Source of the DNA: Buxus sempervirens
Taxonomy: Eukaryota > Streptophyta > Magnoliopsida > Buxales > Buxaceae
Assembly: GCA_947561395.2 (NCBI GenBank)
Contig: OX387193.1
Coordinates: 16,616,001-16,680,000 of the forward strand
Reading direction: 5' to 3'
DNA: 64,000 bases
Positions within the stretch are counted from its first letter, which is position 1. Each line of letters opens with the position of its first letter. Below are positions 1 to 64,000 of the stretch, in pieces. Under the pieces are notes generated by a model that was not told where the DNA came from, searched no databases, and saw only the letters and a program-made list of their open reading frames with translations. The position numbers were made by a program, and so were the translations under genes.

Positions 1-3000
1 ATGGTGCAAATAAACAGCATCCCTACCCCCCTGCAATCAGACTTGTCCCGCAGAAGGAAAAGGAAGAGCATGTTCGGTGCTGCTGAATGCGCCGACTGGG
101 GCCTCCGAGTAGGAGAAGGATTGGGCAAGTATAAGCAAGGCATCAAGTCTGCAATCCAGCCCTGTGACAAATCTGTCGGCTTTGGATTGGGGTTTGTTCC
201 TGAACCTGAAGACTATGCTAGGCTATTTGGCAAGAAAGCTGAACAAAAGAGGGCACGAGCAGAAGGAAGAGACCCACACTGGCCCATTTGTGTACAGGGC
301 TAGTTATACCATCACTTTGCCAATATGGAGAGAGAAGCTGCACAAGCCATTCAGAACATAGTCCCTCAGGGATGGGGCGATGAGTTCAATGATCCAGTTG
401 AGCAAGCGGAAGCTAATTATCTGCAAAGCTTATGGGATGAACCTCCCTTGCCCCAGGAGACAGTTACAGAAGAGAACTCAGAGGCTCTCAGTGGGATGAT
501 GGAAGAACTGTCTGCTCTATTCTCTTGGCAATTAGTTGATACTGAAAAACCAGCTATCCCAGAAGAAGCGTTTGCCTATCCAGATAATGTCGAGACACCG
601 CCAACTGAGGCTGAAGAAGAAGAGCTGGCTTAGTACATCTACATGATGGAAAACCAGAATAGTTCAGGAGAACCCACTCCAAGGCAAAGGTCTCCCCCAC
701 CTCCTATCTGCATTGTACACCCAAGTACCAGGGATGGTCTGGGTCAGATGTTCCAGAATATGCCCCAAGTACTGGGACTGCCCACTGAGCTAGCTTACCA
801 TGAAACTTATGGTAACTGGGCCCCTGACGGACATTCTTCTAGCAAGAGGGATGAATCATCTGGAAAATCTGTAACCAAAGCATTGCCTAAGGTGGAACCA
901 CCCAACGAAGTCACTGTTCAGGTACCGGGGACTGTCGTCCGCCGCAGGGTATGGATTAGTGTATCATCAGAAGATTCAAGCCAGAATCAACCAAAGATGG
1001 GCATAGCTAATGACCCCATCTGCATCTCCTCTGACAGCAGCATCAGCATGATACAGACTGGAAAGGTGAATGCGGTGACCGCTGTAACCAAGAACAAACA
1101 CGCATTGCAGAATTGGAGTTCGACGCCACTTGCCACTCGCAAAGCCGAACTACCACAGGGAGTTTCTTCCACTTCTGAAATTCCCCCTGTAGATATTGCT
1201 GCACTTTTTAATAAATGCGTGAAGTCTTTTGATTATTTTTCTGCTTCTATGAATAATTCTGCAAATAAGCAAACCCAAAATCGCAACCTTAGTATCAATC
1301 TCGACGCACACCCGAAAAATTCGGAGCACGAGATAGATAATCAGGCTGCCACAATCAATCAAAAATAAAAAGAAATCCAAAGTGTCGAGCATAAATCAGA
1401 TAGCGACACTTACTCATCACAACCTGATGATTCAGAAATTATCCCCAGTGAACTTGAGGATAGTGATGAATCATGGGAGACCCCACCTGAAATCCAATTT
1501 GCCTTGGACAGACATGAAAAAGGTCTCCAGGCTAACATTGAGGAAACTGAACCTATCAACATAGGTGACACAGCACAACCAAGGATTCTTCAAATTGGCA
1601 AAAAGCTTACATTATTACAGAAAACACAGATAAATGATTTTCTAAAATCTTACATTGATGTGTTTGCATGGTCATATGAGGATATGCCTGGGTTAGACAC
1701 AGATTTAGTTGTGCATCGGTTACCTATAAAGTCTGAGGCCACACCAGTGAAGCAAAAGCTCAGACGCATGAAACCAGAATGGGCCCTGAAGATCAAAGAA
1801 GAGGTCACCAAGCAGTTGAAAGCTGGGTTCTTGAAAGTAACAAATTACCCAGAATGGTTAGCAAACATCGTGCCAGTCCCCAAGAAAGATGGAAGGATCA
1901 GAATGTGTGTCGATTACAGGGATCTGAAAAAGGCAAGCCCGAAAGATGACTTCCCGCTGCCACACATTGATATACTGGTTGATAATACTGCAACTCATTC
2001 CATGTTCTCCTTCATGGATGGATTCTCTGGGTATAATCAGATACGAATGGCACCAGAAGATATGGAGAAAACTTCCTTCATCACACATTGGGGCACATAC
2101 TGCTACAAGGTGATGCCATTTGGGTTAAAGAATGCAGGCGCCACATACCAGCGAGCAATGACTTTGCTATTCCACGATCTGATGCACAAAGAAATGGAAG
2201 TATACGTGGATGACATGATTGCAAAGTCAAAAGAAGAGGAAAATCATTTGGTGAACCTTGGAAGAGTGTTTGACAGGCTCAGGGAATGCAAGCTCAGGCT
2301 GAACCCGAATAAGTGTGTATTCGGTGTTACTTCAGGGAAGCTGCTCGGATTCATTGTTGGGAAACAAGGAATTGAGGTTGATCCTGTCAAAGTAAAGGCA
2401 ATATTGGAGATGCCTCCCCCATCCACGAAAAAAGAAGTAAGAGGTTTCCTCGGCAGATTACAGTACATCAGTCGGTTCATAGCACAGATGACTCCTGTGT
2501 GCGAACCAATATTTAAATTGCTGAAGAAGGATAACCCAGTGGTTTGGAATGAGGATTGCCAAGAAGCATTTGACAAAATCAAGGCCTATTTGATGAGCCC
2601 GCCAACTTTGGTTCCCCCTGTACTAGGACGACCGCTAATCATGTACTTGTCAGTCACAGAAACAGCGGCTGGATGCGTCCTAGGGCAGCATGATGATACA
2701 GGAAGAAAGGAACAAGCAATTTATTATCTGAGCAAGAAATTTACCAATTATGAAGTAAGATACACATTGCTTGAGAAGACCTGTGGCGCATTGGTATGGG
2801 CAGCTCAGAAGCTCCGGCATTATCTGCTCAGTCACACTGTCCTTTTAATCTCAAATACGGATCCCTTGAAGTACATCTTTGAAAAGGCAATCTCCACTGG
2901 AAGGATAGCCAAGTGGCAAGTTATCTTATCTCAGTATGACATTGTCTACACCACGAGAAAGGCAATAAAAGGACAGGCAATAGCAGATCACCTGGCAGAA

Positions 3001-3066
3001 CACCCTGTGCTCGACTACCAACCACTTCTCACTGGACTGCCAAATGATGAAATAATGTATGCCGAG
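1..3066 (+). pseudogene. pol: Element A polyprotein, first part (G-patch, linker, reverse transcriptase, RNase H)
   Basis: The reading frame is frame 1 throughout. A G-patch-like segment (WGLRVGEGLGKYKQGIK, about nt 97-150) is followed by a poorly conserved linker, then the reverse transcriptase with the YVDD catalytic motif near 2206-2217, then a Ty3-type RNase H (about 2630-2900). Compared with the intact element F, this copy has premature stops at 301-303 (TAG), 631-633 (TAG) and 1366-1368 (TAA), yet no frameshift. The frame is cut at 3066 by solo LTR I and resumes in register at 7177, because LTR plus TSD is 4110 bp, a multiple of three. In an intact element the enzyme would copy element RNA into cDNA inside virus-like particles. 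Protease and gag are outside the window. Confidence 0.93.
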
Positions 3067-4146
3067 TGTGCGCGCGTGGGAAACGCGGCACGGGAAAATT
3101 CGGAGTCGCCACCGCCTGATGGGGTGCAGGCGGACACCTGGGTGCCTAATCTTGCCTATTAGGGCTTTTTGGTCCGCGGCTTGAGATTCTAAGTCTGTTC
3201 TCGGTTGTGGTTCGGGGAAGTCCGTAGACACCCCGGTCCACCCCGTCGGATGACGGGTCCCGTGGGTTCCCTGGTTTGAGTCAGCTTACATTGGTCTCAC
3301 CTGATTCCTAATCCGATATGCAATTTTGTTAAGTCCTGCGGGACCACCTGAGTGGTGTGGGTCCCTTTAGTTGCTTTTATCTTGATTACTTAGGTGATCT
3401 GAGTCTGGTTGGGTGGGCCCCGTTGGAAGGCCCACGGTATCCTTGGTGGGCTTAGTGAAGCCCGTGTACCCTTGTGGACCTCAGTCTAGCCTGAGAGGTC
3501 CTTTGGACTTTGGTTAGTTCAATTGACTTTACTTTAGGTTTAGATTTGAATTATTAGGTTGTTTTCATGCAAAGGTGGGCCGGACGGATCTGTGGGCCCC
3601 TTTGGTGGGCCCACATGGTGGCCAAGGGTATTTTAGACTTATCTTGTTTATATTTGAGCCAAAGTGATTTGGACACTGGGCTTGGGACCCGTAGTCCAAA
3701 TCTGGGCTTGTAAGCCCAATTTACCGAAAGTTAGGGTTTGCACCCTTCCTTGGTTCGGTTGGTGGGCTTTGGCGGGCCCGGTAGGCCCTTGCCCTTGGTC
3801 TCGGCCAAACCACGCAATTCATGCATCAATTTCACATAACAAGGCTCGGGTGGGCCGTATTGGGTTTGGCCCGCCCGGTTCAAATTGTTCGTTTTTACTT
3901 AAGTTATTTAATGGCATGCTTTGGTGTTTATTGGGCTGGGTGGGCCCCGTTGGAAGGCCCACTGGAAGTCAAGTTGGACCGGGGGTCCAAGTCCCACATT
4001 GGGTTTCCGGGTGACCCGGAAACCCTACTGGTTTATTCGGTTCGGAAATAGCATTCACATCTAGCAATAATTACAAAAAAAAACACAAGATGGACACTCT
4101 GTCAGAAAAAAAAAAAACTGGCTCATTGTGCTGGGTCCAAGGGGAG

Positions 4147-4744
4147 GGATTTATCAAGGTAAAGGGCATTTTCAGGATTTTTCAGGGTAAAGGGCATTTT
4201 CGGGATTTTATTTAAGGCAAAGGGCATTTTCGGGATTTTTTTAAGGGTAAAGGGCATTTTCGGGATTTTTCAGGGTAAAGGGCATTTTCGGGATTTTATT
4301 TAAGGCAAAGGGCATTTTCGGGATTTTTTAAGGGTAAAGGGCATTTTCGGGATTTTTCAGGGTAAAGGGCATTTTCAGGATTTTATTTAAGGTAAAGGGC
4401 ATTTTCGGGATTTTTCAGGGTAAAGGGCATTTTCGGGATTTTTCAGGGTAAAGGGCATTTTCGGGCTTTTATTTAAGGTAAAGGGCATTTTCGGGATTTT
4501 TCAGGGTAAAGGGCATTTTCGGGATTTTATTTAAGGCAGAGGGCATTTTCGGGATTTTTCAGGGTAAAGGGCATTTTCGGGATTTTATTTAAGGCAGAGG
4601 GCATTTTCGGGATTTTTCAGGGTAAAGGGCATTTTCGGGATTTTATTTAAGGTAAAGGGCATTTTCGGGATTTTTCAGGGTAAAGGGCATTTTCGGGATT
4701 TTTCAGGGTAAAGGGCATTTTCGGGATTTTATTTAAGGTAAAGG
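4147..4744. repeat. Tandem array, alternating units of about 28-30 bp (AAAGGGCATTTTCGGGATTTT core)
   Basis: About twenty copies of a unit built on AAAGGGCATTTTCGGG follow one another, joined alternately by TTTTTCAGGGT and TTTTATTTAAGG. The array lies inside LTR I. The same array, in reverse orientation and longer, occurs in LTR H, and a single unit survives in LTR B (13201-13222). Confidence 0.95.
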
Positions 4745-5105
4745 TGAAGTGGGCGCACCCAAAAATCGAGGTGAGCGCGAGGTGAGTGCGAGGTGAGCAC
4801 GAGGTGAGCACGAGGTGAGCGCGAGGTGAGCGCATCCAATTTTAGGTGGGCACGAGGTGAGCACGAGGTGAGCGCATCCAATTTTAGGTGAGCAGGAGCT
4901 GAGCACGAGGTGAGCACGAGGTGAGCGCGAGGTGAGCGCATCCAATTTTAGGTGAGCATGAGGTGAGCACGAGGTGAGCACGAGGTGAGCGCGAGGTGAG
5001 CGCATCCAATTTTAGGTGAGCATGAGGTTAGGTGAGCATGAGGTGAGCGCGAGGTGAGCACGAGGTGAGCGGACCCAAGCTAGGTGAGCGCGAGCTCAGC
5101 GCGAG
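4745..5105. repeat. 11-bp tandem array (GAGGTGAGCRC) with spacer words
   Basis: Near-perfect 11-bp units GAGGTGAGCGC/GAGGTGAGCAC are interrupted at intervals by CATCCAATTTTAG. The array belongs to LTR I and has a reverse-oriented counterpart in LTR H (18424-18838). All three forward frames are open by chance over parts of it; these are not genes. Confidence 0.93.
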
Positions 5106-5260
5106 ATGAGCGTGAGCCTCGCGCGAGCTTCGCGCGAAGGTGCGCGCGAGCTTCGCGCGAGCCTCGCGCGAGCCTCGCGTGAAGGTGCGCGCGAGCTTCG
5201 CGCGAGCCTCGCGCGAGCCTCGCGAGCTTCGCGCGAGCTTCGCGCGAGCTCGGCGGATAC
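5106..5260. repeat. CpG-dense array of GCGCGAGCTTC/GCGCGAGCCTC units
   Basis: Continues the 11-bp periodicity of the preceding array with a different unit, GCGCGAGCTTC or GCGCGAGCCTC. It is extremely rich in CpG and in self-complementary GCGCGC and CGCGCG words. It is present in LTR I only. Confidence 0.85.
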
Positions 5261-7176
5261 CCGATGCTCTGGGTTTTTTCTTTCAGACTCCATTTCTGAG
5301 CTAATTTTGAGCTCTGTAACTCATTTTTTAGGCTCTGTAAGCCCTCCCAGGGCTTCGGCCACTCCCCAAAACATACTTAAACTTATATTGAAATTAATCC
5401 AAACAAGATTCATGCTTCATAAAAATCTCTTAAAAGAACAGAAACAAACCCGATAAAAAAAACAAACAGATACAGATGCATTAACATGTTGGAAAAAAAA
5501 AGGGGGGGTGATGGGAGCATGCTAGCAAGTATAGCAATATAAAAACAACAAGAAAACAACATGCAGACATACATGCACTTTCCTCCCCCGACTGGGCCTC
5601 CGAGCCGGCACATTAACATCCGAAGAAGGGAGAGAGGAGGGGGGTTTACAGGGATACATCAGATGAAGGGAACTTGGGAACATGCTCCCTTTTCGGCGCG
5701 AGCAACACATGCCTCTTCCTCTTCCTTACTTGGTGGTCTTCATCAGATGGAAGTGAACAAAAAGAAACATGGTTTCATGGCTGTGGCCTCATACCACCGA
5801 ATAAGACCGGCTTACGAAAAAAAACATCACATACTCATATATGTATAACCCAAAGTAACAGGGATGTTTACCTGGTGGTTCTTGAGTTCTGGAGCTGAGT
5901 GGGGGAGCCTCCTCGAAGTCGGACAGCGGCGGGATCCTCCACTTCACCGCACCAGCAGTAGCAAGCTCCCACTTGCTTGGGTGGAAATGGAGAAGAACCA
6001 AAGGAGGGTGAGCCTCTTGGGGTTTTCTGGGGGCAAGCAGGGATGAAGAGAGGGGGGAGCTTCGGGTGAGGGAAGAAGAGGACAACCGAAACCCTTCGCA
6101 CCCTCAAAAATCCAGAAGAAATCTCCGAACACTTAGTTTTTTTTCGAAATTTTCCCAACCCCCTGCGCGAAAAGTCGCGCGGGTTATATAGACAACAAAA
6201 AAAGGGTATGCGCCCACCTTGGCGCCCAGCTCAAGGTGGGCGCAAGCCCGCTCGCCACGTCCGCGCGAGCGGCAAAATGATGAAAATCATTTAATGCCGC
6301 CGCTCGCCGGACGAAAAAATCTTTAAAATTCAGATTTAGTCCCTGACAATTTTTGGTAAAATCCGATATTCTCGGATTTTTACAGATTTAGTCCCTGGGA
6401 TATTTCGAATGTTTGGATATTTACGGATTTAATCCCCGAGATATTTTCCTGCGCAACTCGCCACGTGTGCAGCTTTTTGCCACGTGCGCAGATTGCCGGT
6501 TTTGCTGCCCGGGAATTTCGTCAGCTCATATTTCCTTCATCCGGACTCCGATCTGGGAAAACTTAGTTTCATTAGAATCGTATCGGAGCCCTCCATCCCA
6601 TGACCTAGGGGTAGGCCTCTGGATCGGATTTTAGCAGAAAGTCAACTTTTGGCTCTGCTCAAGTTTGACCGCCCGCAGAACCTTCATCCGGACCCCGATT
6701 CCTGCAAACCCAGTTGCGTTGGAACCGTGTCGAGATTCTCTATCCAATGATATAAAGCAAGGTACTTGGCACGGAATTCGAGGAAGAGTCAACTCTCGGC
6801 TTTTCCTTAAGTTTGACCGCCCGCAGAGCCTTCATCCGGACCCCGATTCCTGCAAACCCAGTTGCGTTGGACTCGTGTCGGGATTCTCTATCCAATGGTA
6901 TAAAGCAAGGTACTTGGCACGGAATTCGAGGAAAAGTCAACTCTCGGCTTTTCCTTAAGTTTGACCGCCCGCAGAGCCTTCATCCGGACCCCTGATTCCT
7001 GCAAACTCAGTTGCGTTGGTATCGTGTCGAGATTCTCTATCCAATGATATAAAGCAAGGTGGCCAAATTTCACTTGATCAAAAAGTCAACTTTTCACCCC
7101 TTAGGGTTTGACTTTCTGCCCAGGGTTAACATTTTTGGTTTTTCGGGGAGCGCAAAAATGAGGTGCTTACACCGAG

Positions 7177-8928
7177 TCAGCAGAAAAGGAAACCCGATGG
7201 CAGATGTTCTTTGATGGAGCCGTCAACATCAATGGGAAAGGGATTGGAGCAGTAATCATTTCCCCAGAGGGAGTCCATCATCCTATAGCAGCAAAACTCT
7301 TGTTCGATTGTACTAACAACATGGCAGAATATGAAGCATGTGTGTTAGGCTTGCGAGCCGCAATTGAAATGAATATACAAGAGTTAAAAGTTTATGGTGA
7401 TTCCTGTCTAATCATCTACCAAGTAATGGGGGATTGGAGGACTAAGGACCCAAAATTGGTGCCATATCAGGAACTGATTAAGGAACTAGAAGGACAATTC
7501 AAAAGCGTGACATTTGATTATATGCCACGGGATAGAAATCAGTTTGCAGATGCCCTGGCAACACTAGCATCTATGGCAACCATCACTGGCGATACTTGGG
7601 TACAACCATTGGAGATATAGGTACGGCGTTCTCCTGTCTACTGTTTTAATGTTGAAAAGAACACGCCACAAAGGGAACCCTGGTATGCAGATATGATGAG
7701 GTACCTAAAAGACAGGACTTTGCCAGAGAATGCCACAGCATCTGAGAGGCGTACGATTCAGAAACTGGCTGGACAGTTCTTCCTCAGTGGAGACAAGCTA
7801 TACAAGAAGTCCTACAATGATTCATTGCTGCTATGTGTAACAGAAGAAGAGGCACGACAGCTGGTTGATGAAGTCCATGGGGGACAATGTGGCGCACATA
7901 TGAGCGGGCACATGCTAGCCAGAAAAATCTTGAGAATGGGTTATTACTGGTTAACTATGGAACATGATTGCCATATCCATGTAAGGAAATGCCAGTTATG
8001 CCAAGTTTATGCTGACAACATTCATGCACCGCCCAACTCTTTGTACTCAATGACTTCTCCTTGGCCCTTCGCCATCTGGGGAATTGATATGATTGGAGAG
8101 ATCCATCCGAAGGCATCAAATGGGCATCGATTCATCTTGGTCGCAATAGATTATTTTACCAAGTGGGTAGAAGCCGTGTCCTTTGCAGATGTTAAAGGGT
8201 CCCATGTACTAAAATTCATCAGAAACAACATTGTCTGTCGCTATGGTGTGCCTGAAGCACTCATCACAGACAATGCCAAGAATTTGAATAACAAGGACAT
8301 GGACAAGATGTGCGAAGATTTGAAGATCAGACATCTCAATTCTACAGCATATCGGCCCAAAATGAATGGAGCGGTAGAGGCTGCAAACAAAAATTTGAAG
8401 AAGATACTGGAAAAGATGGTAGTCACCTACAGAGACTGGCATGAGAAGCTGCCATATGCTTTGCATGCATACCGAACCTCAATCAGGGTCTCAACAGGAG
8501 CAACTCCTTTCTCTCTTGTATATGGAATGGAGGCAGTCCTTCCTATAGAAGTGCAGATCCCTTCGCTCAGAATCCTGAAGGAAGCAGAGGTTAATGACAT
8601 TGAATGGGAAGAATCAAGGTTTGACCAGTTGCAGTTGCTTGATGAGAAAAGAATTAAGGCTTTGTGCCACGGGCAACTCTATCAGCAGAGAGCAGCTCGG
8701 ACTTATAACAAAAAAGTAATACCACGACACTTCAAGGTGGGCAACATTGTTATGAAAAAGATATTCCCCCACCAAGAAGATAATAGAGGGAAATTCAAGC
8801 CAAACTATGAAGGACCTTTCATAGTACACAAAGTTCTGTCCAGAGGAGCACTGATCCTACAAGAGATGGATGGAACTATTTTTCCTGAGCCAATAAATGC
8901 AGATGCAGTTAAACTGTATTACCCTTGA
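7177..8928 (+). pseudogene. pol: Element A polyprotein, second part (second RNase H, integrase)
   Basis: Resumes the polyprotein after LTR I; bases 7172-7176 are the TSD copy. First comes the extra, archaeal-type RNase H typical of Tat elements (MFFDGAVNINGKGIGA at about 7204-7251), ending at a premature TAG at 7618-7620. After the stop the same frame continues with the integrase zinc-binding HHCC region (CGAHMSGH then CQLCQ, about 7890-8005), the catalytic core (WGIDMIGE, ITDNAKNL, NGAVEAANKN; DD35E spacing) and an integrase C-terminal part to the natural stop at 8926-8928. No chromodomain is seen. Only the single stop separates this half from a coding state. Confidence 0.93.
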
Positions 8929-10695
8929 GATCGTTCCAATTGGGAAATGAAGAGAGGCCATCCTTGACTCTCCCCTAAGACTGTAAATCCTCCCAAATAC
9001 CCAAAAAGTTCTCCTCTAGTTAGACACTTTTGAGCCTGAGAATTCCTTTTCAAATCCTAATACAGGTGTTCCTTCACATCCAAATGGGCATTCCTGGCCC
9101 TAAAAAAAAAAAAAGAGCAATTGCGAAGAAAATCAAGAAAAAGAAGAAAAGAAAAGAGTTGTGAAAAACAAGTAAGATGGGAAAAATATGAACCCCACAC
9201 CAAAGAAATAAGCCAGGATGTAAGCCCCAACAATAAAAGGAGCACTGTACAGACCTATAAAATCACAGCCTTCTTGGGCCACTTATCTTTCTTTCAAAAA
9301 CCCCGGCCTAGCCTACATTTCGTCCTATCTTGAAGACCCCTCGGATCCCAAAGAGAATGATCTTGAGCAAAACAGTCAAATCTGCGTTTTCTGGTAATGA
9401 CGGAATTGGATTCTCCCTGAAAGGACCAAACATGGTGAAAACCCAAAAGGGCGCTGTGTGCAAAAAGGGTCAGTCGTGTTTAAAAAAAAAAAAAAAAACG
9501 GGTCATACCTTGGTTAGAAGCAAAGGGGGGATGCAGAAAAAACAGAAGCACTGAGTGGGGACAGCTAAGTGACCTGAAGGGCCCAGACTGGCAGACTGTG
9601 TTTAGGTTAACGCTTCACAAAGGCCTATGATGACAAGGCTAAAAATACCAAGCACTCTAATCAATGTCTAACTTAAGGATTGACTTTTATGATAATTGCA
9701 GGCACAAACACACACTACCACATCTGTGTTTTTCCGTAATTATTCTGCTTAACTATTTTTTTGGAATTTCCCCATCTGTGCTGCTAACCCATGAAGAGGG
9801 GCTCATTGCCTTAATCAATAGCCATTCTGACTTTGATAAATTAAAGGCCTAGAATAAACCAACCTTGCATGTCTGACATTTTGTTCCTTGTACAGGTTCA
9901 AAGAAGGAAGAAAGATGCAAGATGAACATAAGGAGGATACTTTGTTCCTTCATTCCCCAGCAGAGGCTTCTTCCCTTTCATCCCCAGCGGAGTTCGGAAG
10001 AAGGAAGATCGTCAAGATCCTTAGACCCTCCAACAAAACTTCAAGATCTAAGAGGGACATCACAATTATCCCCAGGGAGTCGTCTTGACAGATCATGCTC
10101 CCACCAGATCCCCAGTGGAGTAACTCTTGAATGGAAAAGAAGCTCTAATGCCTCGACAAGAGAAAGAACTTGGCAAGGAGAAGCAACAAGGAAGAGCAAT
10201 AATGGGCCAATTCGCCCCTTCTTGTAAATTTTGATTCTCACTTTTGTAAATAGCATAAGCTAGAGTAGGTGTGTGGTCTCCGAGATGATGGACAGCAGCG
10301 CGAAAGCTTCCTCCCATCCTCCCACCTTCACTCCCAGTCCCTAACCTTGGCCTGATAACCTCTTTTTCCCTAAAAAAAAAAACTGAAGTCACGAAAAGCT
10401 TTAATGGAACAAACAAAAAGAAAAGAACATTGTTAAGTGCCTTGCATCAACCCCGAAACAGGCTGATGAGCTCAAAACCAATCCTATCTCATTTTTCAAA
10501 AAGAAACTGCCCTATTCAAACCCGAAAGAGGGTATAGGGATTCCAAAACCAGGAAGTGATACCAGACATCTGACACTTCCCTTTCACTAAAAGCAATTCA
10601 GTGATTGAGCTCGTCGACCCTGTCGACAGAAATGCAAGGTGCAAAAATAAGGTTCTTTTTCTTCTTTGCCGTTCATCCCCTAAGGTGACTCCAGC
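8929..10695 (+). other. Element A 3' untranslated region
   Basis: Non-coding sequence between the integrase stop and the polypurine tract, 1.77 kb, matching in position and partly in sequence the F 3' UTR (31598-33735). It holds several A-runs (9101-9113, 9482-9498). No credible gene is present. Confidence 0.8.
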
Positions 10696-10708
10696 AAAGA
10701 GGGGCAGC
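10696..10708 (+). other. Polypurine tract of element A
   Basis: AAAGAGGGGCAGC lies immediately before the LTR start TGTTAGCACC. Element F has the identical 13 bases at the same place on its own strand. The tract primes plus-strand DNA synthesis in LTR elements. Confidence 0.85.
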
Positions 10709-11266
10709 TGTTAGCACCTGATTTTTGCACCCCCAAAATAAAGAAAAATGAAAAGTCAAACTAAAAGTCAAACCCTGAGGGGTCAAAAATTGACTTTTTG
10801 ATTCAAGTAAATTTGGCCATCAAACTTCATATCATTGGAAAGAGCATTTCGACACGGTTCCAACGCAACTAAATTTGCTGGAATCGGAGTCCAGATGAAA
10901 AAGATATGAGCTGGTCAAACTTTTGGGGAGCAAAAAGTTGACTTTTTGCTCGACCCCAATTCAACTGCCAAATTTGATCCCAATGGATAGGTGGTTCCGA
11001 GCCGATTCCAACGACACTAAGTTTGTTGAAATCGGACACCGGATGAAGAAGTTATGAGCAGTTGAAGTTTCAGAAAAACTGCCCATGTGGCAAAAAGGCA
11101 GCAAAAATGGACTAAACCAATAAAATAAATAAGATAAAAGTGTTTAATAATATTTTAATAAAGGAATCTCGTTTATATAATAAAATAATCATAAAATCGA
11201 ATGTAAATCTTGCAAAAAATCAAATTGAATAAAGATTTGAAATCCAAACATTTTTAAAACGTGCTG

Positions 11267-11481
11267 GACCGTATTTGCATTACGGGCAAGGCATGCCCGT
11301 ATTTAAAGTACGGGCACGCTTCTAGAAGGAAACACGCGTCGCTGTACGGCGGGACACGCGTCCCGTACGGCCGAATCTGCGATAATTGCAAATATTCGTT
11401 TTTCGCCCGTACTTGAATTACGGGCAAGGCACGCCCGTACTTGAAGTACGGGCAAGGCACGCCCGTACTTCAAATACGGGT
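11267..11481 (+). promoter_or_regulatory. Inverted-repeat cluster upstream of the TATA box, LTR of A
   Basis: Five copies of GCCCGTA-N7-TACGGGC (or close variants) start at 11267, 11295, 11405, 11433 and 11461. The steps are 28, 110, 28 and 28 bp and the spacer is always 7 bp. A CpG-rich palindromic stretch (GGGAC..GTCCC) lies in the 110-bp gap. The cluster ends 13 bp before the TATA box. The function is unknown; dimeric protein binding or hairpin formation are both possible. Confidence 0.85.
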
Positions 11482-11494
11482 ACGGGATTTTTGC

Positions 11495-11504
11495 CTATAA
11501 ATAG
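11495..11504 (+). promoter_or_regulatory. TATA box, LTR of element A
   Basis: CTATAAATAG, followed by a pyrimidine-rich stretch with 29 consecutive C. It is the likely core promoter of A. Its position matches the TATA boxes of LTRs E, F, G and H. Confidence 0.75.
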
Positions 11505-13127
11505 AGAGGCCTCCCCCCCCCCCCCCCCCCCCCCCCCCCCCATTTCAAACAAGCCAAGCTTCCAGGCCTCCACCCTCTCTCCCTCCTAGTACACACCACG
11601 GCCAAACCATGCCAAATTGCTGCCACCCTCAACCCCAAAACATCATAATACCCAAAGTACCCTTATAGGCCTAAAACTCCTCATCCTTTGCCTCCATGCA
11701 TGAGCTACCCTCTCCACCTCTTTCCATTTCATTCTCATAAAATTGGGAGGACGCGGAAGCGCTGTCGGAATTACTAGAGAAGCATTACATCACCAAATCC
11801 AAGGAGTACTAGTGGGGTAACCTTTATATTAACTTATGTTTAATATATGGATCATTTCATTTAAGTGTTTTTTTTTATTACTATGCTACTGACCCATTGG
11901 CTCCAATGTTTGTTGAAGAACCATCCCATGCAAATAAGCATTGTCTTACGGAGTGAAAAGGAGATGGAACCATAAAATTAATAAAAGAAGAAAAAACCTT
12001 GGTTAATTGGTTGAGCTTATAAGTGTAAGGGGTATTCGTCCTCTTTAATTTTCCTATGTAATCCCATATCCATTACCCTTTCTTTTACCCCATGATCAGA
12101 AGATGAAATGGTCCAAGAAATGGAATTTACTTCCATTATCAAGCACCAACAAAAGGGAATTTGAAGATGGTGAATGAGGCAAGTATGCTATGAACAGAAA
12201 GCACTGGAATCACTACAGAAGCCATTGGAGGCCCCAAGAAGGCCACGGAATTGATCCCAGGCAGAATCGGCGGCCAAAATACAAAGCTGAAGAAGCCCGT
12301 AAACTCAGAACGGTCCTGTCTGGACCGTGTTTACTTCACGGGTAAAGCTGAACCGGATTTCATCTACGGGCGACAATGGACCGTATAGAAAACACGGTCC
12401 AATATAAATGTAACTTAAAAAATGTAATTTCTTGGTTCGGTTGGGCCTGACCCGGCCTAAGCCGGCTTGAACCATTCTCTTAAACCACTTGGGCTACCTT
12501 AAGCCCATTTTTGGACTTTGGGCCTAAATAGGCCCATCAAGACCCCTTTGGCCCACTGGTGGGGCCCATTTTAGACCGGCCCATACCAGGCCTGTTTTCA
12601 ATAAACAGGTCCGGGCCCCTTGACTCTCGGCTAATGGGCCAAATCCAAGCCCACTAAGCCCATGAAATATGTAAATAAATAGGATAACCAAATGGGTTAC
12701 CCAATAACCCAACTGGGCCCAAGGCCCAACCATGGCAACCCGCGGGTCTTCCAACGGGACCCGGGTCCGACCCACTCCACTTAAATAAATAAAAGATAAA
12801 ATCAAAATAAAAGGGACCCATACCTTCAGAGGGCCCCGCCAGACCCAATAAACAGCATGCTGGTCTAGGAAGGGTGAAACTGACTCAAAAACCAGGGAGA
12901 CCCGAGGGACCCGTCAAACCGACGGGGCGGGCCGGGGTGTCTTAGGGCTTCCCCGGACGTAACCGAGGACTTAGCTAGATCTCTAATAAGCCGCAGACCA
13001 GACTTAGACCCGGATAGGGCAAAACCGTGTCTGCCTGCACTCTCAGGCAGTGGCGACTCCGAATGTCCCGAGGCACGCACCAAAGGTGCGCCCGGTGTGC
13101 GATCTAGGCCAGGTTTAGGTGCGCACA

Positions 13128-15157
13128 CTCACATCCAGCAATAATCACAAAAAATATACAAGACTGACACTTTGTCAGGGAAAATCTGGCTCATTGTACG
13201 GTAAAGGGCATTTTCGGGATTTTTTCAAAAATATGGCAATTCGGCATTTTTAGGGGTATGCGCCAACCTCAGGCACTAGGCGCAAGGTCGGCAAGGTGGG
13301 CGGACCGAAAAACCGAAAAAAATGATCCGTGGGCGAAGTGAGCGCACCCAAAAATCAAGTGGGCGCGAGCTAGGCGCACCCAAAAATCAAGTGAGCGCGA
13401 GCTGAGCGCATCCAAAATTAAGTGAGCGTGAGCTGAGCGCATCCAAAAATGGAAGTGGGCGCGAGCTCGGCGGATGCCCAGAAAAACAATCCGCTCACCC
13501 TTTTTTGGGTGCGCTGAGCTCGCAGAGCTTGGCGCATACCCCTACGAAACCCGATATTCTGATTTTTTTTTTGCCCGAACTCCATTTTTAATGGTTTTTA
13601 AGCTCTGTAATCACCCTCTGGGGATCCTTAGAACCCCAAAAAACCTCTAAACACAATTGGAAATTAATCTAACCTAAGTTGTGAGGATCAAACCTCTTTG
13701 CAAACCTACAAATCCGAACACCAAACACTACAGAACATGAATAAAACTCCGAAAAAAAAAGCACTAACTAACAGAACATGATTAATGAAGAAGGGAATAG
13801 GAGGGGTTTTATCGGGATACAGCAGAGTTGGAGAACTCATGGAGGAACATGCTCCCCCTTCGAATCAACCAAGCACAAACAGCAAATAAATTGGCACACC
13901 CAAGAAACACCCTAGTCATGCTTGAAAGCTTGAAATGAGCTCGTTTATTAAACAGGGAACATTACCTTGTTTTAATCCCTTGTAGGGTATGCCGGAGGGT
14001 TCCTTGGTGTGTACGAGCAGTCGTTGGAGCACCACCTCTCCTCACCAACTGGTCGTCTTCTCGGTTGTGAGGTAATCGGAGAGGAAGAAGGGAGGGTTCT
14101 TTTAACTCAGCCCAAGCGAGGAGGACTAGTTCTCCGTGGGAAGACCCAACCCTGGAGAGAACCAGAGAGTGAGAACTCTCTGCCCCGGAAAGAATTTCGC
14201 CAGAGAAGAAAGCCGGCACCGAAAATCCCCAACCCCAAAAAGTGCCGACCCAAGAAAAACCGAACCCCAAAAGTCCCAAAACCAGAAAATGCCCAACCCT
14301 TTGCACTAAATCCTCGCGCGGCTTTTATAGACGAAGACAGAGGGTATCAGCCGAGTTTGGCGCCCAGCTCAAGCTGAGCGCATACCGCTTGCCATGTTCG
14401 CGCGAGCGGCATAATTATGACAAAAGATTTAATTCGGCCGCTCGTCGGTCGGAAAATCTGAATTTTTCAGATTTAGTCCCTGGCCATTTTCAATTTAATT
14501 CGATATTCTCGGATTTTTACAGATTTAGTCTCTGGGATATTTCGTATATTTGGATATTTACGGATTTGATCCCCAAGATATTTTCCTGCGCAACTCGCCA
14601 CGTGTGCAGCTTTTTGCCAGGTGCGCAGATTGCCGGTTTTGCTGCTCGGGAATTTCGTCAGCTCATATTTTATTCACCCGGGCTCCGATCTGGGCAAACT
14701 CAGTTGCGTTAGAATCGTATCGGAGCCCTCTATCCCATGACCTAGGGGTAGGCCTCTGGATCGGGTTTTAGTAGAAAGTCAATTTTTGGCTCCGCTCAAG
14801 TTTGACCGCCCGCAGAATCTTCATCCGGACCCCGATTCCTGCAAACTCAGTTGCGTTGGAACCGTGTCGAGATTCTCTGTCCAATGACCTAGGGGTAGGC
14901 CTCTGGATCAGATTTTATTAGAAAGTCAACTTTTGGCTCTGCTCAAGTTTGACCGCCCGCAGAACCCTCATCCGGGCTCCGATTCCTGCAAACTCAATTG
15001 CGTTGGAACCGTGTCGGGATTCTCTATCCAATGATATAAAGCAAGATGGCCAAATTTCCCTTGATCAAAAAGTCAACTTTTGGTCCCTTAGGGTTTGACT
15101 TTATGCCAGGGTTTCCATTTTTAGCATTTCCAGGGGTGCAAAAATAAGGTGCTTACA
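13128..15157 (-). mobile_element. LTR B, right part only (interrupted by element A)
   Basis: After the TSD copy CTCAC, the sequence continues as a Tat-type LTR in minus orientation. It matches LTR I from the CAGCAATAATCAC word through one AAAGGGCATTTTCGGG unit and short GTGAGCGCGAGCTGAGCGCA repeats (13320-13490), to the end AAGGTGCTTACA at 15157. A minus-strand TATA box is at 14322-14330. No polypurine tract follows; the next bases (CCAAG, the probable TSD at 15158-15162) are 5'-UTR sequence of element C. B therefore looks like a separate (probably solo) LTR inserted in C rather than C's own LTR. Its left part and TSD are outside the window. Confidence 0.78.
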
Positions 15158-15734
15158 CCAAGTACCAGACCTCTCACGTACCACGGCAAGAAACCAGTGG
15201 CGCTAAGGAATCCAGAAACTTGGGGAGATGGGTTTACCCTGCTTTCCCCAGCAAGCCACAGGAGCGTAGGGCTAATACCATTCCAAAAATAAGTTTATTG
15301 CAATAGAAGGGTGGCTGCAGAGAGGTCTAGGTTTTGGTAGAGGAGAACATTTACAACCATAATCCATTCATCATTCTGGTCGGATCATTCACGCAGTCTC
15401 CCCCGTGCGTGTCACCCCATGCAGTTATAAAGTCATCCATGGTGTGGTGGGGTGCTTGTGTGTGTAGTTGGGCAAAGTGCTGTGTCTAATTGGGTGAGTT
15501 TTGGATATTGAGCTGATAAAGGGTTCCTCAATGTCTCATTTATAGTAAAAGCACAGAATTGGCACGTAATACGATGTCTAGGTGGGTCCCCAGGTAAGTG
15601 GAGGGGTTACAGCGGTCCCACTTAAAATCCACTTACCTTAGGCAATTATTGTGTCCGTTTGACAAGACCCCCCAAAATCACGTAATTACGCATATTCCGT
15701 ACTTTACAAAAGTTGGACATAGAGTACTTTCTAA
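15158..15734 (-). other. Element C 5' untranslated region, left segment
   Basis: Matches the 5' UTR of element F (about 45720-46330), including a block around CACGGCAAGAAACCAGTGG and CAAGCCAC(A/G)GGAGCGTAGG that is well conserved between the two. No ORF. It is interrupted at 15735 by the PIF-like element and resumes at 21965. Confidence 0.82.
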
Positions 15735-17565
15735 GGCCTCGTTTGGCTTTCATTTTGGGAACTCATTCCAAGGCTTGGAATGAGTTCTAAGGCTTAGAAT
15801 GCATTTCATGGGTTAAATGGGTGTTTGGTAAGCTATGCTAGAACTCATTCTAATAGAATGAGAATGAGAAAAACTATAGTAGAGAAAAACGGCCCTCAAC
15901 CCGTTTTCAAAATTGAAGAATGAGTTTTGCATTTTGCGGTGGCAAACTTGTAAATAACAAAAAGTTTGACAATGGCATAAAACATAATATTGCAATAGGT
16001 CCTTTTCTCTTCTAAGATTATTTTCTCTTCAATCGGCCCTCTCTCTTTTCTTCAACGAACATGTTCTTCCCCATTGCTCCATTCAAGCTGTTGAAACCCT
16101 AGTAATGGCGATCGAATCGAACAGAGATGAGGACTTTCCGCTTCTTAGCGAGCCAAGACTTCGGCCATCAGTTTCTAACGGAACTTCTCAGGTTGCGATC
16201 GTTGGTTCCAATGTTTGCCCCATCGAGAGCTTGGATTACTAGTGAGGTTTGAGTAAAGATTGTTTGATTGAGGATTTTGTTGCGTTTGGTGTGGGTGAAA
16301 TTGTTGAAATTTGTATTTGGTTGAGACTTGTGCGCTTGTTTCTCTTCGCTACAGGATAATTGAGAATGATTTGCTTAAGTAGGTGTAAGCACCTCATTTT
16401 TGCGCTCCCAGGAAAAAAAAAAAAAAAAACCAAAAATGCAAACCCTGGACAGAAAGTCTAACCCTAAGGGGTGAAAAGTTGACTTTTTGATCAAGTGAAA
16501 ATTGGCCACCTTGCTTTATCTCAATGAATAGAGAATCCCGACACGAGTCCAACGCAACTGGGTTTGCAGGAATCGGAGTCCGGATGAAGGTTCTGCGGGC
16601 GATCAAACTTAAGGGAAAGCCAAGAGTTGACTTTTTCTCGAATTCCGTGCCAAGTACCTAGCTTTATACCATTGGATAGAGAATCTCGACACGGTTCCAA
16701 CGCAACTGAGTTTGCAGGAATCGGGGTCCGGATGAAGGTTCTGCGGGCGGTCAAACCTAAGCAGAGCCAAAAGTTGACTTTCTGCTAAAATCCGATCCAG
16801 AGGCCCACCCCTAGGTCATTGGATAGAGAATCTCGACACGGTTCCAACGCAACTGAGTTTGCAGGAATCGGGGTCCGGATGAAGGTTCGGCGGGCGGTCA
16901 AACTTAAGGAAAAGCCGAGAGTTGACTTTTTGTCAAATTCCCTGCCAAGTACCTTGCTTTATATCATTGGATAGAGGATCCCGACACGATTCCAGCGCAA
17001 CTGAGTTTGCAGGAATCGGAGTCCGGATGAAGGTTCTGCGGGCAGTCAAACTTGGGCGAAGCCAAAAGTTGACTTTCTGCCAAAATCCGATCCAGAGGCC
17101 TCGCTTTATATCATTGGATAGAGCATCCCGACACGATTCCAGCGCAACTGAGTTTGCAGGAATCGGAGTCCGGATGAAGGTTCTGCGGGCAGTCAAACTT
17201 GGGCGAAGCCAAAAGTTGACTTTCTGGTAAAATCCGATCCAGGTGCTTACCCCCATGCCATTGGATAGAGGGCTCCGATACGATTCTAACGCAACTGAGT
17301 TTGCCCAAATCGGAGCCCGGATGAAGAAGATATGAGCTGACGAAATTCCCGAGCAACAAAACCAGCAAACTGCGCACGTGGCAAAAAGCTGCACACGTGG
17401 CTAGTTGCGCAGGAAAATATCTCGGGGATCAAATCCGTAAATATCTAAACATTCAAAATATCCCAGGGACAAATCTGAAAGTATCTGAAAATATCTGAAT
17501 AAAATAATATTAAACCTAAATATCCCAGGGACCATATCCTAATTTTCAGATTTTTAAGACAAACC

Positions 17566-17675
17566 CGCGGCGGCATTTAATGATTTAATCATTATGTCGC
17601 TCGCGCCGAGCGACAGGAGCTCGGCGCGAGCTGGGCGCCGAAGTGGGCGGATGCCCATTTCTCCTTCTATAAAAG
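17566..17675 (+). promoter_or_regulatory. Promoter region of LTR H: conserved box, inverted repeats, TATA
   Basis: The box CGCGGCGGCATTTAA (17566-17580) is shared with E, F and I. It is followed by GTCGCTCG-CGC-CGAGCGAC (17597-17615), overlapping CGCGCCGAGC-N7-GCTCGGCGCG, then CTATAAAAG (17667-17675). Confidence 0.72.
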
Positions 17676-18423
17676 CCACAACCCCCTTCATTGCAGGGGG
17701 TTCGGATTGTTGGAGGTTCTGCATTTTTTGGGTTCTGCATTTTTTTTGGTTCGACCTTCTTGTGGTTGGAGACTTTTTTTTTGCCGGGCAGTTTTTAAGG
17801 TTGCCTGTTTCTTTTTTCGGGATTCTTTGTTCGGCTTTTGAAGACCCCGTTCCTCTCTTCCTCCTCTTCCTCATCAAATCCGAAGGAGACCTCGCTGTGG
17901 GTGTGGAGAGTAACTGCTCCAGCAACCATTTGTGCTTCAAGGAGATGCTTCCCCCCCCCCCCCCCCCCCCTCTAGGGTCTCGAAGCATTCAAGGTAATGT
18001 TCTCTCTTGTATTTTTTACACAGCATATCTAAGATTAGATTCATTTGGCCATGTTTAGAAAGATAAGTCTCTCCCGGGATCAGATCTGGTCTTTTGCCTG
18101 CTTCGGATTCATTTTGCCTGCTTGCTTTTGTTATTGGTTTCATTTTAAAGGAGTATGTTCCTGTGAAGATCTAATGTATCCCGATAAAGCCCCCCGTTCC
18201 CTTCTTCCTTATTCGGGTTCTGTTGTTAGTGTCTGTTTCCGGATTTTATTATGTTCTGTTAGTGTTTTGTTCGGATTTGTAGGTTTGCAAAGAGGTTTGA
18301 TCCTCACAACTTAAGTTAGATTAATTTCCAGGTATGTTAGAGGTCTGCTGGGGTTCTAAGGATCCCCAGAAACCAGTTACAGAGCTTAAAACCAGTCAGA
18401 AATGGAGTTTGGAGAGAAAAAAC

Positions 18424-18838
18424 AGAGATTCAGGGTCTGCGCTGAGCTCACGCTCACCTCGCGCTCACCTAGCTTGGGTCCGCTCACCTCGCGCTCACCT
18501 CATGCTCACCTAAAATTGGATGCGCTCACCTCGCGCTCACCTCGTGCTCACCTCGCGCTCACCTCGTGCTCACCTCGCGCTCACCTAGCTTGGGTCCGCT
18601 CACCTCGCGCTCACCTCGCGCTCACCTCATGCTCACCTAAAATTGGATGCGCTCACCTCGCGCTCACCTCGTGCTCACCTCGCGCTCACCTCGTGCTCAC
18701 CTCGCGCTCACCTCGTGCTCACCTCGTGCTCACCTAGCTTGGGTCCGCTCACCTCGCACTCACCTCATGCTCACCTAAAATTGGATGCGCCCACCTCGCG
18801 CTCACCTCGCGCTCACCTCGATTTTTGGGTGCGCCCAC
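18424..18838. repeat. 11-bp tandem array (GCTCACCTCGC) in LTR H
   Basis: Reverse complement of the array at 4745-5105. Units GCTCACCTCGC/GCTCACCTCGT are punctuated by CTAAAATTGGATGC and CTAGCTTGGGTCC. Super-repeats of about 130 bp are visible, which indicates secondary amplification. Confidence 0.93.
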
Positions 18839-18845
18839 TTCACCT

Positions 18846-19612
18846 TTACCTTAAAAATCCCGAAAATGCCCTTTACCTTAAATAAAATCCCGAAAATGCC
18901 CTTTACCCTGAAAAATCCCGAAAATACCCTTTGTCTTGAAAAATCCCGAAAATGCCCTTTACCTTAAATAAAATACCGAAAATGCCCTTTACCCTGAAAA
19001 ATCCCGAAAATGCCCTTTACCTTAAATAAAATCCCGAAAATGCCCTTTACCCTGAAAAATCCCGAAAATGCCCTTTACATTAAATAAGATCCCGAAAATG
19101 CCCTTTACCCTGAAAAATCCCGAAAATGCCCTTTACCTTGAAAAATCCCGAAAATGCCCTTTACCTTAAATAAAATCCCGAAAATGCCCTTTACCCTGAA
19201 AAATCCCGAAAATGCCCTTTACCTTAAAAGATCCCGAAAATGCCCTTTACCTTAAATGAAATCCCGAAAATGCCCTTTACCTTAAAAAATCCCGAAAATG
19301 CCCTTTACCTTAAATGAAATCCCGAAAATGCCCTCTACCTTAAAAAATCCCGAAAATGCCCTTTACCTTAAATAAAATCCCGAAAATGCCCTTTACCCTG
19401 AAAAATCCCGAAAATGCCCTTTATCTTAAATAAAATCCCTAAAATGCCCTTTACCTTAAATAAAATCCCGAAAATGCCCTTTACCCTGAAAAATCCCGAA
19501 AATGCCCTTTACCTTAAATAAAATCCCTAAAATGCCCTTTACCTTAAAAGATCCCGAAAATGCCCTTTGCCTTGAAAAATCCCGAAAATGCCCTTTGCCT
19601 TGATAAATCCCT
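18846..19612. repeat. 28/30-bp tandem array (CCCGAAAATGCCCTTTACC core) in LTR H
   Basis: About 27 units of CCCGAAAATGCCCTTTACC, joined alternately by CTGAAAAAT, TTAAATAAAAT and TTAAAAGAT. It is the reverse complement of the array in LTR I. Confidence 0.94.
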
Positions 19613-21964
19613 CCCCTTGGACCTAGTACAATGAGCCAGTTTTTTTCTCTGACAGAGTGTTTATCTTGTGTTTTTTCGTGTGATTATTGCTAGATGTGAA
19701 TGATATTTCCGAACTGGATAAACCAATAGGGTTTCTGGGTCACCCGGAAACCCGACATGGGACTTGGACTCCCGGTCCAACTTGACTTCCAGTGGGCCTT
19801 CCAACGGGGCCCACCAAGCCCAATAAACACCAAAGCATGCCATTAAAATAACTTAAGTAAAATGAGCAATTTGAACCGGGCGGGCCAAACCCAATGCGGC
19901 CCACCCGAGCCTTGTTATGCGAAATTGATGCATGAATTGCGTGGTTTGGCCGAGACCAAGGGCAAGGGCCTACCGGGTCCGCCAAAGCCCACCAACCGAA
20001 CCAAGGAAGGGTACAAACCCTAACTTCCGGTAACTTGGGCTTACAAGCCCAGATTTGGACTGCGGGCCCCAAGCCCAGTGTCCAAATCACTTTGGCAAAA
20101 TTAAAAAGATAAATCCAATAAAAAATACTTGGATACCATGTGGGCCCACCTTAGGGGCCCACAAACCGGTCCGGCCCACTTGTGCATGAAAAACACTTAA
20201 TCTTCAAATCTGAACTTAAAGTAAAATCAATTGAACTAACCAAAGCCCAAAGGACCTCTCAGGCTAGACTGAGGTCCACAAGGGTACACGGGCTTGACTA
20301 AGCCCACCAAGGATACCGTGGGCCTTCCAACGGGGCCCACCCAACCAGACTCAGATCACCTAAGTAATCAAGATAAAATCAACTAAAGGGACCGACACCA
20401 CTCAGGTGGTCCCGTCAAACTTAACCAAATTGCATATCGAATTAGGAATCAGGTGAGACCAATGTAAGCTGACTCAAACCAGGGAACCCACGGGACCCGT
20501 CATCCGACGGGGTGGACCGGGGTGTCTACGGACTTCCCCGAACCACAACCGAGAACAGACTTAGAATCTCAAGCCGCAGACCAAAAAGCCCTAATGGGCA
20601 AAATTAGGCACCCAGGTGTCCGCCTGCACCCCATCAGGCGGTGGAGACTCCGAATTCCCACGTGGCGCGTTTCCGACGCACGCACAGTAAGACTGGAGAA
20701 GTCAAGGTAAGTTCCTTATTGTGCAGTACGTATTTATGAAATGGGCATTGTGTTTCCTTCTCGGTGTTATCACCAGTTTGGTTGGATTCTTCAACAACCT
20801 CGCCGTCGAGAACATTGCCGGATTGAAGTTTGTGGTCACTTCCAATATGATGTTGGAGAGCAAGTAATAAGCATTGTCTTTCTAAGTTCTGGAAATTATG
20901 TATTTTCTTTGCTTTTATGATAATTTATCTTTTCCTTTTTTCGAATCAAGGGAAAAATTGGTGAATCTTTGCTAATATTTTCCTCTCTTTTTTTGGTCCT
21001 TTTACTGTAGGTTCCTTATGGCTTTTGGGGTTTTCGCTGCTTCTAATTTAGTTCTGATTCTGTTCTCATCAATCATCACGGAGTTCATAGCTCCTGAAGC
21101 TGCTGGCTCCGGTATACCAGAAGTCAAGGCTTATCTGAATGGTGTAGACGGCCCGGGAACTAAATACTTTAGGGTGTAGAGTCCTTATTCTTTTGGTTTC
21201 ATTGCATCTGAAAGAAATAAATACTTGATCACTTGTTAACCAAATCAGCAATCTCAAGTCTGGTCAAGTGATCTTCAGGCATCAGAAAACTAGTTAACAA
21301 CTCAGAATCGTCAAGATTTATAGTAACCTTATTCATTTATTTTAAAAATGATCAATCTCAAGTCTTGTCAAGCGAATATATAGATAGTTAATTTGGAAAT
21401 GGTTACAAATCAGCAAGCAAGTGTTGAGAAATTTCAATCAAGTGCCCAGATTAGCCAAGAATTTGGGCTATAGACTAGCAAATTTGGGTATCTCAAGGGA
21501 GGATTTTCATGTGGGGCTTCTCTTACAGGAAGTTCATGGGACTGAGTGGTTGTCTTTGGATGCTTTATGTTGTTTTCTTCTTGTTGTTAGTGTAAGGATA
21601 TGTCCCGGTGTAGATCAGATTCTCTTATGTTCTACACACCTTTAACCTTTCTATTCTGTTTTTAATAATACTGTCTCATTAATTATAAAAAAAATGGTTA
21701 TAAGGTAAAATAAACTGAGCTAGAATAGGGAGAATTAGATGGCTGACCAGCCATGTAAGATCCTCTCTTTCTCTCTATGGAACTAATTTCATGGAACTCA
21801 TTTTATTACTTGTTAACCAAACAGTTTTCTAGGTGAAAATTCATTCTGCTACGTGCTAACCAAACGCAATTAGAAAGACTTTAAAATTGATTCGCAAAAT
21901 GAGTTTTAAGAACTCATTCTCGGAATGAGTTCTTAATCCGGAATGAAAGCCAAACGAGGCCTAA

Positions 21965-22046
21965 ATCTGCCTATATCCACCTAAGTTGACTCTTTTTCTA
22001 ACCAGGGTTCAACTAGGTCGAGAAGTCCCCAGCGGAGTTGCCAGGC
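21965..22046 (-). other. Element C 5' UTR, right segment, with primer-binding site (22025-22043)
   Basis: Read on the minus strand, the LTR of C ends CGCGCACA and after three bases comes TGGCAACTCCGCTGGGGAC (22043 down to 22025). Element F has TGGCGACTCCACTGGGGAC at the same distance. A TGG start matches a tRNA CCA end; Ogre-type elements are reported to use tRNA-Arg, but I could not verify the tRNA here. Confidence 0.8.
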
Positions 22047-23729
22047 TGTGCGCGATGAAATCGCACGACGGGGCACACGTGTTGTGTGTGTGCCTCCTAA
22101 AAATTGAATACCGGAGTTGCCACCGCTTGACGGGATGCAATCAGACACCTGGGTGCCTAAGTTTATCTATCTTGGTCTGCGGCTTGAGATTCTAGCTAAG
22201 TGCTCGGTTACGGTTCAGGGAAGTCCGAAGACACCCCGGTCCGCCCCGCTGGTTTAGCAGGTCCCTTAGGTCACCCCCGTTTGAGTCAACTATACTCACC
22301 ATGTCCTAATCCAGCATGTATCAGATTAAGTCTGGTAGGGACTTTTGCAAGTGTAAGTCCCTTTTATTTATTTTTATCTTTTTAGTAATTTAAGTGAAAT
22401 GGGTCGGATATGGGCCCCATTGAAAGCCCCATGGGTAGCCAAGTTGGGCTTTTAATCAAGCCCAAGGCCCATTAGGGTTATTGGGTAACCCTTATTGGAT
22501 TTGGTTATTTTGATTTTGGGGTCAATTAAAAATACAAATTAATTAAGTGGGTTTAAGTTTTTTACAGCCCATTGGGCTTGGGGTAACCCATGGGTAATTA
22601 ACCGGGTGGCCTTGGACCCATTTATTGAAACAGATCCTAGTGTGGGTCAGCCTAGATGTGGGCCCACAAAGCCTTGATGGGCCCAAGTCTCAAAATGGGC
22701 TGGGTTTGGCCCAAAAGCCCACCTGGTTCATTTTAAAGTCATTCAGTTCTAATCGGGTGGACCCAGGTCTAGAAAATCGGGTTTTTTAGAATTTAAAGAG
22801 CTCGATCGCACTTCCCTTGCAGTTTGGGTTTGACCGCAGACCCGATTCGGTTTAGGCCTAGCTGCATGTATTATGTGGTCGGCTTTGAACCATTCTGTTT
22901 GTGGTTTGACCCAGAAATCGAAAAACGCCACAAATTCCGGACAAGATAGGTTCACCGGTTTCCCAAGGGCGTCTGCCGGCTGTTGCTGAGTTTCCAAAGT
23001 GCACACAGTAGCTTATGGATTCATTTTAACTTAAAATTCCTACTTTCATCAAACCATTAACATGCTCTTTCAAACCATCCTTAAGTAAACACAAGCATCA
23101 AACCAATATATGAAATCATGCATGCAGAAGTTGACAATCGTTAAAAATGAAAGAAAAACATCTAAAGAATCAAAGGTGTTTTGAAAAGTTGATTTAAAAA
23201 TGCCAAGAGTGATCTAGAGATATAGAATATTTAACCAAAAGTATATGTTTATAATAAAGATTAATCAACACAAACCTGAAATATTGTAAATGAGCGTATG
23301 GGTGTGTGCAATGCTTTCTTCTTCTTCTTTTCTTTTCTTTCCTTTTTTCTAGAGAAAATACTTAGGATATCGAAATCATTGATGAAAACATACTAAATAA
23401 GGATGAACTCTAAAGAAAATAATATGTTTAAAAGAAGAAATGGAGAACAACCACATCCTTTAAAATTAATTTTTGGGGTCTGTAGTAGGGACTGTTGAAG
23501 TCCCTACTTCTTGGTGCTTGGAGATTCACACTTTCTCTATACAATGAACCAAACATGCATGGCATGAAAACTATAACTATTCACCATTCAATCAAATTCA
23601 TTATCATTCATTCGATCAGTGTAATGAGATGTAATATCACCTTTATTCACAAAGATGAAGCATTAGTAACAATAAATAAGCAAAAAACCTTCTTAAGAAA
23701 CCGAATATACTGTTGAAAATATACCAAAA

Positions 23730-24015
23730 GTATCAAAAGTGACGACATGAAAAGTGTGTGAGTGGATTAGAAAACAAAAGAATAAAGAATAAAGAAAACA
23801 AAGGAAAGATTAATACATATACTTCGCGGAATACAAAGGAAAGATTAGCATATAAGTGACGACATGAAAAGTATCAAAAGAATAAAGAATACAAAAGTGA
23901 GTTCCAAAGTGACGATATGAAAAGTATCAAAAGAATAAAGAGAACAAAACCTATAAAAGAGAGTTTAATACATATACTTCATGGAATACAAAGGAAAGAT
24001 TAGAATATAAGTGAG
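23730..24015. repeat. AT-rich direct repeats in the LTR of C
   Basis: Two word groups recur: GTGACGACATGAAAAGT (about 23740, 23857, 23910) and TAATACATATACTTC with GGAATACAAAGGAAAGATTAG (about 23812 and 23966). They form a degraded tandem repeat of roughly 150 bp. Confidence 0.75.
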
Positions 24016-27000
24016 ACAAATCAAATAAATGTGTGTGTGTCATACTTTCTGATCTTACTACATACATGTAATATGACCCCTTTTGATATCATGCAACCTA
24101 CTTTTAGGTGGCAGAAAATAGCATTAAAGAAGGGAATGGGGGAAGAGAAGGTTTTAGGGATACATGAGACCATTGAAGAGGACAATCCCCTCTTAAAGCA
24201 TTAGATCAATGAATAATCAGATCCAAACAAGACTATCCATCTAGTAAAAAAAAACCTCCTCTCACCTTTTTATGTGAGGAGTCCCCCTTACCATGGGGAC
24301 TCCAATGATCATGCAAAAGAAAGATAAAACAGTGAGAAACCAGCTTCAACAAATAAACAATAACTTATTTAGATAGAGGCTTACTCAATCTTGTTTTGTA
24401 TTGACATATGTTAAATAAAAAAACTACAAGAAATTTCACCTTGACTCTTTCCTTTTCTATCAACTGTGTGATAATCTCCAGTGATGTTCACAACAGATTG
24501 GGAGCTTCCTCTAGTTCCAAATAAGGTCCTCTTTTGATTTCCAAGGTGCTAGGAGAGTAAAGGAGAGTGAAAGAGATGTTTTGAAGGGTAAAGTGGGGAT
24601 AAAAGAAGTGATTTAGGGGTAGAAGAATGGTATGGAAGTTTTCTGGTCGAAGGAAGTGAGGTGGGAACGAAGAGAACCAAAAGATTTGGAAAGAAGTTGG
24701 AGAGGTGGTTGTCAGCACCTCATTTTTGCACCCCGAAAAATGAAGAATAAAATCCTAATTGAAAAATTCAAAATCCAAGGGGTCAAAAAGTTGTCTTTTT
24801 GATCAGGTGCAAATTGGCAACCAAACTTCATACCATTGGAAAGAGGACTTCGATACAATTCTAACGCAACTAAGTTTGCTTAAATCGGAGTCCGAATAAA
24901 GAAGTTATGGGCTGGTCAAATCTGGAAATAGCAGAAATCGGCTTTCTGCAAAACTCCAAATTAGCTGCTCAATTGGATATCAGCAGAAAGAGCACATCGA
25001 CACGATTCCAACGCAATTGAGTTTGCTGGAATCGGAGTCTCAGATAGAGAGATATGAGCAAAACTGGTTCCGGGACGCGACTTTGCACTTCTGCTAAAAA
25101 ACCCAAATTTGCTGCTAAATTCTAGCTCAGTGGATGGAGCATCTCAACCTGATTCCAATGACACTAATTTTGCTGAAATCGGATATCAGATGAGGAAGTT
25201 ATGAGCAGTCAAAAATCTCAGAAAATCTGCACACGTGGCAAAATACTAAAGAAAGGACAAAAAATGAAAAAAAATCTAACAATAAAATAATATTATATCT
25301 TAAAAATATATTAATATAATTAAATAAAAAATAAAAGAAAATTGAAGACACGTGTGTGTCTAAACAAAAAAATCAAAGAATAAAAGAATAATAAAAACAT
25401 AAAAATCAAGTAATTAAAATAAATAAAAAATAAAATAAAAAAAATTGGAAGGTGACAACACATTCTCCCATATGGAGAATGCGTTGAAATAACTTGGTTG
25501 TAAAACAACCCACGTATCATTCAATTTGTATTTGGTAAAAAGTGAATAAGATAAATTAAAATTAAAATTTGATCACTTTTTTATTCTATAAATAAGGGGT
25601 TCTCCTTCCCCCATTCCAAGGAGAATTCTCTCCCACTCCCCCTCCATTTTCTTCTCCCCTCTCATCCCCACTTACTTTGTCCGAAACCAACAACCCCCTT
25701 GTCCATTGTTTTCACCTTAAGACCCTTTTTATTCCCATATTACCCTCTTAACCATTCCCTTTTCAACCTCCCTACTTCTTTTAACCTCTTGGAGACCAAC
25801 AAGACATCATTTTTGGAACCAAAAGAAGCACTCTTAGGTGCTGTCCATTTCCATTTGAAGACCTCCATCAGTTCATAAGAGGAAGTAATATAAGTGTAAG
25901 TGTATTTGATATACTTTACCCCACGTACAAAAATTTCTAGAAGTATATTTCTTTGTTAACTCTTGGTTTTATTTCTTGTTGACCTTCTAACCACCTTTGT
26001 CTCTCTTTGGCATGATATGGGAGGTAAAGGGGAACTCCCTACACAATAAGATGGGAGGAGAGTGCGAGGTAAAAGTAAATAGAAAGGTGGAGATGTTCTT
26101 GATTTCATCACCTTATGTCGATTTATTAAGGAGGGGTTTGTCCTCCTCAAAGAACTTTTGTACCCCTTAATATCCTCTCCCTCATCCCCTTCACTTACTC
26201 ATTTCTAGGTATATTTATCATTCTCCTTTTATAATCATGCATATAGATAGTAAAGTTATCACATACACACATGCACAATTTTATCTCATTTTTATTTACT
26301 TTTTAAAAAGAAAAAAGAAAGAGCACTACACACACTTATTCAGGGCATTTTAGAAGTGTATTCAAAAATTTATTTTGCTTTCTTCCTTTAGATATTTGTA
26401 TTAAACTTTTTTGTTTTCAATTCACAAGTAGATATACTTTTATATAAAGTATATTTTCATTTGTACAAAATAAGATTTTTTTTACTTAGAATTTCTCCTT
26501 TAGTGAAGGAACTTCACATGCACATATTCATTTGTAATGCTTTAGATTTGTTTTAATTGGCTCTTTCCCATTATAAACACATGTATAGGATTTCGTCTTT
26601 ACTTTGCTCACTAGCACACACTTTTGGATTATCTTTATTATTTTAACTCGCTTTCTAAAACATGTTTTGGTTATCTAGTAGGCTCATTCCATTTATTGGT
26701 TTTAAGTGTTTTATGTCATCATTCCTATACATGACCATACGAGTATATCTATAAGAAGTTCACTAATTGGGTTAAGGCATGATAAAAATAAGTTATTGAA
26801 GCCAAATAGGAGAATTTGTACCACTGTGAGTTCTCTTTGAAACTCACATCAACTTACCCCAAAATAAATAACCAAAATAAGGGTTACCCAATAACCCTAA
26901 TGGGCCATGGGCTTGGCTTAAGCCCAATTTGGCAACCAATGGGCCTTCCAACGGGGCCCACATCCGACCCACTTCGATTAAATGGTTAAAAATATAAAAA

Positions 27001-27764
27001 ATGAATAAAAGGGACTTACACCTACAAAGGTCCCTACCAAACTTAATCTGATATATGCTGGGCTAGGATTAGGGTGAGACTGAGTTGACTCGAACCAGGA
27101 AAGTCCAAGGGACCTGTCAGACCGACGGAGTGGACCGGGGTATTTTCGAACTTCCCTGGACCGTAACCGAGAACTTAGCCGGAATCTCAATGTAAGCACC
27201 TTATTTTTGCACCCCTGGAAGTGCTGAAAATGAAAACCCTGGCAGAAAAGTCAAACCTTGAGGGGTCAAAATTTGACCTTTGGATCAAATGATAATTGGC
27301 CACCTTCCTTTATCTCAATGGATAAATAATCCCGACACGAGTCCAACGCAACTGAGTTTGCTGGAATTGGAGTCCGGATGAAGGTTCTATAGGCCGGTCA
27401 AACTTAAAGGAGAGCCAAAAGTTGACTTTTCCTTGAACCCCGTGCCAAGTGCTTAGCCCTATGTCATTGGATAGAGGGCTTCGATACAAGTCTAACGCAA
27501 TTGAGTTTGCTCAAATCGGAGTTCAGACGAAGGAGATATAAGCTATCGAAGTTTCCGCGCAGCAAAACCGGAAACTGCACATGTGGCAAAGAAACTGCGC
27601 ACGTGGCGATGAATGCAGCGAAATATCTCAGGAACTAAATCTCAAATATCCAAAAATCATCAAATATCTCAGGGACTAAACCAAAATTCGCAGGGGGCAA
27701 TCCGTAGATATCCAAAAGTGTCAAATCGGTCAAGTCGAGGGGCAAATCCGTAATTTTTTGATTT

Positions 27765-27990
27765 GTATCTGGCATTTAATGCCGGATACACTTGCCCCTC
27801 TTCATATCCGGACTCAAATGTCAGATACAAAGATTTGCTTGGCGAGATTTGTGCGGATTCGTCGACAAATTCGCGGCGGCATTTAATTTTCGAAATTATT
27901 ATGTTTTGTATCCGGCATATTATGCCGGATACAAAGGAAGTGTAGTGTATCCGGCATTAAATGCCGGATACATTAAGTTTTCTATAAAAA
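27765..27990 (+). promoter_or_regulatory. Promoter of LTR E: four 25-bp inverted repeats and TATA
   Basis: Inverted repeats of 9-bp arms around 7 bp (GTATCCGGC-N7-GCCGGATAC and variants) start at 27765, 27804, 27908 and 27947, giving steps of 39, 104 and 39 bp. The conserved box CGCGGCGGCATTTAA (27872-27886) sits in the long step. The TATA box CTATAAAAA follows at 27982, 10 bp after the last repeat. Confidence 0.87.
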
Positions 27991-29502
27991 GGCAACAGCA
28001 GCCCCATTTCCGGGGGGGGGGGGGGGGGGGGGCTTCTTTTTGGCCTTTTCCCACTTCTTCTTCCCCACTACCCTTGGTGCGAAACCACCCATTCTTACCC
28101 CCGCCCCCCCCCCCCCCCCCCCCCCCCCCCCTTGCTTCTTGCTTCCTTTAACCCCCAAGCACCTCACCTTGCTCCACCCACCATTCTATACTTCTTCTTC
28201 TCCATTTCCACCCAAGCAAGTGGAGGAGCTACTGCTGTTGGAGCTTGAAGGAGGGCCTCCAGCCCTTGTTTTGCTTCCAAGGGGGTCACACACCTTCACA
28301 AGAGAGCTGAGACACCCAAGGTATGTCTCCTTGCTGTATTTTACTTCACATATATGAAAACTAGCATGTTTTGAGCCGATGTGAAGGGGCTTGTTTCTCC
28401 TTGTTGTAACACCTTTTCTAGCATGCTTTTATTCCTTCTAAAAGGGAGCTTGTTGTGCGCGCGTGGGAAACGCGGCACGGGGTAATTCGGAGTCGCCACC
28501 CGCCTGATGAGGTGCAGGCGGACACCTGGGTGCCTAATCTTGTTTATTTAGGGCTTTTGGGTCTGCGGCTTGAGATTCTAAGTCGGGATTTCGGTTGCGG
28601 TCTGGGGAAGTCCGTAGACACCCCAGTCCACCCCGTCGGATGACGGGTCCCGTGGGTTCCCTGGTTTGAGTCAGCTTTCTTGCTTGGTTCTCACCCGATT
28701 CCTAATCCGGCATGCTTTTAAGTTAGGTCTTGGCGGGACCACCTGAGTGGTGTGGGTCCCTTTAGTTGATTTTATCTTTGCTTTAACTTAAATTGTCTGA
28801 GTCTGATTGGGTGGGCCCCGTTGGAAGGCTCACGGTGTCCTTGTCGGGCTTGGATAAGCCCATGTGCCCTTGTGGGCCTCTGTCTGAGCCTAGGAGGCCC
28901 TGTGGGCTTTGGTTAGTGAATTGATTTTGCTTTAGGTTTATATTTGAATTATTAGGTTTGTTTTCATGCAAAAGTGGGCCGGATAGATTTGTGGGCCCCT
29001 TATGTGGGCCCACGTGGTGGCCAAGGGTTTTTTAGACTTATCTTTATATTTGGGCCGAAATCTTTTGGGACGCTGGGCTTGGGGCCTGTAATCCGGTTTT
29101 GGGCCTTGGAAGCCCGAATTCAATGAAGTTAGGGCTTGATCCCTTCCTTGGCTTAGTTGGCGGGCTTTGGCGGGCCCGGCAGGCCCTAGCCCATGGTCTC
29201 GGCCAAACCAGATAGTTTATGCATTCACTCATATCACGAGATACGGGCGGGCCGCATTGGGCTTGGCCCGCCCGGTTCAATTTGTTCATTTCATTTAAGT
29301 TGTTCAATTAGCATGCTTTGGTTCATTGGGCTTGGTGGGCCCCGTTGGAAGGCCCACAAGTGTGCCAAGTTGGACCGACGATCCAAGTCCCAAGTTGGGT
29401 TTCCGGGTGGACCGGAAACCCTGTTGGTTCCGTTGGTTTAGCTCCGGGTCATTCAAAATTCGGCAAAGGATCAATGACATGCAAAAAAAATCATGCTGCT
29501 GT

Positions 29503-29608
29503 GTGTATCCGGCAACACAGGCCGGATACACAGGGTCTGTGGGTGATCCGGCCAGTGCATCCGGATACCCAGAGGCCATAGGTGATCCGGCCTGAGTATC
29601 CGGATCAC
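29503..29608 (-). promoter_or_regulatory. Second inverted-repeat cluster in F LTR (transcribed part)
   Basis: GTGTATCCGGC-N7-GCCGGATACAC (29503-29531), a weaker ATCCGG/CCGGAT pair (about 29546-29567) and GTGATCCGG-N9-CCGGATCAC (29582-29608). It lies about 1 kb downstream of the TATA box in the sense direction. E and G have three inverted repeats at the corresponding place. Confidence 0.82.
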
Positions 29609-30603
29609 ACTGGAATTGGCCTTTTTGGGTTTTGGCCTTTTGGGACTGATCCCAGGGGGTTCCAGGGACATGTTAAGGGTCTTGTGGGCTCCTGGATGAG
29701 CCCACGTAGGTTCAGAATTGGGAGAAGCCACACTTGGCTTCTCCCCTTGGACTTACAGCGAGGTAAGGGGGGGGCCTTGGGGAAGGGGATCATTCTTTCA
29801 TGCATGCATTCACATATAGCATATTCACATGGACAGATTTTCGAATAATGAAGACAGTAACTATCCTGTCATGGAAGGCCTAGTCTAATACGTAACATAC
29901 ACAACAGTAGATAATGACCCATATGGCTCTACCATGCATATCGCCATGCGTGCAAGAGAGAACACGAAGAAGATAAAACCACAACAGAGTCTAGAGCTCT
30001 AGTCCCATGCTTTAAACAAGAAGGAGACGCCGTAAGAAGGGAAAGAGAAGGGGGCTTATTCTGGGGGGTACATTAGATGAGCGGGGAGGGACATTCTCCT
30101 CCCCGAGATAATTACAACAGCGTATTAAGTATGGCATTTTACTAAGCATGCATGGTTCCTTAAGAGGCCTACGTGGGTATCATACATGAGGTGACTCCAT
30201 GCCACGACAGGGAGACCAAGTGTGTGCATATAACGTGCTAAAACTAGGCCATGCAAAGCCAGAAGACAAAAAGCAGAAGAAATTCCAGAAAATTCTACAT
30301 TTAATATATGTTGAAGCTAACGTGATGAGGAGTGATACCTGAGGTCCTTGACCTCTTGTGCAAGGTGGTGGTATGCCTTGGGGGTGGTACAGCTCCTGGA
30401 GACCTCCTTGGAACACCAACAGCCACTCAAGTCCTTCTTCTTTCAGTGGGGATAGAGAGGAGAAGGAGAAGGGGGGAAGGGCTTGGGATGGTATGGGGGC
30501 CAAGAGGGGTTGAAGGGGTGGGGATTCGTGTGGGAGAAGAGTGGAGGGAGGAAGCTCAAGACAGCCAAGAAAAGCCCAACCCCGGAAATGAGCTGCTGGT
30601 TTG

Positions 30604-30869
30604 CTATTTATAGAAATTTTAATGTATCCGGCAACTCAGGCCGGATACACTAAGGCCTCCTCGTATCCGGACTTCAAGTCCGGATACCCTAGCTTCCCTT
30701 TGTATCCGGTTTTCAAGTCCGGATACAAGACATAATCATTCGAAAATTAAATGCCGCCGCGAATTTGTCGGGCGATCGGCGCGGATCTCGCGCGAATATC
30801 TTGATGTATCCGGTCTTCAAGTCCGGATAAGAAGGGGAGGCAGTGTATCCGGTATAGGTAACCGGATAC
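30604..30869 (-). promoter_or_regulatory. Promoter of F LTR: TATA and five 25-bp inverted repeats
   Basis: On the minus strand CTATAAATAG (30613-30604) is preceded by inverted repeats at 30624-30648, 30663-30687, 30702-30726, 30806-30830 and 30845-30869. The steps are 39, 39, 104 and 39 bp. Arms are GTATCCGGN/NCCGGATAC with 7 bp between them. The 5' LTR has the same arrangement shifted by 17,952 bp (TATA at 48556-48565). The layout equals that of LTR E apart from one extra copy. Confidence 0.87.
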
Positions 30870-31584
30870 AAATCGAAAATTTACGGATTTGCCCCTCGAC
30901 TTGACCGATTCGACTGACTCGACCGATTTGACCTTTTTTGATATCTACGGATCGCCCGTACGAAAATTTTATATTTAAGATTTAGTTCCTGAGATATTTT
31001 GCTGCGTTGGCTGCCACGTGTGCAGTTCTTGCGCCACGGGTGCAGTTTCTGGCTTTTGCTACCTGGAAACTTTGACAGATCATATCTCCCTCATCCGAAC
31101 TCCGATTTGAGCAAACTCAATTGTGTTAAACTCGTATCGGAGCCCTCTATTTAATGACATGGGGCTAAGCACTCGGCACGGATTCCGAGAAAAAGTCAAC
31201 TTTTGGCTTTTCCTTAAGTTTGACCGCCCTTAGAATCTTCATCCGGACTCTGATTCCTGCAAACCCAATTGCGCTGGAACCGTGTCAGGATTCCCTATCC
31301 GTTGGGCTAAAGTAAGGTTTTTGGCACGGAAATCGAGGAAAAGTCAACTCTTGGCTTTCCCTCAAGTTTGACTGCCCTTAGAACCTTTATCCGGACTCTG
31401 ATTCCTGCAAACCCAGTTGCGTTGGAACCGTGTCGGGATTCTTTATCCAACTGGGTAGACCAAGGTGGCCAAATTTTATCTGATTTAAAGGTCAACTTTT
31501 CACCCCTTCAGGGTTTGACTTCTTGGCCGGGTTTTTTTTTTACATTTTCTGGCTTTTTGGGAGCGCAAAAATGAGGTGCTTACA

Positions 31585-31597
31585 GCTGCCCCTCTTT
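31585..31597 (-). other. Polypurine tract of element F
   Basis: On the minus strand AAAGAGGGGCAGC directly precedes the 3' LTR start TGTAAGCACC. It is identical to the tract of element A. Confidence 0.9.
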
Positions 31598-33735
31598 GCC
31601 GGAGTCACCTTGCGGATGAACGGCAAAGAGAAAAAGAATCTCGTTTTTGCGCCTGGCATTTCCATCGACATGGTTGATGAGCTAAGTCTTTTGAAATTTT
31701 CACTTGGAGAGGGAAGCGGCCAAATCATGTGGCGTCACTTCCCGGCTTCGGAGTTTCCTTACCCTTTTCTTTCGGGTTTTTGTAGGGCAACTCTTTAGCC
31801 TTTGGTTTAAGTTTTGAAAGAGATGAGATTGGACTTGAGCTCGCCAACCTGTTTCGGCGTCGATGCCAGATACTGGACAATATTCTTTCTTCTTGTTTGT
31901 TCCATTAAAGTTTTTAGGTGTTTTTTTTTTTGACTTTTGATCCATTTTTATATCTTTTACCCGAAGCTTACCTTTCTCTTGACGGCCAAGGGTTGGGTTA
32001 GGATGCGGACCGAGTGGGGAAAAGAGGAAGGAAGAGTGGAGGAGGCGCGGCTGTTGGTGAAGAGGTGCTCCCAGCGCTGTCCAGTGCCTCAGAGGGGCCC
32101 ACACACCTGCTCTAATCTATTTACAAAAGTGTGAAATCAAAATTACAAAAGGGGCCATCTTGCCCGGTGATATCTTCATTTATGCTTCTTCTTCTTCATG
32201 TCTTCTTGTCCCTTCTTTGGTAGCTCTGGCTTGTTCTCTTAGAGAGGCTCCCTGGCTGGGCATGACTGTTGCTGGAGATTGGGAAGGAGTCCTTTCCTCA
32301 TTGCCTCTCCTTTTGATTCAATCCTTGTCATTGGCGAGCGTGGGAGTCTCTCTGGGAAGGATGCTCCACTGGGGATAAGCGGGGATTCCTTACTCTGCCA
32401 TTTTCCTTTATACGGCCTTCTCCCTCTGCTTGGGTGCGAATTCTTCATGTTCGTTCAAGCTTTTGTTGAGTGCGAGAGGTTCCGCCAGGGATTGATGCGA
32501 GCTTGCTTGTCTTCTTTCCGCTCTTCTTCGCAAAGCCGGCCTCTTCAGACTGGGCAAGGCTTGAGAAGTCCACATCATCAAGTATCTTACTGCTTGGGAG
32601 GACTCAACTGGGGATGCAAGGGTGTCGTCCTTTGTTTGCTGAAGGTCTTCCACTGGGGATTTTGGAGGCGACGTCCGTCATCTCACTTTCGGCGTACCTG
32701 TGAAGGCAGGCAAAGACGACATGTTAGCCAGGGAATAGTTGGGGAGTGCAAAACATTTCTCTTATTCTCTTTTTGCTCCGAGCCTTTTGCCCATTGCAGC
32801 CAGCAGCGGCCCTTGCCAAGGTTAAGAGATTATCAACTCAGGTTAGTGGCCCAACATGGAGCTCAAAACAGTTAAGCAGAATAATTATAGAGAAAACAGG
32901 TGTGTCAGTGTGTGCCTGTGTATGCAATATCAACGAAATTTCCCAAGGTCAGAAGGGACTTGGAGCGCTTGGTATTTTCAGTAGCATCGTCATCACGGGC
33001 CACTGTGAAGTCGTTAACTCGGGCACAACCTGCCGGTTCGGACCCCTCAGCTCTGTGCAATTTTCTCAGTTTACTGTCTGCCACTGTCACTGCTCTCGTC
33101 TGTATCTTGCTCCGCTTGATCCAGATGCGACCAGTTCTTCTCTTTTTTTTTTTTTTTTTTTTTTTTGATTGATTGACTAACCACACAACGCCCTTTTTTC
33201 GGGTTTTCGCTGTGTCCAGCCTTTTTAGGAAACTCTGAATTCCGTCATTGCTGATGAACGCAGACCTGACTGTTTGCCCTGATCATTCCTTTCAAGATCC
33301 GAGAGGTCTTAGAGATAGGACGAAACATAGGCTGGGTCTCGGCTATGAAAGAAAGGACAGATGGCTCAAGAAGCTTAATTGTTTGGGTTTGCAAAGTGTG
33401 CTACTTTTATTATTGGTGGGACTTACATCCTGGCTTATTTGTACCTCTGTTTTTGTTGGGTAAACAGTTCCCCATTTTTTGTGTTTCTTTCTTTTTTCTT
33501 TTCTTTTTCTATTGCATTCTCTCTTCTTTTTGAGGTTTTTTTCTGGGCAAGAGTGCCCTGCTTCTTTTTGCTTTGCCGGGAATGCCCGTCTGATGTGTAG
33601 AACACTTGCACTGGGTTGAAAGAATTTTAAGGCTCAAAATTGTCTAACTAGGGGAGAATTTAAGGTATTTGAAAGGATTTACAGTTTAAAGGAGAGTTAA
33701 GGATGGCCTCTCTTCATTTCCCAATCAGAATGATC
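31598..33735 (-). other. Element F 3' untranslated region
   Basis: About 2.1 kb between the gag-pol stop and the polypurine tract, with a run of about 21 T (A on the sense strand) near 33146-33166. Plus-strand ORFs of up to 198 codons in it are not conserved with element A and look accidental. The length agrees with the A 3' UTR. Confidence 0.82.
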
Positions 33736-36700
33736 TTAAGCATAGTACAGTTTGACTGCGTCTGCATTTATCGGCTCCGGAAAAATTGTCCCGTCCATTT
33801 CTTGCAGGATAAGGGCTCCTCGGGACAGAACCTTGTGGACTACGAATGGCCCTTCGTAGTTCGGCTTGAATTTCCCTCTATTGTCCTCTTGATGAGGAAA
33901 GATTCTCTTCAGTACCAGATCTCCCACTTTGAACTGTCGTGGCTTTACTTTCTTATTGTAGGCTCGCGCCACTCTCTGTTGATAGAGCTGGCCATGGCAC
34001 AAAGCCTTAATCCTCTTTTCATCCAATAACTGCAACTGGTCAAATCTGGATTCTTCCCATTCGACATCACTGATTTCAGCTTCCTTCAGAATTCTGAGTG
34101 ACGGAATCTGTGCTTCCACGGGGAGGACTGCTTCCATTCCATATACCAAGGAGAACGGGGTTGCCCCGGTCGATGTCCTAATCGACGTCCGATAGGCGTG
34201 CAGTGCATACGGCAGCTTCTCATGCCAGTCTCTGTAGGTGACCACCATTTTCTCGAGTATCTTCTTCAGATTCTTGTTGGCAGCCTCTACTGCCCCATTC
34301 ATCTTGGGCCGGTATGCCGTGGAGTTTAGATGTCTGATCTTCAGATCTTCACACATCTTCTCCATGTCCTTATTATTCAGATTCTTGGCATTATCAGTGA
34401 TGATTGCTTCTGGAACTCCGTAGCGACAGACTATGTTGTTTTTGATAAACTTGAGCACATGAGACTTCTTGACATTCACGAAGGACATGGCCTCTACCCA
34501 CTTGGTAAAGTAGTCAATTGCCACTAAGATGAACCGATGCCCGTTTGAAGCCGTTGGATGAACTTGGCCTATCATGTCAATTCCCCAGATGGCAAACGGC
34601 CAAGGTGATGTCATGGAGTACAGTGTGTTTGGCGGCGCGTGCATATTGTCGGCATAAATCTGGCACAGCTGACATTTTCTGACATGAGCGTAGCAGTCTG
34701 CCTCCATGGTCATCCAGTAATAGCCCATCCTTAGAATCTTCCTTGCTAGCATATGCCCATTCATGTGTGCGCCGCACAACCCTCCATGGACTTCCTCAAT
34801 CAATCTTTGCGCCTCGGCTTCCCCGACACATAGCAGTAGGGAATCGTTGTATGATTTCTTGTACAGCCTACCTCCACTGTAGAAGTATTGCCCTGCCAAC
34901 CTCTGTATAGTTCGCTTCTCTGCAGCTGAGGCACCTTCTGGCAAAATTCTGTTCCTTATGTACCTTTCGATGTCCGCGTACCAAGGCTCTTCTTTGGGTG
35001 TGCTTTTCTCGATCCTGAAGCAGTAAACAGGGTAGCGTCGAATTTCTATCTCCAATGGTTGCACCCAAGCATCATTCGTGATGGTGGCCATTGATGCCAG
35101 CGTAGCTAGTGCATCCGCAAACCGATTCCCGTCTCGTGGCATGTAGTCGAATGTCACGCTCTTGAATTCTTCTTCTAATTCCTTGACCAGCTCTTGGTAT
35201 GGTACTAACTTCACATCTCTGGTCTTCCAGTCTCCTATCACTTGATAGATAATAAGACTTGAGTCACCGAACACTTTCAGCTCTTGTATATGCATCTCAA
35301 TTGCCGCTCGCAGGCCTAACACACATGCTTCATATTCGGCCATGTTGCTAGTGCAATCAAACAGAAGTTTCGCTGCTATCGGGTGATGGACACCGTCTGG
35401 GGAGATTAGTACTGCTCCGATCCCTTTTCCATTCACATTCACTGCCCCGTCAAAGAACATCTGCCACTTGGTTTTTTCTGTATCATCTGCAGATTCTGTA
35501 CACATCACATCTTCGTCTGGGAAGTGAGTCAGAAGCGGTTGGTAGTCAGGTAGCGGATGTTCTGCCAAGTGATCCGCCACAGCTTGCCCTTTTATTGCCT
35601 TCCTAGTTGTGTAGACAAGGTCATACTCCGATAAAAGGACTTGCCATCTAGCAACCCTACCAGTGGAGATCGGCTTCTCAAAGATGTACTTTAATGGATC
35701 CAGATTGGAGATTAGTAGGACTGTGTGACTAAGCAAATAGTGTCGGAGCTTCTGAGCTGCCCAGACTAGGGCACAACACGTCTTTTCAAGCACTGTGTAT
35801 CTGACTTCGATGTTGGTAAATTTCTTACTTAGGTAGTAGATTGCTTGTTCTTTCCGTCCTTTCTCATCGTGTTGTCCTAACACACATCCTACAGCCGTCT
35901 CAGAGACTGTCAGATACATAATCAAGGGTCGTCCTGGGACAGGTGGGACCAATGTTGGCGGACTCATCAGGTAGGCCTTGATCTTATCAAACGCTACTTG
36001 ACAGTCGTCATTCCAAACCACCGGGTTGTCTTTCTTTAGCAACTTGAATATAGGCTCACACACAGGAGTCATCTGCGCAATGAACCTACTGATATACTGC
36101 AATCTGCCCAGGAATCCTCTCACTTCCTTTTCTGTCGATGGAGGAGGCATCTCCAGAATTGCCTTTGCTTTGAGAGGATCGACCTCAATGCCTCGCTTGC
36201 CCACTATGAAGCCGAGCAGCTTTCCTGAAGTCACTCCAAACACACATTTGTTTGGGTTGAGCCGAAGTTTGTGCTCTCTGAGTCTGTCGAACATCTTTCC
36301 AAGGTTCACCAAGTGGTCTTCTTCTTCCTTAGACTTCGCTATCATGTCATCCACATACACCTCCATTTCCTTGTGTATCATGTCATGGAATAACAGAGTC
36401 ATCGCACGCTGATATGTAGCACCCGCATTTTTCAGTCCGAACGGCATCACGCGGTAACAGTAAGTGCCCCAGTGCGTGATAAAGGATGTTTTCTCCATAT
36501 CCTCGGGTGCCATTCTTATCTGGTTGTAACCAGAGAAGCCGTCCATGAAGGAGAACATCGAGTGTGTTGCAGTATTGTCAACCAGTACATCAATGTGCGG
36601 CAATGGGAAGTCGTCCTTCGGACTTGCTCTATTCAGGTCTCTATAGTCAACACACATCCTGACTTTCCCGTCTTTCTTGGGAACCGGCACGATGTTGGCC

Positions 36701-39700
36701 AACCACTCTGGATAGTGAGTTACTTGCAAGAATCCGGCATCCAACTGCTTGGTGACCTCTTCCTTGATCTTCAGGGCCCACTCCGGCTTTGTGCGCCTGA
36801 GCTTCTGTTTCACAGGTACGGCCTCAGACTTTGTTGGTAACCGATGCACAACCAAGTCCGTATCTAACCCGGGCATATCCTCGTATGACCATGCAAACAC
36901 GTCAGAATAAGATTTAAGAAAATCAAACATCTGTTTTCTCAATAATGGTGCCAGCTTTTTACCAATTTGGAGAATCCTTGGTTGTGCTACTTCACCTATG
37001 TCAATTGACTCTGTTTCCTCAATGTTAGCCTGGGGACCCATCTCATGCCTTTCCAATGCAAGTTGGATTTCAAGCGGGGTCTCCCATGATTCATCGTCGT
37101 CCTCATGCTCGAAAGGCTCACAGGGGACGATGTTTGAATCTTCTTGCTGCGATGGGCGAGTGCCCCAATCTGACTTGTCGAGTTCTTGCTCGTTTTCCGG
37201 ATTGGGCACTGGCTCATGCATTTCATTTATTATTGCCATCTGGACTGGCTTTTCAAATTCCTTTTGTTCTTTTTGTTCAATTATGGCAATCTTATTACCA
37301 ATCCCGTGCCCCAGATCTTCCAGGTGTGCGTCGGGATTGACACTAAGATTGCGATGCTCAAGTTGCTTATTTTTGTTATTTTCTTTTTCAAACAGATGCA
37401 AGTAGTAGGAAGCATTGAGATATTCATTAAAAGTTTCGGCAGTAGCTACAATAGAAAGTTCAGAGGTAGTGGAAACCCCCTTTGGGATAGTAGCTTTGCT
37501 GATGGCAAAAGGTGTGGCGCTCCAGTTTTTGAGTGGTGCCTGATCTTCCTGGTTGATAACGGCTGCCGCTTCCGGCTCTTCAGCTAGTACCATGTTGGCG
37601 CTGTCGTCAGAAGATAGGCAGATAGGATCATGCGCTGCGCATCCCACTGGCTTGTTCTGGCTTCTCTCTGACTGGGGGCCAGATTCTGATGATATCCCCA
37701 TCCATGCTCCACTGATGGGGATGGCCCACGGTATCTCGTCCCTGGGTGGCGCATATGCGATGGTGACTTCGTTGGCCGGGTCAACTCTGGGGGGTGCAAA
37801 CATTATGGGCATCCCAGTTGGTATCCCAGGAACCGTAGAAGAGTAAGCTGGTGGTGCCCATTTGCCGTAAGCTGCATGGTACACTTCTTCCGGTACCGGC
37901 CCTAGCACCTGAGGCATGCTACGGAACATGCGGTTCAAACCATCGCGAGTTCCAGGGTGCGGGATATAGGGGCGCGGAGGAGGCGATCTTGGCCTGCGGG
38001 TCGGTACTCCTGAGCTGCCTCGCCCTTCCATCATGCAGACATACATGATTGGGCCCTCTTCTTGGGAGTCTCCCAGGGGAGCTGGTGGTGGTGCTTCTAT
38101 GACAGTCGCCGAGTTGATCGGGATCCCATCAGGGATGAACTGCTCATCTGGTGGGGCGAAGGCCATGGTGACTTCGTCGACTGAGTCTAGGGCGACCAGT
38201 GCTGGCAGGCCCTCTGGTGACCCCTTAGGAACCAACGGGTCTACTTCCATTATATCCCCAATCATTTCCATAGGTGGTGGCTCTTCCCAGAGCATCTGAG
38301 CTAGGCCTTGCAGGTAGTCTTCTTCTGCAGCAGGGGTGTCCAGAAACTCATCTCCCCACCCTTGGGGGACTATATTCTCGATATCCTGAGCCGCTTCATG
38401 CTCCATGTTAGAGAAGCGGTGGTACAAGTTCCCGTGTGTGCATATGGGCCAGTGGGGGTCTCTTCCTTCAGTTCTGGCCCTTTTCCTCTCTGCACGGTTC
38501 CCATGGAGTCGGGAGTAGTCTTCTGGCTGTGGTCTGAACCCCAGTCCGAAACCAGTAGTCTGCTCATGAGGTCGGATGGCTGCCTTAATTCCCTGCTTAT
38601 ACTTGCCTAATCCATCACCGGCCCTAAGGCCCCAGTCCGCGCAGTCAGCAGCGCTGAACATGTACTTTCTCCTCTTTTTCGAGAGTCGTCGCCCCCTCTC
38701 AGCTTCAGGGATACGGTTCACCTGCACCATCTCCACTGCTTGGAAATTGAGTGTGGTGGGCAACTCATAGTCCACATAGGGTACTCCGACCTTTTCGAAC
38801 TCTCGGTGATCCTCGGCATGTACTGTTATAAGTTCGTTGCCTGACACGAACCGGACCATTCTGTGCAGTGTGGAAGATACTGCTCCTGCCTGATGCAGCC
38901 AAGGCCTCCCGATCAGCAAGTTGAATGAGGCGTTGATGTCCATGAGTTCGAACTCCATGGTGAATGGCCTATCCGCGATCATGATTACCAACGTGACCTC
39001 TCCCAGTGAGTCCCTTCGGGCGTTGTCAAAGCCTCTGACATTGTGCCCACTTGGCTTGATCATGGTAGGGCTCAACTGCAGACTATGAAATGTCCTCATC
39101 GGGCATATGTTCAGTGCTGACCCGTTGTCAATCATGGCTCGTTTCACGATGAGATCGACGCACTTCACTGTTATGTAGAGCGGCTCAGCGTGGTCACAAA
39201 CCTCTGCGGGCAAATCTGCTGCAGAGAAGGAGATGGCCTGGGGTGTCATGATTACTGACACCACTGCCCCTAGCTGTTCCGGGTCAATGCTTGCAGGTAC
39301 GTGTGCATCCCCTAGGACCTTCATCAGTATTGTCCGGTGCTTCTCTGAGTCAATCAGAAGTCGCATTATGGAGATTTGGGCGGGCACCTTGTTCAACTGC
39401 CGGAGGAGGTCGTACTCTGGGGTGAACACACTATGGTGCAAATCTGTGACTTCCTCCTCTGTGGCCCTTCCCTTTCTTTTGAGGGTCGGTGGCAATTCTG
39501 TGACCACGTCCTTCCCTTTTTCTTTCCTTTTCGCTTCTGCTTCTGCTTCCTCTCCCTCTGGTGCGGGTGGGGGATCGGTGTTTACGTATCGACCAGATCG
39601 GGTGATTCGGTCGATTTCTGCTTCAATGGTGGTTGCAGAGGTGGCGTGAAGGCGGAAAGATGTAGTGGGGTAGGGTGGGGATACCCTGTTGTACGAGGGT

Positions 39701-42129
39701 GGTTCCAGGTTGAGTTGTGAAAGGTTTAGGGTGGGTGGTTCAAATGAAAGGGAGAAAGGGTCTTGTGGAGGTGAGTCCATGATGTCATGGATGTTAAGGG
39801 CGGAGGGGTTGGCGAAAGGGGTGGGGTAGAAAAACTCTTGGTCTGTGTGTGGGTGAAAATGCACCAGAGGGAGATCCGTGGGGAAGTCACTGCCATCTCC
39901 TTCAACGACGTTCACTGCCCTGCTTTCCTCTGCCGACGTGTCCTCTGAGTCCGTATCAGGGGACTCATCTGAACTCTCATATGGATCAAGCAGGGTTGCA
40001 GGTTCAGGAGTGGATGGCGGTTCCTCTTCTTCCGTGGCATAAGGGGAGACGAACCACTCTAACGTGCCGCGGGAAGAGGATTCTGAACTTGGCTCCGCTG
40101 ATAGGAGATCGGAGAGGGATTGTAGGTCCGGCTCTGAAGTTGCAGACATATATTCAGGTGGCCATCCGGTAGACATCTGCGGGGGTACCTTTGAACTGCC
40201 CACTGACGCGTCCGTGTCCGGCGGCCCATTTCGGAACCAGGGTCCCTCAGAACTGCCGATTCCTTCCCTACGTGGAGGGGATGAGTCACTGATCCATCCG
40301 CACTGTACCGGGTTCCATGGCCCTGAGACCTCCTCACTGCTCTGAGGTTCATCCTCAATCGTGCAGACCTGGGCCTCTGTATTCTCATTAGCTACCCTTG
40401 CTGCCGAGGGGGTTCCTGCTCGAAGCTGCACCCTCACTGTCTGCCCTGGTTGGCCAATAAGTGTAGAAGGGTCGAACTTCCTGGTGCCCTGATCGCTGCT
40501 CACCTGATTCGCTGTTCTACTAGTGGAGGCTTTTGAGTGATCTGGGAGTGGATTGGTGGTTACGCCAGCTGCTGGAGTCTGGGCCGGTGGTGCTGGAGGG
40601 TCGACCGTGATGCGCTTACTATCAATTAGGTCTTGGATATCGTGCCTCAAATCCCAGCACCGATTGGTGTGGTGCCCTGGGGCACCAGAGTGGTACTCGC
40701 ACCGCTCTGCAGCGTTATAGCTTCTGGCGTTGACCAAACGAGGGTTCGGGGGTTTGACTTGCACGTACCCCTTCTTTAGCAAAGTAGGCAGCAACTCTGC
40801 CGGTGCGTACGGGAGTGGAGTGAAAACCCGCTTCATTCTGGCCTCCATCTCTTCCCTTGTTCTTCTTACCCCTTGGTAAGCAGCTTGTCCGGTTCCTTGG
40901 GGTGCCACTACTTCTGGTCTTTGAGAGAAATGATGGGGTTGTACAGGGTGCACGTAATTCACTGCCTGCTGTTCCTGCCTCCTGGGCTCCTGCCCTTGGT
41001 TTCTGCTGGCTTGCCCTGACACTGGCCTCCTTGGTGCGGCACTCTGCCCACTGCCATCTATCTTTCCGGCCCTTACTGCGTCTTCAATCCGATCTGCAGT
41101 CAAGATCAGGTCATTGAAGTTCGATGTACTCTGCCCCAGCAGCAGAGTGAAGAAAGGTTGGCCCAATGACGCAATAAACAATGACGTCATCTCTTGTTCT
41201 AGCAACGGCGGCTGTACTAATGCTGCCAATTCCTTCCAGCGCTTGGCGTATTCTCTTACTGACTCTTGGCTCTTCTTTGCCAGCCTCTGCAATTCTGCCC
41301 TTGTTTGCACTATCTGACTGTTCAGGCGGTACTGCTGGATGAAGACTGCTGCCAGGTCATTCCATGTCTTGATCTTAGCCTTGTCTAGACTCAGGAACCA
41401 AGAGTAAGCGGCCCCGGCTAGTGACTTCTGGAAGAACTGCACCATAATCCGCTCTTCCTTGGCATATTGGCACATGTCACCAGAATAGGACCTCAGATGG
41501 TTCAGGGGGCACCCGGTGCCGTCGAATTGGTGCAACTCAGGGCATTTGAACTTAACCGGGAGTTGGATATCTGAAAAGAAACAGAGGCTTTCCAGAGTAG
41601 CCTCGCTCTGCACTGTGCTAGGTTGGAGTTGCTTGAGCTGCTCCTTCAGGGCGGCCATTTCCGTTCTATTCTCCTCCCTTACCGCTGTCAGCTTCTCCTC
41701 AAACTGCATTTCCTGGGTTCTGTACCAGTCCTCATCACCCTGTCCCAGATGGATAGGCAGAAACTGATCTGGTTGGGGGACATGGAATGGCACCGCCGGT
41801 GGTGGTGGTGGTGCTAGGGGAGGGGGGTTCGCTGGACGCGGCGGTGGCGCCACTTCTGCCTGTGGTGGGAACGGGGGCTGCGGCTGCTGGGCAACTGGTG
41901 CTGCCGGTGGGGCCTGCCTCACTTCCCTCAGTTCTGTCATCAGTTCCTGGATGATGGAACCCATACTGTCCATCCTTTGCTGCATCTCATTGACCACTTG
42001 GGCATGACTGGACTCTGCCGGGTGTTGCCCTGGTGGCGTCTGCTCTCCTTGCTGTTCCATATCGAGCCTTCTCCTCGATCTTAACAGGTACGGACTTCTG
42101 AAAGCAATTTTTGGTACCTGATGGGACAA
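33736..42129 (-). CDS. gag-pol: Element F gag-pol polyprotein, 2797 aa, intact
   Basis: One ORF holds all core functions. Approximate residues: 1-170 Pro/Gln-rich leader; 175-385 gag capsid-like domain (AAYSWFLSL, YRLNSQIVQTRAEL); about 476-490 a Cys/His cluster (CEYHSGAPGHHTNRC) in place of a classical zinc knuckle; 980-1110 aspartic protease with IDNGSALN and NLLIGRPWLH; 1150-1190 G-patch (GDGLGKYKQGIK); 1790-1990 reverse transcriptase with YVDDM at about 1924; 2035-2160 RNase H; 2220-2345 second, archaeal-type RNase H; 2447-2490 integrase HHCC zinc finger; 2510-2625 integrase core with D, D and E at 35-residue spacing; then a C-terminal tail without chromodomain. Start chosen at the first Met of the open frame. 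It is separated from ORF1 by 1.3 kb, so translation needs splicing, reinitiation or internal entry. Confidence 0.96.
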   Translation of the reverse strand: MSHQVPKIAFRSPYLLRSRRRLDMEQQGEQTPPGQHPAESSHAQVVNEMQQRMDSMGSIIQELMTELREVRQAPPAAPVAQQPQPPFPPQAEVAPPPRPANPPPLAPPPPPAVPFHVPQPDQFLPIHLGQGDEDWYRTQEMQFEEKLTAVREENRTEMAALKEQLKQLQPSTVQSEATLESLCFFSDIQLPVKFKCPELHQFDGTGCPLNHLRSYSGDMCQYAKEERIMVQFFQKSLAGAAYSWFLSLDKAKIKTWNDLAAVFIQQYRLNSQIVQTRAELQRLAKKSQESVREYAKRWKELAALVQPPLLEQEMTSLFIASLGQPFFTLLLGQSTSNFNDLILTADRIEDAVRAGKIDGSGQSAAPRRPVSGQASRNQGQEPRRQEQQAVNYVHPVQPHHFSQRPEVVAPQGTGQAAYQGVRRTREEMEARMKRVFTPLPYAPAELLPTLLKKGYVQVKPPNPRLVNARSYNAAERCEYHSGAPGHHTNRCWDLRHDIQDLIDSKRITVDPPAPPAQTPAAGVTTNPLPDHSKASTSRTANQVSSDQGTRKFDPSTLIGQPGQTVRVQLRAGTPSAARVANENTEAQVCTIEDEPQSSEEVSGPWNPVQCGWISDSSPPRREGIGSSEGPWFRNGPPDTDASVGSSKVPPQMSTGWPPEYMSATSEPDLQSLSDLLSAEPSSESSSRGTLEWFVSPYATEEEEPPSTPEPATLLDPYESSDESPDTDSEDTSAEESRAVNVVEGDGSDFPTDLPLVHFHPHTDQEFFYPTPFANPSALNIHDIMDSPPQDPFSLSFEPPTLNLSQLNLEPPSYNRVSPPYPTTSFRLHATSATTIEAEIDRITRSGRYVNTDPPPAPEGEEAEAEAKRKEKGKDVVTELPPTLKRKGRATEEEVTDLHHSVFTPEYDLLRQLNKVPAQISIMRLLIDSEKHRTILMKVLGDAHVPASIDPEQLGAVVSVIMTPQAISFSAADLPAEVCDHAEPLYITVKCVDLIVKRAMIDNGSALNICPMRTFHSLQLSPTMIKPSGHNVRGFDNARRDSLGEVTLVIMIADRPFTMEFELMDINASFNLLIGRPWLHQAGAVSSTLHRMVRFVSGNELITVHAEDHREFEKVGVPYVDYELPTTLNFQAVEMVQVNRIPEAERGRRLSKKRRKYMFSAADCADWGLRAGDGLGKYKQGIKAAIRPHEQTTGFGLGFRPQPEDYSRLHGNRAERKRARTEGRDPHWPICTHGNLYHRFSNMEHEAAQDIENIVPQGWGDEFLDTPAAEEDYLQGLAQMLWEEPPPMEMIGDIMEVDPLVPKGSPEGLPALVALDSVDEVTMAFAPPDEQFIPDGIPINSATVIEAPPPAPLGDSQEEGPIMYVCMMEGRGSSGVPTRRPRSPPPRPYIPHPGTRDGLNRMFRSMPQVLGPVPEEVYHAAYGKWAPPAYSSTVPGIPTGMPIMFAPPRVDPANEVTIAYAPPRDEIPWAIPISGAWMGISSESGPQSERSQNKPVGCAAHDPICLSSDDSANMVLAEEPEAAAVINQEDQAPLKNWSATPFAISKATIPKGVSTTSELSIVATAETFNEYLNASYYLHLFEKENNKNKQLEHRNLSVNPDAHLEDLGHGIGNKIAIIEQKEQKEFEKPVQMAIINEMHEPVPNPENEQELDKSDWGTRPSQQEDSNIVPCEPFEHEDDDESWETPLEIQLALERHEMGPQANIEETESIDIGEVAQPRILQIGKKLAPLLRKQMFDFLKSYSDVFAWSYEDMPGLDTDLVVHRLPTKSEAVPVKQKLRRTKPEWALKIKEEVTKQLDAGFLQVTHYPEWLANIVPVPKKDGKVRMCVDYRDLNRASPKDDFPLPHIDVLVDNTATHSMFSFMDGFSGYNQIRMAPEDMEKTSFITHWGTYCYRVMPFGLKNAGATYQRAMTLLFHDMIHKEMEVYVDDMIAKSKEEEDHLVNLGKMFDRLREHKLRLNPNKCVFGVTSGKLLGFIVGKRGIEVDPLKAKAILEMPPPSTEKEVRGFLGRLQYISRFIAQMTPVCEPIFKLLKKDNPVVWNDDCQVAFDKIKAYLMSPPTLVPPVPGRPLIMYLTVSETAVGCVLGQHDEKGRKEQAIYYLSKKFTNIEVRYTVLEKTCCALVWAAQKLRHYLLSHTVLLISNLDPLKYIFEKPISTGRVARWQVLLSEYDLVYTTRKAIKGQAVADHLAEHPLPDYQPLLTHFPDEDVMCTESADDTEKTKWQMFFDGAVNVNGKGIGAVLISPDGVHHPIAAKLLFDCTSNMAEYEACVLGLRAAIEMHIQELKVFGDSSLIIYQVIGDWKTRDVKLVPYQELVKELEEEFKSVTFDYMPRDGNRFADALATLASMATITNDAWVQPLEIEIRRYPVYCFRIEKSTPKEEPWYADIERYIRNRILPEGASAAEKRTIQRLAGQYFYSGGRLYKKSYNDSLLLCVGEAEAQRLIEEVHGGLCGAHMNGHMLARKILRMGYYWMTMEADCYAHVRKCQLCQIYADNMHAPPNTLYSMTSPWPFAIWGIDMIGQVHPTASNGHRFILVAIDYFTKWVEAMSFVNVKKSHVLKFIKNNIVCRYGVPEAIITDNAKNLNNKDMEKMCEDLKIRHLNSTAYRPKMNGAVEAANKNLKKILEKMVVTYRDWHEKLPYALHAYRTSIRTSTGATPFSLVYGMEAVLPVEAQIPSLRILKEAEISDVEWEESRFDQLQLLDEKRIKALCHGQLYQQRVARAYNKKVKPRQFKVGDLVLKRIFPHQEDNRGKFKPNYEGPFVVHKVLSRGALILQEMDGTIFPEPINADAVKLYYA

Positions 42130-42238
42130 TTCGCAGGCATTAGTGCAATATTACACAAATTGATTACACAATTTTACCTGATTGAATTTATTCATTTATT
42201 TATTTATTTTTTTTGTTTTATGATATGATTTGACTAAC

Positions 42239-42680
42239 TGGTCTATTTTAGCTACCCTAAGGCAACAAGGGAAGAGAACCTGGTTTCGAATCAAATGATC
42301 TATTTTAGTTACCCGTAGGTAACAAGGAAAGAGAACCTTAAGGAATTTAGAAGACTGATCTATTTTGGCTATCCTAAGACAACCGGGGAAGAGAACCCTA
42401 ATGATCGAATCTATTCTAGCTACCTGCAGGTAACTGGGAGAGGGAACCCTACTTTTTTTTTGAAAGCTGATCTATTTTAGCCGCTCGGAAGCGACTGGGA
42501 AAGAGAACCCTATTTTCTGAAAGCTGATCTATTTTAGTCGCTCGGAAGCGACTGGGAAAGAGAACCCTATTTTCTGAAAGCTGATCTATTTTAGTCGCTT
42601 GGAAGCGACTGGGAAAGAGAACCCGGTTGAACTAATCTATTTTAGCTGTTTAGGCAAGGAAAGAGAACCTTCAATTTAAG
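42239..42680 (-). repeat. Eight tandem units with stem-loops between ORF1 and gag-pol of F
   Basis: Each unit of about 45-60 bp has conserved flanks (GATCTATTTTAG and GGGAAAGAGAACCC on the plus strand) around a variable inverted repeat. On the sense strand the stems read GUUGCC/GGUAGC, GUUACC/GGUAAC, GGUUGUC/GAUAGCC, GUUACC/GGUAGC, AGUCGCU/AGCGGCU and AGUCGCU/AGCGACU (twice), with 4-nt loops. Seven of eight are fully paired if G-U is allowed. The eighth, nearest ORF1, is degraded. Confidence 0.88.
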
Positions 42681-42810
42681 GGGTTTTGCTTGAGCTTAGA
42701 ATCACAGGGTTGGACCAATCAAGGTCTCAGAAAGGGGACTGAAGAACAGCACTCAGGGTTGCCTTAACCAAATCCTGACTCACTCGTCGGGGGTCTCGGC
42801 GATACAAAGA

Positions 42811-43098
42811 TTCAGCTAGTAGTACCCGGACGCTCCGCAGCCAATATCCGATTCACTCACCGGCGGCTTTGGTGTCACTGAAAGGGGTAGGCTATGCCAG
42901 GACGCTCCTCCACCAATATCCGACTCATCCGTCGGCGGCTTTGGTGCCCTAAGAATTCGGCTAGTAGTACCCGGACGCTCCGCAGCCAATATCCGATTCA
43001 CTCACCGGCGGCTTTGGTGTCACTGAAAGGGGTAGGCTATGCCAGGACGCTCCTCCACCAATATCCGACTCATCCGTCGGCGGCTTTGGTGCCCTACA
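42811..43098 (-). repeat. 145-bp tandem duplication, each made of two related half-units
   Basis: The segment from TTCAGCTAGTAGTACCCGG (42811) recurs almost exactly from 42956. Each copy holds two related halves around CCAATATCCGA and GGCGGCTTTGGTG, giving four half-units. Each half can form a short stem on the sense strand (CCGGU-N6-AUCGG or CCGAC-N6-GUCGG). Confidence 0.88.
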
Positions 43099-43440
43099 GG
43101 TTTGACCGTATGATCTTGAAAAGATGCAGACGGGTGTGATCTGAGCTCAAAGTCTCGGGTGTTTTTAAACACTTGCCGGGTTTGGCGATCTCAATGAGAG
43201 AGATGCAATCAAAGGTAATTAGGTGGTCGCAGCGACCAAGCACATTGCAATTATCTGGAGAGAGGTGGTCTGTCGGAGACCGATTTGCCCTATTGGAGGG
43301 AATTAATTATTTTGTCTCTTGTTCTTATTAAGTTTGCACAATATGTAGCAAAGTAGAAATAAATTCATGCTTTAATCAAAAGGCGCCGTCACGGCACAAA
43401 GTACATCATCATTCATGGCAAAATACAACAAAGCCAAAGT
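43099..43440 (-). other. Non-coding spacer just after ORF1 of F
   Basis: About 340 bp with no ORF and no clear repeat. Together with the two repeat blocks it makes up the 1.3-kb inter-ORF region. I saw no convincing splice acceptor that would decide how gag-pol is expressed. Confidence 0.6.
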
Positions 43441-44922
43441 CTAGCTAGGTTGGTCATCATCATAATGGGAGGACACGTCCTGCCTCCTCAAGGCTCGTAG
43501 AAGCTTGTTCCGCAGACGTCGGTCCTCCTCAGCGCGCTTCCGCACTAATTCCATTTCATGTTGCAAGGCCGTATTGGCCTGCCTGCTCTCCCGTTCCGAA
43601 TCCACATAAGCTGAATGGATACGGGAGTGAGTCTCTTGCAGTTCGGCCACCCTGTCCCTATATGTGTTAGGGGGCGGAACTGGAATGTCGCTTGTAGCGA
43701 TAGGCTGGAGAGGTGGGGGGCCGTCGTGGCCGAACTCCCGAGCTATCCACTGCTCGTAGTCTCGAAAACGTGATTCGATGAAGACGTCTTCTCGATATAC
43801 ACACATTGTCTTCCATTCCACCAGCAGTTGGGTCCTTAGTCCCTTGGTGAGTGGACCAATCAAATTGCCCAAGTCGTCCTTGACCGGGATTCCCTGCGGT
43901 TTCCCAAACTGTCTCAGAACTCGAATCGGATAGTATGGCACGGCATGGGTAAGGCCTATCAAGGCAAGTCCCTCTCTTTTCTTGAAAGCTATGATGGGGG
44001 TGTAGGGGATGTTGTAGGTACCCCACCATCTAATGTCTGTTTCTCCCTTCAGGTGGAGAAAGTGGTTAAACCAATCCTCACGGGCGGGTAGGTCTGGTTT
44101 GATCTCTCTTTGAGCCAACCAATGGATGTTGTCGCCGGTTGCCTTGTAATATGCACTGACTGGTGATGACACCATCAGGTGGTCTTGCAGCCAAATGTGG
44201 AGAAGGGGAGCGCACCCTTGAAACCTCCGAGTTCCGTTTTTGGACAAAGTCAGGGAATGGAACAGTTGAGCTAGGATCAGTGGCATGATTCGGTACCCTG
44301 CCCTGAGTTGATCCACAATTTCCATGAGGGCCAAATTGATGGTGTCTCCCCCAGTTGGAAAGAAGATTTGTGACAGAACCACAAGGGTGAAGGTGTCAAA
44401 CCAAGCCCGGGGTCTTTCCTGCTTTTTGTTTCTCATTTTCTCAGCTAGGAATGTTTTAGAGACCCGAGTAAATGATTTGTCACCTCCTAAGGTCTGAAAT
44501 TCTCCCCTTGGGAGGCCAAAGAAAACGCAAGCTTCATTCTTGTAACTTTCTTTGAGACTTGGCCTGGCGGGTTCTCCTAAGTCACGAAATCGGAGGAACA
44601 GGTCAAGTTCCTCAATTGTGGGAGTCAACTCATTGACCCCGAATCGAAACACTGAAAGCTGGGGATCCCAGAAAAGCAGGGCTGCTTGGATCATATCCCA
44701 GTTAATCGGCACATTTAACAGGGACAAAGTCTGTCCCATGTGGTATTTGTGCTCCCATTCAATCTGCCCACTCCCTTGGAGCTGCCTTGTCCAAGAACGG
44801 ATCCAGGGGGTATCCCAGGCACACTTCTCTATCCTAGGGAAACGGGTTCTCTCAGATGAGGATGAAGATGCCATGCCAACTATCCGATCAAAATTCCGAG
44901 TCAAATTAAGGTTCCACACCAA
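43441..44922 (-). CDS. Element F ORF1, 493 aa, plant mobile domain-like, intact
   Basis: A 493-codon ORF upstream of gag-pol on the same strand, at the position of the ORF1 that defines Ogre-type elements. The middle (residues about 55-330) resembles the plant mobile domain of MAIN/MAIL-type proteins, with the typical FRFGVNELTPTIEELDLFLRF block split as FRFGVNEL then TPTIEELDLF, and a Trp-rich stretch near 275-300. The C-terminal 70 residues are strongly charged and heptad-like (VAELQETHSRIHSAYVDSER onward), probably a coiled coil. The start at 44922 is the first Met; Met17, before a Ser run, is an alternative. Role unknown; the intact frame in a recent element suggests it is used. Confidence 0.85.
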   Translation of the reverse strand: MVWNLNLTRNFDRIVGMASSSSSERTRFPRIEKCAWDTPWIRSWTRQLQGSGQIEWEHKYHMGQTLSLLNVPINWDMIQAALLFWDPQLSVFRFGVNELTPTIEELDLFLRFRDLGEPARPSLKESYKNEACVFFGLPRGEFQTLGGDKSFTRVSKTFLAEKMRNKKQERPRAWFDTFTLVVLSQIFFPTGGDTINLALMEIVDQLRAGYRIMPLILAQLFHSLTLSKNGTRRFQGCAPLLHIWLQDHLMVSSPVSAYYKATGDNIHWLAQREIKPDLPAREDWFNHFLHLKGETDIRWWGTYNIPYTPIIAFKKREGLALIGLTHAVPYYPIRVLRQFGKPQGIPVKDDLGNLIGPLTKGLRTQLLVEWKTMCVYREDVFIESRFRDYEQWIAREFGHDGPPPLQPIATSDIPVPPPNTYRDRVAELQETHSRIHSAYVDSERESRQANTALQHEMELVRKRAEEDRRLRNKLLRALRRQDVSSHYDDDQPS

Positions 44923-46384
44923 GACTCTAAGTTAGTCCTAAGACATGCATAATTTTAAGCAAAAGAGATAACCACTAGCAGTTCTATCATGCTTCACCAA
45001 AATGAGCAAAACAAAACAGTGCGGAATTTAACTCAGGCACACCTGGTGTGTGGTCCTAGGGGTTGGCGCCAGTTAAGGCGCGACTCCTAGACATACTTGT
45101 GTAGAGGAGCACATTCAAGTCCCGATCAGTCTTTCTGTCTTTCATCTGCTTTCGGTGTCGGACCCTAGCGAAATTACAGCTTGCCATCGAGGGCGAATTT
45201 TTACAAGATATTTACAAAAGCTGCAAAGAATTCATCCTTAAGGCTGTTGGGAGCCAAAAGGAAGGATACAAATTGCTTTCAAAGTGGGTAGGCTAAAAAA
45301 AATCCCTAAATCTAGGGTTTAGTACCCTGGCATGTTTTCATCTGTCTGTCTGATCTGGCCGGCTTTCGTCTGCTCTAAAAGACCAATCTGGACTTAAAGT
45401 GCTCCCAGCGGACTCTAATGGGTCAAGACCCATAGGATACAGGACTCCATGCATGGATCTGGGGTGGTTTCCCTGATCAAGAATTAGGTGAGCTTCCTAA
45501 GCTAGGGCCGAGGTAGCCCAGCATCTAGGGTTTACTCAATTTGATGCAAAGAACGGGGGTTGCTGCCCCAAATGGACTCTGGATTTTATTTCAATTTTAA
45601 TCATCATTCACATCCTACTCACCCTCTCATGCTCAACGTAAAGTTCATTCAGAAACGTTAGGTGGGGAAGGATACCCAGCCCGAGACATAAGCCTACAAG
45701 GGTCTGGACCAGCACTGGATCCTCGCGTGCCACGGCAAGAAACCAGTGGTGCTAATGGACTCCAGAAACTGGGGGGATGGGTTTACCCTGCTTTCCCCGG
45801 CAAGCCACGGGAGCGTAGGTGCTAATACCATCCCAAAGATCAGTTCATAGTAAGAAGAAGGGTAGGCTGCTAGAGAGGTCTAAGTTTTGGTAAAGAAGTA
45901 GCAGTATCCGATTCGCTCATCTATCAAAAGGTCGGATCATTCACGCATCCTCCCTCGTGCGGGTCACCCCACGCAGTTTTATCACACAAAATGCGGGAAA
46001 TTAAATTTTACATATATGCCATCATCCATCCAGGGTGTGGTGGTGTGCCCGTGTGTGCAGTTGGGCTGGGTGCTGTGCCTATACGGGCGAGTTTTGTCTG
46101 GATTTAGGTGATAAAGGAATCCTTACTGCCTCGTATAGTAAAGTTCAGAATTGGCACGCTTTACGATGTCCTGGGAGAATCCCCAGGTAAGTGGAGGGTC
46201 ACAGGGGACCTCTTAAATTCCACTTGCCTTAGGCAATTATCGCGTCCTTGTGGCAGGACTCCCCAGAACACGTAGTTACGTGTATTCTGTACCTTGCTAA
46301 GCGGGGTAGCAAAAGTTCCTAGAATATCGCCTAAGTCCCTCTTGAGCTGACCCGGTCCTAAGTAGGGTCCTACTGGGCTGAGTA
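44923..46384 (-). other. Element F 5' untranslated region
   Basis: About 1.5 kb between the primer-binding site and ORF1 without a credible ORF. The block 45728-45822 (CACGGCAAGAAACCAGTGG to GGGAGCGTAGG) is conserved in element C (15178-15275), making it a candidate for packaging or another RNA function. Confidence 0.8.
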
Positions 46385-46403
46385 GTCCCCAGTGGAGTCG
46401 CCA
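46385..46403 (-). other. Primer-binding site of element F
   Basis: On the minus strand TGGCGACTCCACTGGGGAC begins three bases after the 5' LTR end CGCGCACA. The first three bases match a tRNA CCA end. The tRNA species is not established here. Confidence 0.82.
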
Positions 46404-46406
46404 GGC

Positions 46407-49400
46407 TGTGCGCGCGTGGGAAACGCGGCACGGGGTAATTCGGAGTCGCCACCGCCTGATGAGGTGCAGGCGGACACCTGGGTGCCTAATCTTGTTTATT
46501 TAGGGCTTTTGGGTCTGCGGCTTGAGATTCTAAGTCGGGATTTCGGTTGCGGTCTGGGGAAGTCCGTAGACACCCCAGTCCACCCCGTCGGATGACGGGT
46601 CCCGTGGGTTCCCTGGTTTGAGTCAGCTTTCTTGCTTGGTTCTCACCCGATTCCTAATCCGGCATGCTTTTAAGTTAGGTCTTGGCGGGACCACCTGAGT
46701 GGTGTGGGTCCCTTTAGTTGATTTTATCTTTGCTTTAACTTAAATTGTCTGAGTCTGATTGGGTGGGCCCCGTTGGAAGGCTCACGGTGTCCTTGTCGGG
46801 CTTGGATAAGCCCATGTGCCCTTGTGGGCCTCTGTCTGAGCCTAGGAGGCCCTGTGGGCTTTGGTTAGTGAATTGATTTTGCTTTAGGTTTATATTTGAA
46901 TTATTAGGTTTGTTTTCATGCAAAAGTGGGCCGGATAGATTTGTGGGCCCCTTATGTGGGCCCACGTGGTGGCCAAGGGTTTTTTAGACTTATCTTTATA
47001 TTTGGGCCGAAATCTTTTGGGACGCTGGGCTTGGGGCCTGTAATCCGGTTTTGGGCCTTGGAAGCCCGAATTCAATGAAGTTAGGGCTTGATCCCTTCCT
47101 TGGCTTAGTTGGCGGGCTTTGGCGGGCCCGGCAGGCCCTAGCCCATGGTCTCGGCCAAACCAGATAGTTTATGCATTCACTCATATCACGAGATACGGGC
47201 GGGCCGCATTGGGCTTGGCCCGCCCGGTTCAATTTGTTCATTTCATTTAAGTTGTTCAATTAGCATGCTTTGGTTCATTGGGCTTGGTGGGCCCCGTTGG
47301 AAGGCCCACAAGTGTGCCAAGTTGGACCGACGATCCAAGTCCCAAGTTGGGTTTCCGGGTGGACCGGAAACCCTGTTGGTTCCGTTGGTTTAGCTCCGGG
47401 TCATTCAAAATTCGGCAAAGGATCAATGACATGCAAAAAAAATCATGCTGCTGTGTGTATCCGGCAACACAGGCCGGATACACAGGGTCTGTGGGTGATC
47501 CGGCCAGTGCATCCGGATACCCAGAGGCCATAGGTGATCCGGCCTGAGTATCCGGATCACACTGGAATTGGCCTTTTTGGGTTTTGGCCTTTTGGGACTG
47601 ATCCCAGGGGGTTCCAGGGACATGTTAAGGGTCTTGTGGGCTCCTGGATGAGCCCACGTAGGTTCAGAATTGGGAGAAGCCACACTTGGCTTCTCCCCTT
47701 GGACTTACAGCGAGGTAAGGGGGGGGCCTTGGGGAAGGGGATCATTCTTTCATGCATGCATTCACATATAGCATATTCACATGGACAGATTTTCGAATAA
47801 TGAAGACAGTAACTATCCTGTCATGGAAGGCCTAGTCTAATACGTAACATACACAACAGTAGATAATGACCCATATGGCTCTACCATGCATATCGCCATG
47901 CGTGCAAGAGAGAACACGAAGAAGATAAAACCACAACAGAGTCTAGAGCTCTAGTCCCATGCTTTAAACAAGAAGGAGACGCCGTAAGAAGGGAAAGAGA
48001 AGGGGGCTTATTCTGGGGGGTACATTAGATGAGCGGGGAGGGACATTCTCCTCCCCGAGATAATTACAACAGCGTATTAAGTATGGCATTTTACTAAGCA
48101 TGCATGGTTCCTTAAGAGGCCTACGTGGGTATCATACATGAGGTGACTCCATGCCACGACAGGGAGACCAAGTGTGTGCATATAACGTGCTAAAACTAGG
48201 CCATGCAAAGCCAGAAGACAAAAAGCAGAAGAAATTCCAGAAAATTCTACATTTAATATATGTTGAAGCTAACGTGATGAGGAGTGATACCTGAGGTCCT
48301 TGACCTCTTGTGCAAGGTGGTGGTATGCCTTGGGGGTGGTACAGCTCCTGGAGACCTCCTTGGAACACCAACAGCCACTCAAGTCCTTCTTCTTTCAGTG
48401 GGGATAGAGAGGAGAAGGAGAAGGGGGGAAGGGCTTGGGATGGTATGGGGGCCAAGAGGGGTTGAAGGGGTGGGGATTCGTGTGGGAGAAGAGTGGAGGG
48501 AGGAAGCTCAAGACAGCCAAGAAAAGCCCAACCCCGGAAATGAGCTGCTGGTTTGCTATTTATAGAAATTTTAATGTATCCGGCAACTCAGGCCGGATAC
48601 ACTAAGGCCTCCTCGTATCCGGACTTCAAGTCCGGATACCCTAGCTTCCCTTTGTATCCGGTTTTCAAGTCCGGATACAAGACATAATCATTCGAAAATT
48701 AAATGCCGCCGCGAATTTGTCGGGCGATCGGCGCGGATCTCGCGCGAATATCTTGATGTATCCGGTCTTCAAGTCCGGATAAGAAGGGGAGGCAGTGTAT
48801 CCGGTATAGGTAACCGGATACAAATCGAAAATTTACGGATTTGCCCCTCGACTTGACCGATTCGACTGACTCGACCGATTTGACCTTTTTTGATATCTAC
48901 GGATCGCCCGTACGAAAATTTTATATTTAAGATTTAGTTCCTGAGATATTTTGCTGCGTTGGCTGCCACGTGTGCAGTTCTTGCGCCACGGGTGCAGTTT
49001 CTGGCTTTTGCTACCTGGAAACTTTGACAGATCATATCTCCCTCATCCGAACTCCGATTTGAGCAAACTCAATTGTGTTAAACTCGTATCGGAGCCCTCT
49101 ATTTAATGACATGGGGCTAAGCACTCGGCACGGATTCCGAGAAAAAGTCAACTTTTGGCTTTTCCTTAAGTTTGACCGCCCTTAGAATCTTCATCCGGAC
49201 TCTGATTCCTGCAAACCCAATTGCGCTGGAACCGTGTCAGGATTCCCTATCCGTTGGGCTAAAGTAAGGTTTTTGGCACGGAAATCGAGGAAAAGTCAAC
49301 TCTTGGCTTTCCCTCAAGTTTGACTGCCCTTAGAACCTTTATCCGGACTCTGATTCCTGCAAACCCAGTTGCGTTGGAACCGTGTCGGGATTCTTTATCC

Positions 49401-49536
49401 AACTGGGTAGACCAAGGTGGCCAAATTTTATCTGATTTAAAGGTCAACTTTTCACCCCTTCAGGGTTTGACTTCTTGGCCGGGTTTTTTTTTTACATTTT
49501 CTGGCTTTTTGGGAGCGCAAAAATGAGGTGCTTACA
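46407..49536 (-). repeat. 5' LTR of element F (3130 bp)
   Basis: Right LTR in window coordinates and the promoter LTR for the minus-strand transcript. TATA at 48556-48565. The inverted-repeat clusters are as in the 3' LTR, at +17,952. Only a single-base length difference from the other LTR was found. Confidence 0.96.
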
Positions 49537-50358
49537 CTTGTTCCCTCATTCTAGCTTCTCATGTATCCCATATGTAAGCCCCCCTATTCCCTTCTTTAGA
49601 CATTCTTTAGCTAGGTATGTGACTTGGTTTTGCATGGTTATGGCATGAGTAGTGTGGGATGCATTTGTTTTACTGATTTGCCCATGATTATAGTTGTAGA
49701 CTTGCATGTGATTTTACCTTCATGACCATGTGTTCGAAGCATGTAGGTGGGCAAAGTTTGGTGGGTGTGTAAGGCAAGTGACAAGCATGTTTTTTTTACT
49801 GTTTTAAGTGTCTTAGTTAGGATCCCAACTCATGTTGGGTTGCTGTTTTGGCCTTCATAAGAAGTCAGCCCCACTTTTCGTGTCTTGTATTTCATGAGCA
49901 TGATCACATTCTTAAAGAGGTGAAGGGTAGGATGGTTCACTTTCTTCAACTCACGAGTTTACTTCTACATGCATAGAAATGTTTTTCAGCACCTAAGTAT
50001 AGAAAGCACACACCACACATTTTTTTTTTTTACAATAAATGTGCTCTTTGAGTCCATGAGGTGATCTTTATGTTGACTTATTCATGCTTGGTGGTTGCTG
50101 AAGTTTTTCTTTGGTGAGAAGAAACCAAAGCAGGGGCACTTAAGTCCCTGCCTATTTGTTAGTCCTAGCCCAAATGAAGGGGAGGATGGATCTTCACCCA
50201 TCTCCCTTGGACTTGATTCAAAACCCGCAATATGAGGCCCGTTTGGCTCCATTTGAGCCACTGTGGGCCCACACAGGGGCCCACACGATCACCAGAACAT
50301 CCTAGGAGACCCAAAAACCCAACCCCAATGCAAAAATCCGGAAAAAATGCTTCTATGG

Positions 50359-50465
50359 GTTGATCCAGCAACTCAAGCCAGATCAACTGAAGCCCATGTG
50401 TAGCCGGCTAAAGATGCCGGATACACAGAACCCTGTGTGTAACCGGCATCTCAGGCCGGCTACAC
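50359..50465 (+). promoter_or_regulatory. Downstream inverted-repeat cluster of LTR E
   Basis: Three inverted repeats with 7-bp spacers. GTTGATCCAGC-N7-GCCAGATCAAC (50359-50387) has both CCGG words changed to CCAG. The others are GTAGCCGGC-N7-GCCGGATAC (50400-50424) and GTGTAACCGGC-N7-GCCGGCTACAC (50437-50465). Confidence 0.82.
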
Positions 50466-53185
50466 TACCAGACTGCATTTTTTGCCATTTTCTGATCTTG
50501 TGCTGTTTTTTTTTGTTTGTTTGATCAAATCCGGGCGACCCAGTAGGGTTTCCGGGCCCCCCGGAAACCCAAGGTGGGCCTTGGACCGACCCGGTCCAAA
50601 TTGATTTCCGGTGGGCCTTCCAACGGGGCCCATCAAGCCCGACAAACCCACTTCCGTTAAATAAAGATAATCAAATTGATCGAGTGGGCCAAACCCATTG
50701 AGGCCCACCCAAGCCCATTTTGAAGCATGTTGATCATATTTATGCATGGTTTGGCCGAGACCACGGGCAGGGCCTATCAGGCCCGCTAAAGCCCATTAAC
50801 CAACTAAGGTTAGGGTTTCAAAACCCTAACTCAAGAAGTCTTGGGCTTTCAAGCCCAGGTAGAGGGCCCCAAGCCCAATGCTTGGCCCATTTTGGCACGG
50901 ATAATCAAAGATAAATTAAATGATTTGGCAACCAATAGTGGGGCCCACTTACGGGCCCACAAAGCAATCCAGACTCATTCTTTGCATAGAAATCAAATTT
51001 AATCAAACTTGAATTTCAAAATAAAATCAAATCCATTTGAACCAAGCCCAAAGGGCCTCTCAGGTTAGACCAAGGCCCACCAAGGGACACGTGGGCTCAA
51101 CCAAGCCCACCAAGGAATCCGCGGGCCTTCCAACGGGGCCCGCCTAATCCGACTCACATCACTTTAACTAAAAAGATAAAATCAAGTAAAGGGACCCACA
51201 CCACCTTGGCGGTCCCGCCAGACTTAAACCAAATTTGAATGCTGGATTAGGAATCGGGTGAGTGAGAAACCAAAAGTTGACTCAAACCAGGAAAACCTAT
51301 GGGACCCGTCACTTGACGGGGTGGACTGGGGTGTCTACGGACTTCCCCAGACCACAGCCGAGGACCTACTTAGAATCTCAAGCCGCAGACCAAGCCTTAG
51401 TAGAAGAACTTAGGCACCCAGGTGTCTACCTGCACCCCATTAGGCAGTGGCGACTCCAAACAAACCCCGAGGCACGCATCGTTTTGCATGCGCCTCGTCG
51501 TGCGACCGAAATCGGGTGTGCACACTCAAACCGCAGACCAATACGAAAATCTAGGAATCCCAGGTGTCTGCCTGCACCCCCATCAGGCAGTGGCAACTCC
51601 TAAATTCCCGAGGCACGCACTCTCACGTGCACCTCGCGTGTGACCATGCACACAGTGGTAAAGTGGGAGAGGTGAGAGAGATAGAGAGAGCAAATGACCG
51701 AATGAAGAAATGAGAGGCCATGAACCTTTTTTTATCCCACATGACTAAAATTTGAATATTTACAAAGGATCCCTTTTTTTAAAAATATTTCCTGTTCTTA
51801 TCTTGGACAGCTCATGGGGGACACGTATCCCCAATGTGCAAAATGTTTAATATTTTAATATTTACAAAATCTTTTATTTTCTATTTATTTAATTAATGAG
51901 ATATTGTTTGATTTTAAGATTATTTTATTAAGATTTTTTCTCTTCTTTTGAGCACATGAGTCCTTTGCATTTTTATTTTCTTTTTTCAATTAAATTAAAT
52001 GCTTTAACTAGATTTTAATAAAAAAATATTATTTTTTATATCAGAACTTTTACTTTATTGCTCTTGCTTCAGCATTTGCCACGTGTGCAAATTTTCCGAA
52101 ACTTTGACTGTTCATATCTCTTTCATCTGGTATCTGATTCCAGCATATTTAATGGCGTTGGAATCAATATGAGATGCTCTACCCACTGAGTTAGAGTTTA
52201 GCAGTAAATTCAAATTTTTAGCAGAAATGCGAAACTGTTCCATCGGAGGCAGTTTTGTTCATATCTTTCAATTCGGGACTCCAATTCCAGCGAACTTCGT
52301 TGCGTTGGAATTCTATCAAGATGCCCTTTTTACTAACATAAGTTTGGGTGGCTGATTTGGGGTTTAGCAAAAAGCCGATTTCTGCTATTCCCCGTTTTGA
52401 CCATCCCACAACTTCTTCATCTGGACTCCGATTTGGTCAAACTTGGTGTAAGCACCCAAATTTTGATCAAACCAAATAAAAGAGAAAAAATGTGCTAAAA
52501 GACAGCAGAAAAGTCAAACCCTGAGGGATCAAAAATTGACTTTTTGATCAAGATAAAATTGGTCACCTTGCCCTATCTCAATGGATAGAGAATCTCGACG
52601 TGGTTCCAACGCAACTGAGTTTGCTGGAATCGGAGTCCGGATGAAGGATCTATGGGCCGGTCAAACTTAAAGAGGAGCCGAAAGTTGACTTTTTCTCGAA
52701 CCCCGTGCTGAGTGCTTAGCCCTATGCCAATGGATAGAGGACTCTGACACGGTTCTAACGCAATTGAGTTTGCCCAAATCGGAGTCCGGATGAAGAAGAT
52801 GTAAGCAGTTGAAGTTCTAGGGCAGCGTGCTAGAAAACTGCATACGTGGCAAAAGTCTGCACACGTGGCAAGCAGCAGAGCAAAAAGGTCTCAGGGATTA
52901 AATCTGTAATTATCCAAATCAATGAAAAATATCTCAATGGTAAAGCTGCAGATATCCAAGGGTATCAGGGACTAGATCCATAAGCATCAAAACTTGAGAA
53001 AATATCCCAGGGACCAATCTGTAAATATCCAAAAGTATCAGGGACTAAATCTGTAAATATCAAAAGTATCAAGGACTAAATCTGTAAATATCCAAAAGTA
53101 TCAGGGACTAAATCTGTAAAAATCCAAAGTTCCAGGGACCAATCCACAAATACCAAGATTTGCTCATGATTGATGTCCCCTATGG

Positions 53186-53213
53186 GCATGCATGGGCATC
53201 ATCCATGCATGCA

Positions 53214-53291
<78 letters not shown>

Positions 53292-53374
53292 CCCATGATC
53301 ACACATCATCATTCATACATGCATCCCCTCTCTCTCATGGTTGATGAGCATGCATGTGCATCATACATGCATGC
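53186..53374 (+). promoter_or_regulatory. Inverted repeats upstream of the TATA box in LTR G
   Basis: GCATGCATGG-GCATCAT-CCATGCATGC (53186-53212) and GCATGCATGT-GCATCAT-ACATGCATGC (53348-53374) are perfect 10-bp arms with an identical 7-bp spacer. The innermost pair differs symmetrically (G-C against T-A). The (CT)n tract lies between them. Confidence 0.88.
53215..53289. repeat. (CT)n microsatellite in LTR G
   Basis: An uninterrupted CT run of about 75 bp, with a shorter one at 53389-53402. It encodes a spurious Ser-Leu repeat ORF. Confidence 0.97.
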
Positions 53375-54530
53375 CATCCATCCATAACTCTCTCTCTCTC
53401 TCCCCCCCCATAATTGTGTCCCCCATGCATGCACACACATCACATGCATGCATACCCATACCACCCCACTATAAAAAGCCCAAGCCCCCATACGTATGGG
53501 GGGTTGAGCACATCTTTGGTGGAGCACACTTTGTCTCCCACCATCTTCTTCTCCAAGAGCTCCATTCTCTCTCCCAAACTCTCTTCATCTCTTCCAAGCC
53601 ATTCCAAGTCTTGAAGAAACCCTTCCCACTTTCTTCTCCCCCCATTGTTGCTCAAGAAGGAGGTGTTGGAGGTCATTTGGAGAGGAGGAGGTGCTGCCCA
53701 AGGATTGTTGTGCCACAAGAGGACTCAAGCACATCTCTAAGGAAGATTCCAACCCTAAGGTATGGCTTCCCCATGACTTTTGTTTAACATATATGAATAT
53801 AGAGTGATTTGAAGCATGTTTGCATATATGATGTTTTGTTATGGGATATTGCATGTCTCCTTCCCCCACTAGTCTCTTGTAAGCCACTTTGAGAATGGTT
53901 ACTCCCACATGGCAAGAAAGGTGAGGTGTTGGTAGTATAAAGAAAGAATGGGAGGTACTTTGATGGCTTGAAGGTGGTCATGTACCCCCCATTCGGCCAC
54001 TACTTTGCTTGTTTTCTTTATTTTTGTTCTATTTTCATCAAGAAGAGGAGCATGTTCCTCTTGTGCATCCCATCTTTTGTATCCCACATGTAACCCCCCT
54101 TCCTCATCCCTTCTTGTTGGTTTGTTCTCCTGCTAAGTAAGTGGCTTTTATGAGCATGATTAGAGATAAAGTGTGCATATGTGGAGATGCTGGAAAGTTT
54201 AGTGATTAAGGGAGCATGTGTTCCTTTGTGCAAGCATGACCACCTCCCCTGGTAGCCCACTATCATGACTCGCATGAGTTGCTGCTGGAGGTAGCAGCAA
54301 CACCCCCATGGCCATACTTGTCCTCCTTTTTAGTTGTTCAAGGTCAAGTCCCAATATTGCTTTCAATCTCCTTGTTTGCCTTTGGGTTAGAAATCCCCTT
54401 TGAGAGAAGCCAAGTGGCTTTGGTCTAAACCACTATGGGCTCACACAGGAGCCCATACGACCCCCAGCACATCCTAGGAGACCCAAGAAACCAACCCCAA
54501 TGCCAAAATCCAAAAAAATAGCTTCTGTAG

Positions 54531-54637
54531 GTTGATCCGGCAACTCAGGCCGGATCAACTGAAGCCCATGTGTAGCCGGCTAAGGATGCCGGATACACTA
54601 AGACTTGTGTGTAACCGGCATCTCAGGCCGGCTACAC
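54531..54637 (+). promoter_or_regulatory. Downstream inverted-repeat cluster of LTR G
   Basis: GTTGATCCGGC-N7-GCCGGATCAAC (54531-54559), GTAGCCGGC-N7-GCCGGATAC (54572-54596) and GTGTAACCGGC-N7-GCCGGCTACAC (54609-54637). Same order as in E, with the first copy undamaged. Confidence 0.84.
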
Positions 54638-55944
54638 TGCTAGAATGTTGTTTTTTGCTGTTTTTTGTGTTTTTGTGCTATTTTTGTGCTTGGTTTGACC
54701 AAACCACATGAACCAGAAGGGTTTCCGGGTCACCCGGAGACCCAAGATGGGCCATGGACCGACCCGGTCCAATGTGAATTCCAGTGGGCCTTCCAACGGG
54801 GCCCACCAAGCCCGACAAACCTATTATGCTTAAATAAGACAATTAAAGGAATTGAGCGGGCCAGACCCTGTGAGGCCCATCAAAGCCCAACTGAGGCAAC
54901 ATGCATGCTTAGATTTAGGCTTGGTTTGGCCGAGGCAAAGGGCAGGGCCTATCGGGCCCACCAAGCCCATTAACCAACCAAGGTTAGGGTTTCAAAACCC
55001 TAACTCAAGAAGTCTTGGGCTTTCAAGCCCAAGCCCAGGTAAAGGGCCCCAAGCCCAATGCTTGGCCCATTTTGGCACAGATAAGAAAGATAATCAAAAC
55101 CACTTGGCAACCAATTATGCGGCCCACTCAAGGGCCCACAAACAGTCCCAGCCCACTTGTGCATAGAAATCACTTAAATAATCAAACTGGAATTTAAATA
55201 AAATCAATTCACTTAAACCAAAGCCCAAAGGGCCTCTCAGGTTTAGACTGAGGCCCACCAAGGGACATGTGGGCTCAACCAAGCCCACCAAGGAATCCGC
55301 GGGCCTTCCAATGGGGCCCACCCAATCAGACTCACCTCATTCAATAATAAGAAGATAAAATCAAGTAAAGGGACCCACACCACTTTGGCGGTCCCGCCAG
55401 ACTTAACCAAAATTGAATGCTGGATTAGGCATCGGGTGAGTGAGAGGCCAACTGAGTTGACTCAAACCAGGGAAACTTATGGGACCCGTCACTTGACGGG
55501 GTGGACTGGGGTGTCTACGGACTTCCCCAGACCGCAACTGAGAACCTACTTAGAATCTCAAGCCGCAGACCGCCTAATAGAAAAACCTAGGCACTCAGGT
55601 GTCTGCCTGCACCCCATCAGGCAGTGGCGACTCTAACCTTCCCGAATTACCCTTTAGGAGGCGTGACTACCCGTGCGACCACGCGCACACTTGGTGTCGT
55701 TAGAACCGTATCGGAATCCTCTATCCAATGGTTTGAAGTTTGGTGGTCAATTCGCACTAGATCAAAAAGTCAACTTTTTGACCTTTCTTGGTTTGACTTT
55801 TCAATTAAGGTTTTCATTTTCGACACTTTTGGTGCGCAAAAATGAGGTGCTGACATCCATGCCAACCAATAATCCAAATCCATACATCAAAAATATGCAT
55901 CCATGCCAACAAACTCAAGATGTAGAAGGCCTAGCATCACTTGG

Positions 55945-56128
55945 TTGTCCTCCTCCCCCTCCACTGGTACCCGGATCATCAACATGTGGAGCAATAGCAG
56001 TTGGAGCAGCTGGAACACTACTAGGTTCCTCATCACTTCATTGTCCTCCAACTCCATTGGTACCCGGATCATTAGCACATTGAGCAGTAGCAGTTGGAGC
56101 AACTGGAACACTACTAGGTTCCTCTTCC
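55945..56128 (-). repeat. 93-bp in-frame tandem duplication in the ORF tail
   Basis: The phrase GGTACCCGGATCAT at 55966 recurs at 56059, and the surrounding sequence (GGAACACTACTAGGTTCCTC) repeats at the same distance. The period of 93 bp equals 31 codons, so the duplication kept the frame. Confidence 0.85.
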
Positions 56129-56348
56129 GCCTCACCATCTTGACTATTCAAATAGTCAACCAACTCTTTGTAGACTTTGTTGTGTTCTTGCTCCAAATTT
56201 CTCTGCCTTAACTCAATCTTTTGAAATCTTCTTTGACACTCTTCATGGTTCTTCTTCATCTATTCATTCATGGATTGTAAGAGTTAAAGAAGTTGGGAAT
56301 TTTGTTCTTTGAGAAAATTTAATTCCTCATGGAAAGGAGGAGGTTGAG

Positions 56349-58839
56349 TGTAAAATCCCAGATTTTAGTAATTAAACTAATTGGTTAATAAAATGCAGGA
56401 GATGAGATCATGGTTCAACCCGGAGGAATTCAAGATGAACCAGATATGATAGGAGAACCTATATGAGGTGAGCTCCTAATTATTGACCCAAATATAGTTT
56501 TAATATATTAATTATTGTGCTATTATATTATTAGTAGGAATTAATTGTATTATAATCAAGGAGAATACAAGGGGTTTGATCGAACCCAATGTTAGTGGGT
56601 TGACCCAAGGGGTTAAGTTGGTTTAAGGTGGTTTGATTTAAGTTTGTTTAATGAAGGAGGGGCAAATTAGTAAAAGCCATTAAATATTAAACAAAGACCT
56701 AGTTGTGCATGGAGTTGAGTTATACATTGAGCACAAATCACCAAAACAGAAACACTAGCCGTGTGTTTCTATTGTTTCCTATTTTCCTCTCCTAGTTGCC
56801 TTGTGATCATACCCAAACCCTAAACAATTGTGGGAGTCGTCTTAGAGAAGGAGGAGTATTTTTGAGCCCACAGAAACCAGGTAAGAGCAAGTTAGTAACA
56901 AGTTTTGTTTTTGAGAGATAAAAGTGTTGTTGGGTTCCTAAAAGTGTGGTTTTTGAACCCAGACGTGAGCGAGGCTTTCTGGAATCGTTTGACAAACTTT
57001 GGGGTGATATTTCATGGATATTAGAGAAGATCTAAGTTCCTAAAACCAGGTAAGAAGTCCCTTGACGCTTACATAAAAATCTAAATTCGTGTTTAGACGA
57101 TATTCATGGTTATTCGATGTTTGATGCGTTGATTTCGTTATTTTTTATTTTTTATGTTTTATGTGTTGGGAATTGTTCTAGCATGTATATAATGTATTTT
57201 AGAATGATTTAGAATGGTTTTAATGCATTGAGTATCGAGTTGTGGAATTTTTATTAAATTTCGCAAAGTTACAGATTTTTCACGTATTGGACCGCTTGAG
57301 CAGTCACTCGAGTGATTTATGTATATAGTTGAAAACCCGAGAGCAATTTTACCCAGATTGAACTACCGCTAAATCAGTCGCTCGAGCAACCTATCGAGCG
57401 ACCAACCCTGAAATTACCAGTTCTATAAGGCCGATCGAGCGCCCTTGGCCGCTCAAGCGACCAGTCTGTCAAATTTTGTAAAACTTGACTTTTCAACCTA
57501 GTTTTCGTTAAGGAAGTGGTTCTATTCAATTTTAACCTATGTACCATCAAGATTGGGGTATTTGGGAAGTGTTTGCATTGGCGGATGTTTAAAATTCAAT
57601 TTTATAAAGATTTTGAGTAGATGTTTCTAGAGAAGCACTTTTATTTGATTCTATTGTTCCAAAAGATTTTTCCTTTAACCAATGTTGGTTTTGTGAGTTC
57701 ATATACTTGTATTAGGGTGATATAAAGGTGTTGTGTGCATCGATGGAGTCGATACGCATTCAGGACATATTGGACCCTTGAAACCTGGTGTTTTGGACAT
57801 ATGACTTGGTATATTCTGTTTGGTTTTGGGTCACTTGTATGACAAGGCATGGTGCATGTTTTATTGTTTCTCGTATGGGAGGATTTGGTTACAGATATGG
57901 TTCTGTACTTTGGTGGGTGTTATTGAGAATTATGTCCATTACCCTGGTTGGTTTTTCTCACTGTTGAGTGGGCTTAGCAGTTATATGGATCCATAGAATA
58001 GTTAGTAAGTGAAATGTGTATTAGAGGGGTTTGAATTCTGTGTCTAAGGCATTCCATCATTTCGAAGATGGTACCGCTCCTGGATTGCTTGGTCGTTACG
58101 TTACCCACTCCTGGATTGGTTGGGCCGTACATGCTAACTCATGGTTGGGTTCTTCCGTTAGTGTTGAATAGCCAGACTGCAGGGTGGCTGGTCCATCGTA
58201 AATCAGTTAGGTAGCATACTGACACATGTCTACTCTCTTTATCTAGTATACTATTTCATGAGTCCCATGAGGTGGACAAATTGTATTTCCTTATTTTGTA
58301 TCTTATAGTGATTATTCAGATTAAGCGTTGCATATTTTATTGTAGTCAACTATTTGCATGATTGCTTACTGAGATAGTGTTTCTCACATGATTGTTTTAT
58401 CGGTTTTGTTTTCAGATATTCCTGGAGAGGACGTTGCCGGGGTAGAGACACCGGGAGAATTCTGTGACTACCAGGAAGAAGACTATTTCATTCCTGTGTA
58501 GGGCATAGAGAGACAATTAGATTTATTTTGTTACGGATTATTTTCAGTATTTTGATTAAGGAGTTTGATGTTACTTAAAGGATGATTGGTATCTTTAATC
58601 CACACCTTGGTGAATGTTATTTATGTTATTTAGTTGAACCCTTTCCAGACTTCATGGATGAATTATAAAAGGATTATTTTGGTAGTTTAATTCCGCGCTT
58701 CTGAAAGATGATTTTATTTCCGCACTCTGATATAATATATGAAGTTATTTAAGTCTGGAATAGTGTTTTGAGCCATTTTTCCCTAACGAACCAGATTTGG
58801 GTTTATGTGGTAAAGTAAACCTGGATCCGGGGCATTACA
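56349..58839 (+). mobile_element. Solo LTR J (2491 bp), Tekay/Del-like chromovirus LTR
   Basis: Starts TGTAAAATCCCAGATTTTAG and ends CCGGGGCATTACA, with a perfect TSD TTGAG (56344-56348 and 58840-58844). The ends are unlike those of the Tat LTRs. A TGTAAAAYCCC start, an AATTA-rich beginning and a GGGGCRTTACA end are typical of plant Tekay/Del chromoviruses, so that lineage and a plus orientation are inferred. No internal region. The stretch 57293-57460 carries short palindromes built on CGCTCGAGCG. Confidence 0.85.
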
Positions 58840-59664
58840 TTGAGGTTCCACTGCATCATCTGGATTTGGAGCCGGAGTAGAGGAGAAATGAGCTCTACTT
58901 TGATGTAAAGTGATGTCACTAATTGATTGGTTAGCTTTGACGAGGTCAAACTTGGGAAAAGGAACACTAAGCCCAATAAGCAACCTAGCAATTAAACAGG
59001 AATAAGGCAACCCATAGGACCGTTTGGAACAAATCATTGTGGGCAAATCAATAGAATGTTTCTTTTTCAAAGCATACAGAAATAGGATTTTTTGGAAAGG
59101 AACCGAGGACATGTGTGCTACTGGAAGTAAGTTTGTGCTTTGAATATGGAAAAGCACAATGGTATTGGCAGAAAACTTATTTGTATCAAGGGCTTGACCC
59201 TTATAAACCCAACATCCCCTTATAATCCTAAGAAGGGTATCTGCTACCCCATTTTGAAAGTTAGGATCAGTTTCTACATATGGATATTGGGGATTAGGAA
59301 CTCTAGGAATTCCTAAGACAGACGAGATGACATCTGGAGAGATCCTGAGCGTAGACCCTCTCAAGCATGTGGAAAAAGAACATTCATCCCAATTTATGGC
59401 ATGCAAATTAAAGTAAAATTCTCTAACCATCTCCAGTGAAGGTAGGGTAAAGTCCACGAGCATACAATCCCATCCTCTTTCAGTCAAACATGAGGTAATC
59501 TCATCAGGAAGGGTTGTGAGCTTCACAACCCTCTCTACTATAACAGGTCTTTGACAAAAGTATTCCTGAAAATTCTTTCTTGCTCTCTCATCAAAGAAAG
59601 CATTCTCCTCAATCCTAGGCCTTTTATTGGAATTTTTTGAACCTAGAGACTTGGTTCTAACCAT

Positions 59665-61442
59665 CTAAGAAGAGGACAAATAGGAAAACACAAAGAGAAA
59701 GACACAAAAAACAAAACACAAAAAAACACATGTAAGAATTAAATCTAAATGAGAACTTGTAATATGGAAATGTAAACCAAAATACATGCATAAGAAGTGT
59801 AAAATGCAAGAAAGGAACGAAGAAAAACCAATTAAAAAGAAATTTTGGCCGAAAAATTACCAGTTCTTGAGGAACAGTTGATGAATGTTCGAGTGGTGGC
59901 TCAAACGTTCAAGAACACAAACCCCAGATTTAGGGATTTTTTATTCTAACATAAAATCATGAAAATAACTCAACGAAATCAGTCAAAAATGAATATAGAA
60001 CATGATTAAAACATTTTTGATGAGATTTTAAACCAAATAAAACAAAAACAAGTACAAATCGAGGATTAAAGAAATAAAACCCTAGAAAATGCAAGAAATC
60101 GAAAACCGACGAATGCAACTAAAAAGAAATGCATGGTAAACATGATTTTTCACCTTTGAATGCAAGATCCTCCGTTAATTGACACGCAAATCACTGAAAA
60201 TAGGCGAAATCAGAAAATCGCTGCTCGCACGAAGGGTTTGGGGTTTTTAGAAATGCTCAAACCTTCTCGCACGTGACTTAAATGAAAAAGGGCTTTTACT
60301 TGACCGTTCGAACATCACCTCTAACATGAGACGAACGCCATACATGACTTGGTTTTTAAAATAAAGTGTTTGAACCCTAGTCAAACTATGAGAACCGTTC
60401 GAACGTTCAAATATAACTAAAACCAACGTTCGACAGCGTTAGAGGCAACATTTGAGGCTATGATAGAGAACGTTTGAGATGTCATTCTAACATTCATGTA
60501 AAACTCAGAAACAATTCTCAAATTTAGCTTACAAAACTCAACCTTTTTCAACCAGATTGCTTAAAGAACTAAAACAAGTACACAATTATGAAAACTTAAA
60601 ATTTATACATCTTGAGATCCTTTTAGGTTAAAAGCACAATAGTTTGCCTAAATGAGAACTCGGTGAGGGGATTTGCTAGATCCAAAAAAAACCCTGGTGG
60701 CCATATATTGGAAGTTATTTTGTGTTGCCTTTTTCTTGTTAATCACCATGTTATGATAAAACCTAAGCTTTTGTACAACCACAAGCAGAGATGTTCTCCA
60801 GGAATTGACTTTTGGAGTTGGTCTAGATGGAGTGGCCTGTGTCTCCCTTCTTCTACTTTCAAATACAACCGAAGCAAGCTAAGGTACTATTTTTGTACTT
60901 TGCATTATTGCTCCATATTTTTATTTCCAATTTTATCTAAATTAATAACTACTTCTATTCACAATTTCTCCTCTATAGTATCTTCTAAGATTGAGGGTTT
61001 CTACCATTTGTACCATATGCTGCTAACAGTAGACTAAGGTAGTAATTAGGTTATGTTACCACAATAAATTCTGAGTTGATGGATTGAGCTATTGAATGAC
61101 AATTGATGTAACTAGAACAAGCACAAACTCAATCTTACTCTCTTTGATTTTGTTTTGAATTCTCATTCTCCAATTTCATCGAAACTAACTACTTGTTCTC
61201 ATTGTTTCTTAATAGCATGTTGAAGAGTTAGGACTTCTCAAATGGTAAACTAAAATTCAAAATTAATAATATGAAATTCTCAAATGCTAGACTAAAATTC
61301 AAAATTAATAATCTTGGTCGTGGTCTCCATAAATGGAAAAATGTATAGCTGATACAAACAATAATCAACCCAAATGGGGCTAAGCATTACAATCAAGGAG
61401 GAGGAAAAAAAAAGTAGAAACGGGTTCAAAAAAAATCCATGC
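59665..61442. other. AT-rich intergenic stretch without a recognisable gene
   Basis: No convincing coding region, LTR or TIR element was found. A 124-codon plus-strand ORF at 60663-61037 has low-complexity composition and no recognisable motif. Between 59890 and 60490 degenerate copies of a GTTCGAACGTTC-type palindrome recur about eight times. Confidence 0.6.
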
Positions 61443-64000
61443 TTAGAAGCTGTGGGGCAAGAACGACAACATGAGTAAGGGCAAGTTGAAGGACTCCGCT
61501 ACCTGAAGAGAAAACAAGTGACTTAATTAAAAGAAAAGCCAAAAGCTATAGAATGTTCATAAGTGGAAGTATTCAGCTCATATCGTAGGCAGAATAGCAG
61601 GTTTCATAGCAACAAACAAAAAGGTTCTTATTCTTTAATATGCTCCTACATTACAAATGGGAATTAAAATGAGGAAAAGATTGCTATCATGGATAAAACC
61701 TTAATGCGAGATGGCCATGTTGACTCTCTCATTTTGCATTCGATGGATTGCCATGGTAGAACACAAATGGCTGCCAAAAGGAAATGTATTTTTAGCACAA
61801 TAAAAATTGTTGTTTGTGATCAATCAATTTGAACTATTACCTGTAGCATTTGAGTGAAGCCATAATTGCCTTGCAGACCCTGGGCCAAAATCCTATGATC
61901 ACCAACAGTACCTTGCGACACTTGGTTGGAGGGAAAAAATGCCTGCATATTTTGTCAGCTACCTTATAAGAAACACCAAGACTGTGGTTGTGTGCAAAAT
62001 GAAAATAATGAAGTAAAGTATACCTGAAATGCTAGAGTATGTGGAGTCAACGGCCTAATAGGCATCATAAATGCATCCCTCATATATGGTGTTAGTGGAG
62101 TGAAAGAACTCTGAGTAGGTTGACTATTAGAGGTAAATGGCCTAAAAGTTGGTGCAACTTTTGTTTGGTTATTGGTTTCCTGTCCTGACATGTTACAATC
62201 TACATTGACGACTCGTTTTGCTTTCTTCCGTGTACGCTTGATAGATCGTTCCAACACACCTTTTGGCCTACGAACACTTGTTCCAACACGACCACCCCTT
62301 ACCTCCTGTTTAATACCTTTTGCCCTTTAAAGGATTTCCGTGTCATCGACACCGGTAGCATGATAATCATTGTCCCCGACACTATCTAGATTTGTGCAAT
62401 CCGGCTGAGAACTTGTTTGTGAAACGTTCACGCTTCCAACTTCACTTTGAGTTCCCTCTTTTCATGATGCATCGTCCATACCGCTAGCTTTGTTTTTTTC
62501 TTTTAGTATTTTGTTCACCCCACATTCAATTTGTTTAACCAGATCACTAGCAAAATAAGAGGACTCTTCATGCAGTGCAGCCTTTCTTGTAGTTTGGACA
62601 AACGTGCGACACAATTCCCTAAACCTCCTCCCAGTTGCCACTTCGGGGTTTTCCTCAACAACAACCCCTTCTTCATATGCAACCAACCCACTCTTCGCCT
62701 CTTTTGTCCATCTTTTCAAAATATATTGATCGGGTATCTTCTTTATCTTATTAAAACGAAGAATGTAAAATGCATGACAGCACAATATGCCACTAAATTC
62801 AAATTTCTTATAGCTACAATTGACTGAAGTAGTTGAACGATCGAATGTAACAGTATATTCACGAGCCCTTCATGCGGAATCATTAGTGACTTTATACTCA
62901 ACCACTTCGCCAACTTCCGTACAAACATGCATCTCACAATTAAGGACACCATCAAGTACTTCTTTGTGAACTAATTCGTAGATTTCTTCTATGTAGACAT
63001 TTCTTTCACATTCCAACATTTGATTTACCTCGATTGGCAACGCAGGAGTACTATTCATCATTTTGCAATTAGCCTTCAATTTGTCATACCGTCTATCATC
63101 CAATAATTCATCAAAGCGACCTAAGAATCGTAATAAATCATTTTGGCTATGTAGATGAGTTTTTAGTGATGCATTCATGCTCTCGGACCTTTGTGTTGTA
63201 CTCATGTTTGCACAGAACGTGTTCCTTCCATATGCTAGAGATCATTTCTCTTTTTCCTCAAACCTTGCTTTCAACCATCTATTCGAGGATAAATCATACT
63301 TGTTAATCATTATGTTCCATGCTTCTATGAATTCCTCCTCATCTTCATACTCATAAACACATCTACTAAAATCTTTTGCGAATGATCTCTCACTGCTAAA
63401 CACATCTCTAAGATGCTTTGCAGCATTTTGGAACATGTGCCAAACATAGAATCGATGGTATGTATCTGAAAGCACCGAAGCTATTGCACTCGTCATAGCT
63501 TGGTCATGATCTGTAAGAATTGTCTTCGGCGTCTTACCAGACATAGCTCTTACAAAGCTTTCAAATAACGAACTAAATGTCGGAATGCTTTCATCATATA
63601 ATAGGGCAGCACCAAAGATTTTTGTTTGTCGATGATGATTAACACCAACAAATAACCCAAATGGTCTACCATACTTGTTTGTTCTATATGTGGTGTCAAA
63701 ACAAACCACGTCACCAAAATAACTATAATCTGTCATCATCTCAAAATCATCCCAAAATATGTTACTAATAAGATCTTAATTATCTAACTGAATGGCATAG
63801 AAAAAGATGCATCTTCCGATTGTTTTCTCTGAAATTATTCCAATAAGGCTCCTGCATCTCCCTTTTGCATGGCCATCATACGTTTAGACCGCAAATAATT
63901 ATGACAATCTGCCCGCATGAATCCTAGGCATTCAATGCCACCTGTTTCCCTTCTCATCATTTCAACAATTCTCTTGGGTTGTATCCCTGTTAAATCTGCT
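61443..64000 (-). pseudogene. FAR1/FHY3-related (FRS) gene, decayed, 5' part outside the window
   Basis: Minus-strand frame with six premature stops and no frameshift over 2 kb. From the right edge: the linker before the MULE domain (IECLGFMRADCHNYLRSKR), the MULE transposase-derived domain (YSYFGDVVCFDTTYR, ILTDHDQAM, YVWHMFQNAAKHL), the MSTTQRSESMN block, the SWIM zinc finger (CSYKKFEFSGILCCHAF, with Tyr where the second Cys normally stands), and a basic C-terminal region (SIKRTRKKAKR). The frame leads to good splice borders: exon end 62024, exon 61942-61841, last exon 61502-61443. FRS proteins are transcription factors derived from Mutator-like transposases. Stops are near 63843, 63775, 63242, 62870, 62465 and 62330. 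The N-terminal FAR1 zinc finger would lie beyond the window. Confidence 0.9.

Follow-up and report, generated by a model that had tools for sequence, protein, structure and literature searches.

Structure of the host element

The window, by which we mean the whole 64,000-nucleotide stretch of DNA analyzed here, holds on its minus strand an Ogre-like LTR retrotransposon, element F, with the following main features.

28454..49536, minus strand: element F, Ogre-like (Tat) LTR retrotransposon of ~21 kb
46407-49536 (5') and 28454-31584 (3'), minus strand: LTRs of element F
43441..44922, minus strand: ORF1, encoding a plant mobile domain / DUF7745; precedes the array on the sense strand
42239..42680, minus strand: array of eight two-hairpin RNA units, between ORF1 and gag-pol
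33736..42129, minus strand: gag-pol, a single open frame of 2797 codons

The LTRs are 99.968% identical over 3131 columns, and the 5-bp sequence CTTGT is found on both flanks of the element. An LTR identity of 99.97% indicates that the copy came from a recently mobile source. The gag-pol frame, whose first ATG stands at 42060, encodes gag, RT, RH, RVT_3 (a second RNase H) and integrase domains, in the order RT, RH, RVT_3, INT for the pol part (RT_RNaseH at residues 2065-2169, RVT_3 at 2226-2344 and the integrase domains at 2437-2608). About 1500 codons separate the gag domain from RT in this frame, unlike in intron-spliced Ogre. ORF1 is open for 493 codons and scores above the cut-off for both the plant mobile domain (PMD, 71.2 bits) and DUF7745 (76.7 bits); a protein search returned two relatives at 25-26% identity, the best of them in Solanum verrucosum (26%). 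For residues 1-420 of gag-pol, no protein relative was found at E 1e-10 among 7982 scored candidates. Neither gag-pol nor ORF1 had a relative in a viral contig collection, which, being viral, says little about plants.

A second RNase H (aRH), additional to the RH of retroviral type, is described as a feature of the Tat lineage, and in Ogre and Retand it is placed between RH and INT (PMC6317226). We read the RVT_3 domain of element F, which lies beside RH and between it and INT, as this aRH. The extra ORF of Ogre often carries a plant mobile domain, in 57% of Ogre according to the same source (PMC6317226); element F has such an ORF, located upstream of gag. The second RNase H-like domain and an ORF1 with PMD/DUF7745 therefore place element F in the plant Tat lineage and make it Ogre-like; together with the ORF1 relative in Solanum verrucosum, the domains point to a plant origin. 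We do not call it a typical Ogre because its polyprotein is encoded by one 2797-codon frame without an intron, whereas a spliced intron splitting two polyprotein ORFs is given as typical of Ogre, though not as defining the subclade (PMC6317226). At 1-9460 the plus strand carries portions of another, related element, whose ORF1 spacer falls outside the window; its DNA is 81% (1465-3033) and 77% (7198-9460) identical to the pol of element F and to what follows it.

Eight two-hairpin units between ORF1 and gag-pol

The spacer from the ORF1 stop to the open gag-pol frame measures 1312 nt, in agreement with the 1.3-kb gap given by the sequence-only reading of this DNA, and all eight of the tandem units that it had placed at 42239-42680 were located. 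In the sense direction each unit consists of a first hairpin (HI), a second hairpin (HII, with a 6-7 bp stem and a four-base loop) and a conserved tail AAAAUAGAUC, which changes little among units. Bit scores are those of a covariance model.

42628..42673, minus strand: u8, first in the sense direction; HI AAGG-UUCUCUUU-CCUU pairable, HII lost
42582..42627, minus strand: u7 core; HI GGG-UUCUCUUU-CCC, HII AGUCGCU-UCCA-AGCGACU; 69.1 bits
42525..42570, minus strand: u6 core; HI GGG-UUCUCUUU-CCC, HII AGUCGCU-UCCG-AGCGACU; 73.1 bits
42468..42513, minus strand: u5 core; HI GGG-UUCUCUUU-CCC, HII AGUCGCU-UCCG-AGCGGCU; 73.6 bits
42407..42452, minus strand: u4 core; HI GGG-UUCCCUCU-CCC, HII AGUUACC-UGCA-GGUAGCU; 60.4 bits
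42356..42401, minus strand: u3 core; HI GGG/CCC, HII GGUUGUC-UUAG-GAUAGCC; 67.9 bits
42296..42341, minus strand: u2 core; HI AAGG-UUCUCUUU-CCUU, HII GUUACC-UACG-GGUAAC; 69.8 bits
42239..42284, minus strand: u1 core; HI AGG-UUCUCUUC-CCU, HII GUUGCC-UUAG-GGUAGC with two G-U; 63.4 bits

From u8 to u1 the start-to-start spacings are 46, 57, 57, 61, 51, 60 and 57, and the cores of u1-u7 align without gaps over 46 nt. We left u8 out of this alignment because its HII is lost; the covariance model still matches it at 42633-42673 (37.2 bits). In the window, this model finds the eight units and no other copy at E < 1, the next match having E 1.6. The evidence base is thus one element and one locus, with about five independent units, since u5, u6 and u7 are near-identical.

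HII is the variable stem that had been described as paired in seven units, and it can indeed pair on the sense (minus) strand in seven of eight; the stems named for it, GUUACC/GGUAAC and AGUCGCU/AGCGACU, are those of u2 and of u6 and u7. In u3, two HII pairs differ on both sides from those of other units. To this hairpin we add HI, which can pair in all eight units and has a GGG/CCC or AGG/CCU stem closing a pyrimidine loop of eight bases (UUCUCUUU, UUCUCUUC or UUCCCUCU). Change is unevenly spread, with 0.38 changes per column in loop I, 0.36 in the tail, 0.86 in the HII arms and 1.25 in the HII loops. The latter begin with U in 7 of 7 cores and end with G or A. Three are of the UNCG type on the sense strand (UCCG in u5 and u6, and UACG in u2, closed there by C-G) and none on the antisense; UNCG loops are described as very stable (PMC8794818).

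Conservation of pairing among the units

Given the seven cores and no supplied structure, RNAalifold returned exactly HI and HII. These helices are paired in 68 of 70 cells (97.1%, against a shuffled mean of 87.0%), a level reached by none of 500 column shuffles, and 6 of the 10 pairs have changed on both sides, a number attained in 2 of 500 shuffles. None of the 500 attained the covariation score, while sliding the partner by 1-3 columns lowered pairing to 21-60%. The number of further pair types (8, against 10.0 in shuffles) was the sole one of five measures to fall under its shuffles. Dealing whole 3' arms among units gave 47 paired HII cells in 36 of 5040 permutations; for HI alone, which has one varying pair, 240 of 5040 were as good.

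The alifold z of the seven cores is -6.96 on the sense strand and -4.2 on the antisense. As u5-u7 are near-duplicates, we rescored subsets of units, which gave sense values of -5.3 for u1-u5, -5.6 with u6 replacing u5 and -4.9 for u1-u4, each with 0 of 500 shuffles as good. For comparison, we took the window's 14 tandem-repeat rows with a period of 25-200 and three or more copies, from which eight non-overlapping arrays were kept, seven of them evaluable; the eighth is part of the present array and has fewer than 3 distinct units, and one of the seven is a second array in the same spacer. The strongest of these seven reached z -2.72 without any double change, although their alignment may be blurred, as they were cut at a fixed period into no more than 12 units apiece, and they were scored with 100 shuffles, against 200 for the present array. 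Together with the pairing counts and the RNAalifold result, this comparison supports the earlier proposal that pairing is conserved through changes on both sides.

Folding of single sequences gives a more modest picture. Individual units beat their shuffles moderately (sense z -0.55 to -3.34 for u1-u7, +0.10 for u8), and 120-nt windows over the array have a mean sense z of -1.27, near the LTR values (-1.21 and -1.38). The best fold of the 46-nt u1 core retains HII without HI, and the minimum-energy fold of 561 nt keeps HII in four of eight units and HI in five of eight, the rest pairing otherwise.

Simulations on trees of the units set these counts against mutation models. In 40000 neutral runs, 47 of 49 paired HII cells were obtained in 0.0025% with a transition weight of 4 and in 1.7% with transitions only; another parametrisation of the neutral model gave 47 paired cells in 1.4% of 6000. 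Under a coding-only model restricted to transitions, at least 47 HII cells were paired in 12% of runs. No run combined at least 47 paired cells with at least 5 double-changed pairs in any of four neutral or coding-only settings, each of 6000 runs.

Strand of the conserved structure

The sequence-only reading took the confinement of G-U pairs to the sense strand as the mark of selection on RNA. Within HII the confinement stands, the 49 sense cells of u1-u7 comprising 41 Watson-Crick, 6 G-U, 0 A-C and 2 U-U, but in the flanks it is reversed: when HII is extended outward by seven positions, 21 of 49 cells are A-C on the sense strand and G-U on the plus strand. The G-U cells of HII moreover derive from 3-4 one-sided changes (columns 21 and 32; most parsimonious trees), which would all fall in the sense direction by chance in 1 in 8 to 1 in 16 cases. 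With so few changes, and with the opposite bias in the outer helix by that reading's own criterion, the G-U/A-C argument is weak as a mark of RNA selection, and mismatch counts do not settle the strand. Template switching can also produce such changes, so that selection is not their sole possible source.

The outer helix raises the question of whether the functional strand is the antisense, which would form a 14-pair hairpin either as antisense RNA or as minus-strand cDNA. On the plus strand 91.8% of 98 cells are paired, with 5 double-changed pairs and an alifold z of -4.2; changes at the paired flank columns retain G-U or Watson-Crick pairs there, and this strand gives the more stable fold of u6 and u7 (-15.4 against -13.7 kcal/mol). 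The longer hairpin nevertheless has 6 A-C among its 98 cells, all in the inner stem, and 2 A-A. It also fails to form from u1-u4 alone, where the antisense loses the HII stem and scores z -0.9, a value that 85 of 500 shuffles match, against -4.9 on the sense strand; its signal appears with u5 or u6 added (about -4; for u1-u5, z -4.0 and 3 of 500 shuffles). The sense strand is ahead in every alifold comparison of the array and its unit subsets, and we regard an antisense function as very unlikely. The preference for the sense strand, also part of the earlier claim, is thus retained: it is favored by the alifold z, by the antisense failure of u1-u4, by the UNCG loops and by the fact that the genomic RNA of element F is the sense strand.

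Template switching as a probable source of paired changes

Covarying hairpins can also arise by mutation. On the basis of ancestral reconstructions, template switching has been put forward as a mechanism that gives rise to hairpins and repairs their pairing; multi-base compensatory changes are reported as enriched, although the role of switching in stem maintenance is called less clear in that work (PMC8794818). If one arm of an imperfect palindrome were copied onto the other during reverse transcription or replication, pairing would be kept in the array without any RNA function. The mechanism is a published one for RNA genes (PMC8794818), and the distribution of changes suits it: u1-u4 are divided from u5-u7 by two double changes and a partial third one, and two more distinguish u3. 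It also does well in simulation, with at least 47 paired cells in 27-55% of runs and 5 double-changed pairs jointly with 47 pairs in 0.03-9%, above a stepwise pairing-selection model that, at the observed number of changes, gives 5 double-changed pairs in 0 to 0.02% of 6000.

As a complete account, however, this reading meets several difficulties. The three positions abutting the stem are unpaired on the sense strand in 18 of 21 cells, where repair would be expected if a switch extends outward; at most 3 paired flank cells occur in 0-7% of runs with a 3-bp outward switch, and in 19-43% if the switch stays within the stem. At least 47 paired cells, at least 6 G-U and no A-C come together in 0.6-6% of runs, and pairing, the G-U/A-C pattern and unpaired flanks come jointly in 0 to 2.2% of 4000. 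The conserved loop I and tail, for their part, are left unexplained. Template switching without RNA function is therefore rather improbable in our estimation, and we infer instead that switching supplies changes which selection then filters.

A coding signal within the array

Could the units be the decayed remains of an in-frame protein repeat of 17-20 codons (VLFPxxLRVxKIDxL), with the hairpin as a by-product or carried within the coding sequence? One sense frame, offset 2, is alone in being open through seven cores, and its ratio of nonsynonymous to synonymous changes is 1.24 against 2.62 expected, a value reached by neutral or RNA-only simulations in 1.0-1.4% of runs before correction for three frames. 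The other two sense frames have ratios of 2.36 and 2.25 against 2.19 and 2.14 expected. Five of the seven unit spacings are multiples of 3, and open stretches of 91 and 60 codons (42196-42631) show fewer amino-acid changes than expected.

Against this, both the 61-nt spacing at a run of nine A (A9, 42453-42461) and u8 break the frame, and it has no start codon ahead of it. The 91-codon stretch has no protein relative (one candidate, none at E <=10), and none of three stretches has a Pfam match above the curated cut-off; the 60-codon stretch has a sub-threshold match to HTH_35 (E 1.7e-4). In coding-only simulations, finally, no run joined 47 paired cells to 5 double changes (3 settings, 6000 runs per setting). 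A decayed coding repeat is, in our estimation, a distinctly unlikely account of the array. RNA selection nonetheless leaves the weak coding signal in this one frame unexplained, and the module may have arisen inside a coding repeat.

AUG depletion and other candidate roles

The array lies within a stretch that lacks AUG in every sense frame.

42196..42927, minus strand: AUG-free stretch in all sense frames, 732 nt including the array; 0 AUG against 5.8 expected (order-1 Markov model)

The whole spacer has 10 sense AUG in 1312 nt against 18.3 expected. Together with the conserved loop I and the location of gag-pol behind a 493-codon ORF1, both depletions would suit a region of internal entry or reinitiation for gag-pol, in which pyrimidine loops and an AUG-poor spacer receive the ribosome. 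Yet two AUG (42195 and 42140) stand between the array and the gag start, the array by itself expects just 1.4 AUG, and the antisense strand of the spacer is likewise under expectation (13 against 17.9). Ribosome landing as the function of the array thus appears quite improbable to us.

Splicing had also been suggested as a role, and an array of splice acceptors was not supported. Units u4-u7 do place a pyrimidine tract before CAG, yet among the eight AGs of the whole of element F that pass an acceptor filter (pyrimidine tract then YAG), one falls in the array, in u1. Complementarity to the pyrimidine motif within element F was limited to two sites, at the same place in both LTRs and not at the polypurine tract. 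A search of the 64000 bases with Rfam 15 gave no match at the gathering threshold, the two sub-threshold matches in the spacer (E 8.1 and 8.5) being far under gathering scores, and ARAGORN found nothing in the array that would suggest a tRNA-like origin of HI. A gapped pattern of the unit had 0 matches in viral and in prokaryotic contig collections, whose silence, given their content, says little about plants.

Other hairpin-bearing repeats occur in element F. A second array in the same spacer (42739-43096) consists of 16-nt hairpins of two kinds, CCGACGGATGAGTCGG and CCGGTGAGTGAATCGG, set apart by a single double change and a single G-U on the sense strand; scored as a covarying set (42828-43091), it has a sense z of -1.4 and 2 double-changed pairs, reached by 27% of shuffles, and we did not retain it as such. 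At 43224-43238 and 43267-43281, neighboring hairpins stand beside a common AGGTGGTC (plus strand) and differ in their stems (TGGTCG/CGACCA and GGTCT/AGACC), perhaps a third pair of the same type. The 5' LTR carries tandem 39-bp repeats at 47474-47562 and 48593-48679, with inverted arms of the type CCGGATAC...GTATCCGG, which are also present in the 3' LTR. These repeats fold far better than shuffles, with a sense z over 120 nt of down to -6.9 in the 5' LTR and -10.2 in the 3' LTR.

Proposed role of the array

The units share a two-hairpin consensus in which 6 of 10 pairs are double-changed, loop I and the tail are conserved, and the array occupies a position between ORF1 and gag. Our preferred reading, to which we give a probability of roughly 45%, is that the array is a set of RNA modules kept in the genomic RNA of element F, likely as a multivalent platform for docking or packaging, with template switching supplying the stem changes. 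Selection would then act on the sense RNA.

In such a module, HI would present its conserved pyrimidine loop, HII would vary in its letters but stay paired, and the conserved tail AAAAUAGAUC would follow. Loop I and the tail may form the contact surface and HII a scaffold whose sequence is of no consequence, so that the repeats could offer multivalent binding to a protein. Many of the double changes probably originate in template switching during reverse transcription, and selection would keep the stems paired and loop I and the tail intact. As a first guess, the most likely role would be the docking of Gag for packaging or assembly; the loading of ribosomes for gag-pol, the first long ORF being ORF1, would be the second. 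Multivalent docking fits the array because of its position upstream of gag, its repeated conserved loop and its conserved tail. A more specific version can be put forward, although we consider it unlikely in full: the array would be an expandable multivalent docking site, whose stems are renewed by template switching with loop I and the tail preserved, and which would commit the bicistronic RNA to packaging or to gag-pol translation.

The array may bear on the expression of gag-pol behind an upstream ORF in giant Tat/Ogre elements, on the selection of RNA for packaging in plant LTR retrotransposons and on the reason for which tandem repeats are kept. With its conserved pairing and the recent insertion of its host, it offers a tangible RNA for experiments and, on a small scale, a natural case in which to weigh the parts played by template switching and by selection in keeping hairpins paired.

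Comparison with known systems

The hairpins attributed to template switching in RNA genes resemble the array in that both sides of a stem change at once, but the work that describes them deals mainly with rRNA genes (PMC8794818), not with retrotransposon repeats in tandem. For the array, conserved loop I and unrepaired flanks further require more than a mutation mechanism. Among LTR retrotransposons, the RNA transport elements of IAP (RTE) and MusD (MTE) are structured cis RNA elements (PMC12786077); by this description they are of the same general kind as the array would be, and they belong to mouse elements.

Closer to element F, the hypervariable repeats of Tat elements (Ogre, Retand) are likewise short tandem repeats in a non-coding part of the element. 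They lie between pol and the 3' LTR (PMC7004042, PMC3305785, PMC11963269), downstream of gag-pol, whereas the array is upstream of gag and behind ORF1. PMC11963269 calls both the origin and the function of these 3' repeats unknown, PMC3305785 says the same of their function, and we found no RNA structure or covariation described for them there (PMC11963269, PMC3305785, PMC7004042). Among the matches listed from the open-licence literature, none described an array of covarying hairpins ahead of gag in any plant LTR retrotransposon. The array is thus a Tat tandem-repeat region at a site where we found none described, and it carries an RNA-structure signal.

In retroviruses, the packaging signal Psi (for example in the HIV-1 leader) is made up of several stem-loops that precede gag in the genomic RNA. 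To our knowledge, Psi is neither a tandem array nor located behind another long ORF, and the array of element F differs from it on both counts, being tandem and following the long ORF1. The hairpins predicted for the array are nevertheless stem-loops upstream of gag in genomic RNA, as in a packaging signal, and it is for this resemblance of position to retroviral Psi that we prefer the docking of Gag for packaging as the candidate role.
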